Origin: Nocardioides marmoribigeumensis
Lineage (GTDB): Bacteria; Actinomycetota; Actinomycetes; Propionibacteriales; Nocardioidaceae
Direction of reading: 5' to 3'
Length of the DNA stretch: 64,000 bases
NCBI RefSeq assembly: GCF_031458325.1
Contig: NZ_JAVDYG010000001.1
Span: 3,038,001-3,102,000 of the forward strand
Each line of letters opens with the position of its first letter. Within the stretch, counting starts at the first letter, position 1. Position numbers and translations under genes: made by a program. The notes beneath the pieces were generated by a model. That model saw only the letters and a list, made by a program, of their open reading frames with translations. It was not told the DNA's origin and made no database searches. Below are positions 1-64,000 of the stretch, piece by piece.

Positions 1-2
1 CC

Positions 3-971
3 CACCGGCAGGCCTACGACCTGCTCACCGAGGGCTTCGGCACCGGCATCAACGCTCCGCTCACCCTGGTCGTCGACCTGTCCGCCTCGGGGGCGTCCCG
101 GGCCGACCTGACCGACCTCACCCGGACGATCGCCGCGGTCCCGGGCATCGCGTCGGTGCGGCAGACGGTCTTCTCGGCCGATGGTGGGACCGCCGTGGTC
201 ACGGCCCTGCCGACCTCAGGTCCCGCGGACCTCGACACCTCGGCGACGATCGAGCGGGTGCGTGAGGTGGTCCCGGACAACGTCTACGTCACGGGTGTCA
301 CCGCGATCACCGACGACCTCAACGCCCAGCTCTCCCGGACCCTGCCGTGGTTCATCGGCGCGGTCGTCGGGGTGTCGTTCCTGCTGCTGATGCTGGTGTT
401 CCGCTCGATCGCGGTGCCGGCCAAGGCGGCGGTGATGAACGTGCTGTCGATCGGCGGGGCGTACGGCGTCCTCGTCGCGGTCTTCCAGTGGGGCTGGGGC
501 GCGGAGCTGCTCGGGCTCGACGGTCCGACGCCGATCACGTCCATGATCGTGGTGATCATGTTCCCGATCCTGTTCGGGCTGTCGATGGACTACGAGGTGT
601 TCCTGCTGTCGAGGATCCGCGAGGAGCACGCGCGGGTCGGCGACAACGCCGAGTCCGTCGCCCGTGGGCTTGCCGGCACGGGCCGCGTGGTCACCTCGGC
701 CGCGCTGATCATGGTCGCGGTGTTCCTCAGCTTCGTCGCGAGCCCGATCCCGTCGCTGAAGATGCTGGGACTCGGCCTGGCCGTCGCGGTCGCGATCGAC
801 GCGACGCTGGTCCGGATGCTCCTCGTGCCTGCGACGATGGCCCTGCTGGGCAAGGCGAACTGGTGGCTGCCCTCCTGGCTCGACCGGGTGCTCCCGCGGG
901 TCCAGGTCGAGGGCTCCAGCCCCTCGGTGCCCGTGGTCCCGGTCGCGGTCCTGGCCACCCAGGAGTCGTGA
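3..971 (+). CDS. MMPL-family transporter, 3' part (5' truncated)
   Basis: The reading frame is open from the left edge (frame 3) to a TGA at 969-971, so the N-terminal part of the protein is missing. The visible part begins in an extracytoplasmic loop (AYDLLTEGFGTGIN), which is typical of MMPL/RND-superfamily transporters of actinobacteria. It continues through about six hydrophobic segments, including the conserved stretch GLSMDYEVFLLSRIREEH that marks the family's second transmembrane block. MMPL proteins export lipids or hydrophobic small molecules with proton motive force. The substrate here cannot be deduced. The stop overlaps the ATG of the next gene (TGATGA context), so the two are probably co-transcribed. 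Confidence 0.93.
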   Translation, partial: HRQAYDLLTEGFGTGINAPLTLVVDLSASGASRADLTDLTRTIAAVPGIASVRQTVFSADGGTAVVTALPTSGPADLDTSATIERVREVVPDNVYVTGVTAITDDLNAQLSRTLPWFIGAVVGVSFLLLMLVFRSIAVPAKAAVMNVLSIGGAYGVLVAVFQWGWGAELLGLDGPTPITSMIVVIMFPILFGLSMDYEVFLLSRIREEHARVGDNAESVARGLAGTGRVVTSAALIMVAVFLSFVASPIPSLKMLGLGLAVAVAIDATLVRMLLVPATMALLGKANWWLPSWLDRVLPRVQVEGSSPSVPVVPVAVLATQES

Positions 972-1402
972 TGACCACGACGCTCACCACCACCGGGGTG
1001 ACAGGCGAGAGCCTGTCGCGGCGGCGGGTGGCACTGCTCCGCGCGGCGTACGGCTTCGTCGGTGTCGGTCTGGTCGTCGGCCGCTGGCCCCGGCTCCTGG
1101 ACGCCTCGGACCTGCCGCGCTACGAGGGCACGACCCTCGCCCTGCTCGGCGGGATGTCGGTGCTCATGCTGCTGGGGCTGCGCCACCCGACCCGGATGCT
1201 CCCGATGCTGGTCTTCGAGTCGCTGTGGAAGCTGATCTGGCTCGGCCTCGTCGGCCTGCCGCTGCTCCTGTCCGGTGACCTGGACGACGGCACCTCCGAG
1301 ACCCTGGTCAACTGCCTGTTCGTCGTGCCGGTCCTCGTCGCGGTCCCGTGGGGTCACGTCTGGCGGACCTACGTCGTCGCGCGCGGTGAGGCGTGGCGGT
1401 GA
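971..1402 (+). CDS. small four-helix membrane protein, function unknown
   Basis: A 143-aa protein starts at an ATG that overlaps the transporter stop. After a short polar N-terminus it has four hydrophobic segments, roughly residues 26-45, 58-75, 82-107 and 115-133, with little soluble sequence between them. This general pattern is common in small actinobacterial membrane proteins, but I do not recognise a named family. The end overlaps the GTG start of the next regulator by 10 bases. Transporter, membrane protein and regulator therefore look like one operon, and the small protein may assist the transporter or be controlled by the regulator. That role is inferred from position only. Confidence 0.8.
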   Translation: MTTTLTTTGVTGESLSRRRVALLRAAYGFVGVGLVVGRWPRLLDASDLPRYEGTTLALLGGMSVLMLLGLRHPTRMLPMLVFESLWKLIWLGLVGLPLLLSGDLDDGTSETLVNCLFVVPVLVAVPWGHVWRTYVVARGEAWR

Positions 1403-1971
1403 CGGCCGCGGTCGGTGCCCGCGTGCGGGACCTCCGCACGCGGCGCCGGCTCACCCTGGAGGACGTCTCCGCGCGGACCGGGATCTCCCGCAGCACCCTG
1501 TCCCGCCTCGAGAACGACCAGCGACGCCCGACGCTCGAGCTGCTGCTCGCGCTCGCCGCGGCGTACCGGGTCTCTCTCGACGACCTGGTCGGCGCCCCCG
1601 AGACGGGGGACCGGCGCCTCCGACCTCGGCCTCGGCGGGTGAAGGGCCGCGCGGTCGTGCCGCTGACTGCTGACCCGCACGGGGTGCAGGCGTGGAAGAT
1701 CGTGATCCCCGCTTCCCTCCGCGAGCCCGCACTCCGCGCGCACGAGGGCCGGGAGTGGCTCTACGTCCTCTCCGGACGTCTGCGTCTCGTGCTGGGTGGC
1801 GAGGACCTCGTGCTCGGCCCCGCCGAGGTCGCAGCGTTCGCCACGACGACCCCGCACTGGTTCGGGAGCACGGGTGAGAGCGACGTCGAGGTGCTCAGCC
1901 TCTACGACCGGCACGGCGACCGCGGCCACCTGCGGCCGGTGGTGGAGGTTGGCGGTGGGCGGCGAGGGTAA
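1393..1971 (+). CDS. XRE-family regulator with C-terminal cupin domain
   Basis: A 192-aa protein read from GTG 1393. Residues about 7-62 form a helix-turn-helix of the XRE/Cro type ([20 protein letters not shown], then [20 protein letters not shown]). Residues about 100-178 form a cupin_2 barrel ([49 protein letters not shown]). XRE-cupin proteins are normally repressors whose cupin binds a small ligand. It overlaps the upstream membrane gene and ends 40 bp before the acyl-CoA synthetase, so it may regulate the transporter genes, the PHA cluster or both. The ligand is unknown. Confidence 0.9.
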
Positions 1972-2011
1972 GGGGCCTAGTGACCCACGTCACCCACTCT
2001 CGGAGGCCTTC

Positions 2012-3520
2012 GTGCCGAACCTCGCCACCCACCTGACCACGACAGCGGAAGCGCACGGCGACCGTCCCGCCGTGAAGCTCGACGACACGGTGCTCACCTA
2101 CGACCAGCTGCTCGACGGGGCGCGCCGCGTCACCTCGCTGCTCAGGTCCAAGGGCATCGAGCCGGGGGACCGCATCGGCCTGGTGCTCCCCAACGTGCCT
2201 CACTTCCCCGTGCTCTTCTACGGCGCGGTCGCGGCCGGCGCGGTCGTCGTACCGATGAACCCGCTGCTCAAGGCGCGCGAGGTGGAGTACTACCTCGAGG
2301 ACTCCGGCGCCTCGCTGGTGTTCGCCTGGGAGGAGATGGCCGACGAGGCGACCAAGGGCGCGAAGGCGGTCGACATCGAGTGCATCCCGGTCGAGGCCCA
2401 GGGGTTCCTCGGGCTGCTCGCCGAGCACGAGCCCGACGACGAGGTGGTCGAGCGTGCCGACGACGACACCATGGTCCTGCTCTACACCTCGGGCACCACC
2501 GGGCAGCCCAAGGGCGCCGAGCTCACGCACCACAACATGGTCACCAACGCCCTCACCAGCGCCGAGACCCTCGTGGAGCTGAGCGAGGAGGACGTCGTGA
2601 TGGGGTGCCTCCCGCTGTTCCACTGCTTCGGCCTGACCTGCGGGCTCAACGCGGCGGTGGCCAAGGGCGCCTGCCTCACCCTCATCCCGCGCTTCGACGC
2701 CGCCAAGGCGCTCAAGGTGGTCGGCCGCGACGGCGTCACCGTCTTCGAGGGCGTCCCGACGATGTACGCCGGCATGCTGCACGCGGACAACGCCGACGAC
2801 GCCGACATGTCGTCACTTCGCACCTGCATCTCCGGCGGTGCGGCGATGCCCGCGGAGGTGATGAAGGCGTTCGAGAAGACCTTCGACTGCATGGTGCTGG
2901 AGGGCTACGGCCTGTCCGAGACCTCGCCGGTGGCGTCGTTCAACCGGCCCGATCGGGAGCGCAAGCCGGGCACGATCGGCACTCCCGTGCGCGGGGTGGA
3001 GATGAAGCTGATCGACGACGAGGGCAACGACGTCGCCGGCGACGGGGAGGTCGGCGAGATCGCGATCAAGGGCGAGAACGTGATGAGGGGCTACTGGGGT
3101 CGGGAGGACGCGACCGCCGAGGCGATCGTCGACGGCTGGTTCCGCAGCGGCGACCTGGCCACGGTCGACGAGGAGGGCTACTTCACGATCGTCGACCGCA
3201 AGAAGGACCTGATCATCCGCGGCGGCTACAACGTCTACCCGCTGGAGGTCGAGGAAGCGCTCTACGAGCACGACGCGGTGGGTGAGGTCGCCGTGGTCGG
3301 CCTCCCGCACGACGACCTGGGCGAGGAGGTCGGCGCGGCCGTCGCGCTCAAGGCCGGCAAGGAGGCCACCGAGGACGAGCTCAAGGAGTTCGCCAAGGAG
3401 CAGCTCGCCGCCTACAAGTACCCCCGCGTCATCTGGATCGTGGACGAGCTGCCCAAGGGACCGACCGGCAAGATCCTGCGACGCGAGGTGTCGCCTCCCG
3501 ACTCCGAGAGGAGCGAGTGA
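2012..3520 (+). CDS. acyl-CoA synthetase (AMP-forming), FadD-like
   Basis: A 502-aa ANL-superfamily adenylating enzyme that activates a carboxylic acid, probably a fatty acid, to acyl-CoA. The P-loop is [11 protein letters not shown]. The A5 region is [11 protein letters not shown], the ATP-binding Asp lies in [15 protein letters not shown], the hinge follows in [16 protein letters not shown], and the catalytic Lys is in [11 protein letters not shown] near the C-terminus. The GTG at 2012 is chosen because it follows CGGAGG by a normal distance and MPNLATHL is the usual family N-terminus; upstream in-frame sequence is non-homologous. It ends in an ATGA overlap with PhaC, so its product probably feeds the PHA or beta-oxidation enzymes that follow. 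Substrate chain length cannot be read from the sequence. Confidence 0.95.
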
Positions 3521-5259
3521 TGACCGCGACGACGAACGAGTCGCAGGCGCAGGAGCGCATCGACGCCGCGGAGGACGTGGGCCACGACACCGGCGACGAG
3601 CTGTCCATGCCGCTGGACCTGCTGCTCGCCGACGCCGCGAGCAGCCCGTTGCGGCGGTTCCTGCCCGGCATGTCCGGGGTCCGCTTCGCGGCCGGCCTGG
3701 CGCGGCACCCGCGCCGCGTGGTCCGTCGTACGGCGGGGCTCGGGGTCGAGCTGGCCAAGGTCGGCCTGGGCAGGTCGGAGGTGGAGCCGCACGCCAAGAA
3801 CCGCCGCTTCTCCGACGAGGCGTGGGCGGGCAACCCGCTGTTCAAGCGGACGCTGCAGGGCTACCTCGCGTGGGGCGAGGCGATGCGCGGGCTGGTCGAC
3901 GACGCCGACCTCGGGTGGGGCGACGACCAGCGGATGACCTTCATCCTGGACAACCTCGTCGAGGCGTCCGCGCCGAGCAACAACCCGTTCCTCAACCCCA
4001 AGGTGATCAAGCGGATCCTCGACACCGGCGGAGGCAACCTGGTCGAGGGCGGCAAGCGGCTGGTGCGCGACTTCGCCACCGCGCCGCGGGTGCCGTCGAT
4101 GGTCGAACCGGACGCCTTCGAGGTCGGCGAGGACATCGCGATCACGCCCGGCGAGGTGGTGTTCCGCACCGACGTGTTCGAGCTGATCCAGTACGCCCCG
4201 CAGACCGGCAAGGTGCGCGAGGTGCCGCTGCTGATCGTGCCGCCGACGATCAACAAGTACTACGTGATCGACCTGGCCGAGGGGCGCAGCCTGGTGGAGC
4301 ACCTGGTGCAGCAGGGGCAGCAGGTCTTCTGCATCTCCTGGCGCAACCCGGACGCGCGGCACGCCGACTGGGGGCTGGACACCTACGGCCAGGCGATCCT
4401 GGAGGCGATGCAGGCCGCGCAGGACGTCTCCGAGCAGGACAAGGTCGCGATGCTGGGCATCTGCTCCGGCGGGATGATCGCCTCGATGGTGCTGGCGCAC
4501 CTGGCGGCCATCGGCGAGCTCGACCGCGTCGCGGCGTACTCCCTGGCGGTGACGGTGCTCGACCAGGAGCAGGCCGGTCTGCCGAGCGCGCTGCTGTCGC
4601 ACAAGTCGGCGGCGGCCTCGACCCGGGCCTCGCGGGAGAAGGGCTACCTCGACGGCCGCGCGCTGGCCGAGATCTTCGCGTGGCTGCGGCCCAACGACCT
4701 CATCTGGAACTACTGGGTGAACAACTACCTGATGGGCCATGCCCCCAAGGCGTTCGACATCCTCTACTGGAACGCCGACTCGGTGCGGATGACCGCGGCG
4801 ATGCACCGCGACTTCATGGACCTCGCGATCCGCAACGCGCTGACCGAGGCCGGCGCGTCCGAGATGCTCGGCTCCAAGGTGGACCTGGCCAAGATCGACG
4901 TGGACTCCTACGTCGTGGCCGGGATCGCCGACCACCTGTGCAAGTGGGAGTCCTGCTACCGCACGACGCAGCTGTTCGGGGGTGACTCGCGGTTCGTGCT
5001 CTCCACGAGCGGTCACATCGCGGCGATGGTCAACCCTCCGGGCAACGAGAAGGCGTCGTTCCAGACCGCGTCGGAGAACCCACCGGAGGCGTCGGGGTGG
5101 CTGGAGAAGGCGTCCAAGGTCAAGGGGAGCTGGTGGGAGGACTACGTCGGCTGGCTGGCCGAGCGCACCGGCGACGAGCGGGACAAGCCGGAGCGCCTGG
5201 GGTCGGAGGGCTACGAGCCGCTGTGCGCAGCGCCGGGCACCTATGTCCATGACCGCTGA
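3520..5259 (+). CDS. phaC: polyhydroxyalkanoate synthase
   Basis: A 579-aa alpha/beta-hydrolase-fold polymerase that joins (R)-3-hydroxyacyl-CoA units into PHA granules. The lipase-like box is GICSGG with the nucleophilic Cys at residue 315. The catalytic Asp and His lie in the C-terminal part, the His within STSGHIAAMVNPPGN. The long N-terminal domain (NRRFSDEAWAGNPLFKRTLQGY-type sequence, residues about 85-110) and the length fit class I/II single-subunit synthases rather than the shorter class III PhaC. The ATG at 3520 overlaps the upstream TGA and follows GAGAGGAG. Neighbours are an acyl-CoA synthetase upstream and a PhaZ-like depolymerase downstream, which supports the assignment. No phasin gene is visible here. 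Confidence 0.96.
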   Translation: MTATTNESQAQERIDAAEDVGHDTGDELSMPLDLLLADAASSPLRRFLPGMSGVRFAAGLARHPRRVVRRTAGLGVELAKVGLGRSEVEPHAKNRRFSDEAWAGNPLFKRTLQGYLAWGEAMRGLVDDADLGWGDDQRMTFILDNLVEASAPSNNPFLNPKVIKRILDTGGGNLVEGGKRLVRDFATAPRVPSMVEPDAFEVGEDIAITPGEVVFRTDVFELIQYAPQTGKVREVPLLIVPPTINKYYVIDLAEGRSLVEHLVQQGQQVFCISWRNPDARHADWGLDTYGQAILEAMQAAQDVSEQDKVAMLGICSGGMIASMVLAHLAAIGELDRVAAYSLAVTVLDQEQAGLPSALLSHKSAAASTRASREKGYLDGRALAEIFAWLRPNDLIWNYWVNNYLMGHAPKAFDILYWNADSVRMTAAMHRDFMDLAIRNALTEAGASEMLGSKVDLAKIDVDSYVVAGIADHLCKWESCYRTTQLFGGDSRFVLSTSGHIAAMVNPPGNEKASFQTASENPPEASGWLEKASKVKGSWWEDYVGWLAERTGDERDKPERLGSEGYEPLCAAPGTYVHDR

Positions 5260-6094
5260 GCCCGTCGCCCTGCCCGATCGCGTCCGCACCGTCACGGTGC
5301 GGCGGATCGCGGTGCGCGTCTCGACGCGGGCCGCGGCGGGACGCTACGTCAACGAGCCACCGCTCCTGCTGTGCAACGGGATCGGGGTCAGTCTCGAGGT
5401 GCTGCAGCCGTTCGTCGACGCGCTGCATCCCCACCGTGGCGTGGTGCGCTTCGACGTGCCGGGGGTCGGCGGGAGCCCGCTGCCGCCGTACCCCTACACG
5501 GTGGCGGGGCTCGCCTCCTGGGTGACGGCGCTGATGGCCTCGCTGGGCCACACCCGCTTCGACGTGCTCGGCCTGTCGTGGGGCGGCGGGCTGGCGCAGC
5601 AGCTGGCGGTGCAGTCGCCTCGCCGGGTGCGTCGCGTGGTCCTGACCGCGACCGGCACCGGCTGGATGATGAAGCCGGCGCACCCCCGTGTGCTGGCCAA
5701 GATGATGACGCCGCGGCGTCACCGCGACCCGGCGTACGCCGCGTCGATCGCCGCGGAGATCTACGGCGGCACGATGCGCAGCAACCCCGAGGTCGGGGCG
5801 TCGCTGCTGCACGCGGCGACGCGGTCGGGACCGAAGCGGGGCTACTACTACCAGCTGCTCGCGATGACGGGCTGGACGAGCCTGCCGTTCCTGGGCCTGC
5901 TGCGGCAGCCGACGCTGGTGATGGGCGGCAAGGACGACCCGATCATCCCGGTGGAGAACCCGCTGATGCAGGCGCGCCTGATCCCTCACGCGCGGCTGCA
6001 TCTCTACGACGGTGGCCACCTGGGCATCGTGACCGAGGCCGCGGAGCTGGCTCCTGTGGTCGACGCCTTCCTGGACGAGGAGCTGTCCGCATGA
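5243..6094 (+). CDS. phaZ: intracellular PHA depolymerase, alpha/beta hydrolase
   Basis: A 283-aa alpha/beta hydrolase. From memory it resembles medium-chain-length PHA depolymerases of the Pseudomonas PhaZ type: LLCNGIGVSLE near the N-terminus, then FDVPGVGGSPLPPYPY, the nucleophile elbow GLSWGG (Ser 112), PRRHRDPAYAASIAAEIYGG, the acidic residue in GGKDDPIIP, and the His in DGGHLGI. It would hydrolyse stored PHA to hydroxy acids. Two ATGs (5243 and 5249) are possible. Both lie inside the last codons of phaC, so translation is coupled. The end overlaps the acyl-CoA dehydrogenase start (ATGA). A PhaZ of this type next to a long PhaC suggests medium-chain monomers, but this is inference. Confidence 0.88.
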   Translation: MSMTAEPVALPDRVRTVTVRRIAVRVSTRAAAGRYVNEPPLLLCNGIGVSLEVLQPFVDALHPHRGVVRFDVPGVGGSPLPPYPYTVAGLASWVTALMASLGHTRFDVLGLSWGGGLAQQLAVQSPRRVRRVVLTATGTGWMMKPAHPRVLAKMMTPRRHRDPAYAASIAAEIYGGTMRSNPEVGASLLHAATRSGPKRGYYYQLLAMTGWTSLPFLGLLRQPTLVMGGKDDPIIPVENPLMQARLIPHARLHLYDGGHLGIVTEAAELAPVVDAFLDEELSA

Positions 6095-7290
6095 CCGATC
6101 TCGAGGGCCACCTGCTCGAGGACTCGCCCGCCTCGGACTTCCTCGGCTTCGAGCTGCTGCTCGAGGAGGAGGACCGCTCGCTCCTGAGCAGCGTCCGCGC
6201 CTTCATGACGCGTGAGGTCGAGCCGGTGATCAACGACTACTGGACGCGCGCCGAGTTCCCGCACGACCTCGTGCCCGGGCTGGCGAAGCTCGGGATCGCG
6301 GGCTTGGCGTACGACGGGCCCGGCTGCCCTGCCCGCGGCGCACTCGTCGACGGCCTGGTCAACATGGAGATGTCGCGGGTCGACCCGTCGATGGGGACGT
6401 TCCTCGGGGTCCACGGCGGCCTGGCGATGGGCTCCATCCAGCTGTGCGGCTCCGACGAGCAGCGTTCTCGTTGGCTGCCGGCCATGGCGCGGATGGAGCT
6501 GATCGGCGCCTTCGGCCTCACCGAGCCCGACGTCGGCTCGGCCATCTCGGCCGGCCTCGCCACCTCGGCTCGACGGGACGGCGACGACTGGATCCTCAAC
6601 GGCGCCAAGAAGTGGATCGGCAACGCCGCCTTCGCCGACCTGGTCATCATCTGGGCCCGCGACACCGACGACGGCGAGGTCAAGGGCTTCGTCGTCGAGA
6701 AGGGCACCGAGGGGATGGAGTTCTCCAAGCAGGAGGACAAGATCGCCCTGCGCGTCGTCCAGAACGCCGAGATCACCCTGACCGACGTACGCGTCCCGGA
6801 GACGAACCGCCTGCAGGAGGCCGACAGCTTCCGCGCCACCGCGAACGTCCTGCGCGTCACCCGGATGAGCGTCGCCTGGGCCGCGGCCGGCTGCGCCCGG
6901 GGAGCCTTCGAGCACGCCCTGCGCTACACCAAGCAGCGCGAGCAGTTCGGCCGCCCGATAGCGTCGTTCCAGATGGTGCAGGACCTGCTTGTCAAGATGC
7001 TCTCCAACGTCACCGCGGCGACCGCGATGAACGTCCGTGCGTCGCAGCTGCAGGAGGCCGGGCTCCTGCGTGACGAGCACGCGTCACTGTGCAAGGCGCA
7101 CTCGACCGTGCGCATGCGGGAGACGGTCGGCTGGGCGCGGGAGGTGCTGGGCGGCAACGGGATCCTGCTCGAGCACCACGTCGGGCGGTTCGTGGCGGAT
7201 GCTGAGGCGCTGTACTCCTACGAGGGCACGCGGGAGATGAACACCCTGATCGTGGGGCGCGCGATCACGGGAGAGAGCGCCTTCGTCTGA
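6091..7290 (+). CDS. acyl-CoA dehydrogenase, glutaryl-CoA dehydrogenase-like
   Basis: A 399-aa flavoprotein of the acyl-CoA dehydrogenase superfamily. It has the N-terminal helical domain, the middle beta domain (GAFGLTEPDVGSAISAGLAT and NGAKKWIGNAAFADLVIIWA) and the C-terminal helical domain (YTKQREQFGRPIASFQMVQ, EVLGGNGI). The candidate catalytic Glu is in YSYEGTREMNTLIVGRAITG at the C-terminus, the position used by glutaryl-CoA and short-chain dehydrogenases. It probably oxidises an acyl-CoA produced by the upstream synthetase. The ATG overlaps the depolymerase stop, making this the last gene of the PHA-linked cluster. The exact substrate is uncertain. Confidence 0.93.
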   Translation: MTDLEGHLLEDSPASDFLGFELLLEEEDRSLLSSVRAFMTREVEPVINDYWTRAEFPHDLVPGLAKLGIAGLAYDGPGCPARGALVDGLVNMEMSRVDPSMGTFLGVHGGLAMGSIQLCGSDEQRSRWLPAMARMELIGAFGLTEPDVGSAISAGLATSARRDGDDWILNGAKKWIGNAAFADLVIIWARDTDDGEVKGFVVEKGTEGMEFSKQEDKIALRVVQNAEITLTDVRVPETNRLQEADSFRATANVLRVTRMSVAWAAAGCARGAFEHALRYTKQREQFGRPIASFQMVQDLLVKMLSNVTAATAMNVRASQLQEAGLLRDEHASLCKAHSTVRMRETVGWAREVLGGNGILLEHHVGRFVADAEALYSYEGTREMNTLIVGRAITGESAFV

Positions 7291-7369
7291 GCGCTCTGTC
7301 GCGCGGCTAAGAGGTCGGTTCGCCCAGGTCCACGTCGCTGATTGCCGCAACGACCGGTCGCTTCTGGGG

Positions 7370-7381
7370 CACACTGGTGTG
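7370..7381. repeat. short palindrome abutting a start codon
   Basis: CACAC-TG-GTGTG is a perfect inverted repeat ending one base before the ATG at 7382. No Shine-Dalgarno sequence is visible, so the downstream gene may be leaderless, and the palindrome may then overlap the promoter or the transcription start. Confidence 0.4.
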
Positions 7382-7846
7382 ATGACGACCTGGGTGACGT
7401 ACTGGTCCGGACCCACAGCCAGCGACGCCGAGGGCGGACCCGTTGACCACGTTGCATCAAGCCAGTTCGGCGACGCCGGTCTATCTACGGACGACACCGT
7501 CTACGTCATCAGCTACGTAGCGGGGACTTTGCATGTGGTGACGTCTCTGAGAGTGGATTGCGTCGTCTCCGGGCCGGTGGCCGAGCAGATTCTCAAGCGC
7601 AAGGACCTGTGGTCAGCCCCTTGGCACGTCATCGCACAGGCCGAGTCGGTGCAGGAAGCGACAATGGCAGCGACGCTGACGAGTCGGCAGCTTTCGCAGA
7701 TGAGGTTCATCAACAGAGACGGCAGCACGGCTCCTCCAGCACGCAACAAGAAAGGCCAGATCGATCCGCAGACGTTCCGCAGCACACGGCAGATCGATGG
7801 GTCGACCGCAGCCATGCTGGAGGCAGTGCTGACAGGAAGTCGCTGA
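7382..7846 (+). CDS. hypothetical protein, possible PUA/EVE-like fold
   Basis: A 154-aa protein with a start at ATG 7382; GTG 7379 is also in frame. The pattern TDDTVYVISYVAGTLHVVTSLRVD followed by LWSAPWHVIAQAES looks like a small beta-rich module of the PUA/EVE/ASCH kind, which often senses modified bases or RNA. This is a fold guess, not a recognised family. Codon use is less G/C-biased than in the PHA genes upstream, so this gene marks the left edge of the accessory region. It lies 96 bp before the SIR2 gene on the same strand and the two may work together. Confidence 0.7.
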   Translation: MTTWVTYWSGPTASDAEGGPVDHVASSQFGDAGLSTDDTVYVISYVAGTLHVVTSLRVDCVVSGPVAEQILKRKDLWSAPWHVIAQAESVQEATMAATLTSRQLSQMRFINRDGSTAPPARNKKGQIDPQTFRSTRQIDGSTAAMLEAVLTGSR

Positions 7847-7942
7847 CCCGATCCAGGGCTTACTGTCGCGCTGGTCGGAGCAGTCGGCCACCTTCAGTGC
7901 AGCTGTTGGATAGCTGACGCGTGCCATGGACATGATGGCTGC

Positions 7943-9442
7943 ATGGCATCCAGCAGCGGTATGACGGCCGCAGGTCACGTCTTCGTCGTTCATGGACGAA
8001 TCGAGAACCTGACCCACGACGTGGCTGTGCTCCCGACCAGCACGAAGTTCAGCTTCAGGCCTTACTGGCACCCCATCCTCAGCACGAACACCGAGCAGTG
8101 GCGACCTGATGGCTGGCCCGCTGCCGGATTCGCTCGCGCCAAGGGGCGGGACGACATCTGGTTCGTCAATGTCGGTGGCAGGTCGAGCCACGGTGCCGAC
8201 GCCCTCGTCGACCGATCCGTCGGCGCGCTGCGCGACATCGCCGCTACACGTCCCACTCCGTCGCGCAACCGCACCAAGGCGCTCGTGGCGTTTCCTGTCA
8301 TCGGGATCGAAGGAGGCGGCCTCGGGCAAGAACGGGGCGACGTCGTACGGCGACTGCTGCCGGCGCTGACCGAAGCGGCTCGCGAGCTGGACCTCGACAT
8401 CGCGCTGGTGACGCCAGATTCGTCGGTGTACGCCGCGGCTCAGCACCTTCGTCGCCAGGCGTCGAGCTGGGCGCTACCCGAGAACCAGATTCGGGAGGCC
8501 GAGCGGCTCGGAGAAATCGCTAGAAGCGGCGGACTGGCCCTGTTCATGGGCGCGGGAGTGAGCATTCCCGCTGGACTACCGACTTGGGGCGGACTGCTCG
8601 CTCAGCTCGCGGAGCGCCACCGCGTCGACACCTCTGGCAAGTTCCAGAAGCTCAGCGGTCTCGACCAAGCCCAGTACCTCCATAACCATGTCGAGAATCT
8701 CGGGATGGACGTCTGCTCCATCGTGGAGACGGTTCGAACACCCGCGCTCGGCCACGCCTTACTGGCGTCCCTCGGCTGTGCGGAGGCGGTCACGACCAAC
8801 TACGACCGCCTGTACGAGGCGGCAGTGCTGATGCAGCGCGGGCCCGGCAACGTGGCAACCGTCCTTCCCTGGGAGCACCCGGACGCCGGCAAGCAGTGGA
8901 TCCTCAAGTTGCACGGGGACGTGCAGAAGCCGGCAAGCATCGTCCTGACCCGACAGCAGTTCGTCAGCTTCGATGCACAGACGCGGCCCGCGGGAGCCCT
9001 GCTGCAGACCCTGCTGATGACCCGGCACGTGCTTTTCGTTGGCGCGTCACTCACCGACGACAACGTCATCCGTCTCGCCTACGAGGTCGACCACTTCCGC
9101 CGCAGCCACGATCTTGCCGGCACGGTCGGTACGGTGCTGGACGTTGAGGACGACGAGGTCAGGCGCGAGCTCTGGCGCGACCAGCTCTTCTGGGTCTCAA
9201 TGGCAGGCGACGACGTCCAGCAGCGGTCTCGCACTCTCGAGGTCTTCCTTGACGCTGTGGCTGCTCATGCGTCGAGCGATGCCTCGTGGCTGCTCGACGA
9301 GCGCTTCAGCGGTCTCTCGGATGCCGACCGTGACCTTGCAGCGGCTGCCCGTGAGGTCTACAACCGCGCCTCTGGGGCTGGCCCGGAGTGGAAGGGACTG
9401 GCTGACTCGCTTGCACGGTTCGGCGCCCGCTCAGGTCGCTGA
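7943..9442 (+). CDS. macro-like domain fused to SIR2 NADase-type domain
   Basis: A 499-aa protein. Residues about 10-165 resemble a macro/SLOG-type nucleotide-binding module: a start like VHGRIENLTHDVAVLPTS, then FVNVGGRSSHGADALVDRSV, VAFPVIGIEGGGLG and LDIALVTPDSSVYAAAQ. Residues about 195-440 are a SIR2 domain: GAGVSIPAGLPTW (from residue 203), TTNYDRLY (Asn 286) and KLHGD (His 324), followed by HVLFVGASLTDDNV. Bacterial SIR2 proteins of this kind are established NAD-depleting antiphage effectors. The N-terminal module may sense an ADP-ribose-type ligand, which is inference. No Shine-Dalgarno is evident before ATG 7943. Confidence 0.85.
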   Translation: MASSSGMTAAGHVFVVHGRIENLTHDVAVLPTSTKFSFRPYWHPILSTNTEQWRPDGWPAAGFARAKGRDDIWFVNVGGRSSHGADALVDRSVGALRDIAATRPTPSRNRTKALVAFPVIGIEGGGLGQERGDVVRRLLPALTEAARELDLDIALVTPDSSVYAAAQHLRRQASSWALPENQIREAERLGEIARSGGLALFMGAGVSIPAGLPTWGGLLAQLAERHRVDTSGKFQKLSGLDQAQYLHNHVENLGMDVCSIVETVRTPALGHALLASLGCAEAVTTNYDRLYEAAVLMQRGPGNVATVLPWEHPDAGKQWILKLHGDVQKPASIVLTRQQFVSFDAQTRPAGALLQTLLMTRHVLFVGASLTDDNVIRLAYEVDHFRRSHDLAGTVGTVLDVEDDEVRRELWRDQLFWVSMAGDDVQQRSRTLEVFLDAVAAHASSDASWLLDERFSGLSDADRDLAAAAREVYNRASGAGPEWKGLADSLARFGARSGR

Positions 9443-9448
9443 GCCCGA

Positions 9449-9479
9449 GACAGCGCCGAGCGCGGCTCCGCGCCGTGTC
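9449..9479. terminator. GC-rich hairpin between convergent genes
   Basis: The outer arms GACA/TGTC (9449-9452 and 9476-9479) enclose an inner GCGCGG-CT-CCGCGC stem (9460-9473). It sits between the SIR2 gene and the convergent 110-aa gene. There is no T-run, so termination is only a positional guess. It also resembles palindromic intergenic elements common in this group. Confidence 0.35.
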
Positions 9480-9517
9480 GAGGACCAGCTTCGGGTCGGT
9501 CTGCCCGGCGTTGGTTG

Positions 9518-9850
9518 TTACAGGCCGCCGGAGGAATCCCAGATTGCAGCGAACTCTGCCTCAACGGTGGGCCAGATCTGAACCATCGCATCGTCAATGC
9601 TCGTAACGATCGCGGTTTGCGGCGGGAAGATGACGAACTCGTGCGGGATCGTCCGGCCAGCCGAGTCTGTTCGCCCGAGCGGGTCGGGAAAGCGAATTGC
9701 GACCGTCGTACCAGTTCGGTAGCAGACACGGTCGACGGTGGGTGCGCCGGCAAACGCGTTGTCGTACACGGGCAGCGGATCCGCGAAGCCTCCGTCACGG
9801 AGGAAGCGGAAGCCCCATGTCCGGCCGCGAGTAGCCCAGATCAACTTCAT
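9518..9850 (-). CDS. 110-aa protein coupled to the GTPase, function unknown
   Basis: The start codon at 9850 overlaps the stop of the GTPase gene (ATGA on the minus strand). The protein begins MKLIWATRGRTWGFRFLRDG and contains VDRVCYRTGTTVAIRFPDP, IPHEFVIFPP and a C-terminal acidic helix. It looks like a small alpha/beta globular domain with conserved-looking aromatic residues and no membrane segment. I do not recognise the family. Tight coupling with a GTPase suggests it is the GTPase partner, for example a regulator or effector of the conflict module. Confidence 0.75.
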   Translation of the reverse strand: MKLIWATRGRTWGFRFLRDGGFADPLPVYDNAFAGAPTVDRVCYRTGTTVAIRFPDPLGRTDSAGRTIPHEFVIFPPQTAIVTSIDDAMVQIWPTVEAEFAAIWDSSGGL

Positions 9851-11025
9851 CCGACGCTCTTGACGAGGACCGCTTCTTCCTCTGCCGTTTGCAGGTCCGC
9901 ACGGAAGCCCGCCAGGGTCCCCGAGAGGTTCTCCTGCGTGGACGCTGCGGCGGTATCGAGGTCCTCGAGCCGGCTGCCGGCGGATTTCAACGCCTTCTCC
10001 ACCCGAGGCAGCAGTCGGGTCAACGCGAGGCTGACTACGGTGGCGACCTTCCCCCTTCGGCCCGCGAGGATGGCGGCGAGGCCGGTGATGCTCCCGAGGG
10101 CGGCGGCCACGATCTCCGCTCCGCTGACCAGCTCGATCGCCACCTTGCGCGACACCCTGCCGGCCTGCACCCACCTGACGTGGCGCTCGAAGGGCAGGAT
10201 CGCCGCCATCGGGAGGACCAGGTCGACGCCCACGCGGCGATCGACCTCGATGGCGCCTGGACTGAACTTCGCTGACGACATGATGACGAAGTCCTCACCG
10301 ACGGACAGCGCACCGTCAGACTCGACCAGCCCGCCCAGCACGCTGCGCAGGTCGACTAGCTCGTCACCGACCTTCTCGATGACCAGCTCCTTGAACGCGT
10401 GCACATCCAGGTCGGGCAGCAAGTCGGACTTGGACAGAGCCACCACCCAGATACGTGGGAACACTGCGAGCGGCTCGCCGTCCACGAGCAGGTCGTCCTT
10501 CAACCGGATCAGGCTGTTGCGGAAGTTGCCGAGCAGCGACTTCAGGTAGCGCTCCTCCTCCCCGACATTGTCGAGGAGCTTCTGGCCGTCGACCAGGATC
10601 AGGGCTACGTGTGAGCTGAGGAGGTCCCGAAAGGTCGCGACCCGCCGTTGCTCCTCCTCAGGCCCGCTGACGTCATGCTCGAACCACTCGCCCGGGTAGT
10701 CGTGCCAGGCCAGGCGCATCGCGTCGTAGCTCCGGCCCGCTAGTGGCCCTGTCGCCTGCTCGCCCTTGAACTTCAGCAGGAAGCAGTAGGTCGTGGCCTT
10801 GAACTTGTTGGCCGCGGGGACGGTCGCTGAGTTTTTCATGCCGAGGTAGTTCTGGTGGAGATGGGTGCCCTGTCCGCCACTTTCGGCGACAAGGTGGAAC
10901 GCGCTCTTCTTGATGTTGCGTGGCTCCTGGGCAGACCCGTAAAAGCTGGAGAGCATGACGGTCTTGCCGCTGCCGCTCTCTCCGAAGACGGCGATGTGCT
11001 GGTCGAGCACTTTCCTGCTGGGCAT
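9847..11025 (-). CDS. P-loop GTPase of a putative conflict system
   Basis: A 392-aa protein with Walker A GESGSGKT at residues 15-22. It has a DxxG-like motif in WHDYPGEWFEHD, a hydrophobic strand ending in Asp (VALILVDGQKLLD), and ALSKSDLLPD as the NKxD-like base-specificity motif. This order suggests a TRAFAC-type GTPase related to the families Aravind and colleagues placed in bacterial GTPase-centred conflict systems. The C-terminal third has a hydrophobic stretch (VSGAEIVAAALGSITGLAAI), then a basic patch and a probable amphipathic helix, so membrane association is likely. It starts 10 bp after the second WYL gene and overlaps the 110-aa gene, so all four genes form one minus-strand operon. 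Confidence 0.85.
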   Translation of the reverse strand: MPSRKVLDQHIAVFGESGSGKTVMLSSFYGSAQEPRNIKKSAFHLVAESGGQGTHLHQNYLGMKNSATVPAANKFKATTYCFLLKFKGEQATGPLAGRSYDAMRLAWHDYPGEWFEHDVSGPEEEQRRVATFRDLLSSHVALILVDGQKLLDNVGEEERYLKSLLGNFRNSLIRLKDDLLVDGEPLAVFPRIWVVALSKSDLLPDLDVHAFKELVIEKVGDELVDLRSVLGGLVESDGALSVGEDFVIMSSAKFSPGAIEVDRRVGVDLVLPMAAILPFERHVRWVQAGRVSRKVAIELVSGAEIVAAALGSITGLAAILAGRRGKVATVVSLALTRLLPRVEKALKSAGSRLEDLDTAAASTQENLSGTLAGFRADLQTAEEEAVLVKSVG

Positions 11026-11035
11026 TCGTGGGACC

Positions 11036-12043
11036 TCAGTTCGGCTGTGCGGACAGATGGGAGGCGTGATGAGCGATCAGGTCGTTGATGACGGCGCTGG
11101 CTCCGCCGACGTACTCCGCCGGGACCCGTGACCGGGACCCGCTCGCCAGCATGAGCAGTGCCAGCCGCTGGGTCACCGGCTCGAGCAGCTCGAGCTCGGC
11201 GTCAAACCGGTCGGGGTCCTCCTCGACGACGTGATGCCGTTCGGCATAGAGCGAGACCGCCCAGCGGGCGTCCTGAGCGAGGTCGACGCGCACCTTCTTC
11301 GTCTTGCGCTGCTTCTCCAGCAGTCGCGCGGCACCCGGTGGTTCCTCGAAGGTCTCGTCGAGCACCTCGACGGATCGGATGTTGGAGAGCAGGAAGGTGC
11401 GCAGCGTGCCGTTGTACTCCACCGGTCCGGCGTCGACCTCCCACCCGCGACGCGTCTGGACGAGCCGGAGCGGTTCGATGACTCGCTCGCTGACGCCTTC
11501 CCGCCAGGAGCGGGAGTAGACGATGCGCACCCGCCGGTGCTGCTCCTCGGCCTGGCGTAGCGCGGCGACGAACTTGTTCCACGGGCCGACCTCAGGCTGG
11601 GTCGTCGGCGCGCCGTACATGGTCTCCGCGATCAGCTCGAGCGCACCCTCGAGGTCATTGTCCGACGGGTCGGACTCGAGCAGGGCCATGCCCGCGGTGT
11701 AGAGGACGGCGAGGTCACCGGCGCTGAGGTAGTCGGCGCCGAGCAGGTCCTGACGCCCCTCGCTCACCAGGCGTACGACGGTCGCCTCGCTCCGCTCGGA
11801 CTCGGTGCCGCCGTCGTCGGTCTCGGGCTGCACGAACTCGATCGCGGGCCTTTTGAAGAGGTCGTAGTCCCACCCCCACGAGTCGAGCCCGACGTACGTG
11901 ACCAGGTCCTCGCGAAGCGTCTCGACATCGACGCCGAGCTGCTCAGCGACCGTGTGCAGCGGGAGACCATCGGGGTACCCGGCGAGCAGCGTGAGGACCT
12001 GGGGCAGACGCGCGATGCGCTGGACGAACTTGGGGGCGGCCAT
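11036..12043 (-). CDS. WYL-domain transcriptional regulator (second of pair)
   Basis: A 335-aa protein. It has an N-terminal winged helix (FVQRIARLPQVLTLLAGYPD, then LPLHTVAEQLGVDVETLREDL) and a WYL core around residues 175-235 (RRVRIVYSRSWREGVSERVI, EPLRLVQTRRGWEVDAG), with a C-terminal WCX-type extension. Architecture and pairing resemble PafB/PafC, the actinobacterial DNA-damage activators, but no proteasome genes are nearby. WYL proteins also control defence loci (BrxR/CapW type). The start ATG (12043) overlaps the stop of the first WYL gene, and the gene ends 10 bp before the GTPase start. Confidence 0.9.
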   Translation of the reverse strand: MAAPKFVQRIARLPQVLTLLAGYPDGLPLHTVAEQLGVDVETLREDLVTYVGLDSWGWDYDLFKRPAIEFVQPETDDGGTESERSEATVVRLVSEGRQDLLGADYLSAGDLAVLYTAGMALLESDPSDNDLEGALELIAETMYGAPTTQPEVGPWNKFVAALRQAEEQHRRVRIVYSRSWREGVSERVIEPLRLVQTRRGWEVDAGPVEYNGTLRTFLLSNIRSVEVLDETFEEPPGAARLLEKQRKTKKVRVDLAQDARWAVSLYAERHHVVEEDPDRFDAELELLEPVTQRLALLMLASGSRSRVPAEYVGGASAVINDLIAHHASHLSAQPN

Positions 12044-12942
12044 CAGGCACCGACCAGGTCGCGCAGCTCGTCCAGGACCTCGTCGCGGAACTCCGGCGGG
12101 TCGACGATCTCCACCCGCCTCCCGAGCATGTAGATCCGTGCCCGGAAGGCCGCCCGGTGGGTGACGGTGTAGGTCAGGTCGACGACGCCGTCGTGCTCCT
12201 CCTCCTTGGCGGGTGGGAGCAGCCAGCGCTCGACGTCGGGCGTGAGCTCGGGGGACGTCCGCAGCGTCACCTCGAGGGGTGGGTCGATGTCCCAGCGCAG
12301 CGGGTGCAGCGCGAGCGGGGGAGTGTCGACCGGCTGCGCCGTGTCGGGCAGGTCGAGCGTCACCGCACTCATGCGCGCGACGGCGAAGTGCTTGAAGACG
12401 TCGCTCCCGTCCTCCTGGCCCGTGAGGTACCACTGGTTGTTCTTGAACCGCACCGCTCCCGGGTGCACCACTCGCGGCGTCCCTTTGTAGGAGAACCTCA
12501 CCAGCGCCCGCGTCGTGACCGCCGTGAGGCAGAGCGACAGCTCGGTGGACTGCGGGATCACCTCGGAGTCGACGTCCGCCGGCAGGCTGCTCGCCTTCAC
12601 TCCCAGTCGCTTCGCGAGGTCCGCACGCTCGGAGAGGATGACCGCTCGGTGGAGCGCGTCGAGCTGTGCCGGCGTCAGCCGAAGGCGGAGGCGGTTGTCG
12701 CCCGACACCATGCGGTAGCGCGCGGCCTCACCGGCGCCCGCGATGTTGTCGATCTGCCAGCCCTGGTCGCGCAAGTGCTTGAGGTCCTTGCCGAGCTGCG
12801 TGCCCGGGTCGGCGTCGCCGTACTCCGCGACCTCGAAGAGCCGGTCGCGTCGCACGCCCACGCTCCCCGCGTCCTCGAGCACGGCCATGATCCGCACGAG
12901 CCGGGTCATCGCCTTGAGCGCGTCGCGCCCCGGTGCCGCCAA
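12043..12942 (-). CDS. WYL-domain transcriptional regulator (first of pair)
   Basis: A 299-aa protein if the TTG at 12942 is used (a G-run precedes it by about 9 bases). ATG 12909 (MTRLVRIMAVLEDAG) is the alternative start. The N-terminal HTH (VRRDRLFEVAEYGDADPGTQ, LGKDLKHLRDQGWQIDNI) is PafB-like. The WYL core is in VRFSYKGTPRVVHPGAVRF and NNQWYLTGQEDGSDVFKHF. The gene is divergent from the VWA gene across a 139-bp gap and heads the WYL-WYL-GTPase-110 aa operon, so an operator in that gap could control both directions. Its effector signal is unknown; ssDNA binding has been shown for some WYL proteins. Confidence 0.9.
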   Translation of the reverse strand: MAAPGRDALKAMTRLVRIMAVLEDAGSVGVRRDRLFEVAEYGDADPGTQLGKDLKHLRDQGWQIDNIAGAGEAARYRMVSGDNRLRLRLTPAQLDALHRAVILSERADLAKRLGVKASSLPADVDSEVIPQSTELSLCLTAVTTRALVRFSYKGTPRVVHPGAVRFKNNQWYLTGQEDGSDVFKHFAVARMSAVTLDLPDTAQPVDTPPLALHPLRWDIDPPLEVTLRTSPELTPDVERWLLPPAKEEEHDGVVDLTYTVTHRAAFRARIYMLGRRVEIVDPPEFRDEVLDELRDLVGA

Positions 12943-12960
12943 TGCAACCAGCCCCCGATC

Positions 12961-12993
12961 GTTGGTTGAGGTGCGAGCGAAGCGAGCCTCGAC
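12961..12993. repeat. Nocardioides-type intergenic repeat element
   Basis: This segment contains GAGG(T)GCGAGCGAAGCGAGC(CTC), with the inner direct repeat GCGAGC-GAA-GCGAGC flanked by GAGG/CCTC and preceded by GGTTGAGG. Similar 'GGTTGAG...CTCGACC' elements, in my recollection, are scattered between genes of Nocardioides and relatives. It lies in the divergent promoter region of the WYL and VWA genes, so it may be only a dispersed element or may influence promoter activity. Confidence 0.45.
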
Positions 12994-13081
12994 ATCTCTT
13001 AGACCCTTGTGTCGGACCCCTCCCGCACCCTTCCGTCACCGACCACACCAGGTCAACCGCACGACCACAAGGGGGACCCCC

Positions 13082-14347
13082 ATGAAGATCAACACGCTGC
13101 TCGACGTCGACCTCGTCGCCCACGAGGCTGAGGACGAGGTCGCGCTGCTCCTGGAGCTGCAGGCTCCGTCCGCGCCCATCGACGCGACGCGGCCGCGAGC
13201 CTCGCTGGAGGTCGTGCTCGACCGCTCCGGCTCCATGGCCGGCGGGCCGCTGGAGGGCGCGAAGAAGGCGCTCGTCGCGCTCGTACGCCGCCTCGAGCCG
13301 ACCGACAACTTCGGCCTGGTCGCCTTCGACGACCACGCCCAGGTCGTTGTGCCGGCGGGCCCGCTCACCGACAAGGACGCCGTCATCGCACGGATCCAGT
13401 CGGTGCTGCCGGGAGGGATGACCGACTTGTCAGCGGGCTACCTCCGCGGGCTGCGCGAGCTCAGGCGAGTCGCGGGTGCCGGTGGCACTGTGCTCGTCGT
13501 CTCCGACGGTCATGTCAACTCCGGGGTCAAGGACCCCGACGAGTTCGCGACCATCACCGCCAGGGCGTATGCCGACGGCCTCGTCACCTCGACCCTCGGC
13601 TACGGCGAGGGGTATGACGAGACGCTGCTCTCGACGATCGCCAGGGCCGGCTCGGGCAACCACGTCTTCGCCGCCGACCCGGACGGGGCCGGGGCCGCCA
13701 TCGCGGGCGAGGTCGACGGCCTGCTCGACAAGGTCGTCCAGGCAGTGTCCCTGACCGTGCACATGGGTCCGTCCGTCGAGCTCGTCCGCCTCTACAACGA
13801 CCTCCCCGCCGAGCTCCTGGCACCGGGAGTGCTGACGATCGAGCTCGGCGACCTTTATGCCGACGAGGCCCGCAAGGTCCTGTTCAAGCTCATGGTGCCT
13901 GCGAGGACCGCCCTCGGTCTCGCTCAGGTGGCGACCCTCGAGGTCGCCTACGTCGAGGTGGCCAGGCTGGTCGAGCACGTCCACACGATCCCGATCACGG
14001 TTAACGTCGTCCCGGGCGACGAGGCGGCCGGTCGCGTCGCCTCACCGACGGTCACGTCTGAGGTCCTCTTTCAGGAGGCTCAAGACGCGAAGAAGCAGGC
14101 CTCCGAAGCGTTCGAGCGGGGTGACGTCGTCGCCGGCACTCGTCTGCTGGGCGAGACCAAGTCGCGGCTGGCGGAGGCGCTCGAGGTCGCACCGCAGGAC
14201 GCGGTGCCCGACATCCGGGCCCAGCTCGAGGAGGTCGACCAGATGGAGACCTACACCCAGATCCACGGGGCCTCGTACGTCTCGAAGATGAGCCGGGACT
14301 CGTTCCACCGGAGCAACAGAAAGCGGGGCCGCGGCACGCCGCTATGA
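13082..14347 (+). CDS. VWA-domain protein (VIT-less, cytoplasmic type)
   Basis: A 421-aa protein starting at ATG 13082 after AAGGGGGAC. It has a von Willebrand A domain: the MIDAS motif DRSGSM (about residues 49-54), then LEPTDNFGLVAFDD, GGMTDLSAGYLRGL for the second MIDAS loop, and VLVVSDGHVN for the third. The C-terminal half has a beta-sandwich-like segment and a long acidic helical tail. No signal peptide or membrane helix is present, so it is probably a cytosolic metal-dependent protein-interaction factor. The gene is divergent from the WYL operon. The ATG of a spurious extended reading of the next gene overlaps its stop. Confidence 0.88.
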   Translation: MKINTLLDVDLVAHEAEDEVALLLELQAPSAPIDATRPRASLEVVLDRSGSMAGGPLEGAKKALVALVRRLEPTDNFGLVAFDDHAQVVVPAGPLTDKDAVIARIQSVLPGGMTDLSAGYLRGLRELRRVAGAGGTVLVVSDGHVNSGVKDPDEFATITARAYADGLVTSTLGYGEGYDETLLSTIARAGSGNHVFAADPDGAGAAIAGEVDGLLDKVVQAVSLTVHMGPSVELVRLYNDLPAELLAPGVLTIELGDLYADEARKVLFKLMVPARTALGLAQVATLEVAYVEVARLVEHVHTIPITVNVVPGDEAAGRVASPTVTSEVLFQEAQDAKKQASEAFERGDVVAGTRLLGETKSRLAEALEVAPQDAVPDIRAQLEEVDQMETYTQIHGASYVSKMSRDSFHRSNRKRGRGTPL

Positions 14348-14469
14348 GGTACCTCCGGGCGTGGGTCAATCGAGTTTTGGGTCAGCACCGACCTGTTGAA
14401 ACGGTCCGCGCATCGTTAACATCGCGGGCAGAATCTAGAGGAACCGACTCGGCGGGAGACAGGCAGGTC

Positions 14470-14994
14470 ATGACAGAAGTAGCACCATTCGGCATCGAGA
14501 TTTTCTCAAATGCTGCGCTGTTGAAGGTCGAGGCAGACTGGGGCCGCGGCATTCTTCTGGTCGATCCGCCCCGTCCGCACCCGGCGTTCGCGACCTACCT
14601 CGTTCAGATCGACAAGCGTGGTGAGGTGGTGTGGGTTAAGGGGATCTCCCGAGAGTTCGATGACGACGCTTACGGCTATCAAATCCGGTCCAAGGTCGAC
14701 GAGGTGGCCGGGCAGGTGCGACGGCGTTATGGGTTTGGGTCGCAGAAGGACTTTCTCTACGCGGATTCGATTTGGGACGAGCCTCGCGACTGGGAGATGA
14801 GCATGCGGCAGAACGAGCGTGTCTATTCCTATGTCTGGGACCACACCTGCGCCAACTTGCCCGACCAGCTAGCGACCGTATATCTCGGTGCCTCCTGGTT
14901 GTCCGACGCAATGGTGATGATGATCGAGTACGCGTCTCCGAGGCTGGAGGCGGCGGAGCGTGAGCAACAGGAGGACTTGTCAGACCTGCTGTAG
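14470..14994 (+). CDS. hypothetical protein, 174 aa
   Basis: ATG 14470 is preferred over an in-frame ATG at 14344, because the sequence between them is AT-rich, looks like a promoter region (TTGAAA at 14396, TAACAT at 14417) and encodes low-complexity residues. The protein begins MTEVAPFGIEIFSNAALLK and is rich in aromatic and acidic residues (VWVKGISREFDDDAYGYQI, ERVYSYVWDHTCANLPDQL), ending in an acidic helix. There are no membrane segments and no recognised family. It is convergent with the SNF2 helicase. Codon use is clearly less G/C-biased than in the VWA gene just upstream, which marks a compositional boundary. Confidence 0.65.
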   Translation: MTEVAPFGIEIFSNAALLKVEADWGRGILLVDPPRPHPAFATYLVQIDKRGEVVWVKGISREFDDDAYGYQIRSKVDEVAGQVRRRYGFGSQKDFLYADSIWDEPRDWEMSMRQNERVYSYVWDHTCANLPDQLATVYLGASWLSDAMVMMIEYASPRLEAAEREQQEDLSDLL

Positions 14995-15019
14995 TCACCT
15001 GCCTCACCCGTGAGGTGAC
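14994..15019. terminator. hairpin between convergent genes
   Basis: GTCACCT (14994-15000) pairs with AGGTGAC (15013-15019). An alternative inner stem is CCTCAC/GTGAGG (15002-15015). It lies between the end of the 174-aa gene and the end of the minus-strand SNF2 gene. It could act in both directions, but no U-run follows. Confidence 0.4.
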
Positions 15020-15037
15020 AGCCGGAGGCGCCGGGGG

Positions 15038-17662
15038 TCAATAGGTGTCGGTTCCTAATAGCCGCTCGCGTTCCGCCGCTACAACCTCACGTGCGACCTC
15101 GGCGTCCGTGATGTCCAGCGCCTCCGGCGCGCTTCCAGCTGTCTCAGACTCACGGGCGAAGTCCTCGAAGAGCTCCTTCTTGCGCGCCAGGATCTCGGTG
15201 ATTCGCTGATCGACTCCTTCTTCAGACAGCAGCCGGTGCACCTGGACTGAGTCCAGCTGTCCCATGCGGTGTGCCCGGGCGATCGCTTGCCACTCCATGG
15301 TCGGCTTGAGCTGAGGTTCGCAGATCACGACGACCGAGGCCGCCTGCACGTTCAGCCCCACACCACCGGCGACAATCTGCGCGACCAAGACCGCTCCACG
15401 CTGGGCTGTCGAGAAATCGTCGACCATTTGCTGTCGCTTGGCTGGGGGCACGCCGCCATGTAGGGGTCCGATGACGCGGCCGGGCATCGCAGCAGAGACG
15501 ATGTCGAGTACGTCTTTGAAGTACGAGAAGACCAGCACCTTGCGGCCGTTGTCTTCGGCCTCCTGCACGATCTCAATAAGCCGGCGCAGCTTCTCGGACT
15601 CGGCACCGCCTCTAAGAGCCGCTTGCCGCATTTGCATGAAGTTCCCGGCCAATACCGCCGTTCGATAATGACACCGGTCCTGGGCGGAGAGCGGCAGCCA
15701 CTCGGTGACCTCGACGAGCGGAGGCAGCTCAGTCAGCACATCCTCCTGATTGCGCCGCAGGTACGCGGGAGCCACTTGCTTGCGGAACTGACGTGGCGCG
15801 AACTCAGTGGCAGTCACGGACAGGTCTGGACGGAGGTAGCCCACCAGGTTGCGGAACTCGTCGATTCGATTCTCTAGGGGAGTTCCGGTGAGCAAGATGG
15901 TCCGGCTGGCCTGTCGGATGAGACCTGCCGAACGCCGGCTCCGCTGAGCGTCTGGGTTCTTGATGTAGTGCGCCTCGTCGAAGGTGAGGCAGGCGACTGT
16001 GAAGCCGGAGGGAAGGCGGCCCTCGAGCCAGCCGAGGGTGTCGTACGTCGTGACAGCGACGCCACCGTGCCTGGACCATGATGCGAGGGCCTGGTCTCGC
16101 CCGGGACCGTGCAAACGATGTGCGCGCAGCTTCGACTTGGCCTGGATTTCACGCACCCAGTTCGTCACGACGGCGGCCGGGCAGACGACGAGGTGGTGAT
16201 GGTCGCCCTTTGCTCGCAGGTGGGCCATTACGGCGAGAGCTTCGACAGTCTTTCCGAGCCCCATCTCGTCCCCGATGATCACCTTGCGTTGAACGAGCGC
16301 GAACCGAGCAGCGAAGGATTGGTAGCCGCGCAGCGAAGCTTTGAGCTGGGAGGTGTCGAGCTTGAGCCGGCGAATCGCGTCGACGATCTCAGCCGGCAGG
16401 TCTCCTTGCACCTTGGCTTCGTCCTCGACGAGGAAGCCAAGCTCGGCGAGAAGCGCATAGAAGTCGGCCGGCCGGGCGAGGAAGTCATCCCAGGGATCTT
16501 TCGCGGGTCCAGCTGAGCGCTCGCCGCCGGCGGCCAGCCGCTCAACGGTGGCCAGAGCCGCGCGTAGTTGCGGAACGCTCCGGGTCTCGGGAACCACGAT
16601 CAACTGTCGCGTCTCGCGCGGGAGGCCACGGAGAAGGGGCCGGACGGTCGACACGGTCTCCAGGTCGTCGCTGGCTCCGCGGATCGAGCGGACGCGGTCC
16701 CAGTCCTGCAGCGCTCGCAGTAGCGCGGTCGCCTCCCGCGAGCGGTTCTTGAGGTCGAGCCGCACCGGCAGGTCGTCGAGGACCGTCTGCCAGAGCGTGC
16801 GTGCAGCCCCCAGCATCCGGTTTCCCGTGGTGTCTCCGACTCCGGGCAAGGTCAGGATGCGCGGACCTTGGTCGAGGACTTGCTGGACGGTAGTGATCCC
16901 CGCTGTCGTGAGTGCTCCCAGGCGCAGCTGCCCCTTGGTCGTCTCCTTCAGTCGGTCAACGGGCATCTCGCTGATCAGCCTGCGAGCGTCCGCCTGCCGT
17001 ACGACGTCGCCCGCCGCCTTCGCCGCCCGCCTCACCTCGGTCTCACGCCGCAGCGCGCGGTCGATCTCGTCGAGGGCTGCCAGCGGGCCGGCAAGGCGGA
17101 TCTGGGGCAGGAGCTCTGCCGCTGCCCCCACCAGCTTCCGCAGCCCGACGCCCCCATCGAGGGCGCTCTCGAGCGGGACGGTCGGCGTGCTGCCCGCGTG
17201 CCAGGTCTCGACCCGAGTGAGCTCGGCCTCAACCTCGGGGTGCCCCAGCCAGTGATGAAGATTCACCAGATAGGAAGCAGCCTGGCGCCCCTGCTCTCGG
17301 CGCTGCGCACTCGCGAAGCGGCGCCTGAGGCCGCCGAGGGCCTTCACGTCGTGCAAGGCCTGCTGGGCCCCGCCCGCCAGCTGGTGGACGCCCTGGCGCA
17401 CGGTGGGGCTCCATGCCGGCGCGGTCTGCCGGCGTGCCAGCGCGGTCAGGAGTCGCAAGTCGGAGTCTGAGAGGGCCAGAGTCCGCCAGGCCACTCCGCC
17501 GCCGACAGCCTGGGCCGCCAGCCGGTCTCTCAGAGTTTGAGCGGCATCATGAGCATCGCCTTCGACTCGTTGCTGCTGGTTGGTCAGGGCCAGGCTGCGC
17601 CGCCGCCACGACCGCACGTGGTCGATGGCGGTCTGGAGATGTGGGTATTCCGCAGTTTCCAT
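15038..17662 (-). CDS. SNF2-family helicase with N-terminal HhH region
   Basis: An 874-aa protein from ATG 17662 (METAEYPHLQ). A longer reading to 17899 would overlap the divergent helicase and has a non-conserved N-terminus. Residues 1-430 are mostly alpha-helical, with a helix-hairpin-helix-like segment at about 245-290 (AGITTVQQVLDQG, LTLPGVGDTTGNRML). Residues 440-850 are a SNF2 core: Walker A GDEMGLGKT (464-472), TTYDTLGWLEG, DEAHYIKN, LLTGTPLEN, and the C-terminal helicase motifs VLVAQIVAGGVGLNVQAAS and QAIARAHRMGQ. It is a DNA translocase. Position suggests a role with the divergent modification/defence operon. There is no nuclease motif in it. Confidence 0.9.
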   Translation of the reverse strand: METAEYPHLQTAIDHVRSWRRRSLALTNQQQRVEGDAHDAAQTLRDRLAAQAVGGGVAWRTLALSDSDLRLLTALARRQTAPAWSPTVRQGVHQLAGGAQQALHDVKALGGLRRRFASAQRREQGRQAASYLVNLHHWLGHPEVEAELTRVETWHAGSTPTVPLESALDGGVGLRKLVGAAAELLPQIRLAGPLAALDEIDRALRRETEVRRAAKAAGDVVRQADARRLISEMPVDRLKETTKGQLRLGALTTAGITTVQQVLDQGPRILTLPGVGDTTGNRMLGAARTLWQTVLDDLPVRLDLKNRSREATALLRALQDWDRVRSIRGASDDLETVSTVRPLLRGLPRETRQLIVVPETRSVPQLRAALATVERLAAGGERSAGPAKDPWDDFLARPADFYALLAELGFLVEDEAKVQGDLPAEIVDAIRRLKLDTSQLKASLRGYQSFAARFALVQRKVIIGDEMGLGKTVEALAVMAHLRAKGDHHHLVVCPAAVVTNWVREIQAKSKLRAHRLHGPGRDQALASWSRHGGVAVTTYDTLGWLEGRLPSGFTVACLTFDEAHYIKNPDAQRSRRSAGLIRQASRTILLTGTPLENRIDEFRNLVGYLRPDLSVTATEFAPRQFRKQVAPAYLRRNQEDVLTELPPLVEVTEWLPLSAQDRCHYRTAVLAGNFMQMRQAALRGGAESEKLRRLIEIVQEAEDNGRKVLVFSYFKDVLDIVSAAMPGRVIGPLHGGVPPAKRQQMVDDFSTAQRGAVLVAQIVAGGVGLNVQAASVVVICEPQLKPTMEWQAIARAHRMGQLDSVQVHRLLSEEGVDQRITEILARKKELFEDFARESETAGSAPEALDITDAEVAREVVAAERERLLGTDTY

Positions 17663-17730
17663 GGCTCCCCGAGTCGCTGGACGAGCAGCAGAGTAGTGAG
17701 TCCGGGCTGACAGGCGCAGCAGACCATGGA

Positions 17731-17743
17731 AGGGTCGGACCCT
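17731..17743. promoter_or_regulatory. palindrome in divergent promoter region, candidate operator
   Basis: AGGGTC-G-GACCCT is a perfect 6-bp inverted repeat centred in the 121-bp gap between the divergent SNF2 gene (start 17662) and the helicase operon (start 17784). A single regulator binding here could control both directions. No regulator gene is inside the operon; the WYL pair about 5 kb away is the nearest candidate. Confidence 0.4.
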
Positions 17744-17783
17744 GTCGGTAGCGTTCTCGAACTGCCGTCCAGGGAGGTTGCTC

Positions 17784-20700
17784 GTGCAGTTAGAACAGCT
17801 CAAGGCGGGTCTGCGGATCGACGGCCTCATCCCGGCTGAGGTCATCACGGTGGTCGCTGCGCAGTGGCATGGCTCCGACGCCGTGGAACTTACGTACAAG
17901 AACTCTGCCGGTGGGCTGGGTCAGCAGGTCGTCTTTCGCAAGGACGAGGAGAAGCTCAGCATTGCCCAGACCGGCAGCCGAGCCTTCGACGCCTCCGCAA
18001 GCGACTTCAAACTCGTGGCCGAGGCTCAGCGGATCACGCTGGCCGGTCTCTTTGACCCGATGCTCGCAGTGGCGACGAGCGATGTGCAGCCGCTGCCGCA
18101 CCAGATTCGGGCGGTATACGGCGAGTTGTTACCTCGCACTCCGCTCCGGTTTCTGCTTGCCGACGACCCCGGTGCCGGCAAGACCATCATGGCCGGCCTT
18201 TACATCAAGGAGCTGTTGCTTCGTGACGACGTGAAGCAGTGCCTCATCATCGCGCCCGGTGGACTTGTCGAGCAGTGGCAGGACGAGCTGTTCTTCAAGT
18301 TCGGTCTCCGGTTCGACCTGCTCACGAACCAGCTGATCGACGCCCAGGTCAACTTCAACGTCTTCGAGACCAACCCGCTGCTGATCGCGCGGATGGATCA
18401 GCTCTCCCGCAACGAGCAGCTCCAGGCGCAGCTCAAGGAGACCGAGTGGGACCTCATCATCGTCGACGAGGCCCACCGCATGGGGGCGCACTACTTCGGC
18501 GGCGAGCTCCGAAAGACTAAGCGCTTCCTGCTCGGCGAGCTGCTCGGTCAGATCACCCGTCACTTGCTCCTGATGACCGCCACGCCGCACTCCGGCAAGG
18601 AGGAAGACTTTCAGCTCTTCCTCACTCTGCTCGACCGCGACCGTTTCGAGGGAAAGCAGAAGAAGAGCGCTGACGTCAGCGGCATCATGCGCCGCATGGT
18701 CAAGGAAGACCTCCTGACGTTCGAGGGCAAGAAGCTGTTCCCCGAGCGCATCGCCGAAACGGTCCCGTACGAGCTCACGGCCCTGGAGTACGACCTCTAC
18801 GAGGACGTAACCCACTACGTCCGCGAGGGGATGAACCGCGCCGAGCGCATCGGCGGCAAGCGCAAGAACACAGTCGGCTTCGCCCTCACCGTCCTCCAGC
18901 GACGCCTCGCCTCCAGCCCCGAGGCGATCTACAAGAGCCTGGTGCGACGCGCCGAACGGTTGGAGCGCAAGAAGCAGGAGATCCTCAACGGCACCTATCG
19001 CGAGGTCGAGCCCGACATCGACCTGAGCGAGATCGACGACGACGAGTTTAATGCCGAAGAGATCGAGGCAGCCGAGGAGGAACTGCTCGACGCTGCGACG
19101 GCTGCTCAGACAGTTGAGGAGCTCAACGCCGAGCTCATCGAGCTCGGCGAGCTCGTTAAGACAGCGCGTCTCGTACGCGAGGCCGGCACGGACCGCAAGT
19201 GGACCGAACTGTCCACCATCCTCCAGGACAACGCCCTCGTCACCGACGCCAACGGCTGGCCGCGGAAGTTCATCATCTTCACCGAACACCGCGACACCCT
19301 CGACTACCTCCAGGGCAAGATCGGCTCCCTGCTCGGCAAGCCGGACGCGGTTCGCGCCATTCACGGTGGAGTTCGTCGGGCCGAACGACGGCAGATCACC
19401 GAGGAGTTCACCAAGAATCGCAACTGCCAGATCCTGCTGGCCACCGACGCGGCCGGCGAAGGTCTGAACCTCCAGGCCGCTCACCTGATGGTCAACTACG
19501 ACCTCCCGTGGAACCCCAACCGGATCGAGCAGCGCTTCGGCCGCGTCCACCGCATCGGCCAGGAAGAGGTCTGCCGCCTCTGGAACCTCGTCGCCTCCAA
19601 CACGCGCGAGGGCGAGGTCTTCACCCGCCTGCTCGAGAAGCTCGACCAGATGCGCAAGACCTACGGCGGCAAGGTCTTCGACGTGCTCGGAGAAGCCTTC
19701 ACCGACACCCCGTTGCGCAACCTCCTACTGGAGGCCATCCAGTACGGCGACCGCGCGGACGTGAAGGCCAAGATGCACGAGGTCATCGATGCCTCCGTAG
19801 GCGACGGGCTCAAGGACCTGCTGGACGAGCGCGCCCTCGCTTCGGACCACCTCGCCGACGCCGACCTGCAGGCCCTCCGCGCCGCGATGGACGAGGCCCG
19901 GGCACGTCGCCTTCAGCCGCACTACATCGAGCTCGCCTTCAAGGCAGCGTTCACCAAGCTCGGCGGACGTATCGCCAAGCGTGAGCAGGGCCGCTACGAG
20001 ATTGCCAACGTGCCTCAGCACATTCGGTCCGGCGGCACGGGACCGATCGCCACCAAGTACGATCGGGTCACCTTCGACCTCAGCCACGTCCAGCCCGATG
20101 ACCTCGCGCGGGCCGACCTCCTTGCACCCGGTCATCCTCTTCACGACGCGGTCATGACCGAGGCCATCCGCAACTTCGGCGGGGCACTCAACCAGGGCAC
20201 GATCCTCGTCTCGTCCACGCTGGAGGAACCGCAGCTCCTTGTCGGCGTTGTCGAGGAGGTCGCCGACGCGACCGGCGAGTCCGTGGCCAGACGCTTCGGG
20301 TACGCCTTCGTCGACAGCTTCGGCACAGTTAGCCCCGCCGGGCCTGCGCCGTACCTGGATTGCGTCGCGGCACCAGCGGGTCCGGCAACGGACGCCGCGA
20401 GGCGACTGGGCTGGCTCGGCGACGCCGAGGACAGGGCGACGAGCTGGATCATCGCCAACCAGCTTCCCGAGTACCTCGCCGAGGTCCAGCCGCGCCGCCT
20501 TAACGAGCTGACCAAGGCACGCGACCTCGTCACCAAGCGCCTGAGCGCCGAGAGTGAACGACTCCTGCTCGACGCCGCCATTGCTTCGGAGAGGGAGCAG
20601 AAGGGTGAGAAGCCGAAGGAGTCCTCAGACAGCCTGAACCGCAAGGCTGTCGAACTCGACTCGCGACTCCGCAAGCGCCTCGCGCTCCTCGATCAGCAGC

Positions 20701-21194
20701 AGTTGATGTCGACGAAGCCGCCGCACATCGCCACCGCGGCACTGGTACTGCCCATCGGGATGATAGAAGGCGCGATCCCGGCGACTGCGCCGATCCACGC
20801 GAAGGAGACCAAGGCAGTCGAGCGTCGCGGCGTCGATCTTGTCCTTGCCCGTGAGCGGGAACTCGGGCGCAAGCCAGTCGAGCAGGCCTTCAATAACAAG
20901 GGCTTCGACATCCTGTCGGCCGACGCGAACGGCGACACCTATCGGATCGAGGTCAAAGCGCGCATTGAGGGCGCGAAGGACTTCTTCGTGACGCATAACG
21001 AAGTCATGACCGGCAAAAATGCCGTACCGCGCTACCGACTCGCGCTCGTTCGGGTCGATCAGCGCGGGGCGCAGTACGACGAGGTCCGCTACCTCAGTGA
21101 CCCGTTCGCCACCACAGACCTTGGCGACTTCGAGGCCACCGGCGTCCGTGGCGACTGGGCAAGAACCTGGTCTAAGGGAACGGCGCCGTTCTGA
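17784..21194 (+). CDS. SNF2-like DEAH helicase with C-terminal DUF3883
   Basis: An 1136-aa protein. GTG 17784 follows GGGAGG by 6 bases; an in-frame TTG at 17778 would sit on that ribosome site. The core has Walker A DDPGAGKT (G130-T134), DEAH at 228-231, LMTATPHSGKEEDF, and the C-terminal helicase motifs KFIIFTEHRDTLDYLQ, ATDAAGEGLNLQ and QRFGRVHRIGQ. A long middle region is charged and helical. Residues about 1015-1110 match DUF3883 (FDILSADANGDTYRIEVKAR), a domain with a PD-(D/E)XK-like EVK signature, typical of defence helicases. It opens a tightly coupled operon with a DNA methyltransferase and a DUF499 ATPase. Confidence 0.92.
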   Translation: MQLEQLKAGLRIDGLIPAEVITVVAAQWHGSDAVELTYKNSAGGLGQQVVFRKDEEKLSIAQTGSRAFDASASDFKLVAEAQRITLAGLFDPMLAVATSDVQPLPHQIRAVYGELLPRTPLRFLLADDPGAGKTIMAGLYIKELLLRDDVKQCLIIAPGGLVEQWQDELFFKFGLRFDLLTNQLIDAQVNFNVFETNPLLIARMDQLSRNEQLQAQLKETEWDLIIVDEAHRMGAHYFGGELRKTKRFLLGELLGQITRHLLLMTATPHSGKEEDFQLFLTLLDRDRFEGKQKKSADVSGIMRRMVKEDLLTFEGKKLFPERIAETVPYELTALEYDLYEDVTHYVREGMNRAERIGGKRKNTVGFALTVLQRRLASSPEAIYKSLVRRAERLERKKQEILNGTYREVEPDIDLSEIDDDEFNAEEIEAAEEELLDAATAAQTVEELNAELIELGELVKTARLVREAGTDRKWTELSTILQDNALVTDANGWPRKFIIFTEHRDTLDYLQGKIGSLLGKPDAVRAIHGGVRRAERRQITEEFTKNRNCQILLATDAAGEGLNLQAAHLMVNYDLPWNPNRIEQRFGRVHRIGQEEVCRLWNLVASNTREGEVFTRLLEKLDQMRKTYGGKVFDVLGEAFTDTPLRNLLLEAIQYGDRADVKAKMHEVIDASVGDGLKDLLDERALASDHLADADLQALRAAMDEARARRLQPHYIELAFKAAFTKLGGRIAKREQGRYEIANVPQHIRSGGTGPIATKYDRVTFDLSHVQPDDLARADLLAPGHPLHDAVMTEAIRNFGGALNQGTILVSSTLEEPQLLVGVVEEVADATGESVARRFGYAFVDSFGTVSPAGPAPYLDCVAAPAGPATDAARRLGWLGDAEDRATSWIIANQLPEYLAEVQPRRLNELTKARDLVTKRLSAESERLLLDAAIASEREQKGEKPKESSDSLNRKAVELDSRLRKRLALLDQQQLMSTKPPHIATAALVLPIGMIEGAIPATAPIHAKETKAVERRGVDLVLARERELGRKPVEQAFNNKGFDILSADANGDTYRIEVKARIEGAKDFFVTHNEVMTGKNAVPRYRLALVRVDQRGAQYDEVRYLSDPFATTDLGDFEATGVRGDWARTWSKGTAPF

Positions 21195-21706
21195 TGGGAA
21201 CGAGTGGCTCAGGTCGTAGGACGCTGGTTGCTGTATTGAGTAATCCTCCGGTGACAGATGGTCAACGCACGCTGCGCCGCGTCGAGCTCGCCAGATCCAT
21301 CCTTGGCTTCGATGCGCACGCTGTTGTCAACATTTTCGCGATTCCATCGCACGCAACTGGAGCGCTCGGCACTCTCGGGGTGGCGGAATCAGGATGGATC
21401 GATGCCCGACGGGAGATGTGCGCTGGGCTTGCCGGCGCAAAAGGGGTGCTGCTCGGCTACGGATCGTCCCCGCCTTCCGGCGCAGCGCGCGCGCAGTTCC
21501 GCGGACAGGTCGATTGGCTGGCTAGTCAGCTGTCAGAGTTGGCCGTGCCCGTTTGGCAGTTTGGAGACGGTCCCAGACATCCGTCGCGATGGCAGCGCTG
21601 GACGCATCGCGCATATCCCGGGATCGGATTTGAGGAGGCGGTGAGGCGCAGCCTTGTCCTGGTTGATCCCGAATCAACCATTGGCGCCCACCAGGTTTTG
21701 ATTTGA
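21194..21706 (+). CDS. DUF1643-like protein
   Basis: A 170-aa protein whose ATG shares one base with the helicase stop. The N-terminus VAVLSNPPVTDGQRTLRRVE resembles the DUF1643 signature (MLNPS..D..T.RR). It is followed by AHAVVNIFAIPSHATGAL, VLLGYGSSPPSGAARAQF and a C-terminal segment near RHPSRW. DUF1643 is an uncharacterised family seen in phages and defence islands. Start overlap and same strand place it in the helicase-methyltransferase operon. Its role there is unknown; a nucleotide or base recognition role is only speculation. Confidence 0.75.
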   Translation: MGTSGSGRRTLVAVLSNPPVTDGQRTLRRVELARSILGFDAHAVVNIFAIPSHATGALGTLGVAESGWIDARREMCAGLAGAKGVLLGYGSSPPSGAARAQFRGQVDWLASQLSELAVPVWQFGDGPRHPSRWQRWTHRAYPGIGFEEAVRRSLVLVDPESTIGAHQVLI

Positions 21707-21764
21707 GGGTCGAAGAAGAGCCGCACGATCAGGGTCGAGGACGAGCAAAGGGACGAGGACGTCG

Positions 21765-24524
21765 GTGCAGAAGCGGAAGTTAATCGAAGTGGCATTGCCG
21801 CTGGAGACCATCAACAGGGAGTCAGCTAGGGAGAAGTCGATCCGGCACGGCCACCCGTCGACCCTGCACCTGTGGTGGGCGCGGCGGCCGCTCGCCGCCG
21901 CTCGAGCGGTGATCTTCGCTCAGCTGGTCGATGACCCGTCCTCACGCCCAGACGAGTTCCCCACCGAGGAACTTCAGCGCAAGGAGCGAGAGAGACTGCA
22001 CTCCCTGATTGAGCGACTCGTGGTGTGGGAGAACATCCGCGACAAGAAACTGCTCGCTGAGGCCCACGCCGAGATTCTCAAATCCACCGACGGCGAGCCG
22101 CCGACGATCCTTGACCCGTTCGCGGGTGGTGGCACCATCCCGCTGGAGGCCCAGCGACTCGGTCTCGAAGCCCGTGCCTCGGACCTTAACCCTGTAGCAG
22201 TGCTAATCAACAAGGCGCTCATCGAGATCCCACCGACATTCCGGGGCCAGCCGCCGGTCTATCCGGGCCTCGCCGATGCAGAGATCCGACTTTGGACGGG
22301 CGCAGAGGGGCTTGCCGCCGACGTGCGTGCCTACGGACGGTGGATGCGCGACGAGGCGGAGAAGCGTATCGGCCACCTCTACCCTCAAGCGGCCCTACCT
22401 GACGGCGGGAGGGCGCCAGTCATCGCTTGGATCTGGGCCCGCACCGTCACATGTCCCAACCCCGCGTGCGGGATTGAGATGCCCCTCGTCCGCTCGTGGT
22501 GGCTGGGCAAGAAGAAGGGCAAGGAGGCATATGTCGTCCCTGTGGTCGTCCCCGACACCAGCAATCCTTCGGGGCAGCGAGTGAGGTTCGAGATCGGGCA
22601 CGACAAGGCCGGTGCCCCCAGCGCTGCCGGTGACGGCACTGTGTCCAAGACCGGAGCGGTGTGCCTTGCCTGCGAGGCCGCTGTCGACCTCAACTACGTC
22701 CGCGCCGAAGGGCGTGCAGGGCGCATCGGGGTTACGCTCATGGCCGTCGTTGCCGAGGGCAACCGTCAGCGAATCTACGTTGATCCCACCGACGAGCACA
22801 GTTACGCAGCCGACGTTGATCGACCCGACGACATCCCGGACACGCCGTTGCCAGCCGAGGCTCTTGGCTTTCGGGTCCAGTCATACGGCATGAAGAGCTG
22901 GGCGGACCTATTCACCAACCGTCAACTCGTGGCCCTGACTACCTTCAGCGACCTAGTTACGGAGGCCCGCGCCCGCATCATCGCTGACGGGGGCACCGAC
23001 GCATACGCCGACGCCGTCGCCACCTACCTCGGCATGGGCGTGAGCCGAATGACGGATATCGCCAACGCTCTGTGCCGTTGGGAGAACACGAAGGAGCAGG
23101 TCCGGAATCTGTTCGGTCGTCAGGCGATCTCGATGCTTTGGGACTTCGGCGAAACTCGCCCATTTGGGAAGGCCGCAGGCGCTTACGAGGTGAGCCTCGG
23201 AAACCTGGTGAAGACGATCGCGGACACCGGCGGACCCATTGGCGAGGTCCGCCAGGCGGATGCGTCAAGCCGGTCATACGACGGCGTTCTCATCAGCACG
23301 GACCCGCCGTACTACGACAACATCGGCTACTCGGACCTGTCCGACTTCTTCTATGTGTGGCTGCGACGGTCCTTGCGCAAGGTGCAGCCAGATCTCCTCG
23401 CCACGATGCTCGTACCGAAGGCCGAAGAGCTCGTTGCTAACCCATACCGTCATGACGGCAAGCAGGGCGCGCGGGAGTTCTTCGAGAACGGCTTCAGGGA
23501 TGTCTTCGCACACGCTCGGGAGACCGCATCCACGGAATACCCGATCACGGTCTGGTACGCGTTCAAGCAGAGCGACAGCGATGAGGCCGGAACTGCATCG
23601 ACCGGCTGGGAGACACTCCTTGAAGGCATGATCCACGCAGGCTGGATGATCACGTCTACGTGGCCGACCCGGAGTGAGCTCGGTAATCGGATGCGGGGCC
23701 AGGAGTCGAACGCCCTCGCATCGTCGATCGTGTTGTCTTTGCGGCCTCGCCCCGACGGCGCTCCGACTACGGATCGACGCGGCTTCATTGCCGCGCTGGA
23801 GGCCGAGCTGCCCGCCGCGCTGCGAAAGCTTCAACAGGGACTGATCGCCCCGGTCGATCTTCCACAGGCGGCCATTGGACCGGGGATGGCAGTTTTCAGC
23901 CGCTTCGGTGCGGTGCTCGAGCCTGACGGTATGAAGATGACGGTTCGATCAGCGCTGTCGAGGATCAACGAGATTCTGGATCAGGTGTTGAACGAGCAGG
24001 AAGGCGACTTCGACTCGCCCTCACGGTTTGCAATCGCGTGGTACCGCCAACACGGCTACAACGTCGGGAAGTTCGGTGACGCGGACAACCTAGCGCGCGC
24101 GCGAAACACGAGCGTAGACGTCATGGAGCGAGACGAGATTCTCACAAGTCGCGCCGGCAGCGTTCAACTCGTCAAGCCTGGCGGCCTCCGCTGGGACTAC
24201 GACATCCTTAAGGACACACACACCAGCAACTGGGAGGCTCTCCACCACCTGATTAAGGTTCTAGAGCGAGACGGCATCGCCCCGGCCGGTGACTTCCTTA
24301 ATGGTGCGCTTACGCGTCCCGACGGCGCAGTTGACGCCGACCTCATCAAAGAGCTCGCTCACTTACTGTTCCGGATCGCTGAAGGCAACGGGTGGACGAA
24401 GGATGCGCTCAGTTTCAACACACTGGTCACTACTTGGCCCGAGATCCTCGTGATAGCCCGGTCCGTGAATGAGCCCACCGCGCAGCAGGGCGCGTTCGAC
24501 TTCGACGGGGGAGATGAGGACTGA
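21765..24524 (+). CDS. DUF1156 DNA methyltransferase
   Basis: A 919-aa protein from GTG 21765, preceded by AAAGGGACGAGG. The DUF1156 N-terminus is clear (EVALPLETINRESAREKSIR, HGHPSTLHLWWARRPLAAAR). Motif I is DPFAGGG (from residue 117) and motif IV is DPPY (513-516, in STDPPYYDNIGYSDLSDFF), the signature of amino-methyltransferases acting on adenine or N4-cytosine. An inserted region between them contains CPNPACG and CLACE, a possible zinc ribbon, probably for target recognition. It would modify host DNA for self/non-self discrimination by the helicase/ATPase machinery around it. The stop overlaps the DUF262 gene. Confidence 0.93.
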   Translation: MQKRKLIEVALPLETINRESAREKSIRHGHPSTLHLWWARRPLAAARAVIFAQLVDDPSSRPDEFPTEELQRKERERLHSLIERLVVWENIRDKKLLAEAHAEILKSTDGEPPTILDPFAGGGTIPLEAQRLGLEARASDLNPVAVLINKALIEIPPTFRGQPPVYPGLADAEIRLWTGAEGLAADVRAYGRWMRDEAEKRIGHLYPQAALPDGGRAPVIAWIWARTVTCPNPACGIEMPLVRSWWLGKKKGKEAYVVPVVVPDTSNPSGQRVRFEIGHDKAGAPSAAGDGTVSKTGAVCLACEAAVDLNYVRAEGRAGRIGVTLMAVVAEGNRQRIYVDPTDEHSYAADVDRPDDIPDTPLPAEALGFRVQSYGMKSWADLFTNRQLVALTTFSDLVTEARARIIADGGTDAYADAVATYLGMGVSRMTDIANALCRWENTKEQVRNLFGRQAISMLWDFGETRPFGKAAGAYEVSLGNLVKTIADTGGPIGEVRQADASSRSYDGVLISTDPPYYDNIGYSDLSDFFYVWLRRSLRKVQPDLLATMLVPKAEELVANPYRHDGKQGAREFFENGFRDVFAHARETASTEYPITVWYAFKQSDSDEAGTASTGWETLLEGMIHAGWMITSTWPTRSELGNRMRGQESNALASSIVLSLRPRPDGAPTTDRRGFIAALEAELPAALRKLQQGLIAPVDLPQAAIGPGMAVFSRFGAVLEPDGMKMTVRSALSRINEILDQVLNEQEGDFDSPSRFAIAWYRQHGYNVGKFGDADNLARARNTSVDVMERDEILTSRAGSVQLVKPGGLRWDYDILKDTHTSNWEALHHLIKVLERDGIAPAGDFLNGALTRPDGAVDADLIKELAHLLFRIAEGNGWTKDALSFNTLVTTWPEILVIARSVNEPTAQQGAFDFDGGDED

Positions 24525-26380
24525 TGGCTTTCCAGACACCGCAGCATGAATTGTCCGACTACTTGAAGTGGACCACCTCGGGGAAGATCCAGCTCCCTGA
24601 CTTTCAGCGCAGTTACAAGTGGGAGGACGAGCGGATTCGTCAGCTGCTCGTGACTGTGCTTCGCGGGCACCCCATGGGAGCCGTCATGATGCTGGCCACC
24701 GGCAACGATCAGGTCCGATTCAAGCCTCGGGCAGTAGAAGGGGTAACCCTGGCCAACGGAGTTGAGGCTGACTGGCTGCTGCTCGATGGACAGCAACGAC
24801 TGACCTCCCTTACCCAGGCGTTAACAGGCGACGGCGTAGTCAATACCAAGGACGCGCGCGGGCAGAAGCTGCAGCGCAAGTACTACCTCGACATGGATCT
24901 CGCTCTTCAGGGCGACGACCGGATGGACGAAGCTGTCAGATCCATTCCGGCCGACGGGACGATACGCAGTAACTTCGGCAAGCAGATCGACTTCGACATC
25001 TCGTCCGAGGATAAAGAGCTCGAAGAGCGTCACTTCCCGCTGCGTCTGCTCTACGATCCCCTCGGCGCTGCGACCTGGCTCACCAAACTGCCCGACGTTG
25101 CGACGACCATGCCCGCCTTCATGGCGCAGGTGATCCAGCCGACGAACACCTACGACATCCCAGCCATCCAGCTCGACAAAACGACCAGCAAGTCTGCCGT
25201 GGCGACGGTGTTCGAGAAGGTCAATACGGGTGGGCTGCCCCTCAACGTCTTCGAGCTCCTCACGTCTGTGTTCGCTGGTGATGCGGACTACTACGCCGAG
25301 CACGGTGAGGACTTCCGGCTCAACGACGACTGGCACCAGACGCAGGAGCACTGGAAGTCGCAGCCCGTTCTCGAGACCGTCGTCAGCACAGACTTCCTCC
25401 AAGCGGTCACCATGCTGACCACCCTCAAGCAGCACCGAGCGCACACGGGTGACCGACCCCCAGCTGTGTCGGCGAAGCGTGAAGACGTGTTGAAACTGAC
25501 GTTGAAGGACTACATCGAGTGGCGGGACTCGCTGCGAGCGGGCTTCATCTGGGCCGCGACCTTCCTGGCCGACCGGCACGTGTTCAAGGCGAAGGAGGTG
25601 CCCTACGCGAAGCAACTGGTGCCGCTCGCCGCGATCAAGGTCGTCCTCGGCGCCGACGCTGACCTCATTGGGGTCAAGGAGCGCATCATCCGCTGGTTCT
25701 GGTGCGGAATTCTCGGCGAGCTCTATGGCAGTGCCAACGAGACCCGTTTCGCGCGCGACATCGAGTCGGTCCCGGGGTGGGTCAAAGATCCGAGTGCAGC
25801 CGTGCCGCGCACGATCGCTGACGCGAGCTTTGTTGAGTCCCGCCTGCTCTCGCTGAGTAGTCGGCGCGCAGCCGCGTACAAGGGAATCGCGGCGCTGGTG
25901 CTGGCGCAGGGCGCACGTGACTGGATGGAGGACAAGGCTCTCGACAAGGTGCAGTACGTCGATCTTGCCGTCGACATTCACCACATCTTCCCCCAGAAGT
26001 GGTGCGAGACCGCCGGCATCGACTGGTCCCGCTGCGACAGCATCGTCAACAAGACCGCGATCGGTGCGCATACGAATCGCGCGATCGGCGGGGTGGCCCC
26101 ATCGGAGTACTTAGGCAAGATTGAGAAGCGTGCCCAGGTCGGCGCGCACAAGCTGGACGGTCTCGTGGCTGGACACCTTATCGACGCTGACTTGCTCCGT
26201 AGCGACGACTTCAACGGCTTTTTCGAAGCCCGTAGAGAGGCTCTCTGTCAGCTGATCGAAAAGGCAATGGGCAAGGACGTTCAGCGCGACCTGACGGCTG
26301 GTGAGGCTACCGAAGACGCGTCAGCCTTCGAGATTGAAGACCTGACCGACGGGGAGGACCACTTCGATGGCGTTGAGTAA
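24524..26380 (+). CDS. DUF262/DUF1524 (GmrSD-type) HNH protein
   Basis: A 618-aa protein. The N-terminal DUF262 (ParB/Srx-like) domain shows LPDFQRSYKWE (about residues 24-34) and the hallmark DGQQRLTSL starting at residue 88, the putative NTP-binding/hydrolysis loop. The C-terminal part has a DUF1524-like HNH: DIHHIFPQKW with His at 486-487, then SIVNKTAIGAHTNRAIGG. GmrSD enzymes are type IV restriction factors cutting glucosylated hydroxymethylcytosine DNA. DUF262-HNH proteins also act in BrxU-like defence. The start overlaps the methyltransferase stop by one base and the end overlaps the next gene by 14 bp, so it is an integral member of this operon. Confidence 0.92.
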   Translation: MAFQTPQHELSDYLKWTTSGKIQLPDFQRSYKWEDERIRQLLVTVLRGHPMGAVMMLATGNDQVRFKPRAVEGVTLANGVEADWLLLDGQQRLTSLTQALTGDGVVNTKDARGQKLQRKYYLDMDLALQGDDRMDEAVRSIPADGTIRSNFGKQIDFDISSEDKELEERHFPLRLLYDPLGAATWLTKLPDVATTMPAFMAQVIQPTNTYDIPAIQLDKTTSKSAVATVFEKVNTGGLPLNVFELLTSVFAGDADYYAEHGEDFRLNDDWHQTQEHWKSQPVLETVVSTDFLQAVTMLTTLKQHRAHTGDRPPAVSAKREDVLKLTLKDYIEWRDSLRAGFIWAATFLADRHVFKAKEVPYAKQLVPLAAIKVVLGADADLIGVKERIIRWFWCGILGELYGSANETRFARDIESVPGWVKDPSAAVPRTIADASFVESRLLSLSSRRAAAYKGIAALVLAQGARDWMEDKALDKVQYVDLAVDIHHIFPQKWCETAGIDWSRCDSIVNKTAIGAHTNRAIGGVAPSEYLGKIEKRAQVGAHKLDGLVAGHLIDADLLRSDDFNGFFEARREALCQLIEKAMGKDVQRDLTAGEATEDASAFEIEDLTDGEDHFDGVE

Positions 26381-29300
26381 CCGCGACCGCATCGACCGCA
26401 TGTTCCAGGTGCTCGCCCCGGCACTTGATGACTTCATCTCGACCGTCGTTGGGCAGGGCGACCCCGCCCTCGGCGCCGTCTGGACCAAGCTCGTGCAGGC
26501 GAAGGACAGTAAGAACGGCGCACCCTCGACGAAGACCTACGACGCGCTTGACCCCCAGGTGCAGTTCAGAATCCTTACCGAGGGCAACATTACCGCGGGC
26601 TTCAAACCGGGGTGGTACCCGTTCCACCAGGCCATAGGCCGCACTGGCGAGACCTTTGCCAGCGAGCTCCGCGAGGTCCGGAACGAGTGGGCGCACAACA
26701 AGACCTTCACCGACGACGACGCCTACCGAGCGCTCGACACCGGCGAACGACTGCTGAAGTTGATCGGTGCCGCCAAGGAAGCCGATGAGGTTCGCGGTAT
26801 CCGCCTAAATCTGCGCCGCGTCACTGCCGACAAGGACGACAAGAAGGTCCTGAAGGCTGCCGTTGACAATCCCGAAGCCGCAGGCCTCCGGCCCTGGCGC
26901 GAGGTCCTCCAGCCTCACGACGATGTCGCCACGGGCAACTTCCATGCCTCCGAGTTTGCTGCCGACCTCTACAAGGTCGCCACCGGTGGCGAGGTCGACT
27001 CCGACTACGCCGATCCCGTCGAGTTCTTTCGGCGTACCTATCTAACGGAAGGTCTCCGTGACCTGATCGGCCGTGCCGTCCGTCGGCTCGCAGGAGACGA
27101 CAACGCCTCGCCGGTCATCAATCTCCAGACAAACTTTGGCGGCGGCAAGACTCACTCGATGCTCTCGCTTTGGCACGTGGCAGCCGGGCTTCCTGTGGGC
27201 AACTTCCCGCAGGAGACCCAGGAACTCCTGAACGCGAGCGGCTACACCGGCACGAAGGTCAACCGTGTCGCCGTCGTCGGAAACCACTTCAGCCCGTCGG
27301 GCATGGCCAAGGACGACGGAACCTATGTCAACACCATCTGGGGCGAGCTTGCCTGGCAGCTCGGAGGTCCCGAGGCCTACGCGATTGTGGCCAAGGCCGA
27401 CCGGGACCGCACCCACCCCGGGGACGCTCTCCACGAGCTGCTCGCTAAGTACGCGCCCGCCGTCATCCTGATCGACGAATGGGTTGCGTACGCCCGCTCG
27501 CTCGTCGGCCGTGACGACCTGTCTGGGGGCACGTTCGACGACCAGTTCACCTTCGCCCAGTCGCTGACCGAGGCCGCCAAGGGCACTAAGGGCGTCCTGC
27601 TCGCCATCTCGATCCCGGCCTCGGAAACCGGCGACGCGACGGACAAGATCGTTGCAGGCAACGCCGAAGAGGTCGGTGGCCAGAACGGCCTGGAAGCTCT
27701 CAAGCGCCTCCAGAACGTGGTCCGCCGTGTCGCGGATCAATGGCGCCCCGCGTCGTCTGACGAGGCCTACCACATCGTCAAGCAACGGCTCTTCAAGCAG
27801 CCCGATGCCGCTGCGCTGGCAGCCATCGGCGCCACAGCTCGGACGTACGTGGAGATGTACCGCAAGTACTCCGACGACTTCCCGCGCGAAGCACGCGACA
27901 GTGCCTACGAGGACCGGATCAAGCGGACCTACCCGATCCACCCGGAGCTCTTCGACACCCTCTACGAGGAATGGTCGTCGCTAGAGCGCTTCCAGCGGAC
28001 TCGCGGTGTCCTCCGCCTGATGAGCACCGTCATCCACGCCCTGTGGACCGGAGAGGATCAGTCGCCGCTGATCATGCCCGGGTCCATCCCGCTGGCGACT
28101 TCGAACGTGAACGCCGAGCTCACGCAGTATCTGCAGGACTCCTGGAAGACGATCATTGATGCGGACGTCGACGGCCCCAAATCAGAGCCGGCCCGCATCG
28201 ATAAAGAGAAGCCGCTCTTTGGCCAGCGCGCGCTCACCAAACGTCTCGCTCGCACGGTGTTTTTCGGCGCTGCGCCGACGATTGCTCCCGGCTCTGTCCA
28301 CAAGGGGATCGGCACTCAGCGAGTGTTCCTCGGGACCGCGATCCCGGGCGATGTCCCGGGTAACTTCCACTCTGCCCTAACACAGCTGGGCGACCGCGCG
28401 ACGTACTTCTATTCGGGCTCCGGCAAGTACTGGTACGACGTCCAGCCCAACATCACCCGCACAGCCAAGGACCAGGCTGAGCGTCTCCATAAGGAAGACG
28501 TCTGGGCCGAGATTGTCCGACGGCTCCAGGATCAGGGCCGCAAGCGCGGTGACTTCGCGGGCGTGCACGTGTGCCCCGAGTCCAACGCCGACATCCCCGA
28601 TACCGACGAAGCTCGTCTCGTCATCCTGCACCCCAAGGTTGCGCATAAGCGTGGGGCAGAGTCGGCGGCCAAGGAGTTTGCTCACAAGGCGACCGAGCAC
28701 CGCGGCAGCTCGAACCGCACCCACCGCAATGCCTTGGTATTTCTCGCGGCTGATGAGGCTCGGCTCGAAGAACTAGATAACGCCACCCGCGACTACCTCG
28801 GCTGGAAGCACGTCTTGTCGAACGAAGCGGATCTCGACCTCACGCAGAACCAGAAGAATCAGGCATCGCAACGGGCGACTCAGGCCGACCAGACGGTCAC
28901 CTCGCGCTTGCTCCAAACGTTCACGTGGGCGCTCGTGCCGGCCCAGCCGGACCCGGGCGCGCCGTTCCTCATCCGGGAGACCAAGGTCGAGGGACAGTCA
29001 GACTCGCTGGCGGACAGGGTGTCTCGTCGGCTCGGGAATGACGGTGATCTGTCCACCCGACAGGCGGCGGCGACGATTCGGCTCGCCATCGGCAAGGTTC
29101 CCCAGATTTGGAAGGACGGCCACGTCTCCCTCGGCGCCTTGTGGGGCCTCTACAGCCAGTACCCATACATGCCCCGGCTCAGGGACCGGAGGGTGCTCAA
29201 CGAGGGCATCGTGGACCTGCCGATGCTGTGGCAAACCGATGCCTTCGCGTTGGCCGTCGGTTTCGACGAGGAGACCGGCCGCTACGTAGGTTTGTGGACT

Positions 29301-29702
29301 CCCGAAGACAAGGAGGCTGCGCCTGTCGCGAAGGACTCGCTCCTGCTCGTTCGTCCCGAAGTCGCGCAAAATCAGAAGCGGAACGAGCCGCGCACTGACC
29401 CCGACCCAGATCCGCGGCCGGATCATCCGGGTCCGAGGCCCGACACGCCCAAGCCTGTTGACATCGCCTGGACTCGTTTCTATGGCGTCAAGACGCTGAA
29501 CTCCGAGAAGATCGCGCTGGAGTTCAAGAATGTTGCTGACGAAGTGCTCGCTCATCTCCGCTCGGGAGAGAACACCCAGGTCACCGTTCGCATCGAGATT
29601 GAGGCAACTGACTCCTTGGGCTTCAGCGAGAGCCGGGTCCGCACGGTGTCGGAGAACGCCCGCACGCTGAAGTTCGACCAGTCCGGCTTCGAGAAGCAAT
29701 GA
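26367..29702 (+). CDS. HEPN (Swt1-type)-DUF499 ATPase fusion
   Basis: An 1111-aa protein. Residues 1-135 are a Swt1-like HEPN domain with the RX4H signature RNEWAH (R105, H110), the catalytic pattern of HEPN ribonucleases. From about residue 185 it is a DUF499 ATPase: Walker A NFGGGKTH (G258-K261) and Walker B VILIDEW (Asp 370), followed by the family's long C-terminal region. A proline/aspartate-rich linker (DPDPDPRPDHPGPRPDTPK) precedes a final domain of about 90 residues. DUF499 proteins travel with DUF1156 methyltransferases in defence loci. The gene overlaps DUF262 upstream and the coiled-coil gene downstream (ATGA). Confidence 0.9.
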   Translation: MALSNRDRIDRMFQVLAPALDDFISTVVGQGDPALGAVWTKLVQAKDSKNGAPSTKTYDALDPQVQFRILTEGNITAGFKPGWYPFHQAIGRTGETFASELREVRNEWAHNKTFTDDDAYRALDTGERLLKLIGAAKEADEVRGIRLNLRRVTADKDDKKVLKAAVDNPEAAGLRPWREVLQPHDDVATGNFHASEFAADLYKVATGGEVDSDYADPVEFFRRTYLTEGLRDLIGRAVRRLAGDDNASPVINLQTNFGGGKTHSMLSLWHVAAGLPVGNFPQETQELLNASGYTGTKVNRVAVVGNHFSPSGMAKDDGTYVNTIWGELAWQLGGPEAYAIVAKADRDRTHPGDALHELLAKYAPAVILIDEWVAYARSLVGRDDLSGGTFDDQFTFAQSLTEAAKGTKGVLLAISIPASETGDATDKIVAGNAEEVGGQNGLEALKRLQNVVRRVADQWRPASSDEAYHIVKQRLFKQPDAAALAAIGATARTYVEMYRKYSDDFPREARDSAYEDRIKRTYPIHPELFDTLYEEWSSLERFQRTRGVLRLMSTVIHALWTGEDQSPLIMPGSIPLATSNVNAELTQYLQDSWKTIIDADVDGPKSEPARIDKEKPLFGQRALTKRLARTVFFGAAPTIAPGSVHKGIGTQRVFLGTAIPGDVPGNFHSALTQLGDRATYFYSGSGKYWYDVQPNITRTAKDQAERLHKEDVWAEIVRRLQDQGRKRGDFAGVHVCPESNADIPDTDEARLVILHPKVAHKRGAESAAKEFAHKATEHRGSSNRTHRNALVFLAADEARLEELDNATRDYLGWKHVLSNEADLDLTQNQKNQASQRATQADQTVTSRLLQTFTWALVPAQPDPGAPFLIRETKVEGQSDSLADRVSRRLGNDGDLSTRQAAATIRLAIGKVPQIWKDGHVSLGALWGLYSQYPYMPRLRDRRVLNEGIVDLPMLWQTDAFALAVGFDEETGRYVGLWTPEDKEAAPVAKDSLLLVRPEVAQNQKRNEPRTDPDPDPRPDHPGPRPDTPKPVDIAWTRFYGVKTLNSEKIALEFKNVADEVLAHLRSGENTQVTVRIEIEATDSLGFSESRVRTVSENARTLKFDQSGFEKQ

Positions 29703-31573
29703 CCCTCGTCTATCGCTCGGTGTTCTCTGACGCGGACGGTCGCATCGTCGAGGCCGTGCTGCCCGCCTTCCGCTCGTGGTTGAGCTCGAAGGGTTTCAGT
29801 CCGCCCGAGGACGTTCCGGCGAGCGGGGTGGCCTTGGAGGCCGACGGCGGTGGCGACATGGCGTGGGTGGCCAGGTCCGCTCTCGACCTCCCGACAGGGG
29901 GAGTCCTGACGAGGCTCCGGCTGGTCGAGGAGTCGGAGTCGGCTCGCTGGGTCACGACTCTCGCCTGGACCAGCGAGTCCGACGGCAAGGAGGGTCGCCC
30001 CTGGGTATGGCTCGACCTCGAGCACGAACCAGTCGGCACCCAACCCCCGATCAGACCCGGTAGCCCGCGAGTTCTGCGTGACCTCCTAGCCGCTGGCGAA
30101 GCCTTTGATGACCAGGTGCCGCTGACAGCTGAGGCATGGACTGTCACAACTGGTCAGGTGGCTGAGCTCGGGCGCTACATCCTCTCGCCTACTCGTCAGA
30201 TCCCCATTGTTGTCTTCGCCCATGACGGACAGTCCGCCTACGACCAGGACCAGCTGGCCCGCCGGCTCGCTCGGGACTTAGCTGGCGTCGCTGCGGTGTT
30301 CATCTTGGCTAGCGGTGAGGCGACAGACCGGTTGGCTCAGTCTCTACCGCCGGACTACGCCGTCTACGGCGGGTCGCTGCGCACGTACCTCGCTGGTGTC
30401 GGCGGCGAGCACGATGTACCCCTGCGCCACAGGGTTCTGGGACGGGCAACTCTCAAGGCGCTCAAGGCGCGCGCCTTCCCCGCCGTCAAGGACCAGATCC
30501 TGGAGCTGTCGACACATCGGGCGGCGCCGCTCCGCCTCGTGAGCTCAGCGCAGCAAACGCAGCCCTCACCCCGCCCTGTCGAGTCCAGCCCATCAATCCC
30601 AACCAGTGCGCCGCCCCAGCCGGTCGTACCAAGCCAGGCTGATGTCGCGGACACCCTCTCGGTGCCCAAGCTCTGGTTCACGCAGCGTGTCGCCGCCATC
30701 CGCGAGGCGCTCGGCCGGCGGGCGTCGGCCACGACCGACGCTGGTGAGGTGGACGAGCTCGATCACGCGCTTTCCGAGCTCGTCGAGGTGGTGCGTTCCG
30801 GCTCCGCTCCGCCCATCGATCATGTGGGTGCCGCCTCCATTCAGCTCGAGGAAGTCCGTCGCGACCGTGAGCTACTGGATCAGCTGCTGTCCACTTCGCA
30901 GGACGAAGTCGACCAGCTGACGGCCGAGCTCGCCGACGCGCGCCGCCAGCTCGATGAGACGCTGTTGGAGGCGACCGAGGCCGCTGAACTGGCTGACCGA
31001 GCCGAGCGGCGGGCTCGCTGGCTCCTAAGAGGCCAGATCGAGTCCTCTGAGCAACAGACGCCGCTCGCTCTTCCCGATGCGCCTCCTTCGGTCGCGGAAG
31101 TCCTTCTGCTGGCCAGAGAGCACCTGAGCGAGCATCTGTGGGTGGGCGACACTGATGAGACCGCGGCGGAGCTGGACCTAGCAGGCGCCTCCCAGCTTTA
31201 TGCGATCAAAGCGTGGAGCGCGCTCATCGCTCTCGACGCCTACGCGCGAGCACGCTCAGAGGGACGCTTCTCCAACAACTTTTATGCGTGGTGCCAAGAC
31301 GTCCCGTCGGGAGAACCAGCGATCTCTGCCACCGCAGTCGCCCTAGTCGAAAGTGAAACGGTGGCCAATCGGCCCGACCTTCGCGACGCACGCACCTTCC
31401 GAGTGCCGACCGAGGTCGAGCCCGGCCAACGTCTCTACATGCCGGCGCACATCAAAGTCGTGAAACGAGGCTCGCCCTGCCCGCGTCTTCACTTCCATGA
31501 CGGCTCCGGCAAGACTGGCAAGGTCTACGTGGGGTATCTCGGAGAGCATCTTCCAACAGCCCGCTTTTCCTGA
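29699..31573 (+). CDS. coiled-coil protein of the defence operon
   Basis: A 624-aa protein overlapping the ATPase stop. Residues 1-290 form an unrecognised alpha/beta region (begins MTLVYRSVFSDADGRIVEAV). A proline/serine-rich linker follows at about 290-325. Residues about 390-450 are a coiled coil rich in Leu/Glu/Arg (VDQLTAELADARRQLDETLL). The end has a compact module (LYMPAHIKVVKRGSPCPRLH, then GKVYVGYLGEHL) resembling a short C-terminal domain I associate with proteins of bacterial defence islands. No catalytic motif is evident. It is the last gene of the coupled run and may act as a scaffold or trigger. A 50-bp gap separates it from the HelD-like gene. Confidence 0.8.
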   Translation: MTLVYRSVFSDADGRIVEAVLPAFRSWLSSKGFSPPEDVPASGVALEADGGGDMAWVARSALDLPTGGVLTRLRLVEESESARWVTTLAWTSESDGKEGRPWVWLDLEHEPVGTQPPIRPGSPRVLRDLLAAGEAFDDQVPLTAEAWTVTTGQVAELGRYILSPTRQIPIVVFAHDGQSAYDQDQLARRLARDLAGVAAVFILASGEATDRLAQSLPPDYAVYGGSLRTYLAGVGGEHDVPLRHRVLGRATLKALKARAFPAVKDQILELSTHRAAPLRLVSSAQQTQPSPRPVESSPSIPTSAPPQPVVPSQADVADTLSVPKLWFTQRVAAIREALGRRASATTDAGEVDELDHALSELVEVVRSGSAPPIDHVGAASIQLEEVRRDRELLDQLLSTSQDEVDQLTAELADARRQLDETLLEATEAAELADRAERRARWLLRGQIESSEQQTPLALPDAPPSVAEVLLLAREHLSEHLWVGDTDETAAELDLAGASQLYAIKAWSALIALDAYARARSEGRFSNNFYAWCQDVPSGEPAISATAVALVESETVANRPDLRDARTFRVPTEVEPGQRLYMPAHIKVVKRGSPCPRLHFHDGSGKTGKVYVGYLGEHLPTARFS

Positions 31574-31623
31574 CAGGGTTGATCGCCTGGCGTAGTTCTC
31601 GGTAGCCAAGGGGGTAACGAGTC

Positions 31624-34017
31624 GTGACCGCGACTGCGGATGAGATCAAGCTCGAGCAGGACTACTTCGACCGAGCCTGGGAGGCCCGCGAGGACACGCG
31701 ACGAACGCTCTCATCGGCTCACGAGGCCGCCGCGGGGGGACGCGCAGCAGCCTCAGCGGTCAACAAGGGGGCGAAGGAGCGGCTAGCTAAGCTGGCTGAT
31801 CCGGACGAGCCGGTCGCGATTGGCCGCTTCGACCAGGAGGACGAGACCTGGTATGTCGGACGCCACGCCATTAGTGACGATGAGAGCAATCTTCTCGTCA
31901 TCAACTGGCAGGCGCCGGCAGCGGCGCCGTACTTCCAGGCGTCGGTGGACGATCCCTGTGGAGTGCTACGACGCCGTAAGTTCGAGACCGACCGCAATCG
32001 CGTTGTCAGCTTCGAGGAAGCGATCTTCGCCGAGCTAGCCGCGGCCGTCGGCGGGCTGACCGAGGCTCAGCGGGAGGGCATCGACGACTCCGTGCTGCGC
32101 GATTTGCAGCAGGATCGCACGGGCGAGATGCGCGACATCGTGCAGACCATCCACGAGGCGCAGTACGAGCTCATTCGTTCCGAACTCGGTCAGTTGCTTG
32201 TGATCCAAGGCGGACCAGGCACCGGCAAGACCGCCGTTGCCCTGCACCGCGTCTCCTGGTTGTTGTTCAACCACCTCGGGACTCTTAGCCCCGAGGACGT
32301 TCTGGTGGTGGGGCCGAACCCCACCTTCACGCGCTATATCCGCAACGTCCTCCCCGGGTTGGGAGACGCCGACGTCCAACATCAGGACGTTCGCTCCCTC
32401 GGACCTCAGAGCAGCACCGGACGTGCAGAGGACGTCGACGTCGCCCGACTCAAAGGCGCAGCGAGGATGGCAGGCTTGCTCGCCGTAGCTTTGCGCCAGA
32501 GAGTGCGCTTCCCGGCAGGATCCGAGTCCTTTGACGTGGGTTCCGGTAGACAGCGCGCCACCATCACCCGGAGCCAAGTCGAACCCCAATTACGTCGCTT
32601 CCTGCAGTCGCCGGGGGGCTACAACTCGGGTCGGACTGCCTTCCGAGGCTGGTTGAACGCCCAAACCGGCGACCAGCTCAGCCCCTCCCAGCTCGATGCC
32701 GCAGCAGAGCGGATTTGGCCGTCCCTGACGGCTCAACAGTTCCTGCGAGACCTATTCGGCTCCCGCGAGCGTCTCGTCGGAGCGGCCGGCGACGAGTTCA
32801 CTGCGGGTGATGTCAACCGGCTGCTGAGGTCGGCCGCTCAGCGTGCTGCCGATGAGCAGTGGAGCGACGCGGACGTGGCGCTCCTCGACGAAGCCGACCA
32901 TCTCATCAGCGGCACCAGCAGGCGGTTTCGTCACATCGTCGTAGATGAGGCTCAGGACCTGTCACCGATGCAACTGCGCTCTCTCCGTCGGCGATCGGTC
33001 AGCGGAAGCATGACGGTCGTAGGTGACATCGCACAGTCCACGGGCCCTTGGGCGCGGGACTCTTGGGACGAGGTTATCGGTGCTCTGCGCCAAGACCTGC
33101 CGGTAGCGAAGCGGGACCTCCACCTGGGCTACCGCGTCCCGCAACAGGTATTTGAGTTGGCCGCACGCTTGCTGCCACTAGCCGCCCCCGGAGTGGTGGC
33201 TCCGCGGGTCGTCCGGCGCGGGCCCGCGGACCCGCGCTTGGTGGCGGCGGACGAGGATAACCGTCATGAGCTGGTGATCAAAGAAGCTCAGGAGTTCGCA
33301 AGCCGCGGGCTCTTTGTGGGGATCGTCTGTCCCTTATCTTTGCGTGACGACCTCGTGACCGAGCTGACGGACAGAGACGTGGTCTGGAGTGACGCAGCGA
33401 AGGGCAATCTGAGCAAGTCGATCAATGTCGTTAGCCCCGAGGAGGCGAAGGGGCTTGAGTTCGACGCCGTGATTGTGGTCGAGCCTGAAGAGATCGTGGC
33501 CGAGTCTCCGAGCGGCTTCCGGCTGCTCTATGTGGCCCTGACCCGCACGACGCGTTACCTCTCAGTCGTGCATGTCGGCGCGGCACTTCCGCTGACTGCA
33601 GCGGCCGCTGCAGTCGCTCCCTCGCTGGCGCCGCCGTTGACGGAGGGCTCCGGGGATCAAGACGGATTGTTCGAGGTCGTAGCTGAAGCCGTCGAGCCTT
33701 CGGAGGGCGCCGAGACGCTCCTCGCCACCCGCTTCAAGACCCCGACGGAGGACACAGCCACGACGGAGTCGACGAACGCTAGCTCCGGCACTGCGAGCGC
33801 ATCCCCTCGCGGTACGAACGGGTTGAGCTTACGAGAGCCTGGTGCGGGAGATCCTGGAGATGCCCTAGCGCGGGTCGTGTCGGAGAGCGTGGCGGCGTCT
33901 CTGGCTCAGAGCGTGCGCCAAAGCGTGGCGCCACCCTTATGGCCCTATGTCATCGATCGGTTGCGACGGGAGCTGGGGGTCTCGGACGCGGAGGTCTTCG
34001 ATCTCTTCGGTGATTAG
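31624..34017 (+). CDS. HelD-like UvrD-family ATPase
   Basis: A 797-aa protein from GTG 31624, with AAGGGGG ahead. The N-terminal helical arm (ADEIKLEQDYFDRAWEARED) and the segment NWQAPAAAPYFQASVDDP are typical of HelD, which binds RNA polymerase. Walker A is GGPGTGKT (from residue 196). Motif II is VVDEAQDLSPMQLRSLRRRS, followed by MTVVGDIAQSTGPWARDSW. The C-terminal helicase motifs end at LLYVALTRTTRYLSVVHVG. HelD/HelR recycles stalled RNA polymerase and in actinomycetes contributes to rifamycin tolerance. The last 200 residues are a low-complexity acidic/Ser-Thr tail plus a helical end, longer than in usual HelD. In this context it may serve defence by acting on transcription complexes. 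Confidence 0.85.
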   Translation: MTATADEIKLEQDYFDRAWEAREDTRRTLSSAHEAAAGGRAAASAVNKGAKERLAKLADPDEPVAIGRFDQEDETWYVGRHAISDDESNLLVINWQAPAAAPYFQASVDDPCGVLRRRKFETDRNRVVSFEEAIFAELAAAVGGLTEAQREGIDDSVLRDLQQDRTGEMRDIVQTIHEAQYELIRSELGQLLVIQGGPGTGKTAVALHRVSWLLFNHLGTLSPEDVLVVGPNPTFTRYIRNVLPGLGDADVQHQDVRSLGPQSSTGRAEDVDVARLKGAARMAGLLAVALRQRVRFPAGSESFDVGSGRQRATITRSQVEPQLRRFLQSPGGYNSGRTAFRGWLNAQTGDQLSPSQLDAAAERIWPSLTAQQFLRDLFGSRERLVGAAGDEFTAGDVNRLLRSAAQRAADEQWSDADVALLDEADHLISGTSRRFRHIVVDEAQDLSPMQLRSLRRRSVSGSMTVVGDIAQSTGPWARDSWDEVIGALRQDLPVAKRDLHLGYRVPQQVFELAARLLPLAAPGVVAPRVVRRGPADPRLVAADEDNRHELVIKEAQEFASRGLFVGIVCPLSLRDDLVTELTDRDVVWSDAAKGNLSKSINVVSPEEAKGLEFDAVIVVEPEEIVAESPSGFRLLYVALTRTTRYLSVVHVGAALPLTAAAAAVAPSLAPPLTEGSGDQDGLFEVVAEAVEPSEGAETLLATRFKTPTEDTATTESTNASSGTASASPRGTNGLSLREPGAGDPGDALARVVSESVAASLAQSVRQSVAPPLWPYVIDRLRRELGVSDAEVFDLFGD

Positions 34018-34054
34018 TGGTGGGCGCTGACCCGTCAAACCCGGGCGTCGATCC

Positions 34055-34417
34055 CTACTCGTGGAGCGGGTCGGAGCAACTAGTGCACCGGTCCTTGCCG
34101 GGCTCTGCCTTGAAGCCGCACATCTTGCATCTGGCAACTGCGGGCGGGGGTGGGGGAGGCGTGCGTCGCGGCAGAGGCGGAGCTGGGGTCGTCCTACTCG
34201 GAACTACACGTCGTCGGTGCGTCCGCGGCGACGCTACGTCCTTGCAGGCCCGGCAAACGATGGCTGATCGTGACCCGGCGTCCTCGGCGGTGATCTCGAC
34301 CAGACTGGGAGAGTATCCATCTCTAGCCCGAGCGCGAGCCTGCAGAAGAGCACAGGCATTGGTTTCGTGGTACCAAGCCTTCACGCCCACATGAGGTGAG
34401 TGGACCAACCAACCCAT
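34055..34417 (-). CDS. small double zinc-ribbon protein
   Basis: A 120-aa minus-strand protein. The N-terminus (MGWLVHSPHVGVKAWYHETN) is ordered-looking. A first CRACKD knuckle lies near residue 58, followed by a basic proline-rich linker. The C-terminus is a classical zinc ribbon (CKMCGF...CTSCSDPL). CGGAGA precedes the ATG at 34417 on the minus strand. The two cysteine knuckles separated by a flexible linker, and the lack of any competing gene on the other strand, support a real gene between HelD and the HNH gene. Its function is unknown; nucleic acid or protein binding is likely. Confidence 0.55.
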   Translation of the reverse strand: MGWLVHSPHVGVKAWYHETNACALLQARARARDGYSPSLVEITAEDAGSRSAIVCRACKDVASPRTHRRRVVPSRTTPAPPLPRRTPPPPPPAVARCKMCGFKAEPGKDRCTSCSDPLHE

Positions 34418-34532
34418 GAGTGTCTCCGAGAGGACTCGCTGCGTGTTGCTCGCCCATCATGCCTCACAGGTCGAGATCGTGACATTGGCCGGACGAGCTG
34501 TCAGCATGCCTGAGTGACGATCGGGGGTCGCG

Positions 34533-35429
34533 ATGGAGCCAGCTGAGGAGCGTGCGGCGCGCGCCGCAGCTATGCAGTGGTTGGACCAGCGTCCGGCTCC
34601 GCGCGTGGATTACAACTGGCTGCGCGACTTTAAATACAACGGTGTCCAGATCCCACTCATGGACCGCCAACGCGGCATCCGTAAGCCAGCAGGCATGCAG
34701 GCGGCGCTAGCGATCCGTACCACTTTCACCCCACCCGGTGGCACACCGCCGTACGCAGACTCGATCGGTCCCGACGGGCTGCAGCGCTACAAATACCGTG
34801 GCGACGACCCCAACCACGCTGAGAATCGAGCACTGCGGCGCGCTGGTGAGTTGAAGCTCCCGCTCATCTGGTTCGTGGGGGTGGCCGAGGGTGTCTATGA
34901 GCCCATCTACCCCGTGTGGGTGGTCAATGATGAGCCGGCGCAGCTGCAGTTCGCTCTTGCGGTGGACCCCGCTCAGCGCTTCCTGAGCCCAGCGGCGACC
35001 TCAGACCCGGACTCCCGCGCCTACGTTGAGCGGCTTACCAAAGCGCGCCTTCACCAACGGGTCTTCCGAACGCAGATCATGCTCGCGTACGAGACTCGGT
35101 GTGCTGTCTGCGCACTTCGCCATGACTCTTTGCTCGATGCGGCGCACATCATTGCGGATGGTCAGCCCGACGGGCTTCCGGTCGTGCCTAACGGGCTGGC
35201 GCTCTGCAAGATCCACCACGCGGCGTACGACGGCCGCATTCTCGGAATCCGACCAGACCTGACGCTGCACGTCCGTGAAGACATCCTGGCTGAAGTAGAT
35301 GGGCCGATGCTGCGCCACGGACTGCAGGAGATGCACGATCAACGCCTGATGGCGATCCCCAAGGTGAAGGCGGCGCGACCGGACGTCGACAGGCTCGAGA
35401 GGCGCTATCAGGCATTCTTGGCCAGCTGA
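34533..35429 (+). CDS. HNH endonuclease with SRA-like N-terminal domain (COG3440-like)
   Basis: A 298-aa protein with GGGGG shortly before ATG 34533. Residues about 30-145 resemble the N-terminal DNA-recognition domain of COG3440-type predicted restriction endonucleases (VQIPLMDRQRGIRKPAG, IGPDGLQRYKYRGDDPNHAE, LPLIWFVGVAEGVYEPIYPV). Residues 186-235 are an HNH nuclease: CAVC (190-193), AAHI (His 205), NGLALCKIHHAAYD (His 228-229). Proteins of this type are thought to cleave modified DNA (type IV restriction). It stands alone between intergenic stretches and is probably an independent anti-phage nuclease of the island. Confidence 0.87.
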   Translation: MEPAEERAARAAAMQWLDQRPAPRVDYNWLRDFKYNGVQIPLMDRQRGIRKPAGMQAALAIRTTFTPPGGTPPYADSIGPDGLQRYKYRGDDPNHAENRALRRAGELKLPLIWFVGVAEGVYEPIYPVWVVNDEPAQLQFALAVDPAQRFLSPAATSDPDSRAYVERLTKARLHQRVFRTQIMLAYETRCAVCALRHDSLLDAAHIIADGQPDGLPVVPNGLALCKIHHAAYDGRILGIRPDLTLHVREDILAEVDGPMLRHGLQEMHDQRLMAIPKVKAARPDVDRLERRYQAFLAS

Positions 35430-35460
35430 CGCTCAGAGCCTCGGCAGGGTTGTGTCGGGG

Positions 35461-35499
35461 GTGGGCCTTACGGTCGGGCCCGCGCAGGGTAAGGCCCAC
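35461..35499. terminator. 11-bp perfect hairpin between HNH and RecB-like genes
   Basis: GTGGGCCTTAC (35461-35471) pairs perfectly with GTAAGGCCCAC (35489-35499) around a GC-rich 17-nt loop that can itself fold (CGGGCCCG). It ends 20 bp before the next start codon. It could terminate the HNH gene or regulate the downstream gene as an operator or leader hairpin. No T-run follows. Confidence 0.5.
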
Positions 35500-35519
35500 T
35501 TCCGTCCGAAAGGCCACGC

Positions 35520-38500
35520 ATGTTCCACCTCGACGACCAGGTCCACTGGAGTGCCTCGGACCTCACGGCGGCGGTGACGTGCGAGTACGCCCTCCTCAGG
35601 ACGCTGGACCACAAGCTCGGGCGGGCCGCGAAGGCTGAGGTACCAGCGGATCCGCTTCTCGACCACATCGCAGCCTTGGGGGACCTGCATGAGCAAAAGT
35701 GGCTGGCGGCGCTCGAGGCTGCGGGCCAAGTCATCGGCCTCGAGCCGGTGGTCTTGCCCTACACGGCGGCGAAGCTCGTCGCTGCTCGGAACGCCACGCT
35801 CGCCGCGTTCGAGGCTGAGCCGGAGATCGTCTACCAAGCTGCGTTCTTCGACGGCGAGTTCTTCGGCTACGCAGACTTCGTTCAGCGCAGTGACGACGGT
35901 TGGGTGGTCTGCGACGCCAAGTTGGCGCGCTCAGCGAAGCCGAATGCCTTGCTGCAGCTCGGGGCGTACGCCGACCAGATTCAGGCGCTCGGACTGAAGC
36001 TGGCTCCCGAGGTTTCGCTCCTCCTGGGAAATGGCGAGCGGACTGACTTTGCGGTGACCGACATCGTCCCCGTGTTCAAGGAGCGCCGCGCTCGACTCCG
36101 CGCCATCCTGAGCGAGCACCAGACCGAGGGCCAGCCGGTGATCTGGGGGGACGAGCGCTACCTCGCTTGTGGGCGGTGCCCGGAGTGCGCGGCTGCGATC
36201 AACTCAGCGGACGACCCCTTCTTGGTGGCCGGTCTACGCCTGGACCAGCGCACGAAGTTGAGGGCTGCCGGGATCCTGACGACCGCAGCTCTCGCGACCG
36301 CGGCAGAGAAGCCTGAAGCGATGGCGCAGGCCACTTTCGACAAGCTGCGCTCGCAGGCAGCGTTGCAGCGGAAGCAGTCTCAGGCGGGTCCCGACGGTCC
36401 GGTCGAGTACGAGCTCCTCGAGTCGGCGCCCACGATGCTCTCGCTGCTGCCCGCGCCCTCCGAGGGCGACCTCTTCTTTGATTTCGAGGGCGACCCACTC
36501 TACGACGAGGGCGACCTCAGCAAGCTCGGGCTGGAGTACCTCTGGGGCATCCTCGATGCCTCCGGCCACTACGTCCCGGTCTGGGCGCACACCTCGGCTG
36601 AGGAGAAGGCGGCGTTCGTCGCCTTCATGGAACTGGTCGTCCAGCGGCGCGCACAGTTCCCCGATCTGCACATCTACCACTACGCGCCCTACGAGACGAC
36701 GGCGCTCAAGCGCCTCGCGATGCGCTACCAGGTGATGGAGAAGGAGCTCGACGACCTGCTCCGGTCGGAGGTCTTCGTGGACCTGTATGCGACTGTGCGC
36801 GGAAGCGTCCGCGTCGGCCAGCCGTCGTACAGCATCAAGAAGCTGGAGCCGCTCTATATGGGCGACGAACTCCGCTCGGACGACGACGATGCGGTGGGCG
36901 ACGGCGGAGCCTCGGTTGTGGCTTATCACGAGTATCGCGAGTGGGTCGGGTCGGACCCCGAGGGGGCAGCCAACCGACTTGAGGCGCTCGCGGACTACAA
37001 CGAGTACGACTGCCTCTCGACGCTGCGGCTGCGCGACTGGCTGCTGCAGCGCGCCGACGAAGCGGGCGTTCGCGACCAGATCGTCCCTCGGATCAAGGAC
37101 ATCCAGGGCGAGGAGCTCGTCGCCGGAGGCGATCCCTTGTTCGTCGACTTGATGGCACGATCCGGACCTGAGCTGCCTGCGAAGCGCACGCCCGAGGAGC
37201 AGGTCTACGCCATGCTCGCGACGGCGCTGGGCTATCACCAGCGGGAGTCCAAGCAGCAGTGGTGGGAGCACTTTGAGCGTCTGTCGAACCCGCTCAGCGA
37301 GTGGCAGTCCGCACGTGACGTGTTCATCGTGGAATCGGCGGAGGTCGTCGAAGACTGGACCCTGCCCGGTGGGACAGCGAAGAACGAGCGCCGCATCGTC
37401 CGCCTGGTTGGTGACTGGATGCCGGGGAGCAAGCCGGGCTCACAGGCGCGCGTCGCCTACCGCACCCCGGCCCCGCCAGGTTCCTACGGACCGGACGGGG
37501 CGCCCCACGCCGCTGCCGATTGCAGCGCGCTCGCCCTGGACGACGACGATCCTCGGGTCGTGCTCCTGACGGAGTCGAGGGAGCCGTCGGACACCTTCGA
37601 GGACCTGCCAGTTGCCCTGGTCCCTGCTGCGCCGCCGCGGACCGCCTGGCTCGAGGCAGCCAGCCGGGAGATTGGCATTGCTGCCAAAGGCGCCGGCTCG
37701 CTGCCTGGGAGCGCTGTGCTCGACCTCATGGCGCGGCGCTCTCCGCGACTCAGTTCAGCTGGTGCGCTACCCGCGAGCGGGATCGCTAGGGATGACGTGG
37801 TGGCCGCGTTGACGGACATGACCGACTCCTATGTCGCGATTCAGGGACCGCCGGGTACCGGGAAGACCTACACCGGTTCGCGCGTCGTCAAGGAGCTCGT
37901 CGAGCGCCACGGCTGGCGGGTCGGGGTCGTCGCGCAGTCTCACGCCGTCGTCGAGCACATGCTCGGGGCGATCGTGAAGGCCGGCGTCGATGCCACGCTC
38001 GTGGGAAAGGCGAAGACCAAGAGCAAGAACCCGACCTGGACCCCCCTGAGCAACGTGTCGAAGTTCCTGAAGGACCATGCCGCCTCCGGCTGCGTGGTCG
38101 GCGGGACTGCCTGGGACTTCGCCAATCCCAACACGGTCCCGCGCGGAACCCTGGACCTGCTTGTGATTGATGAAGCCGGCCAGTTCTCCCTGGCGTTCAC
38201 CCTCGGAGCATCGGTCGCGGCTCAGCGCCTGCTCCTGCTGGGCGACCCTCAGCAACTTCCTCAGGTCAGCCAGGGAACCCACGCCGAGCCGGTCGACGAG
38301 TCTGCGCTCGGGTGGCTGATGAACGGACACGACACGATTCCGAGTGGGTTGGGCTATTTCCTCGGCGAGACGTTCCGTATGCACCCAGCACTGTCGGCGA
38401 AGGTCTCGGCCCTGTCGTACGACGGGCGGCTTCAGTCGGCTGATTGCGCGTCGGATCGCACGCTCGACGGGACCGAGCCGGGGTTGACCGTGGTCGAGGT

Positions 38501-38972
38501 GGACCACACCGGCAACAGAGTCGAGTCGGTCGAGGAGGCTGCTGAGGTTGTCCGCCAAGTCCAGGCTCACCTGGGACGGAGCTGGTCGGACCCGGCCGAT
38601 GGCGATGCTCCGCGGCCGCTCAGGGAGGCCGACATTCTCGTCGTCGCGCCCTACAACGCACAGGTGGCTTGCGTCCGAGACGCCCTCCGAAGCGCGGGTT
38701 TCGATGGTGTGCGGGTCGGGACGGTCGACAAGTTCCAGGGGCAGGAAGCGCCGGTCGCGATCGTAACGATGACGGCCTCGTCCCACGGTGACGTACCGCG
38801 AGGAATGGGCTTTCTATTGAGTCGGAACCGGGTGAATGTCGCGGTGTCGCGCGCGCAGTGGAAGGCCATCATGATCAGGTCGTCGTTGCTGACCTCCTTC
38901 ATGCCTTCCAGTGTTCACGGTCTGCTCGAGTTGGGGGCTTTCATCGGTCTGTGTGCAGACCGGCCTCAATGA
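35520..38972 (+). CDS. TM0106-type RecB-like nuclease fused to SF1 helicase
   Basis: An 1150-aa protein. Residues 1-190 are a RecB-family PD-(D/E)XK nuclease (DLTAAVTCEYALLRTLDHK, LGDLHEQKWLAALEAAG, YADFVQRSDDGWVVCDAKLA), with a cysteine cluster around CGRCPEC (about 220) as in Fe-S or zinc-bound RecB-like enzymes. Residues about 315-500 look like an RNase H-fold exonuclease segment (LFFDFEGDPLYDEGDLSKLG). The C-terminal 380 residues are a Dna2/Upf1-like helicase: GPPGTGKT (from residue 776), LLVIDEAGQFSLA, LLLGDPQQLPQVSQG, TVDKFQGQEAP, and NRVNVAVSRAQWKAIM. It probably degrades or processes invading or damaged DNA. Confidence 0.93.
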   Translation: MFHLDDQVHWSASDLTAAVTCEYALLRTLDHKLGRAAKAEVPADPLLDHIAALGDLHEQKWLAALEAAGQVIGLEPVVLPYTAAKLVAARNATLAAFEAEPEIVYQAAFFDGEFFGYADFVQRSDDGWVVCDAKLARSAKPNALLQLGAYADQIQALGLKLAPEVSLLLGNGERTDFAVTDIVPVFKERRARLRAILSEHQTEGQPVIWGDERYLACGRCPECAAAINSADDPFLVAGLRLDQRTKLRAAGILTTAALATAAEKPEAMAQATFDKLRSQAALQRKQSQAGPDGPVEYELLESAPTMLSLLPAPSEGDLFFDFEGDPLYDEGDLSKLGLEYLWGILDASGHYVPVWAHTSAEEKAAFVAFMELVVQRRAQFPDLHIYHYAPYETTALKRLAMRYQVMEKELDDLLRSEVFVDLYATVRGSVRVGQPSYSIKKLEPLYMGDELRSDDDDAVGDGGASVVAYHEYREWVGSDPEGAANRLEALADYNEYDCLSTLRLRDWLLQRADEAGVRDQIVPRIKDIQGEELVAGGDPLFVDLMARSGPELPAKRTPEEQVYAMLATALGYHQRESKQQWWEHFERLSNPLSEWQSARDVFIVESAEVVEDWTLPGGTAKNERRIVRLVGDWMPGSKPGSQARVAYRTPAPPGSYGPDGAPHAAADCSALALDDDDPRVVLLTESREPSDTFEDLPVALVPAAPPRTAWLEAASREIGIAAKGAGSLPGSAVLDLMARRSPRLSSAGALPASGIARDDVVAALTDMTDSYVAIQGPPGTGKTYTGSRVVKELVERHGWRVGVVAQSHAVVEHMLGAIVKAGVDATLVGKAKTKSKNPTWTPLSNVSKFLKDHAASGCVVGGTAWDFANPNTVPRGTLDLLVIDEAGQFSLAFTLGASVAAQRLLLLGDPQQLPQVSQGTHAEPVDESALGWLMNGHDTIPSGLGYFLGETFRMHPALSAKVSALSYDGRLQSADCASDRTLDGTEPGLTVVEVDHTGNRVESVEEAAEVVRQVQAHLGRSWSDPADGDAPRPLREADILVVAPYNAQVACVRDALRSAGFDGVRVGTVDKFQGQEAPVAIVTMTASSHGDVPRGMGFLLSRNRVNVAVSRAQWKAIMIRSSLLTSFMPSSVHGLLELGAFIGLCADRPQ

Positions 38973-39132
38973 TGCGTCGGGGAGTTGGACGGTGGGTTTG
39001 CCCTCGGATCCTTTGAAGGGGCACTGAAGGTCAGCGACTCCGAGACTTGGCTCCCCGCCAGCCCGACCGGGTGGTCTTGCCAGCACGGCGCCGATTGGCT
39101 TGGCTAGACCAACTCGGAAGAAGGGTGGGGGC

Positions 39133-39201
39133 GTGGCCGACGAGGGCAGTGCGCGCAAGAACAAGACATTGAGACGCTTCAACGGGGCGGAAGCGAGATG
39201 A
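39133..39201 (+). CDS. possible 22-aa leader peptide coupled to the hydrolase
   Basis: GTG 39133 is preceded by GAAGAAGGGTGGGGG. The frame encodes 22 residues with many Arg/Lys (ARKNKTLRRFNGAEAR at the end) and stops at TGA 39199-39201, overlapping the ATG of the hydrolase as ATGA. This spacing fits translational coupling. It could be a leader peptide or simply chance, and no homologue is recognised. Confidence 0.35.
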   Translation: MADEGSARKNKTLRRFNGAEAR

Positions 39202-41150
39202 CCGGACAGACACAGACCCTCGTCTTCGTGCACGGCGTGGGCGGCATGATCTCCCGTGAGAATTGGCTCGGGCCGCTCAGCGAGTCCATGGTCCGCGCCG
39301 GACACTCCCGACCGGAGAAGTCCGGGATCAAGATCATGTCGATCCGGTATCAGAACAGCCTGACCGAGCCGACCGACGGCAAGCCGCCGGCAGAGACCTG
39401 GCACGGACGATCGGACGCGGCGGCCCACGCCGACTTCCAGCGAGGGCGACACTCGGCCGAACGACTGCTCGTCCAGCATCGCTACGACCCGCCGTTGTTC
39501 GGCCTGGAGGATCTGCAGCCGGGTGCACCGCTCCTGGCGGGGGCTGTCGAGAAGCTGTCGCGCTTGCTGCGTGAGGAGGCGCGCCGTTATCGCACGGACG
39601 CCCGCGCGCGGGCGAGTGTCGGACGTTCTGTGGTGGGACAGCTGCCGGACCAGGGCCGGGCGGTCATCGTCGCCCACAGCCTCGGCTCGGTCGTGATGCT
39701 GGACCTGCTCAAGAAGCTCCCGCCCGACCTCACCGTCGACCGGCTCATCACGATCGGGAGCCCGCTTTCGTTGGCGAGCTTCTGGCCGTTCATCAAGCCG
39801 GGTGGGGACTTTCCGCACGATCGGGTGAAGTCCTGGGTCAACGTCTTCGATTCCCTCGATCCGGTGAGCGGTGGTCTCGGCGTGGCCCACCTCCATCCTG
39901 AAGCCGTCGACGCGGCCGTTCACGTGGGCAGCCTGCACCGGCTGGTCAGCAACCACGCGGCGAGTGCCTACCTGTCGCTGCCGGTGCTGGGCGCGTTGGT
40001 CGGCGACGCGCTGTACGGCGTCCCAACGCCGAAAGCATCCACCTCCGACTCGTTGCCCGACCGAGTTCGGGGATCCGCCTGGATGCCCTTCCTCCTGGCC
40101 TCGGCCTATGCCCGTCAGCTCTCCCTGACGTGCGGCGACCGCAGGACACGGTGGCGCGGTCGCTTCGACACGGCGCGGTCGACGTCGGTGCGTCGGCTCC
40201 TCGACGGCGTAAATGACCAGGTGCTCGAGCAGCCCGACGCGCACCCAGTACCCACCGAGAGTGACTTCCTTGACCACGCTGCCCACCTGGTGGAGGGGCA
40301 GTGGGACGACCAGGAGCTCGTCCCCCTCGTGATCGGCCTGCTGCTGGGGTCGCCTGTGCCGCCGTTCCGTCTCGACATTCATCGGGACCATCAGGGCGAG
40401 GCGCTCGTTTCCCTGCTCAACCGGGTCCGCCGGCGAGGCAGCGACCTCAGCGACCAGCGCTTTGCGACAGCACTGCTGGAGTCGCTCGAGGACGCCAAGG
40501 ACGCCCTTGGTGACTCCTCGCTCCGAGGGTTCCTGCTTCTGGGCGGAGCGCTGGTTCTCGCCGCGACCGGGGTCGGCGTCATGGCTGCGGCGCCCACGGG
40601 GCTGGCCGGCGCCGCACTCCTGACCTCGACGCTGGCCAGCTTCGGTCCGGGCGGGATGGTGGGCGGCATGATCACGATCGCCGCGGCCTCCGGGGCTGGC
40701 TCCGCCCTGGTCGGCGCGGGCATTGCCGCGTCTGGCGCCGAGCAGGCAGCGGAGATGCGCGCCTTCGTCCGCTTCGCCGAGCAGCTCGCCCAGCAGAGCC
40801 CCGAGCGCTTGGCCTCCGCGATGCGCGGTGTCCTCGCTACCGTGCTCGTGCAGGAGCGTCTACGGATGCCCTCCAAGGCCGATCAACTCAGGCAGGTCGT
40901 GACCCAGGCCCTCGCCAGCGTGGTCAACGAGCAGAACCTGCACCACGAGCTCCGGTCGCGCGAGGCGACCGAGTGGGAGGCCCGGCGCAAGATCCTGCTG
41001 CGGGGACTCGAGTTTCTCGACCGTCGCTTCCCGAGTCCGGGTCGGGACCTGGTCGTGCGAGCGGTGACGAAGGAGTCCGGTGAGCTCACGCTCAGTGCGA
41101 AGGAGCGCCAGGCACTGCCCCACGTGGATCGCCCTGCGATCTCATCATAG
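39198..41150 (+). CDS. membrane-associated alpha/beta serine hydrolase (PGAP1-like)
   Basis: A 650-aa protein. Residues 1-270 form an alpha/beta hydrolase domain: VFVHGVGG near the N-terminus for the oxyanion hole, the nucleophile elbow VAHSLGS (Ser about 159), and LITIGSPLSL after it, typical of PGAP1/lipase-like hydrolases. Residues about 440-510 are highly hydrophobic and Ala/Gly-rich (GGALVLAATGVGVMAAAPTG, MVGGMITIAAASGAGSALVG), suggesting one or two membrane hairpins. The C-terminal part is helical and charged. ATG 39198 has AAGCGAG ahead and overlaps a small upstream frame. Function may be lipid or ester hydrolysis. Hydrolase-plus-membrane segment proteins occur as phospholipase effectors in defence, but this is only inference. 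Confidence 0.8.
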   Translation: MTGQTQTLVFVHGVGGMISRENWLGPLSESMVRAGHSRPEKSGIKIMSIRYQNSLTEPTDGKPPAETWHGRSDAAAHADFQRGRHSAERLLVQHRYDPPLFGLEDLQPGAPLLAGAVEKLSRLLREEARRYRTDARARASVGRSVVGQLPDQGRAVIVAHSLGSVVMLDLLKKLPPDLTVDRLITIGSPLSLASFWPFIKPGGDFPHDRVKSWVNVFDSLDPVSGGLGVAHLHPEAVDAAVHVGSLHRLVSNHAASAYLSLPVLGALVGDALYGVPTPKASTSDSLPDRVRGSAWMPFLLASAYARQLSLTCGDRRTRWRGRFDTARSTSVRRLLDGVNDQVLEQPDAHPVPTESDFLDHAAHLVEGQWDDQELVPLVIGLLLGSPVPPFRLDIHRDHQGEALVSLLNRVRRRGSDLSDQRFATALLESLEDAKDALGDSSLRGFLLLGGALVLAATGVGVMAAAPTGLAGAALLTSTLASFGPGGMVGGMITIAAASGAGSALVGAGIAASGAEQAAEMRAFVRFAEQLAQQSPERLASAMRGVLATVLVQERLRMPSKADQLRQVVTQALASVVNEQNLHHELRSREATEWEARRKILLRGLEFLDRRFPSPGRDLVVRAVTKESGELTLSAKERQALPHVDRPAISS

Positions 41151-41215
41151 GGCTCGACGCCGCGGGTTGAGTCGGAGGGTGGGCCTACCTTCGGACGACA
41201 CGAAGGGGGGTTCAG

Positions 41216-42163
41216 ATGAACGACAACACTAGTGAGACCAACCGCCGCGACGCCGAGCTCGACGAGCTGTGGAACCAGCTAGAGGCCGGGCTCTCGGCGT
41301 ACCTGGTCCGCATGACCGACCCCGATGAGCAGGACCACCTGCTGCTCGAGGTGCCTGACCCGTACGACGACGGGTGCGGCTGCCCGCCCTACGCCCAGTT
41401 CGCGGCGTTCGGCGACGGGCTGATGGTGCGGGCCGAGATCTCCGGCAACGCCTACCTCCGGCCGCAGTTCCACCTCGACCGTGCCGGTCAGGCGGTGCTG
41501 ACGGGCTTCGGCTGGCTCGGCCACGACGAGGGGGAGCCCAACTGGTTCGTCGAGGTCGAGCTCGGCGGCGTCGAGGCGGTGGCCAGCCAGGTTGTGACGA
41601 TGCTGCGCGACCACTTCGGCGTGGCGCACCCTCAGCTGCTCACCCACCAGGCGTGGGGGCCGGCGGCGGAGCACGTCGACCTGCTCGGGCTCTGCGCGAC
41701 CGGCGATGTGCCCGAGGAGACGGTCGCGACGCCCGCTGTGGTCTCCGCGGACGCTGTCTTCCCGGACGGCCCGGCCGAGCTCAATGCGCTCGTCGCCGAG
41801 GTGCTCCGCGCGAAGTACCAGGCGGAGCCGAAGGCCGACGACGACGGCGACTTCGTCATCCCGCACCTCGGGCAGCCGGTGTTCGTCCGTGCTCGGGACG
41901 AGCAGCCGGCCGTCGAGGTCATCGCTCGGGTGGCGCATGGCGCCTACTCCCGGCGAACGGCGGCCGTCGAGGTCGGGCTGCTCAACCGTGACCACGGCTG
42001 GGTGAGGTGGGAGCTGCACGACCGCGACGTCTTCCTGCGGCTGCTCATCCCGGCCATGCCGTTCGTGCCGAGGCACCTCGACGACCTGCTCGACGTCTTC
42101 CTCGAGAAGCTCTCCGAGACGCGCGACGACCTCGCCCTCCGACTGCGGGCGAAGGTCGCCTGA
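41216..42163 (+). CDS. YbjN/TY-Chap-like protein with two related domains
   Basis: A 315-aa protein with GAAGGGGGG ahead of ATG 41216. Two domains of similar type: residues about 15-140 (LSAYLVRMTDPDEQDHLLLE, GCPPYAQFAAFGDGLMVRAE) and about 180-310 (LGQPVFVRARDEQPAVEVIA, LIPAMPFVPRHLDDLLDVF). The second resembles the YbjN/type III chaperone-like fold that is abundant in actinobacteria under names such as TY-Chap. Such domains bind partner proteins. It directly precedes the ADP-ribosylglycohydrolase (stop and start within 2 bp), so it may be a chaperone or substrate adaptor for that enzyme. This role is inferred from context. Confidence 0.78.
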   Translation: MNDNTSETNRRDAELDELWNQLEAGLSAYLVRMTDPDEQDHLLLEVPDPYDDGCGCPPYAQFAAFGDGLMVRAEISGNAYLRPQFHLDRAGQAVLTGFGWLGHDEGEPNWFVEVELGGVEAVASQVVTMLRDHFGVAHPQLLTHQAWGPAAEHVDLLGLCATGDVPEETVATPAVVSADAVFPDGPAELNALVAEVLRAKYQAEPKADDDGDFVIPHLGQPVFVRARDEQPAVEVIARVAHGAYSRRTAAVEVGLLNRDHGWVRWELHDRDVFLRLLIPAMPFVPRHLDDLLDVFLEKLSETRDDLALRLRAKVA

Positions 42164-42164
42164 G

Positions 42165-43652
42165 GTGCGGCTCACCACGGCCCAGATCGACCGGGCCTGC
42201 GGCGCCGTCCTCGGCTCGGCTGTCGGAGACGCACTCGGGGCGGGCTACGAGTTCGGGTCGGCCACTGTCGGTCCTGACGGTCCGCAGATGATCGGCGGGG
42301 GACTCGGCAACTTCGAAGCGGGGGAGTGGACCGACGACACCACCATGGCGTGGTGCATCCTCGATGTCGCCGCCACCGGTGCCGACCTGCGCAGCGAGGA
42401 CGCGCTCACCCAGGTCGGCAGACGCTTCCGCGGCTGGTACGACACGCACCCGCCCGACATCGGCAACCAGACCCGGACGATCCTCGGCCAGGTCGGCCCC
42501 GAGCCGACGGGCGCGACGCTGACCGCGGCGGCCCACGATCTCCACGCTCGGACCGGCCACACGGCCGGCAACGGCTCGCTGATGCGGACCGCCCCGGTGG
42601 CCCTGCGCTACCTCGAGGACCCGGTCGGGTTGACGGAGGCGGCACGCAGGATCGGAGCGCTGACGCACTACGACCAGCGCGCCCAGGAGGCATGCGTGTT
42701 GTGGTCGCTGGCGATCCGGCACGCGATCCTCCACGGCGAGCTCGACGTCCGCGTCGGGTTCAAGCACCTGGACGAGGACGCCGTGGCGTTCTGGGAGGAG
42801 CACCTTCGCGCTGCTGAGACGCGCGAGCCCAGCACCTTCGTGCCCAACGGGTGGGTCGTCACAGCCCTGCAAGCGGCCTGGTCCGCCATCGCACAGAGCT
42901 CGACCACCGGGGGAGCCAAGGACTGCGCGCACCTGGTCGACGCGCTCGACACCGCCATCCGGATCGGCGACGACACTGACACGGTCGCGGCGATCGCAGG
43001 CGGGCTGCTCGGCGCCCGCTGGGGCGCCTCGGCCGTGCCCGCGCGGTGGCGCCGGGTGCTCCACGGCTACCCCGGGATCACCGGTGATCGCCTGGTCGAG
43101 CTGGCTCACCTGGCCGCCACCGGTCGTCCTGGGAAGCACGGGTGGCCGGGTGTCGCACGGGTCGACTACTCGCCGTACGTCTGGAGCCCAACCCTCGTGC
43201 GTCACCCGTACGACGACGGCGTGTGGCTGGGTGACGCTCTCGCGCTGGACGACCTGTCGCCAGACGTGACCGCGGTGGTGAGCCTCTGCCTCCTCGGCAG
43301 CGAGCAGGTCCCGCCGGACATCGAGCACATCGGGTTCCGGCTGATCGACGAGGCTGACCCGGCCTCGAACCCCAACCTCGACTTCGTGCTTCGCGACACC
43401 GCCGAAACCGTCGCAGCGCTGAGGGCGGAGGGTCACGTCGTGCTGCTGCACTGTGTCGCAGCCCAGAGCCGTACGCCGACGGTCGCGATCGCCTACGCGG
43501 TGCATCAGGGCGCGTCGCTCGAGAAGGCCGCGCATGCGGTGCTCCAGGCGCTTCCGAGGTCTCGCCCCAATCTCGGGTTCCGGGCAGCGCTCGGCCGGAT
43601 GGAGTCGTATGTTCGGAGCTCAGACGAGCGCAGACACTCGGGGGACGCGTGA
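42165..43652 (+). CDS. ADP-ribosylglycohydrolase fused to dual-specificity-type phosphatase
   Basis: A 495-aa protein from GTG 42165. The N-terminal 300 residues are a DraG/ARH-like ADP-ribosylglycohydrolase: GDALGAGYE (21-29), the metal-binding WTDDT (55-59) and a second metal motif GDDTDTVAAIAGGLLGARWG. Residues about 320-480 form a cysteine-phosphatase domain with the P-loop HCVAAQSRT (Cys 430). The enzyme could remove ADP-ribose from protein or nucleic acid and also dephosphorylate a substrate such as a phosphorylated ribose or protein. It is coupled to the YbjN-like gene (2-bp gap) and to the NERD helicase (GTGA overlap). Confidence 0.92.
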   Translation: MRLTTAQIDRACGAVLGSAVGDALGAGYEFGSATVGPDGPQMIGGGLGNFEAGEWTDDTTMAWCILDVAATGADLRSEDALTQVGRRFRGWYDTHPPDIGNQTRTILGQVGPEPTGATLTAAAHDLHARTGHTAGNGSLMRTAPVALRYLEDPVGLTEAARRIGALTHYDQRAQEACVLWSLAIRHAILHGELDVRVGFKHLDEDAVAFWEEHLRAAETREPSTFVPNGWVVTALQAAWSAIAQSSTTGGAKDCAHLVDALDTAIRIGDDTDTVAAIAGGLLGARWGASAVPARWRRVLHGYPGITGDRLVELAHLAATGRPGKHGWPGVARVDYSPYVWSPTLVRHPYDDGVWLGDALALDDLSPDVTAVVSLCLLGSEQVPPDIEHIGFRLIDEADPASNPNLDFVLRDTAETVAALRAEGHVVLLHCVAAQSRTPTVAIAYAVHQGASLEKAAHAVLQALPRSRPNLGFRAALGRMESYVRSSDERRHSGDA

Positions 43653-45295
43653 CGATCGACCTGGCCTTCGGACCGAAGCTGCTGGACGACACTCCGGCCT
43701 TCGCCAACGGGGCCGAGCGGGTGGTGTGGCAGGCCCTGCGCGACCAGCTGGGGCCCGACGACGTGCTCGGCGCCGGAGTGCGGTTCACCCACCAGGGTCA
43801 CGACCGCGAGGTCGACCTGCTCGTCGGGATCGCCGGGGCCGGCGTCACGACCGTCGAGGTCAAGGGCGGGTCCGTCTGGCTCGAGGGCGGCGACTGGTGC
43901 ATGCGCCGCGGCGGGGAGGTCGTCACGGTCGACCCGGTCGGGCAGGCCCGCAACGGCAAGTACGCGCTGCGCGACTACGTCAACGCCGATCCCCGCTGGC
44001 AGCGGCGCCGGATGCGGATGGCCCACGCCGTCGCGCTGCCGCACACTGACGTGCCGGCGGACTTCGCCACGCCGGACTGCCCGCGCGACTCGGTGTTCGG
44101 ACGGGGAGACCTCGACGGCCTGGTCGACGGGTTGCGGTGCCTGCTCGACCAGCAGACCGGTCACCCACCCACCAGCGCCGCCGACCTCGCCGTCCTCGCC
44201 GACGTCCTCGGTGGCCGCTTCCTGCCGCAAGCCACCCTGCTCGCCGAGGCCTACGAGCGCGAGGACGACGCCCAGCACCTGACCGAGCAGCAGGCGATGA
44301 TCCTGGACGCGATCCGTCACCTCAACCGTGTGGAGGTCCGCGGGGGAGCGGGCAGCGGCAAGACGTGGCTCGCGATCGAGCAGGCGCGACGGCTGGCGGC
44401 GCAGGGGCAGCGAGTGGCGCTGGTCTGCTACTCACGCGGGCTGGCGTCGTACTTCCACCGTCGCGTGGCGACCTTCAGGAGCCACCGCCACCGCCCGGCG
44501 TACGTCGGGCTCTTCCACGGGCTCGGGGAGCACTGGGGCGCCCGGCTGCCCGAGTCCACCGACGACCGCGAGGGCTGGGAGGTCCGGCTCCCGGCCGAGA
44601 TGACCCGCCTCGCGGAGGACCTGCCGGAGAACCACCGCTTCGACGCCGTCGTGGTTGACGAGGCGCAGGACTTCTCCGACACCTGGTGGCCGGCCCTCCT
44701 CAGCGCTCTCAGGACCGAGGAGTCGGGGATCTACGTCTTCTCCGACGAGAGCCAGCGGGTGTTCGCCCGGTTCGGCGGACCGCAGGTCTCCCTGCTCCCG
44801 CTCATGCTCGACGCCAACCTCCGCAACACCAAGCAGATCGGCCAGACCTTCACCGACCTGGCGCCCTTCCGCATGCGCCTGCGTGGTGGCGACGGGCCGG
44901 ACGTGCGCTTCCTGCCGTGCTCGGCGGACGAGGCCCTCGACCTCGCCGACGAGGCCGTCGACGACCTGCTCGACGACTGGCGCCCGGAGGACGTCGCGCT
45001 GCTCACCACCGGCAGCCGTCACCCCGAGCAGAAGGCGAGACAGGAGCGCGGACAGGACCACTACTGGGAGTCGTTCTGGGACGAGGACCAGGTCTTCTAC
45101 GGCCACGTCCTCGGGTTCAAGGGGCTCGAGCGGCGCGTGGTCGTCCTGGCGGTCAACGACACCCACCTCGAGCGGGCCCGCGAGCGCCTGTACGTCGGGC
45201 TGTCGCGCGCCCGCGACCAGCTGGTCGTGTGCGGCGATCCCGACTACATCCGGGAGGTCGGCGGGGAGTCGCTGTGGCGGACGCTGCAGGCCTGA
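43649..45295 (+). CDS. NERD-domain nuclease fused to UvrD-like helicase
   Basis: A 548-aa protein from GTG 43649, overlapping the phosphatase stop. Residues 20-120 are a NERD (nuclease-related) domain with the PD-(D/E)XK-like set Asp 56 and EVK (70-72). The helicase part has GGAGSGKT, VVDEAQDFSDTWW, and a C-terminal half with FYGHVLGFKGLERRVVVLAV and LYVGLSRARDQLVVCG, characteristic of superfamily 1A. It likely processes DNA, and NERD helicases recur in defence islands. It closes the operon that contains the ADP-ribosylglycohydrolase-phosphatase. Confidence 0.92.
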   Translation: MTIDLAFGPKLLDDTPAFANGAERVVWQALRDQLGPDDVLGAGVRFTHQGHDREVDLLVGIAGAGVTTVEVKGGSVWLEGGDWCMRRGGEVVTVDPVGQARNGKYALRDYVNADPRWQRRRMRMAHAVALPHTDVPADFATPDCPRDSVFGRGDLDGLVDGLRCLLDQQTGHPPTSAADLAVLADVLGGRFLPQATLLAEAYEREDDAQHLTEQQAMILDAIRHLNRVEVRGGAGSGKTWLAIEQARRLAAQGQRVALVCYSRGLASYFHRRVATFRSHRHRPAYVGLFHGLGEHWGARLPESTDDREGWEVRLPAEMTRLAEDLPENHRFDAVVVDEAQDFSDTWWPALLSALRTEESGIYVFSDESQRVFARFGGPQVSLLPLMLDANLRNTKQIGQTFTDLAPFRMRLRGGDGPDVRFLPCSADEALDLADEAVDDLLDDWRPEDVALLTTGSRHPEQKARQERGQDHYWESFWDEDQVFYGHVLGFKGLERRVVVLAVNDTHLERARERLYVGLSRARDQLVVCGDPDYIREVGGESLWRTLQA

Positions 45296-45323
45296 GGAGC
45301 AGGCGTCCCCAGGGACTCCACGC

Positions 45324-45434
45324 TCAAGCCGGCGTCACCGGCTCCCCGCAGTCGTGACAGAGCACCTGGTCGGTCGTCTCGCCGTCCGGCGTCGTGCCGG
45401 TCTGGCCGCAGAAGTCGCAGACCCAGTCAGCCAT
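45324..45434 (-). CDS. 36-aa zinc-ribbon protein
   Basis: A very short minus-strand gene. It encodes MADWVCDFCGQTGTT, a short acidic linker, LCHDCGEPVTPA and a TGA stop at 45324-45326. Two CxxC knuckles separated by 15-20 residues form a mini zinc ribbon. GAGGT lies about 8 bases ahead of the ATG at 45434, and the gene begins 10 bp after the stop of the ScoMcrA-head gene, so the two are surely co-transcribed. Its ribbon resembles the C-terminal CPTC...CDSC knuckles of its neighbour. The function is unknown; a protein-interaction or antitoxin-like role is possible. Confidence 0.65.
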   Translation of the reverse strand: MADWVCDFCGQTGTTPDGETTDQVLCHDCGEPVTPA

Positions 45435-45444
45435 CGGGCCGACC

Positions 45445-46296
45445 TCAGTCGCAGCTGTCGCAGATCCCCGTCGCGGGGAGCGCCATCTGGCACGTCGGGC
45501 AGAGGGTGGCGGCCTTCTCGGCGTGGTACTTCTTGCGCGCCCGGGCGCGGGAGGCGGTGAGCTTGTCGGTGAGCGCGCGGTGGCCGCCGTTGCTGGGCAG
45601 GCCTGCCGCGTCGCACTGCTGGTAGCACTTCAGCCGCTCGTCGGCCGCGTGGACGTCGGGGTCGGCGGGACGTTGGCCGGTGACGGTGAGGACCGTCTCG
45701 GCGTAGTCCGTGCCGACGCTGCCGTCGGTGTTGATGCACAGCGCCGACAGCAGCGGCTCGTCGCGCTCCGCGCAGTCGCGTGCGACACGGGCGAGGACGG
45801 AGCCCATCCAGTGGTGGGCGGGCTTGGAGGTCCGGATGCCGCTGCGTCGCTGGACGGCGGTCGCGAGGTCCTTGGTCGAGATGACCGCGTGGTAGGTCTT
45901 CGCCGTCTCGAGCAGCTCCTCGCGGGCCGCCAGCGCCCAGGCGGCGTGCGAGTCCTCCGTGCCGACGTCCGTGGACTCCTGCCACGAGCCGGTCGCGGAC
46001 TCCCCGCGGCGCAGGTCCTCGACAGTCATGACCTCGAAGCCGAGATCGACCAGGATCTTGGCCGCCGCGTCCTTGCTGCCCGAGAGGTCGGACGAGGTCG
46101 CGGGACGGCCCTCGGCGTGCTTGAGCGCCACGCCCAGCACCGCCTTGGAGTCGTAGGTCCGGCCCTCGTGGACCACGACGTAGTCGCGTGACGGGCCGAA
46201 CCCGTAGCGGTTCAGGAACGAGGTCGCGCCGCGTGCGTCGTACTCCTGCATCGCCAGGTGGACATGGTCAGCCGTGACGGCATCGAAGAGGGGCAC
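45445..46296 (-). CDS. ScoMcrA-head-like domain protein with C-terminal zinc ribbon
   Basis: A 283-aa protein from GTG 46296. The first 95 residues match the N-terminal head domain known from the type IV endonuclease ScoMcrA (LFDAVTADHVHLAMQEYDAR, FLNRYGFGPSRDYVVVHEGR, YDSKAVLGVALKHAEG). The middle is helical without SRA or HNH motifs (AHHWMGSVLARVARDCAERD). The C-terminus is a zinc ribbon (CPTCQMALPATGICDSC). Unlike ScoMcrA it therefore has no visible nuclease or sulfur-binding domain, so it is a different member of the family, possibly a specificity or regulatory protein. It is followed at 10 bp by a 36-aa zinc-ribbon gene. Confidence 0.83.
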   Translation of the reverse strand: MPLFDAVTADHVHLAMQEYDARGATSFLNRYGFGPSRDYVVVHEGRTYDSKAVLGVALKHAEGRPATSSDLSGSKDAAAKILVDLGFEVMTVEDLRRGESATGSWQESTDVGTEDSHAAWALAAREELLETAKTYHAVISTKDLATAVQRRSGIRTSKPAHHWMGSVLARVARDCAERDEPLLSALCINTDGSVGTDYAETVLTVTGQRPADPDVHAADERLKCYQQCDAAGLPSNGGHRALTDKLTASRARARKKYHAEKAATLCPTCQMALPATGICDSCD

Positions 46297-46360
46297 CCTC
46301 CGAGCCTATGCCCGACCTGCCCTCTTCCCCTCATCGAGGCGTTGCGAGGTGACGCAGCGC

Positions 46361-47713
46361 TCAGTCAAGTCTCACGCGCTCACCCATCTGGGGTACGACG
46401 GCCGGCCAGCCCAGCTCGTCCTCGATCCGCCGCGCGAAGGCCACCGAGGCCGTGCGCTCGCCGTGCACGACGAAGGCCGTGCGGGGTGGCGAGGGCATCC
46501 GTCGCAACCAGGACATCAGCTCGTCGGCGTCCGCGTGCGCGGAGAACTCGTCGTCCACGACGACCTCGGCCCGCACGGGCACGTAGCGGCCGTGGATCTT
46601 GACGTGCCGCGCCCCCTCGGCCAGGTCGCGGCCGCGCGTGCCGACCGCCTGGTAGCCGGTCAGCACCACGCAGTTGCGCGGGTCCGGCAGCTGGTGGGCG
46701 AGGTGGTGGACGACGCGACCGCCCGAGGCCATGCCGGAGGCCGACACCACGATGCAGGGGTACGACGGCGCGTTGAGCTCCTCGGACTCCAGCGGCGAGG
46801 CGGCGGTCCGGAGGTCGGGCAGCCCGAACGTCCGCGGCAGCCCCTGGTCCTGCAGCGCCCGCTCGTAGACCCGCAGCGCCGCCAGCGCCATCGGGCTGTC
46901 CACGAACACCGGCGTCCGCGGCACCGCGCCGGTGCGCATCAGCTCGCCGAGCTCGAGCAGCACCAGCTCGGTCCGGTCGACCGCGAAGGCGGGGATGAGC
47001 ACCGTCCCACCCCGCTTGATCGTGCGGCGGATCGCGTCGGCCAGCGTGGACGACCGCGGCGGGTGCCGGCGGTCGCCGTACGTCGACTCGACGACGACGA
47101 GGTCCGCCGCCGGCGGGTCCTCGCGCACCGGGACCAGCGGGTGCCGGGGCCGCCCGAGGTCGCCGCTGAACAGCACCGCCGACCCGCCGACCTCCAGCGT
47201 CGCGGTGGCCGACCCGAGGATGTGCCCGGCCGACCGCAGGGTGACCGTGACGCCGTCGGCCGCCTCGGTCTCCGCGTGGAAGGCGACCGGCACGAACAGC
47301 CGGCGGGTCCGCTGCACGTCGTCGGCGTCGTACAACGGCAGCGCGGGGGAGTGCTTGGAGAACCCGGCCTGGTTGGCGTAGCGCGCGTCCTCCTCCTGCA
47401 GGTGCGCGCTGTCCTCCAGCACGATCACGGCGAGCTCCGCGGTCTCGGGCGTGCAGAGGATCGGGCCGTCGAACCCGTCGCGCACCAGCCGCGGCAGGAA
47501 CCCGCAGTGGTCGAGGTGCGCGTGGGTCAGCACGACCGACCGCAGCGTCGCCGGGTCGATCGGGAACGCCTCCCAGTTGCGCTCCCGCAGGCTCTTCACC
47601 CCCTGGTAGAGCCCCGCGTCGACCAGCACCCGCTCGCCGCCGTGCTCCACCAGGAAGCGGCTCCCGGTCACCGTCCCGGTCGCGCCGAGGAAGGTCAGCA
47701 TCGGCGAGCTCAC
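46361..47713 (-). CDS. MBL-fold beta-CASP RNA-metabolising hydrolase
   Basis: A 450-aa protein from GTG 47713. It has the metallo-beta-lactamase motif HAHLDHCG (about residues 63-70), further metal ligands in GHILGSA and FSGDLGR, and the beta-CASP region (VLIPAFAVDRTELVLLELGE; SASGMASGGRVVHHL; DDEFSAHADADELMSWL). This family contains the archaeal/bacterial RNase J- and CPSF-like enzymes acting on RNA, so a ribonuclease role is likely. It ends 65 bp from the ScoMcrA-head gene on the same strand and belongs to the ordinary chromosomal side by composition. Confidence 0.92.
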   Translation of the reverse strand: MSSPMLTFLGATGTVTGSRFLVEHGGERVLVDAGLYQGVKSLRERNWEAFPIDPATLRSVVLTHAHLDHCGFLPRLVRDGFDGPILCTPETAELAVIVLEDSAHLQEEDARYANQAGFSKHSPALPLYDADDVQRTRRLFVPVAFHAETEAADGVTVTLRSAGHILGSATATLEVGGSAVLFSGDLGRPRHPLVPVREDPPAADLVVVESTYGDRRHPPRSSTLADAIRRTIKRGGTVLIPAFAVDRTELVLLELGELMRTGAVPRTPVFVDSPMALAALRVYERALQDQGLPRTFGLPDLRTAASPLESEELNAPSYPCIVVSASGMASGGRVVHHLAHQLPDPRNCVVLTGYQAVGTRGRDLAEGARHVKIHGRYVPVRAEVVVDDEFSAHADADELMSWLRRMPSPPRTAFVVHGERTASVAFARRIEDELGWPAVVPQMGERVRLD

Positions 47714-47875
47714 GCCTCCACAGTGCTGGCCCGACGACCGCCCTTCACGAGCCGACCGGACGTCGTACGCCGCCGAAGGTCACCACTTCTCCCGCCGACC
47801 CGCCCTGTCCTGCCCCGGCGCCCGCGCGCAGGGTGGAGGCGGGGGACCAGCGAAGCGGAACGGACGGAGGACGTC

Positions 47876-48142
47876 ATGCATGCCCACCAGTGGAAGGTCA
47901 GCCTCAACCTCAGCGAGAGCGGTCCCCACACGGTCGCGGAGGCGGTGCTCCACACCGACGCCGGCACCGAGCTGCGCCACGAGGGCCGCGCGCGCCGCCA
48001 CCCCACCGACCGCGACGTCCCCGAGATCGGTGACGAGCTCGCGGTGAGCCGCGCCCTCATGGGGCTGGCGCAGGACCTGTTCGAGGCGACCGTCGCCGAC
48101 GTCGAGCAGAACACCGGCGCCGAGGCCGCGATCTCGCTCTGA
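47876..48142 (+). CDS. DUF1876 domain protein (dsRNA-binding-like)
   Basis: An 88-aa protein from ATG 47876, preceded by GGACGGAGG. MHAHQWKVSLNLSESGPHTV, ELRHEGRARRHPTDRD and VSRALMGLAQDLFEATVADV match DUF1876, a small actinobacterial family predicted to adopt a double-stranded-RNA-binding-like fold. The protein has no extra domains. The function is undetermined; members are often stress-induced. It is followed by the zinc-ribbon membrane protein pair on the same strand after 35 bp. Confidence 0.88.
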   Translation: MHAHQWKVSLNLSESGPHTVAEAVLHTDAGTELRHEGRARRHPTDRDVPEIGDELAVSRALMGLAQDLFEATVADVEQNTGAEAAISL

Positions 48143-48177
48143 GGGCCCACGCCCCGCCGGGTTAGGCTGCGGCGATC

Positions 48178-48951
48178 GTGACCGCGGACAGGACCACGGG
48201 GGTGGGGGTGGCGACCAGGTGCGCTGAGTGCGGGACGTCCTCGACCGGCTTCCCCACCTGCCCGATGTGCGGCCTCGAGCTGCCCGCGGACCCCGCGCCC
48301 GACCGTCCGGTGCGTTCCCGCTCGATGAGCTCCCTGCCGAGGCCGCCACGGCGTCGCCGCCGCCTGGCCCTGGCCCTCGTGCCGGTCCTGCTCGTCGCGG
48401 GCGTGGCCCTCGTGCTCCAGCCCTGGGACGGCGACCCCGCCCCGACGAGCGCGCCCGCCCGCACCACCACCGCCACGCCCACCACCCGGGCCCCGGCGCC
48501 CAGCCCGACCCCCCGCGCCCGACCCCGGCGCTGCTGGAACGGCGCGACGGTCACCGGCACCGCCCGCTGCCCCCTCCCCACCGGCGCCCAGGCGATCGCG
48601 GTCTCCTCCTCGACCTTCGCCTCCGCCCGCCGCGCCGGTCGCTGCCGGCCTGCGAGCAGCACGCCCGGGGTGACGAGCTTCCTCTGCTCGGTCGGTGGGG
48701 CCCAGCTGCGGTTCGCCTGGTTCGCCTCCCCCCGCCGCCTCGCCACCCACGTCGCGCGGACCTACCCGTCCTGCCGGCGGGTCAGCTACGTCCTGGTCTG
48801 CCGCGGCCCCGGCCGCCAGGCGCTGAGGTACGCCGACCCGCGCCTCGGCCTGCAGGTCTCGGCCCCGACCTCGGCCCGCGCCACGCTGCTCCGGGTGCCG
48901 ATCAACCCGAGTCGACGAATCCTCCACGGCTCGCTGCTGCTGCACCGATAA
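48178..48951 (+). CDS. zinc-ribbon single-pass membrane protein, paralogue 1
   Basis: A 257-aa protein from GTG 48178. It has an N-terminal zinc ribbon (CAECG...CPMCG, about residues 15-32), a positively charged run, one transmembrane helix (about 62-80), a Thr/Pro-rich linker and an extracytoplasmic domain with six cysteines (CWNGATVTGTARCPLP; GRCRPAS; RFAWFASPRRLATHV). The outside domain is shared with the next gene at clearly recognisable level, including CWxG, TARCP, AGxCRP, FAWF, Y-x-x-C and QALRYxD. The topology suggests that a cytosolic ribbon senses or interacts while the external domain binds a ligand. No family is recognised. Confidence 0.82.
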   Translation: MTADRTTGVGVATRCAECGTSSTGFPTCPMCGLELPADPAPDRPVRSRSMSSLPRPPRRRRRLALALVPVLLVAGVALVLQPWDGDPAPTSAPARTTTATPTTRAPAPSPTPRARPRRCWNGATVTGTARCPLPTGAQAIAVSSSTFASARRAGRCRPASSTPGVTSFLCSVGGAQLRFAWFASPRRLATHVARTYPSCRRVSYVLVCRGPGRQALRYADPRLGLQVSAPTSARATLLRVPINPSRRILHGSLLLHR

Positions 48952-49035
48952 TCGACCCGGGGGTGGGAGGGTCACCCCCAGGGTTGGCTCGCGTGTCTTC
49001 TGGGCACACTGGCCGCGGGAGAGGGTGGGAGGCCC

Positions 49036-49725
49036 ATGCACCGGTGTGAGCGCTGTGGGACGAGGGGGACCGGAGGCTCGGTCTGCCCCCGCTGCGGCGC
49101 GCCACTGGTCGCCCGGCGCCGCCGTACGACCCTCCTGGTGGGCCTCGTGCTCGCCCTCGCCGGCGGCCTGGCCGCCGTCCTGCTCAGCTCTCCCGGCGCG
49201 ACCGAGGCCGAGGACGTGCGCGGCAAGACCTCCGCCTCGGGCGGCCCGGACCTCGTCGCCACTCCGAGCCGGACCCCGTCGGCCACGCCCGCCCCGCCGC
49301 CGCTGCGCACCTGCTGGGACGGCTCCACGATCCGGTCCACCGCACGGTGCCCGGTCCCGCGGGGCCACGAGGGCCTCGAGGTCGTCTCGCCGACCTTCGC
49401 CGAGGCCCACCGCGCCGGCCACTGCCGTCCCTCGCCCGACGACCACACCGCGGGCGGCTACCTCTGCCTCGTCGACGGCGCCGAGCTCCACTTCGCCTGG
49501 TTCTCCGACATCGAGAAGCTCGACGCGCACTTCGCGGGCATCTACCCGACCTGCCGCCACCGCGGCACCGTCGCGATCTGCCACGGACCGGAGCGCGAGG
49601 CCCTGAGGTACGTCGACCAGCGGTTCCTCTTCGAGGTCACGTCGCTGCGCTCCCAGCGCGACGTGCTGCTCGGCGTCCGCCTGAGGCCCGCCGACGAGCT
49701 GCTCGAGGGCGACGAGGTCAGCTGA
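49036..49725 (+). CDS. zinc-ribbon single-pass membrane protein, paralogue 2
   Basis: A 229-aa protein from ATG 49036, with GGGTGGGAGG ahead. It has the same layout as its neighbour: zinc ribbon (CERCGTRGTGGSVCPRCG), one transmembrane helix (about 30-52), a Pro/Thr linker and the cysteine-containing external domain (CWDGSTIRSTARCPVP, AGHCRPS, FAWFSDIEKLDAHFAGIYPTC). The pair is clearly a tandem duplication. Its last 8 bp overlap the end of the convergent PI-PLC-like gene. The function is unknown. Confidence 0.82.
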   Translation: MHRCERCGTRGTGGSVCPRCGAPLVARRRRTTLLVGLVLALAGGLAAVLLSSPGATEAEDVRGKTSASGGPDLVATPSRTPSATPAPPPLRTCWDGSTIRSTARCPVPRGHEGLEVVSPTFAEAHRAGHCRPSPDDHTAGGYLCLVDGAELHFAWFSDIEKLDAHFAGIYPTCRHRGTVAICHGPEREALRYVDQRFLFEVTSLRSQRDVLLGVRLRPADELLEGDEVS

Positions 49726-51019
49726 CCCCCGCGGCCTCGGGCACCCAGGTGCCACCGGTCGCCCGGTAGTCCAGCCACGCCGGCGTGCCACCGGCGGCCT
49801 CCCGCAGCGCCTCGGCGTCCTGCGCGCTGGAGGGGACCGCCGACGTCCCCCGCTTCTCGGCCGCGCAGCGCTGCTGCGCCTTGTCCCACGTGACGGTCTG
49901 GCGGGTGAGGCTCCACGACCGGTCCGCCGCCCGGCAGGCGACCCGCAGGGGAGTGCCGCAGCCCCGGGAGACGAAGCGGCCGGTCGCGTCCGTCGCGGCG
50001 CAGTCGCGGGTGCTCGGCTGCCCCTCGGCCCACGACCAGACGAAGGCGTCGAGCCGGCCGTCGGCCGGACGCAGCTGGTCCACCGAGAGGAAGTTGAGCC
50101 CGCAGCGGTCGAGCTCGCGCGCGGCCTCCGGCGTCATCACCCCGGCGCCCTGCGTCGAGCCCACGACCGTGCGGTCCTCCCACTGCCGCTTCCACACCCC
50201 GTCGCCCCACACCGACGGCCCGAGCGGGTCGCAGGTCGGGGAGCCGGACGTCGCCTTGAAGACCGCCTGCTGCCGCGGGAGCGGGCTGCTCCACGACACC
50301 CCGGTCCAGGCCGTCCCCTGGCCGCACCCGGCGACCAGGACCACGCGCGCCCCCGAGGCGCGGATGTCGTCGGTGGAGAGCGTCGGGTCCAGGGTCTGGC
50401 AGGAGCCGCTCGCGGCCGGGCGGTAGAGCTCGTCGCCGAGGACCTCCTGGAAGTCCGCGGCGGCCGCGTCCCACACCGCGGAGCCGGACGGGTCGGCATA
50501 GCCACCGCCCACGTCGCCCTCGAGGAACACGACCTCGTCCTCGTTGCCGGGGGTGTCCAGCCAGTCGCGGACCTCCTGCAGGCGCTCGGAGAGCGGACGC
50601 TCGGTGGTGCAGAACTCGTGGCACGCGCCCGCGTCCTGCCCGACCAGCCCCGGCAGCGCGTGCGTGTCGAGCTCGAGGTGCCGCACGTCCATCCGGAGCT
50701 GGTCGCCGAGCTCGTAGACCTGGTTGGGGTCGAGCTCGGCCACCCCTGGCAGCGGCGAGTGCATCGTGTTGAAGCTGTTGTGCGTGCTGAGCACGTGGAC
50801 CTCGGCCAGCGGGAGCGACGCGCCCAGGTCCTCCTGCAGCTGCAGGGCGCGGTGCGTCCAGGAGCCGTCGTACGCCGCCACGGCGGCCGGGTCGGGCCCG
50901 CCGGTCAGGGCCTCGACCCCGTTGGTGAGCTGGCCGGTCAGCGAGCCGACCGGGTCGGCGTACGCCGTGGGGGTGGCGAGCGCGACGAGCGCGGCGGCGG
51001 CGAGGGCGAGCGTCTTCAC
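49718..51019 (-). CDS. secreted PI-PLC-like phosphodiesterase
   Basis: A 433-aa protein with a Sec signal peptide (first 21 residues, TAYA-D cleavage). The PI-PLC X-like core has STHNSFNT with candidate catalytic His 80, and RHLELDTH (Glu 116, Asp 118) for the metal/second acid-base site. The C-terminal half contains a LamG- or lectin-free region with several Cys (DCAATDATGRFVSRGCGTPL). It resembles calcium-dependent bacterial phosphatidylinositol-specific phospholipase C domain proteins. A role in hydrolysing phosphoinositides or other inositol lipids is probable from the family. It is secreted or anchored outside the cell. Confidence 0.88.
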   Translation of the reverse strand: MKTLALAAAALVALATPTAYADPVGSLTGQLTNGVEALTGGPDPAAVAAYDGSWTHRALQLQEDLGASLPLAEVHVLSTHNSFNTMHSPLPGVAELDPNQVYELGDQLRMDVRHLELDTHALPGLVGQDAGACHEFCTTERPLSERLQEVRDWLDTPGNEDEVVFLEGDVGGGYADPSGSAVWDAAAADFQEVLGDELYRPAASGSCQTLDPTLSTDDIRASGARVVLVAGCGQGTAWTGVSWSSPLPRQQAVFKATSGSPTCDPLGPSVWGDGVWKRQWEDRTVVGSTQGAGVMTPEAARELDRCGLNFLSVDQLRPADGRLDAFVWSWAEGQPSTRDCAATDATGRFVSRGCGTPLRVACRAADRSWSLTRQTVTWDKAQQRCAAEKRGTSAVPSSAQDAEALREAAGGTPAWLDYRATGGTWVPEAAGVS

Positions 51020-51057
51020 GGGTGGGCAACGAGCCGGCGCCCGGAGCCGTTACGGCG

Positions 51058-51090
51058 AAGGGCCCCGGGGACCGAGTCCCCGGGGCCCTT
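51058..51090 (-). terminator. 15-bp perfect hairpin, terminator of the immune-inhibitor gene
   Basis: AAGGGCCCCGGGGAC (51058-51072), loop CGA, GTCCCCGGGGCCCTT (51076-51090). The hairpin is perfectly paired and lies 11 bp beyond the stop of the M6 protease gene on the minus strand. A short run of C/T follows. It is a strong intrinsic-type stem despite the missing long U-tract, and it separates the protease from the PI-PLC-like gene. Confidence 0.75.
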
Positions 51091-51101
51091 GCCAGCAGCA
51101 A

Positions 51102-53426
51102 TTACTGCTTCGGGTTCGTGACCTCCACGGTCAGGAAGCCGTCGTCCTCCGACAGGACGGTCGCGACGACGCCGGCACCGGCCACCTTGGTGGAGTTGAG
51201 CGGGTTGCTCGAGCTCCAGTAGCGGTTGGGGTCGGAGTCGTTGAACGACCGCTGCTGACGACCGGTCGGGCCACAGGCCTGCTGGGTCTGGACGGTCTGG
51301 TTCTTGCCCTTGCCGACGAGCACCTCACGGTGCAGGCAGACGGGGTCGACCTGGTCCAGCCCGAAGGTCGCGTCGAACGGCTGGCGGCGGTTGCTGGGTG
51401 CAGCCGTCGTGCCCTCGTAGGAGAACTTCGCGGGCGAGGCGTCGACCGGGAGCGACTGGCCGTAGCCGTTGTGGTCGATCGTGTTGTTGTCGACCTGACG
51501 CTTGTCCTGGAACCACACCAGCAGACCGTCCTGGAACGGGAAGTGCTCCACCCAGTTGGGGGCCGTGTAGCCCTTGCTGAACTGGTAGGGGCCGTTCTCC
51601 AGCGTGGCGTCGGCGCCGACGTACTGCCGGTTCTCCAGCCAGTAGTACTGCGGCGCGACCCGCGAGGCGGTGCCGTCGGTGGCCTTGAAGCCCTTGGGCG
51701 TGAAGCCGGTGCTGCCGTCCTCGGCGCCGTCGGACAGGACGGTCTTGTTGCCGGCCTTGAACACGATGTTGTCGAGGAACGCACCGGCCAGGGCCACGCC
51801 CGTGTCGGTCTTGTAGAGGAAGCGGAACTTCGACGCTGCGCCCGGCGAGTAGGAGTACCTGATGCCGGTCCACTTGCCGTTGGAGCTGCCGGTGATGGAG
51901 CCCGCGTTCTTCCAGTGGATCCCGTCGGTGGAGTACTGGCCGATCAGGTAGTCGTAGTTCTTCTCGATGTCGTACCACGCCTTGGCGGTGACGGTGATCG
52001 TCTTGGCCGCGGGGAGCTTCTCGGTCGTGGTGAGGCGGTTGGCGAGGTCGTCGCCCGTGCCGGTCCACCAGGACTTCGCGCCGGCGTAGGGCTTGGTGTA
52101 CTCCGCCGACATCTCCTTGTCCTCCAGCGGCACCATCACGGCCTGGTCGGCGCCGTCGTAGGTGTTCGCCGACGGGCCGAGCTTGAACGTGGCCGCCTTG
52201 CCGTCGGGCTGGGCCACGGAGTAGTCCAGCCAGCCGAGGAAGAACTTCTCGTCGGGGCCGAAGCCGTTGGCGTGCGTGCCGATGCCGGTCGGGTCGCCGT
52301 ACGACATCCACGAGCCGGACGACATGACGGTCCAGAACGACGTGCCGTTCTCACCGCCGGCGGTGTCGTAGAAGTCGGGCAGGCCGAGGTCGTGGCCGAA
52401 CTCGTGGGCGAAGACGCCGAGGCCGCCGTTCTCCGGCTCCACGGTGTAGTCGCCGACGTAGAGGCCGGTCTCGCCGATCTGCACGCCACCGAGCAGGGAG
52501 TACTCGCCGTTGTCGCCCGCGAGACCCGGGCCGGTCTGGCCGTACTCGTCGCCGTGGACGTAGGAGCGGTGCGACCAGATCGCGTCGGCGCCGCCGTTGC
52601 CCTCCTCGCCCTCGCCGGCGTGCACCGACTGGAAGTGGTCGATGTAGCCGTCGGGCTCGTTGTAGTTGCCGTCGCCGTCGAAGTCGTAGCGGTCCCAGAC
52701 GTCGAACTGCGAGAGGTAGTCGGCGATCTGCGCGTCGGACTTGCCGGCCGCCTTCTGCTGGGCGTACCAGGTGTCGACCGCGTCGTTGACGTAGTCCCAG
52801 GCGCCGCCCTCGTCCTCACGCGGGTTGGCCCCGTAGTAGGCGCCGTTGTGGGGCAGCGTGACCCAGTCCTCGGTGGTCACGTCCACCGAGTAGCGGCCGC
52901 CGGACTGCTCCTTGTAGTAGCCGGCCATCGACTCGTTGGAGTCGCCGCTGAAGATGTTGTCGTAGTACGCCTTGGAGAAGTCCTTCTCCCACACCGTCGA
53001 GTTGTCCTCGGCGCGGACCGGCTCCTTGATCTGGTTGTGCTCGGGCCCGGGGGTGCCGCCGTAGGTCTTGTCGACCTGGTCGCCGTACTCCGCCAGGACG
53101 GTCCAGATCTTGTCGGTCTTCTCGCGCGGGAACTCCACGAACGCCGACGGGTCCTGCGGGCTCGCGGCGCCGACGCGTACGACGGCCCCGCCGCCCGCGC
53201 GCTGGGTCAGCTTGGCCTTGCCGGAGGTGAGCAGCTCCAGGGCCCTGGCGCGCTTGGCGGCCACCTCGTTGGCGAGGGGCCCGGGCCGGTTGTCCGGCCG
53301 CTTGGCGGTCGTGTTGGTGGCGGTGCCCGGATCGGTCACGGCCTGGGCGGTCGTCGGCTGCATCAGCGCGGCGGTGACGGCTGCCGCCACCACTGCTGCC
53401 GACGCGCCCTTGCGGGGTGTCTTCAC
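51102..53426 (-). CDS. secreted immune inhibitor A-type metalloprotease (M6)
   Basis: A 774-aa protein with a signal peptide (cleavage near residue 29, TAQA). A pro-region precedes the catalytic domain. The zinc motif is HEFGHDLGLPD with His 341, Glu 342 and His 345, followed by a third ligand further on, and SFWTVMSSGSWMSYG after it, which fits peptidase family M6. The C-terminal half is beta-rich, with immune inhibitor A-like domains (DDLANRLTTTEKLPAAKT onwards). It is a secreted zinc endopeptidase for extracellular protein. Transcription is from the minus strand, with the terminator at 51058-51090. Confidence 0.93.
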   Translation of the reverse strand: MKTPRKGASAAVVAAAVTAALMQPTTAQAVTDPGTATNTTAKRPDNRPGPLANEVAAKRARALELLTSGKAKLTQRAGGGAVVRVGAASPQDPSAFVEFPREKTDKIWTVLAEYGDQVDKTYGGTPGPEHNQIKEPVRAEDNSTVWEKDFSKAYYDNIFSGDSNESMAGYYKEQSGGRYSVDVTTEDWVTLPHNGAYYGANPREDEGGAWDYVNDAVDTWYAQQKAAGKSDAQIADYLSQFDVWDRYDFDGDGNYNEPDGYIDHFQSVHAGEGEEGNGGADAIWSHRSYVHGDEYGQTGPGLAGDNGEYSLLGGVQIGETGLYVGDYTVEPENGGLGVFAHEFGHDLGLPDFYDTAGGENGTSFWTVMSSGSWMSYGDPTGIGTHANGFGPDEKFFLGWLDYSVAQPDGKAATFKLGPSANTYDGADQAVMVPLEDKEMSAEYTKPYAGAKSWWTGTGDDLANRLTTTEKLPAAKTITVTAKAWYDIEKNYDYLIGQYSTDGIHWKNAGSITGSSNGKWTGIRYSYSPGAASKFRFLYKTDTGVALAGAFLDNIVFKAGNKTVLSDGAEDGSTGFTPKGFKATDGTASRVAPQYYWLENRQYVGADATLENGPYQFSKGYTAPNWVEHFPFQDGLLVWFQDKRQVDNNTIDHNGYGQSLPVDASPAKFSYEGTTAAPSNRRQPFDATFGLDQVDPVCLHREVLVGKGKNQTVQTQQACGPTGRQQRSFNDSDPNRYWSSSNPLNSTKVAGAGVVATVLSEDDGFLTVEVTNPKQ

Positions 53427-53610
53427 GTGTCTCCTCGAGTGCGGTTCACGACGAGGACCGGCGCGGGAGGTCTTCCCGCTCGACCGGACCTCGGAGCGGA
53501 CGCTACGTCAGGAAGGACGTGATCGGAACCACCCCGGGGCGGCGAAAATCTCGGTTTCTGACCGATTCGTCGCCGGATCGTCCCGTGGACCATGCCCCTG
53601 GACGCACGAC

Positions 53611-53643
53611 AAGGCCCGCCGCACACGAGGTGCGACGGGCCTT
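53611..53643 (-). terminator. terminator of the cold-shock gene
   Basis: AAGGCCCGCCGCAC (53611-53624), loop, then GTGCGACGGGCCTT (53630-53643). The 14-bp stem has one G-T or mismatch position. It lies 18 bp past the stop of the cold-shock gene on the minus strand. There is no long U-run. Confidence 0.65.
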
Positions 53644-53661
53644 GGAAGACCTGGGGTCAGG

Positions 53662-53862
53662 TCAGATCGCGCGGACCTGCGAGGCCTGCGGGCCCTTGGG
53701 GCCCTGCACGATGTCGAACTCGACCTGCTGGTTCTCCTCGAGCGACTTGTAGCCGTTGCCCTGGATCTCCGAGTAGTGGACGAAGACGTCCGGCCCCTCA
53801 GTGGGAGCGATGAAGCCGAAGCCCTTCTCAGCGTTGAACCACTTGACGGTTCCCTGTGCCAT
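53662..53862 (-). CDS. CspA-family cold-shock protein
   Basis: A 66-aa protein from ATG 53862 ([10 protein letters not shown]), preceded by AAAGGG at about 12 bases; the in-frame GTG at 53880 adds six atypical residues. It has both RNA-binding motifs, KGFGFI and VFVHY. It is a single OB-fold RNA chaperone, with length equal to the family's usual 66-70 residues. The gene has its own terminator (53611-53643), and the leader between it and 53980 could form structures as usual for csp mRNAs. Typical role: melting mRNA secondary structure in cold or growth. Confidence 0.97.
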
Positions 53863-54180
53863 GTTGCATTGCCCTTTCACGAGCGTGTGATGGTGAAGAC
53901 GAATCCGACACAGGCAGTGAAGACACAGCAGTGAAAACCAAGACCAGCGAAGAACTCTGTTCCTACCCTACGCCCTCGAGGCCCAGAAGCCGATTCGGGC
54001 GGTCGCCGTGTCGGTCCGAAGGTCTCTCGGACGCCCGCCGGACGGGCCGGGCACGACGGCGATGTCGCCCACCTCACCCTCCGCAGCCACGCCGGCGCGC
54101 TCACCTGGCGAGAGGATGGAGGTGTCAGGTCGGAGCGACGCTCCGCGCCCTCCGACACCACCGTGTGGAGGAGGTCCGTG
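53863..54180. promoter_or_regulatory. cold-shock leader/promoter region and upstream of DUF4389
   Basis: This 318-bp gap has no gene. On the minus strand, TAGGGT (53965-53970) is a possible -10, giving a leader of roughly 90 nt before the cold-shock start, consistent with regulated csp leaders. The rest, 54000-54160, shows no clear motif beyond GGAGGAGG just before the DUF4389 gene. The promoter call is weak. Confidence 0.3.
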
Positions 54181-55662
54181 ATGACCACGGCCATCGATCC
54201 CAACGGGACGCCCTCGAACGCGCTCAGGTCGCGCAACCGTCCTGTCCCGCTCGTCCTCGGCGTCCTGCTCGCCCTCGTCGGACTGCCGCTGCTGCTCGGA
54301 GGCCTCGGTCTCAGCTGGGCCCTGGCGACCCAGCGTGATGCCGACGGCTTCTTCACCCTGCCGAGCGAGCACCTGACCACCAGCGTCACCGCACTGAGCA
54401 GCGGGGCGGTCGAGCTCGGCCAGGCGGACTCCGACCGGTTCTGGACCGAGCACGACCTGGCGACGCTGCGGCTCGACGCCCGCTCCACCAGCGGCTCGGT
54501 CTTCGTCGGCGTGGCTCCGACCCGTGACGTCGAGGCCTGGCTCGCCGGCACGTCGTACGACGAGCTGACCGACGTGCGCACCGACCCGTTCCGCTACTCC
54601 CTGACCCGGCACGGCACGGAGGGGACCCTGGGCAGCACACCCGGTGAGCAGACCTTCTGGACCGCGCAGGCCACCGGCCCCGGCACCCAACGGCTGGTCT
54701 GGGACGTCGACCCCGGGACCTACACGCTCGTGGTGATGAACAGCGACGCCACCGCCGGCGTGGACGTCGACCTCACGGTCGGTGCCCGCTTCGGCTTCCT
54801 CGTCCCGATCGCCGTCGGCCTGGTCGTGGGCGGTGTCCTGCTGATCGCCGTCGGCGGCCTGCTCATCGCGTACGGCGTGCACCCGGCCGGCCCCGCGGTC
54901 CCCACCCAGCGGACGACCGTCCCGGTGGGGGTGACCGAGACTCCGCGGCCGTCACCGGTCCACGTCACCGGCTTCCAGGACGAGCACCTGAGCCGCGGCC
55001 TGTGGCTGGTCAAGTGGCTGCTCGCCCTGCCGCACTGGATCGTGCTCGCCGTGCTGTGGGTGGTCTACGCCGTCCTGACCGTCGTCGCGTTCTTCGCGAT
55101 CCTCGTCACCGGTCGCTACCCGCGCTCGCTGTTCGACCTCGACGTGGGGATCATGCGCTGGACCTGGCGGGTGCAGTTCTACGCCACCAGCGCGATCGGC
55201 ACGGACCGCTACCCGCCGTTCACCCTCGGACGCAGCGACTACCCGGCCGACCTCGACGTCGACTACCCCGAGCACCTCTCGCGGGGGCTCGTGCTCGTGA
55301 AGTGGTGGCTGCTGGCGATCCCGCAGCTGCTCGTCGTCGCGGTCCTCGCCGGCACGTGGAGCGGGTCCAGCGACCGGTCGCACCTGGTCGTCGGGGGTCT
55401 GATCGGCGCGCTCACCCTCGCCGCGGGCCTGCTGCTGCTGTTCACCGGGCGCTACCCGCGGCCGCTGTTCGACCTCCTGGTCGGGCTCAACCGCTGGGTG
55501 TTCCGGGTGCTCGCCTACGTCTCGCTGATGACCGACGACTACCCGCCGTTCCGGCTCGACCAGGGCCCCGAGGAGCCCGAGCCGCCTCGGCCCGCTGGCG
55601 CGCCTCCGGTCGCGCCGTTCAGCCAGGTCGAGCAGACGGCGGGTGACCGGGTGACGCCGTGA
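54181..55662 (+). CDS. DUF4389 membrane protein with two DUF4389 repeats
   Basis: A 493-aa protein from ATG 54181, with GGAGGAGGT ahead. The N-terminal helix (about residues 22-48) is followed by an external domain of about 160 residues, a second helix pair (about 205-230), and two DUF4389 repeats (HLSRGLWLVKWLLALPHWIV and HLSRGLVLVKWWLLAIPQLL), each with GRYPR..LFDL and a TDRYPPF or DDYPPF motif. It is an integral membrane protein with unknown activity, common in actinobacteria. Its stop overlaps the GTG of the next gene (GTGA). Confidence 0.9.
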   Translation: MTTAIDPNGTPSNALRSRNRPVPLVLGVLLALVGLPLLLGGLGLSWALATQRDADGFFTLPSEHLTTSVTALSSGAVELGQADSDRFWTEHDLATLRLDARSTSGSVFVGVAPTRDVEAWLAGTSYDELTDVRTDPFRYSLTRHGTEGTLGSTPGEQTFWTAQATGPGTQRLVWDVDPGTYTLVVMNSDATAGVDVDLTVGARFGFLVPIAVGLVVGGVLLIAVGGLLIAYGVHPAGPAVPTQRTTVPVGVTETPRPSPVHVTGFQDEHLSRGLWLVKWLLALPHWIVLAVLWVVYAVLTVVAFFAILVTGRYPRSLFDLDVGIMRWTWRVQFYATSAIGTDRYPPFTLGRSDYPADLDVDYPEHLSRGLVLVKWWLLAIPQLLVVAVLAGTWSGSSDRSHLVVGGLIGALTLAAGLLLLFTGRYPRPLFDLLVGLNRWVFRVLAYVSLMTDDYPPFRLDQGPEEPEPPRPAGAPPVAPFSQVEQTAGDRVTP

Positions 55663-56174
55663 GCGCGACGCGCACCGACCTGCACTGGCTCCCGCTCGGA
55701 GCCGGTGGTCGGTGCGTCCGCACCAACGGCCGGGTCTACGAGCGGGTGCTGGCGACCGCGCAGCGTCGTACGCCGTGCGAGCTGTTCCACGCCGCCCTCC
55801 TCGTCCACTCGCCCGAGGGCACGACGGTGCTCGAGGTCGCGCCCGTCTGGGACTGCCCGGACGGGCGGACGGACCACGGCGCTGTCGTGACCGGGCCGGT
55901 CGGGCTCCGGACGCTCGGGCGCTGGTCGCTGTTCCGCTACGAGGTGCGGTGCTGGCGAGACGGGGTCCTCCCCGACCTCGACGCGACCGTCGGGCAGCCC
56001 GTCACGCTGACCGAGGACGCGGCCGTCGGCCCTCGCCTGGTCGAGCTCGCCCCACGGGTTCCCGCCCTGACCTGGGGCCGGGACGAGCTCCGGCTCGCCC
56101 GGACTGGGCCGGGCGAGCCGTCGGTCCTGCTCAGGCGGTGTCCCACCGGAACAGCCGGGACGCCACGAACGTGA
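55659..56174 (+). CDS. hypothetical soluble protein, 171 aa
   Basis: It starts at GTG 55659, overlapping the DUF4389 stop. The sequence (TDLHWLPLGAGGRCVRTNGR; RTPCELFHAALLVHSPEGTT; GRWSLFRYEVRCWRDGVLPD) looks like a small beta-rich enzyme or binding protein seen as hypothetical in actinobacteria, with conserved Arg, Tyr and His positions. The last 44 bp overlap the convergent ABC permease end. No function is recognised. Confidence 0.72.
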   Translation: MSATRTDLHWLPLGAGGRCVRTNGRVYERVLATAQRRTPCELFHAALLVHSPEGTTVLEVAPVWDCPDGRTDHGAVVTGPVGLRTLGRWSLFRYEVRCWRDGVLPDLDATVGQPVTLTEDAAVGPRLVELAPRVPALTWGRDELRLARTGPGEPSVLLRRCPTGTAGTPRT

Positions 56175-57195
56175 GGACGGCGGCGAAGGCGAGCAGGATC
56201 GCCATCGGGACCAGCGCCGAGGCGGGCCCCTCGCCGCGGACCATCACGTCGAGCATCGCGTCGTTGAGGTGGCGCAGGGGGAGGGCCTTCGAGACGACCT
56301 GCAACCAGGACGGCGCGCCCTCCAGCGGGAAGAACGAGCCGGACAGGAACGCCATCGGCAGGACGAGGAAGTTGGCCAGGTTGACCGCTCCCTCCGTCGT
56401 GCGGGACAGCGCACCGGCGAGGAGCCCGAGCGACATGAACGCCAGCGTGCCGGTGACCAGCAGGGGGACCGCCATCCACCAGGCGCCGTCGAGCTGCAGT
56501 CCGAAGGCGGCCATCCCGAGACCGACGAAGATCGCCAGCTGCACCAGGGCGATCGTGATCGTCACCAGCACCCGGGCGCTCACGATCGCCCCGGCCGGGG
56601 CCGGTGAGAGCTGCAGCCGTCGCAGCAGCTTGCTCTCCCGCCAGCCCTGCAGCGTGGCGGCTGCCCCGAAGGCCGCGCTCATCGCGACGGCCCAGCCCAG
56701 GAGGCCGGGCGTGACGAACTGGATGGTCTTGAGCGAGTCGTCCTCGACCCGCTCGGTGCGAAGGGTGAAGGCCGGCGGCCTGCCGGACGCGGCGACGTTG
56801 GCGGCGTCGACGAACGCGCGGAGCGTGCCCTGGGTGATCGCCGCCCGGACGGCGTCGGTCTGCGTGTAGTGCGCGACCAGCGTGTCGCCCCTCATCTCGA
56901 CCGCGACGTCGGCATCGCCCTTGCGCACTCGGGTGATCGCGCCGGCGCGGTCCTGGGTGCGGGTGGTCTCGAACGTCTCGTCCCACGCCTTGCGGGCGTC
57001 GGCGGGGAGGTCGTCGATCAGCGGCACCGCTCCGACCTGCACGAGCTCGACCTTGGACTGCTGCGGGTCGTTGAAGATCCCGCCGAACAGCACCAGGAAC
57101 ATCAGCGGGAAGACGAGGGCGAAGAACACCGACGCCCGGTCCCGCACGAATCCCTTGAGGATCGCCAGCGCGATCGCACGGAAGGCGGGGCTCAC
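56131..57195 (-). CDS. ABC-2 type transporter permease
   Basis: A 354-aa protein from GTG 57195, overlapping the ATPase stop (GTGA). It has one helix near the N-terminus (FFALVFPLMFLVLFGGIF), a large external loop (residues about 45-175), then five transmembrane segments with MSLGLLAGALSRTTEGAVNL and MAFLSGSFFPLEGAP, typical of ABC-2 (drug/daunorubicin-type) permeases. With the adjacent ATPase it forms a homodimeric exporter. The substrate is unknown. Confidence 0.93.
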   Translation of the reverse strand: MSPAFRAIALAILKGFVRDRASVFFALVFPLMFLVLFGGIFNDPQQSKVELVQVGAVPLIDDLPADARKAWDETFETTRTQDRAGAITRVRKGDADVAVEMRGDTLVAHYTQTDAVRAAITQGTLRAFVDAANVAASGRPPAFTLRTERVEDDSLKTIQFVTPGLLGWAVAMSAAFGAAATLQGWRESKLLRRLQLSPAPAGAIVSARVLVTITIALVQLAIFVGLGMAAFGLQLDGAWWMAVPLLVTGTLAFMSLGLLAGALSRTTEGAVNLANFLVLPMAFLSGSFFPLEGAPSWLQVVSKALPLRHLNDAMLDVMVRGEGPASALVPMAILLAFAAVLTFVASRLFRWDTA

Positions 57196-57941
57196 GGGCG
57201 GTACTCCCGCCCGGTCAGGTCGAGGAAGACGTCGTCGAGGGTGGCGGGTCGCGCGTCGGGTCCGGACCGGGCGTCGAGCGAGGCGCGCAGCTCCGCCGGC
57301 GTCCCGAGCCGGAGGATCCGGCCGCCGTCCATGATCGCCACGCGCTCGCACAGCAGGTCGGCCTCCTCGAGGTGGTGCGTGGTGAGCACGATCGTCCGCT
57401 GCGACTCGGTGAGGCTGCGCAGCAGGTCCCACAGGTTGTGCCGCGCCTGCGGGTCGAGAGCCGCGGTCGGCTCGTCGAGGAACACCAGCTCGGGGTCGTG
57501 GACCAGCGCGCAGGCGATCGCGAGCCTCTGCTTCTGCCCGCCCGACAGGTTCTCGGTGCGCGAGGACGCCTTCTCCGCCAGGCCCACGCGATCGAGCCAC
57601 GCCTCCGCACGGTCGGGCGGCACGTCGTACAGCGCCCCGAAGGTGCGGATCTGCTCGCGCGCGGTGAGGCGCTCGAAGAACGCCGAGGTCTGCAGCTGCA
57701 CGCCGATGCGGCGCAGGAGCGCGGTGTCGCGCGGGTGGGACGGGTGCCCCAGCAGCTCGGCCCGCCCCGCGTCCGGCTTGCGCAGTCCCTCGAGCAGCTC
57801 CAGCGTCGTGGTCTTGCCGGCGCCGTTGGGTCCGAGGATGCCGAAGGTCTCGCCGACCCCCACCTCGAGCGAGACACCGTCGACCGCACGCAGGTCGCCG
57901 TAGGTCTTGACCAGGTCCTGGGCTACGACGGCGCGCTCCAT
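57192..57941 (-). CDS. ABC transporter ATP-binding protein
   Basis: A 249-aa ATPase of the ABC-2 exporter. Walker A GPNGAGKTT (37-45), signature LSGGQKQRLAIA, Walker B LVFLDEPTAALDP, and the His switch in LTTHHLEEADLLCERV. It ends in coupled overlap with the permease start. ATG 57941 lies 4 bp after the stop of the universal stress protein, so all three minus-strand genes may be one transcript. Substrate not predictable; DrrA-like resistance or lipid export are possible. Confidence 0.96.
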   Translation of the reverse strand: MERAVVAQDLVKTYGDLRAVDGVSLEVGVGETFGILGPNGAGKTTTLELLEGLRKPDAGRAELLGHPSHPRDTALLRRIGVQLQTSAFFERLTAREQIRTFGALYDVPPDRAEAWLDRVGLAEKASSRTENLSGGQKQRLAIACALVHDPELVFLDEPTAALDPQARHNLWDLLRSLTESQRTIVLTTHHLEEADLLCERVAIMDGGRILRLGTPAELRASLDARSGPDARPATLDDVFLDLTGREYRP

Positions 57942-57945
57942 GCGG

Positions 57946-58809
57946 TCAACCTACGGGCACCACCAGGACCGGGCAGGTGGAGGTGCGGATGGCGGTGCGG
58001 GCCACCGAGCCCAGCCGGTGGGGCAGCGGGGTGTGGTGGGTGTGCCGGCCCACCACGAGCAGCCGGGAGGTCGCCGCGAGCCGGGACAGCGCGTCGGCGG
58101 GCCACTCGTGCAGCGCCTGGACCTCGATCGGGAGGCCGGGGTGCTGCTCGAGGACCGGCCGCGCCGCGGCCAGCAGGTCGTGCTCGAGACGGGTGTCCCA
58201 CTCGGGGTCGATCCTGGCGCTGATCAGGTCGTCGTACACCGAGTCGAGGTGCCACCCGTGCACCAGCCGCAGCGGGGCCCCGGTGGACGAGGCCTCTGCT
58301 GCGGCCGTCTCCAGCACCTGCTGGGGCGCGCCCCCCTCGTGGACGCCGACCGTCACCCACTCGCCGGTGTGGTCCGGCGACCAGCCCTCGGGCACGGCCA
58401 CCACCGGGCAGTGTGCGTGAGTGGCGACCGCGGTCGTCGTCGAGCCGGTGTGGATGCGGTGGCTCCGGTCGCGGTGGCTGACCACGACCAGGTCCGCGTC
58501 CCGGCTCAGGTCGACCAGCATCTGCCCGGGCCGCCCGTCGTCCAGCACGGCCTCCGGCTTGTCGACGCCCTCCGGCGCCACGTGGAGGTAGGCCTCCACG
58601 CAGCCGTGGAGGAGGTACGACGCGGCCTCGGCCAGCGGTTCGTCGGCCACCAGCACGCTCGGTGGAGGAGGCGGGAGCACGTGCCCGTAGGCGTGCGCGA
58701 GGGTGACGCGCTCGCCCGTGCGGGCGGCTCGCTCCCCGGCCCACCGCAGGGCCGCTGTGTCCTGGCCCTTCCCGGTCACTCCGACGACGATTCCGTGTGC
58801 GCTGGTCAT
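57946..58809 (-). CDS. tandem universal stress protein
   Basis: A 287-aa protein with two UspA domains. ATG 58809 (MTSAHGIVVGVTGKGQDTAA) is chosen because AAGGA lies in front; the longer frame adds low-complexity residues. Domain 1 covers about residues 1-140 and domain 2 about 145-287. The second ends with LLVVGRHTHHTPLPHRLGSV and CPVLVVPVG, where the ATP-binding motif G-2x-G-9x-G(S/T) is recognisable (GRHTHHTPLPHRLGS). Such proteins bind ATP and are typical of hypoxia/dormancy responses in actinobacteria. The gene is divergent from the GAF protein and precedes the ABC genes. Confidence 0.93.
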   Translation of the reverse strand: MTSAHGIVVGVTGKGQDTAALRWAGERAARTGERVTLAHAYGHVLPPPPPSVLVADEPLAEAASYLLHGCVEAYLHVAPEGVDKPEAVLDDGRPGQMLVDLSRDADLVVVSHRDRSHRIHTGSTTTAVATHAHCPVVAVPEGWSPDHTGEWVTVGVHEGGAPQQVLETAAAEASSTGAPLRLVHGWHLDSVYDDLISARIDPEWDTRLEHDLLAAARPVLEQHPGLPIEVQALHEWPADALSRLAATSRLLVVGRHTHHTPLPHRLGSVARTAIRTSTCPVLVVPVG

Positions 58810-58890
58810 GACGACGTCCTTCCGTGCACGTCCAGCCTTCCGCTGCCCACTGGTGGACCCCAGGGCCGATGGGCACCAGCCCCGACCCCA

Positions 58891-58912
58891 CCTGGCCCTG
58901 ACCGGGGCCAGG
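58891..58912. promoter_or_regulatory. inverted repeat in divergent region
   Basis: CCTGGCCC (58891-58898), 6-nt spacer, GGGCCAGG (58905-58912). It lies between the divergent universal-stress and GAF-protein genes. It may be an operator for a response regulator or just a GC-rich hairpin. Confidence 0.35.
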
Positions 58913-58986
58913 CTCCCCGGGTTCGATGGGAAGCCGGGCACGGGCGAGCCCGACTACCCATCGAGCAGCACCTCAGAGGAGGGGAC

Positions 58987-59019
58987 ATGACGTCCGAGAC
59001 CGACCGGGAGACGACGTGA
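58987..59019 (+). CDS. possible 10-aa leader peptide before the GAF gene
   Basis: ATG 58987 has a strong GAGGAGGGG just upstream. It encodes MTSETDRETT and stops at TGA 59017-59019, overlapping the GTG start of the GAF gene as GTGA. The strong ribosome site belongs to this mini-frame, and the GAF gene has no good site of its own, so translational coupling is likely. A true peptide function is unproven. Confidence 0.45.
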   Translation: MTSETDRETT

Positions 59020-59789
59020 GCGACACCCGGTCCCTGGCCCGGGCTGGGGTCGAGCCGGGCATCGACCGAAGCCACACGCCCCAGGAGAGGTACGCCGCCC
59101 TGGTCGCCGCCTGCACCACCCGGCTCGGGCTGGAGGCGGCGTCGTACGCCGTCCTGACGCCCGGCCGCGGACTCACCCCGCTCGCCGCGGATCCGCTGGG
59201 TCGTGTGCTCGCGCTCCTCGAGCGGCACCTCGACCAGGGGCCGGCGACGGACGCCCTCCGCACCGGGGCCGTGGTCGGCGCCGACGACCCGGCGACCTTG
59301 CGCAGACGCTGGCCGGCCATCGCTCTCGAGCTCGAGCGGCGCGGCATCTCGAGTGCCTACGGCATCCCGCTGCACGACCGGGCGGACGGGGGGCCGGTCA
59401 GCGGAGCTCTCGTGCTCTACGCGGGACGTCCCCTCGAGGCCGCCGAGGTCAGGCTGGCCCGGTCCTTGGCGACGGTGTGGGCGCCCGCCCGCCTGCCCGC
59501 GAGGACTCGACCTAGCCGGCAGCGCGCGCGGCTTCCAGGGCGGCGCCCCCGATCGCCGACATCCGGCCGTCGGCGATCGGCTGCAGCCGGTTGCCGAGCC
59601 GGTTGCTCACGAACGCCAGGGAGAGACCGGTCTCGGGGTCGGCCCAGGCCCCTGACCCGCCGAAGCCGTAGTGGCCCACCGACCGCCGCGGCATGCGCTC
59701 GACCCGGAGCCACGCCGGGTGGAAGCCCAGTCGCCAGTGCGGACGGATCCCGAGCACGTAGTCGCGGCGCCGGGTCTGGGTCTCGCTGA
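59016..59789 (+). CDS. GAF-domain protein, tail uncertain
   Basis: The frame from GTG 59016 remains open for 257 codons. Residues about 20-150 are a GAF domain (LERHLDQGPATDALRTGAVV, RRRWPAIALELERRGISSAY, GPVSGALVLYAGRPLEAAEV) of the kind that precedes ANTAR or other output domains. After about residue 165 the sequence becomes Arg/Pro/Ser-rich and lies antisense to the serine hydrolase gene, which suggests either a spurious tail or a frameshift: another frame has a TAG near 59514. No ANTAR domain is visible. Real coding is well supported only to about 59510. Confidence 0.7.
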   Translation: MSDTRSLARAGVEPGIDRSHTPQERYAALVAACTTRLGLEAASYAVLTPGRGLTPLAADPLGRVLALLERHLDQGPATDALRTGAVVGADDPATLRRRWPAIALELERRGISSAYGIPLHDRADGGPVSGALVLYAGRPLEAAEVRLARSLATVWAPARLPARTRPSRQRARLPGRRPRSPTSGRRRSAAAGCRAGCSRTPGRDRSRGRPRPLTRRSRSGPPTAAACARPGATPGGSPVASADGSRARSRGAGSGSR

Positions 59790-60705
59790 GCTGGGCGATG
59801 CGCTCCGACGACAGGTAGCGGTTGCCGTCCAGCACGCCGTCGTTGGCGATCGCGGCGTACATCCGCGCGAGCGCGGGGGCGCTGAACACGCCGTTCCACC
59901 CGGGCATCACCGCGTCGTGGGCCCGCGGGCTGCGCGCAAGCTCGTCGAACCCCTCGGCCATGCCGGCCTCGGCGATCGCCCGCAGGCCCGGCAGGCCCGA
60001 GAGGATGCGACCGGTGGTGCTCCACGGCATCGGACCCGGCTTCACGGTGGGGAACACCCGCGCGATCCGCACCCGGGACTCCTGCGGCACGTGGAACCAC
60101 AGCTCCTCCGCACCGAGCGGGTCCGAGACCTCCTCCTTGAGCAGCGTGGTGAAGTCCTTGCCCGTCACGCGGGCGGCGAGCTCGGCGACCAGGTTGCCGT
60201 AGGTCACCGCGTGGTAGCCCGGCCCCTGGAACCGCCGCGGGTCGGGTCGCGCCGCGGCCAGGGCGTCGGCGAAGGCCCGGTAGTCGAGCAGGACCTTCTG
60301 CGTCGGCGCGACCTCGCGCACGTTGTGCAGGCCGGCCCGGTGCGACATCAGCTCGCGGACGGTGATGCGCTCCTTGCCGGCGGCCGCGAACTCCGGCCAG
60401 TAGGTCGCGACCGGCTGGTCGTAGTCGACGAGGCCGCGGTCGGCGAGCCGGTGCACGACGGTGCTGGCCACGCCCTTGCCGGTCGAGAAGCACAGCGTGA
60501 CGGTGTCGTGGGTCCAGCGGGTGTCCTTGGCGCGCCACCCGGCCCACACGTCGAGCACCTTCTCGCCGTGGAGGTACGCCGCCACGGCGCCGCCCCCGTC
60601 GCCGCGCCGTTGGAACCGCTCGAAGAAGCGGTCGGCGGCCGACCGGAAACGCGGGTCGACGTACATCTCGCGGGCGGGGGCGTCCCGTGGCTGCGTGCTG
60701 CTCAT
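59512..60705 (-). CDS. serine beta-lactamase-fold hydrolase (EstB-like)
   Basis: A 397-aa protein. It has the class C/EstB nucleophile motif STGK (Ser 74, Lys 77) and a Tyr in YHAVTYGNLVAEL for the YxN motif, in the arrangement of the family that includes esterase EstB and LACTB. No signal peptide is seen, so it is probably cytoplasmic. It acts as an esterase or peptidase-like enzyme on unknown substrates. Its end overlaps the uncertain tail of the GAF frame on the opposite strand. Confidence 0.9.
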   Translation of the reverse strand: MSSTQPRDAPAREMYVDPRFRSAADRFFERFQRRGDGGGAVAAYLHGEKVLDVWAGWRAKDTRWTHDTVTLCFSTGKGVASTVVHRLADRGLVDYDQPVATYWPEFAAAGKERITVRELMSHRAGLHNVREVAPTQKVLLDYRAFADALAAARPDPRRFQGPGYHAVTYGNLVAELAARVTGKDFTTLLKEEVSDPLGAEELWFHVPQESRVRIARVFPTVKPGPMPWSTTGRILSGLPGLRAIAEAGMAEGFDELARSPRAHDAVMPGWNGVFSAPALARMYAAIANDGVLDGNRYLSSERIAQLSETQTRRRDYVLGIRPHWRLGFHPAWLRVERMPRRSVGHYGFGGSGAWADPETGLSLAFVSNRLGNRLQPIADGRMSAIGGAALEAARAAG

Positions 60706-60741
60706 GCCCCATGGTGCCCACGAGAGGGGTGCGGACCCAGG

Positions 60742-61446
60742 TCAGGTGTCCGTCGACGGCGTGGCGCGGGGGCCCCATCCCGGCGGCGGGCCCCACCCGT
60801 GCGGGCCACCGAAGCCGCGGCCGTGCCTCATGCCCATCCCGGGACCGCCGGTGCTGAGCTCGACCGTCCCGAGGTCCTTGCTGACCTCGGCGTGGACCGG
60901 CTCGTCGCCGCGGACGCCCATCACGTCGTAGGACCCGTCGTCCTCCTTGAGGACAGCGACCACCTTCACCGCCTTGTCCTTCTTGGTGACCGCGTCGACC
61001 ACGTCGGCCTTCTCGGACCCCGTGACCGGCGTGTGCCCGCGCATCCCGCCGGGACCGCCGGGGCCGCCGGGGAAGCCCGGACCGCCCCGCATGCCGGGGA
61101 CCCTCCCGGGAGCCCTGAGCTCGACGGTGCCCAGGTCATTGCTCACCTCGATGCGGACCGGCCGGCCGCCCCGGGTGCCCATCACGTCGTAGGACCCGTC
61201 CTCGTCCTTCATCACCACCCGGACGGTGACGTCGTCGTACTTCCCCGTGACCGCGGAGGCGACCTTGCTCCGCTCGCTGCCGGTGACGGGGGTGTGGTCG
61301 TGACCCCACCCGTGGCCTTGGCCCATGCGCGGACCCGGGGACTCGTCGTCGTCGGTGGCGGCGGTGGCGAGGTTGACCCCGCCGGCGATGACGGCGCCGG
61401 CGGCGAGCGCGGAGGCCCCGAGGAGGACGGTCTTCGTGCGGTTCAT
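60742..61446 (-). CDS. secreted protein with a duplicated 60-residue module
   Basis: A 234-aa protein with a signal peptide (first about 30 residues). Two repeats follow: residues 51-110 and 138-197. Each begins HTPVTGSE, continues with VxxAVTxK, contains DGSYDVMGxRG and ends xVSxDLGTVEL, resembling small PepSY-like beta modules. A Gly/Pro/Met-rich spacer lies between them and a Gly/His-rich tail after. The family is not identified. It is likely extracytoplasmic, perhaps metal binding or inhibitory. Confidence 0.78.
   Translation of the reverse strand: MNRTKTVLLGASALAAGAVIAGGVNLATAATDDDESPGPRMGQGHGWGHDHTPVTGSERSKVASAVTGKYDDVTVRVVMKDEDGSYDVMGTRGGRPVRIEVSNDLGTVELRAPGRVPGMRGGPGFPGGPGGPGGMRGHTPVTGSEKADVVDAVTKKDKAVKVVAVLKEDDGSYDVMGVRGDEPVHAEVSKDLGTVELSTGGPGMGMRHGRGFGGPHGWGPPPGWGPRATPSTDT
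60856..61035 (-). repeat. second copy of internal duplication
   Basis: It encodes residues 138-197 of the secreted protein. It matches the first copy in its key residues (HTPVTGSE, DGSYDVMG, DLGTVEL). Confidence 0.75.
61117..61296 (-). repeat. first copy of internal duplication
   Basis: It encodes residues 51-110 of the secreted protein; see the second copy at 60856-61035. The two are separated by the glycine/proline-rich spacer. Confidence 0.75.
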
Positions 61447-61517
61447 GGCTCCATGGTGCGCCCCCGACCTGTCAGGAGCATGTGGGTGCGCTTGGCGCTG
61501 GTGGAGAGGGTGGGGGC

Positions 61518-62636
61518 ATGCCGGAGGGCCACACCATCCACGCGCTCGCGCAGCGGCTCGACGCCGCGTTCGCGGGCACGTCGCCGCGGGCCTCCTCGCC
61601 GCAGGGCCGGTTCACCGAGGAGGCGGCGCTGCTCGACGGCCAGGAGTACGCCGGCGCCGAGGCGTTCGGCAAGCACCTCACGATCCGCTTCGCCGGCGCG
61701 CCGCTCGTGCACGTGCACCTCGGGCTGTTCGGCAAGCTCTCGGTCACGCAGCACCGCCGCAAGCTCCCCGAGGGCGGCCTCGCCGGGCTCGAGGTGCCGG
61801 TGACCGGGCAGGTGCGGCTGCGGCTGCTCTCGGAGACGCACGTCGCCGACCTGCGCGGGGCGGCCACCTGCGAGCTGCTGACCGAGCAGGAGTGGTCGGA
61901 CAAGGCGACCCGCATCGGGGCGGACCCCCTGCGCCGCAGGTCGATCCCCGCCGACACCGCGCATCGCATCCTCCGCAGCAACCGTCCGGTCGGTGCCCTG
62001 CTGATGGACCAGTCGCTGATCGCAGGCGTCGGCAACGTCTACCGCGCCGAGCTGCTCCACCGGCTGCGGCTCGACCCCCACCTGCCCGGTCGCGAGCTGA
62101 CCGAGGGAGTCGTGCAGCGGGTCTGGGAGGAGCTCGTCCGGCTCATGCCCTACGGCGTGCGGACCGGTCGCATCCTCGTCGACGACGGTGACCTACGACG
62201 GGCCGCGGCGCTCCTGCGCGAGGGCCGGAGCGGACGCATCCGGCCGACGTACGCCGTCTACCGCCGGCACGGCAGGGCCTGCCCCCGCTGCGGGGAGACC
62301 GTCCTCAGGGCGACGATGGCCGCGCGCAACCTCTACTGGTGCCCGGGCTGCCAGGGTGGTCTGCCGGACCTCGAGGACCCCGCCGTCGCCCGGCTGCTGG
62401 CCGGCGACGTGCGCGAGCTGGTCGCCGCGCGCCCGGCCGGGAGCGTCTGCCCCTCCGAGGTGGCCCGCAGGGCGGCCGACGAGATCGGCACCCCGGGCTG
62501 GCGTGACCTCATGCCACTGGTCCGCGAAGTTTCATTGTCACTCGCACAAGAAGGTGCGATCGAGCTGCGCCGTCGCGGCGAGCGGCTCGACCCCGCCGAC
62601 ATCGGCGCGGGACCCATCCGGCTCGCCCCGGTGTGA
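61518..62636 (+). CDS. Nei/Fpg-type DNA glycosylase fused to DUF3253
   Basis: A 372-aa protein from ATG 61518, with GGAGAGGGTGGGGG ahead. The N-terminus MPEGHTIHALAQ provides Pro 2 and Glu 3 for glycosylase/AP-lyase catalysis. The H2TH region is LLMDQSLIAGVGNVYRAE and the zinc finger is CPRCGETVLRATM then CPGCQ. The last about 80 residues (DVRELVAARPAGSVCPSEVA; LMPLVREVSLSLAQEGAIEL; DPADIGAGPIRL) match DUF3253, a small winged-helix-like domain normally found as a stand-alone protein. It removes oxidised bases from DNA. The fusion lengthens the protein beyond the usual 260-290 residues. Confidence 0.93.
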   Translation: MPEGHTIHALAQRLDAAFAGTSPRASSPQGRFTEEAALLDGQEYAGAEAFGKHLTIRFAGAPLVHVHLGLFGKLSVTQHRRKLPEGGLAGLEVPVTGQVRLRLLSETHVADLRGAATCELLTEQEWSDKATRIGADPLRRRSIPADTAHRILRSNRPVGALLMDQSLIAGVGNVYRAELLHRLRLDPHLPGRELTEGVVQRVWEELVRLMPYGVRTGRILVDDGDLRRAAALLREGRSGRIRPTYAVYRRHGRACPRCGETVLRATMAARNLYWCPGCQGGLPDLEDPAVARLLAGDVRELVAARPAGSVCPSEVARRAADEIGTPGWRDLMPLVREVSLSLAQEGAIELRRRGERLDPADIGAGPIRLAPV

Positions 62637-62686
62637 CGGGGCTTTGGGCCCTGGGGCGACCCGCGGCGCGGGCGGACAATCCCGGC

Positions 62687-64000
62687 ATGAGACCGCGCCT
62701 CGCCCTCGTCCCCCCGGTCCTGCTCCTCGCCGCGTGGGGCCCGGGACTCGCGCAGCCGGCCGGCGCCGCCCTCGAGTGCTTCGGCCGGTCCCCGACCCAC
62801 GTGATGGGGACGGCCGAGGGCACGTACACCGGCACCAACGGTCCCGACGTGATCATCGGGTCGTCGGCGAACGACGTCATCTACGCCCTCGACGGTGACG
62901 ACCTGATCTGCGGGCGCGGGGGCAACGACGACCTCTGGGGGGCCGGCGGCTACAACCGGTTCCTGCCGGGCGACGGCGACGACCGGGTCTTCGGCAACTC
63001 GAGCCTGCGCCAGGACTCGGTCTGGTACACCGGCGCCCCGGGCCCGGTGACCGCGTCCCTCGCGACGGCGACCGTGACGGGTGAGGGCACCGACGACCTC
63101 AGCTACGTCCGCATCCTGCACGGCTCGCCCTACGCCGACGACCTCACCGGCTACGACGGTCTCGGCACGGTGTACGGCGGTCCAGGTGACGACACGCTCC
63201 GGCTGGGCAACGCCTCCGGGGCCGCCGCGGAAGGCGAGGAGGGCGACGACACGCTGCTGGGCGGTCCGGCCGACGACTCGCTCAACGGGGGCCCAGGCAA
63301 CGACGTGCTGGAGGGCGGGTCGGGCAACGACGACCTGGTCGGTGACCACACCGCGACCAGCTCCGACGACGACGGCGGGCCCAACGGCGACGACGTCCTG
63401 CGGGGCGGGGAGGGCGACGACCACCTCTGGGGCATGGGTGGGGCCGACCAGCTGACCGGCGGCCCCGGCGACGACTGGCTCAACGGCGCCGGTGAGATCT
63501 ACTGCGTCAAGATGCAGGGCTGCGAGAGCTACGACTCGAGCGGCGCGGACCGGGTCGTCTACTCCTCCGCCCCGGGTCCTGCCGAGGTCGACCTCGGCGC
63601 CGGTTCGGCCGAGGGCGACGGCGCCGACCAGGTGACCGATGTCGAGCAGGTCGTGGGCAGCCGCTTCGCCGACGTGCTGACCGGGTCGGCAGGGGCGGAC
63701 CGGCTCAGTGGTGTGGGCGGCTCGGACACCCTCGCGGGCCTGGGCGGCGCCGACGTGCTGCTGGGCGGGGCCGGTGACGACGCGATCGGCGGGGGCGCCG
63801 ACGTCGACACCGTCTCCTACACCTCGTCGTCCACGGCGGTCGTCGTCGACCTGACCGCGGGGACCGCCGCCGGCGAGGGACGCGACACCCTCACCGACGT
63901 GGAGAACGCGACCGGCTCGGCGTACGGCGACCGTTTGCGCGGCACGCCCACGGTCAACGTGCTGGTCGGCAGCACCGGCACCGACACGCTCCTCGGGCGT
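62687..64000 (+). CDS. secreted RTX calcium-binding repeat protein, 3' truncated
   Basis: It starts at ATG 62687 with a signal peptide (RPRLALVPPVLLLAAWGPGL, cleavage near AGAA). The reading frame stays open to the window end (438 codons). It consists of hemolysin-type nonapeptides (GGPGDDTL, GGPGNDVLEGGSGNDDL, GGAGDD and similar), usually Ca-binding parallel beta-roll repeats, interspersed with regular segments like VSYTSSSTAVVVDLT. The C-terminus lies outside the window. Function: secreted calcium-stabilised protein, substrate unknown. Confidence 0.9.
   Translation, partial: MRPRLALVPPVLLLAAWGPGLAQPAGAALECFGRSPTHVMGTAEGTYTGTNGPDVIIGSSANDVIYALDGDDLICGRGGNDDLWGAGGYNRFLPGDGDDRVFGNSSLRQDSVWYTGAPGPVTASLATATVTGEGTDDLSYVRILHGSPYADDLTGYDGLGTVYGGPGDDTLRLGNASGAAAEGEEGDDTLLGGPADDSLNGGPGNDVLEGGSGNDDLVGDHTATSSDDDGGPNGDDVLRGGEGDDHLWGMGGADQLTGGPGDDWLNGAGEIYCVKMQGCESYDSSGADRVVYSSAPGPAEVDLGAGSAEGDGADQVTDVEQVVGSRFADVLTGSAGADRLSGVGGSDTLAGLGGADVLLGGAGDDAIGGGADVDTVSYTSSSTAVVVDLTAGTAAGEGRDTLTDVENATGSAYGDRLRGTPTVNVLVGSTGTDTLLGR

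Follow-up and report, generated by a model that had tools for sequence, protein, structure and literature searches.

An operon encoding a TY-Chap chaperone, an ADP-ribosylglycohydrolase-phosphatase fusion and a NERD nuclease-helicase in Nocardioides marmoribigeumensis: a candidate system against foreign ADP-ribosylation

The best explanation for a three-gene operon in Nocardioides marmoribigeumensis is that it encodes an ARG-centric host system, which would reverse ADP-ribosylation by a foreign, most likely phage, ADP-ribosyltransferase (ART). We rate this reading somewhat above even, and within it we infer which substrate is used, in what order the steps run, that the modification comes from a foreign source and that there is an anti-phage effect. 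The operon occupies positions 41216-45295 of a 64,000-nucleotide stretch of contig NZ_JAVDYG010000001.1 (positions 3,038,001 to 3,102,000), hereafter called the window. ARG-centric systems have been predicted in silico to counter viral ADP-ribosylation (PMC9503650, section 3.8, Fig. 7). In the published description, a phosphatase is fused or adjacent in a little over 55% of systems, the peptide-binding chaperone gene is TY-Chap1/2/3, SseB or vWA, and a Nudix or WYL regulator is present in over 42% but is not obligatory. These systems lack a genomically coupled ART or sirtuin, and their nuclease/helicase effector is variable (PMC9503650). An earlier note on this DNA had proposed a module against ADP-ribosylating enzymes, possibly from phages, which is the same idea as the published prediction. 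Its term "counter-defence," in contrast, placed the operon on the wrong side, as the operon is a host locus on the chromosome, within a defence island, and the phage homologues possess only the ADP-ribosylglycohydrolase (ARH) domain. The operon and the main features around it are listed below by window position.

7943-9442: SIR2-like protein, N-terminal region without an assigned family, 33 kb upstream of the operon
12046-14347: WYL-WCX regulator (12046-12942, - strand) and vWA protein (+ strand), Pfam, about 27-29 kb upstream of the operon
17778-31573: complete Hma defence system (PADLOC, E 0 to 4.8e-266), with HmaA at 17778-21194, HmaB at 21765-24524 and HmaC at 26367-29702
35520-38972, + strand: TM0106-type RecB nuclease and AAA helicase (TIGR03491, 5.5e-46)
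39198-41150, + strand: alpha/beta-hydrolase-like protein (AHSLGS motif), no Pfam family, 65 bp before the operon
41216-42163, + strand: TY-Chap3 and TY-Chap1 (YbjN/type III secretion chaperone-like) protein, 315 aa (Pfam)
42165-43652, + strand: fusion of ARH and DSP-type cysteine phosphatase, 495 aa (Pfam, PDB relatives, AlphaFold2/Foldseek)
43449-43472, + strand: phosphatase signature H429-C430-VAAQS-R436 (alignment of relatives)
43649-45295, + strand: NERD-type PD-(D/E)XK nuclease and UvrD-like SF1 helicase, 548 aa (PADLOC, aligned relatives)
45445-46296: McrA-head-like protein, convergent with the operon (PADLOC mREase_IV, 3.4e-08)

The three co-directional open reading frames of the operon were also picked by a codon-usage gene caller. 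They are considered real genes and not chance reading frames because they are conserved at such distances, with 44-72% identity for the helicase. A single base separates the first two genes (TGA-g-GTG, position 42164), and the second and third share a four-base GTGA overlap, so that translational coupling is likely. The earlier note had given this overlap exactly, and its three-gene structure, domain identities and Cys430 were likewise borne out by the reading-frame check, gene caller, Pfam and PADLOC; its 2-bp gap at the first junction was wrong. None of the genes looks degenerate, and the active-site motifs are all complete and kept among relatives.

The central protein combines ADP_ribosyl_GH (PF03747, 5.5e-51, residues about 1-313) with a DSPc domain (PF00782, 2.3e-07, residues about 345-480) that scores 31.1 bits against a Pfam cut-off of 33.5. 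In alignments, the DDT and D-T-D-T motifs for metal binding by the ARH domain are kept in at least 52 of 54 relatives, and the four motif Asp residues are invariant in all 54 ARH domains. Within the phosphatase loop, H429-C430-V-A-A-Q-S-R436, all 43 relatives keep the H, C and R. The candidate general acid, the first Asp of DEADP, is found in 40 of these 43 domains, and where classical DSPs have a glycine in the loop, this group has Ala or Gly. When searched alone, the phosphatase domain matches the solved DUSP-family structures DUSP28 and DUSP22 by sequence (best E 1.1e-08), while the PDB relatives of the ARH part are DraG, Tri1 and ARH3. An AlphaFold2 model of the fusion based on eight sequences (pLDDT 85.1, pTM 0.88) retrieved the Thermus ARH, Tri1, DraG and ARH3 in Foldseek. 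The fusion is predicted to act on an ADP-ribosylated substrate. It has the ARH fold and metal motifs in common with DraG and with the ART-ARH toxin/immunity pairs (Tre1/Tri1; Listeria ART-ARH, 8za7). In contrast to these, it has no cognate ART of the DarT or KptA families alongside, carries a fused phosphatase and scores far below the curated cut-offs of the Tri1 model (102.9 against 490) and the DraG model (95 against 337).

The combination of ARH and phosphatase, described in the earlier note as uncommon, is not so, because it has many relatives on chromosomes and plasmids. The fusion is present in about 44 actinobacterial genomes and also on plasmids, where at least 20 records align to at least 90% of the protein. 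Matches were obtained in 48 of 149 related genomes, about 20 of them near full length, and in 73 of 395 genomes of the class at 1e-30. Within 6 kb of the 43 other fusion loci, counts that are lower bounds since some loci are incomplete, a Nudix (NrtR-like) regulator occurs in at least 26, usually divergent, followed by TY-Chap1 (at least 14), NERD-helicase (at least 11), ARPP (at least 8), SIR2 (at least 6) and vWA (at least 5). The vWA genes lie near the ARH in L037, L043, L049, L053 and L054, and L043 has a WYL-WCX regulator near its ARH as well. A Pfam tally of the 108 nearest neighbours, unselected by family, is led by NrtR_WHD, TY-Chap1, TY-Chap3, NUDIX, NERD and ARPP-1. These neighbour families reproduce the published parts list, which argues for the ARG-centric reading.

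The chaperone protein matches TY-Chap3 (PF22552, 1.6e-24) and TY-Chap1 (PF22551, 2.9e-26), of the YbjN/type III secretion chaperone fold; NCBIfam and PHROGs gave no match, nor did solved structures with the protein as a single sequence. In a tree of 33 TY-Chaps, the window's copy forms a clade with those of G081, G462, G010, Metallococcus and two Gordonia (support 99/99), and six of the seven members stand 23-26 bp upstream of an ARH gene. As read from this tree, the TY-Chap has evolved together with its ARH. Because the window's chaperone sits in this ARH-adjacent clade, the ARH and chaperone are regarded as the core of the system and the nuclease-helicase as an attached effector. NERD-helicases of the same bacterial family mostly have a different TY-Chap upstream, sometimes with a Chap-C domain. 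Moreover, G003, a member of the same genus, possesses the RecB-AAA, TY-Chap, NERD-helicase and McrA-head genes in the window's order without the ARH, and its ARH-phosphatase stands 61 kb off. Together these two observations suggest that an ARH/chaperone cassette occupies the former place of the NERD-helicase's own chaperone.

The third protein has UvrD-type helicase matches in Pfam and matches RTasNERD-Hel (1.5e-36) and C3a187 NERD+UvrD (1.4e-19) in PADLOC. NERD (PF08378) was not called by Pfam in the window's own protein but was called in 15 of 16 aligned sequences. The NERD residues E...E.D...EVK...Q, the Walker A motif and DEAQD are kept in 28-31 of 31 relatives, most of them in all 31. As a single sequence, the protein matched no solved structure, and a profile search got no further than helicase IV and GajB. 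Its architecture of NERD plus SF1 helicase is that of the RTasNERD-Hel and C3a187 defence-island helicases. Unlike in RTasNERD-Hel, there is no reverse transcriptase among the PADLOC matches listed for genes 17778-46296, and the partner here is TY-Chap/ARH.

Linkage of the NERD-helicase to the ARH recurs. Both genes occur in 28 genomes, and in 12 of these the fusion and the NERD-helicase are at most 10 kb apart. Leaving out the window's genome, the count is 11 of 27 against 0.15 expected (P about 2e-18), a value that assumes uniform placement, ignores the clustering of defence genes in islands and is corrected only partly by the single control family, N6_Mtase (PF02384), for which a comparison of positions by hand gave no case within 10 kb of the fusion (0 of 17 other genomes). 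In G247 (L079), from another family, the ARH is followed by the NERD-helicase with a four-base overlap; in G322 the two are convergent and 76 bp apart; G084 and G131 have the order ARH-TY-Chap-NERD on one strand. G462 has TY-Chap, ARH, a small gene and the NERD-helicase behind RecB-AAA and McrBC genes. As for gene order, whose uniqueness to this genome the earlier note would have counted against its proposal, the exact three-gene adjacency is indeed unique to the window's genome among those searched, with a partial match in G462, but adjacency of ARH-phosphatase and TY-Chap and proximity of ARH and NERD-helicase both recur. In G081 (L043), the gene directly behind the ARH-phosphatase encodes a TM0106 RecB-type nuclease/AAA helicase, and on a Pimelobacter plasmid the fusion is followed by a gene for a TM0106 RecB-like nuclease. 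Together with G247, these cases are consistent with an exchangeable nuclease slot behind the ARH. In G462 (L078:10584-12651), a C-terminal domain of about 190 aa without a Pfam match replaces the phosphatase of the ARH protein; this domain apparently occurs a second time, as the small gene that precedes the NERD-helicase.

The window is a defence island. Besides the systems listed above, it contains a UvrD-like helicase and an HNH protein, and a gene with a GmrSD_N domain is inserted between HmaB and HmaC. A McrA-head-like gene also stands behind the NERD-helicase of G003 (L041). Relatives of the alpha/beta-hydrolase-like protein occur beside a NERD-helicase in L088 and near an ARH in L031; the linkage of the window's copy to the operon is uncertain. 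No Nudix or WYL regulator adjoins the operon, the nearest WYL being about 29 kb away and the nearest NrtR-like homologue in the genome 1.3 Mb off (32% identity). Neither DarT nor a KptA/Tpt1 homologue was found when the genome was searched for these two ART families, and it therefore has no cognate endogenous ART of either. The same result led us to reject DarTG or a comparable ART-immunity pair. An ARPP search of the genome returned nothing, but control genomes were equally empty, so that this negative does not speak for the absence of ARPP. Gabija was set aside, with no GajA (OLD-family nuclease) among the PADLOC matches listed for genes 17778-46296 and a GajB similarity of the helicase that is weak (1.6e-08 over 54 residues). 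A DRT with NERD-helicase was likewise rejected, as no reverse transcriptase stands among the same listed matches.

Compared with the published ARG-centric systems (PMC9503650), the operon possesses an ARH/ARG domain fused to a cysteine phosphatase of the rhodanese-phosphatase superfamily with intact catalytic motifs, a TY-Chap1/TY-Chap3 gene and a restriction-endonuclease-fold nuclease with helicase in the same operon. As to coupled ARTs or sirtuins, the genome search covered the DarT and KptA families and found neither, while a SIR2 gene lies 33 kb upstream. The operon differs in that the window has neither an adjacent Nudix/WYL regulator nor ARPP, the NERD-helicase is joined by a four-base overlap, and SIR2 is linked in relatives. 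The ARG-centric reading is favoured by the genome's lack of DarT and KptA, the defence island, the pairing of TY-Chap with ARH and the co-location of ARH and NERD-helicase. Against it stand the missing adjacent regulator, the SIR2 linkage and an exact order that is only partly found elsewhere. In the proposed mechanism, the TY-Chap protein would bind ADP-ribosylated client proteins, and the ARH domain would use its metal pair to hydrolyse the ADP-ribose bond. Phosphate might then be stripped by the fused cysteine phosphatase, either from the ADP-ribose derivative set free or from the exposed end of the target. As an attached effector, the NERD-nuclease/helicase would form a second line and degrade foreign nucleic acid.

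The linkage to SIR2 raises the possibility that the fusion instead degrades free ADP-ribose derivatives that arise when defence proteins of the SIR2 or TIR type consume NAD+. The substrates would include cADPR-type signals, O-acetyl-ADPr and ADPr-1''-phosphate, and the outcome would be cell recovery or quenching of the signal. SIR2 lies within about 6.5 kb of the ARH-phosphatase in six of the nine other genomes having it, and two of these neighbours match ThsA models. In addition, the Nudix/NrtR-type regulators found near the fusion in at least 26 of 43 loci belong to a class that senses ADP-ribose (PMC9503650), and in G048 (L051:5557-6729) a gene for a NadR-like NMN-adenylyltransferase/kinase overlaps the ARH-phosphatase gene by four bases. 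However, most loci lack SIR2, the window's own copy is 33 kb distant, and a NadR-like neighbour turned up at a single one of about 44 loci. Protein clients are what the TY-Chap chaperones suggest, and a metabolite function leaves no role for the NERD-helicase, so we regard it as unlikely. A small chance is given to the repair of nucleic-acid ends, where the ARH would first free a phosphorylated end of RNA or DNA from its ADP-ribose, the phosphatase would remove the exposed phosphate and the NERD-helicase would deal with the damaged strand. In vitro, the Streptomyces ARH-like protein SCO5809 takes ADP-ribose off RNA ends that bear a 5'- or 3'-phosphate (PMC11833690), and the adjoining gene here is a nuclease-helicase. 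The Deinococcus radiodurans operon DRB0098-0100 likewise joins an ADP-ribose hydrolase to phosphatase activity, but its hydrolase is a macrodomain PARG accompanied by a ligase and an end-processing kinase-phosphatase, with no chaperone and no nuclease-helicase (PMC11833690). Neither ligase nor kinase is found in our operon or among the recurrent neighbours of the 108-gene Pfam tally, the best phosphatase matches are protein-type DUSPs, and TY-Chap again points to proteins. The earlier note had taken the helicase-nuclease as pointing to a nucleic acid substrate. This is unsupported. As a variable partner, which elsewhere stands without ARH and beside its own TY-Chap, the NERD-helicase is weak evidence on the ARH substrate.

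It is distinctly unlikely that the operon represents two separate systems, in which the chaperone-ARH-phosphatase cassette was inserted before the helicase of a TY-Chap/NERD-helicase system and the genes came to adjoin so closely by chance as the island was put together. In its favour, a NERD-helicase in the same family is generally preceded at short distance by a TY-Chap of its own, in some cases with a Chap-C domain, and by no ARH (L041, L044, L058-L061, L063-L066, L069), and G003 keeps the window's order without the ARH. Against an accident, ARH and NERD-helicase recur together in unrelated families, with the independent overlap in G247, the convergent pair in G322 and the one-strand order in G084 and G131. 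An improbable variant is that the chaperone-ARH-phosphatase senses phage ADP-ribosylation, and that the processed product or bound client switches on the NERD nuclease-helicase. If true, this would be an immune system triggered by ADP-ribosylation itself and not a repair operon with a passenger nuclease.

Returning to the ARG-centric reading, candidates for the bacterial reversal of phage ADP-ribosylation exist so far only in silico; no experimental test of the prediction was found in the literature searched, nor any relevant TY-Chap literature besides PMC9503650. A compact operon from a complete genome, with hydrolase and phosphatase in one chain and the nuclease-helicase coupled to them, provides a convenient test case. 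The statistics for NERD-helicase and SIR2 add two partners to the published core, and their recurrent coupling is a modest addition to an already predicted system.

A TY-Chap, in some cases with Chap-C, lies immediately 5' of the NERD-helicase, mostly without ARH, in L044:7950-10929, L046:5537-8639, L061, L064 and others. This arrangement, present in many genomes of that bacterial family, is a candidate defence pair of two genes, and no description of it was found in the literature. A search of viral contigs returned no relative of the NERD-helicase and, for the fusion, two distant loci with ARH only; these results give no support to the idea that the operon came from a phage. Eleven Streptomyces phages, among them MN224565.1 (50923-51891), encode an ARH domain that shares about 38-46% identity with that of the window and lacks the phosphatase. 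These domains could serve the phages against host ARTs, and in one case the ARH-only gene lies near a SprT-like protease.
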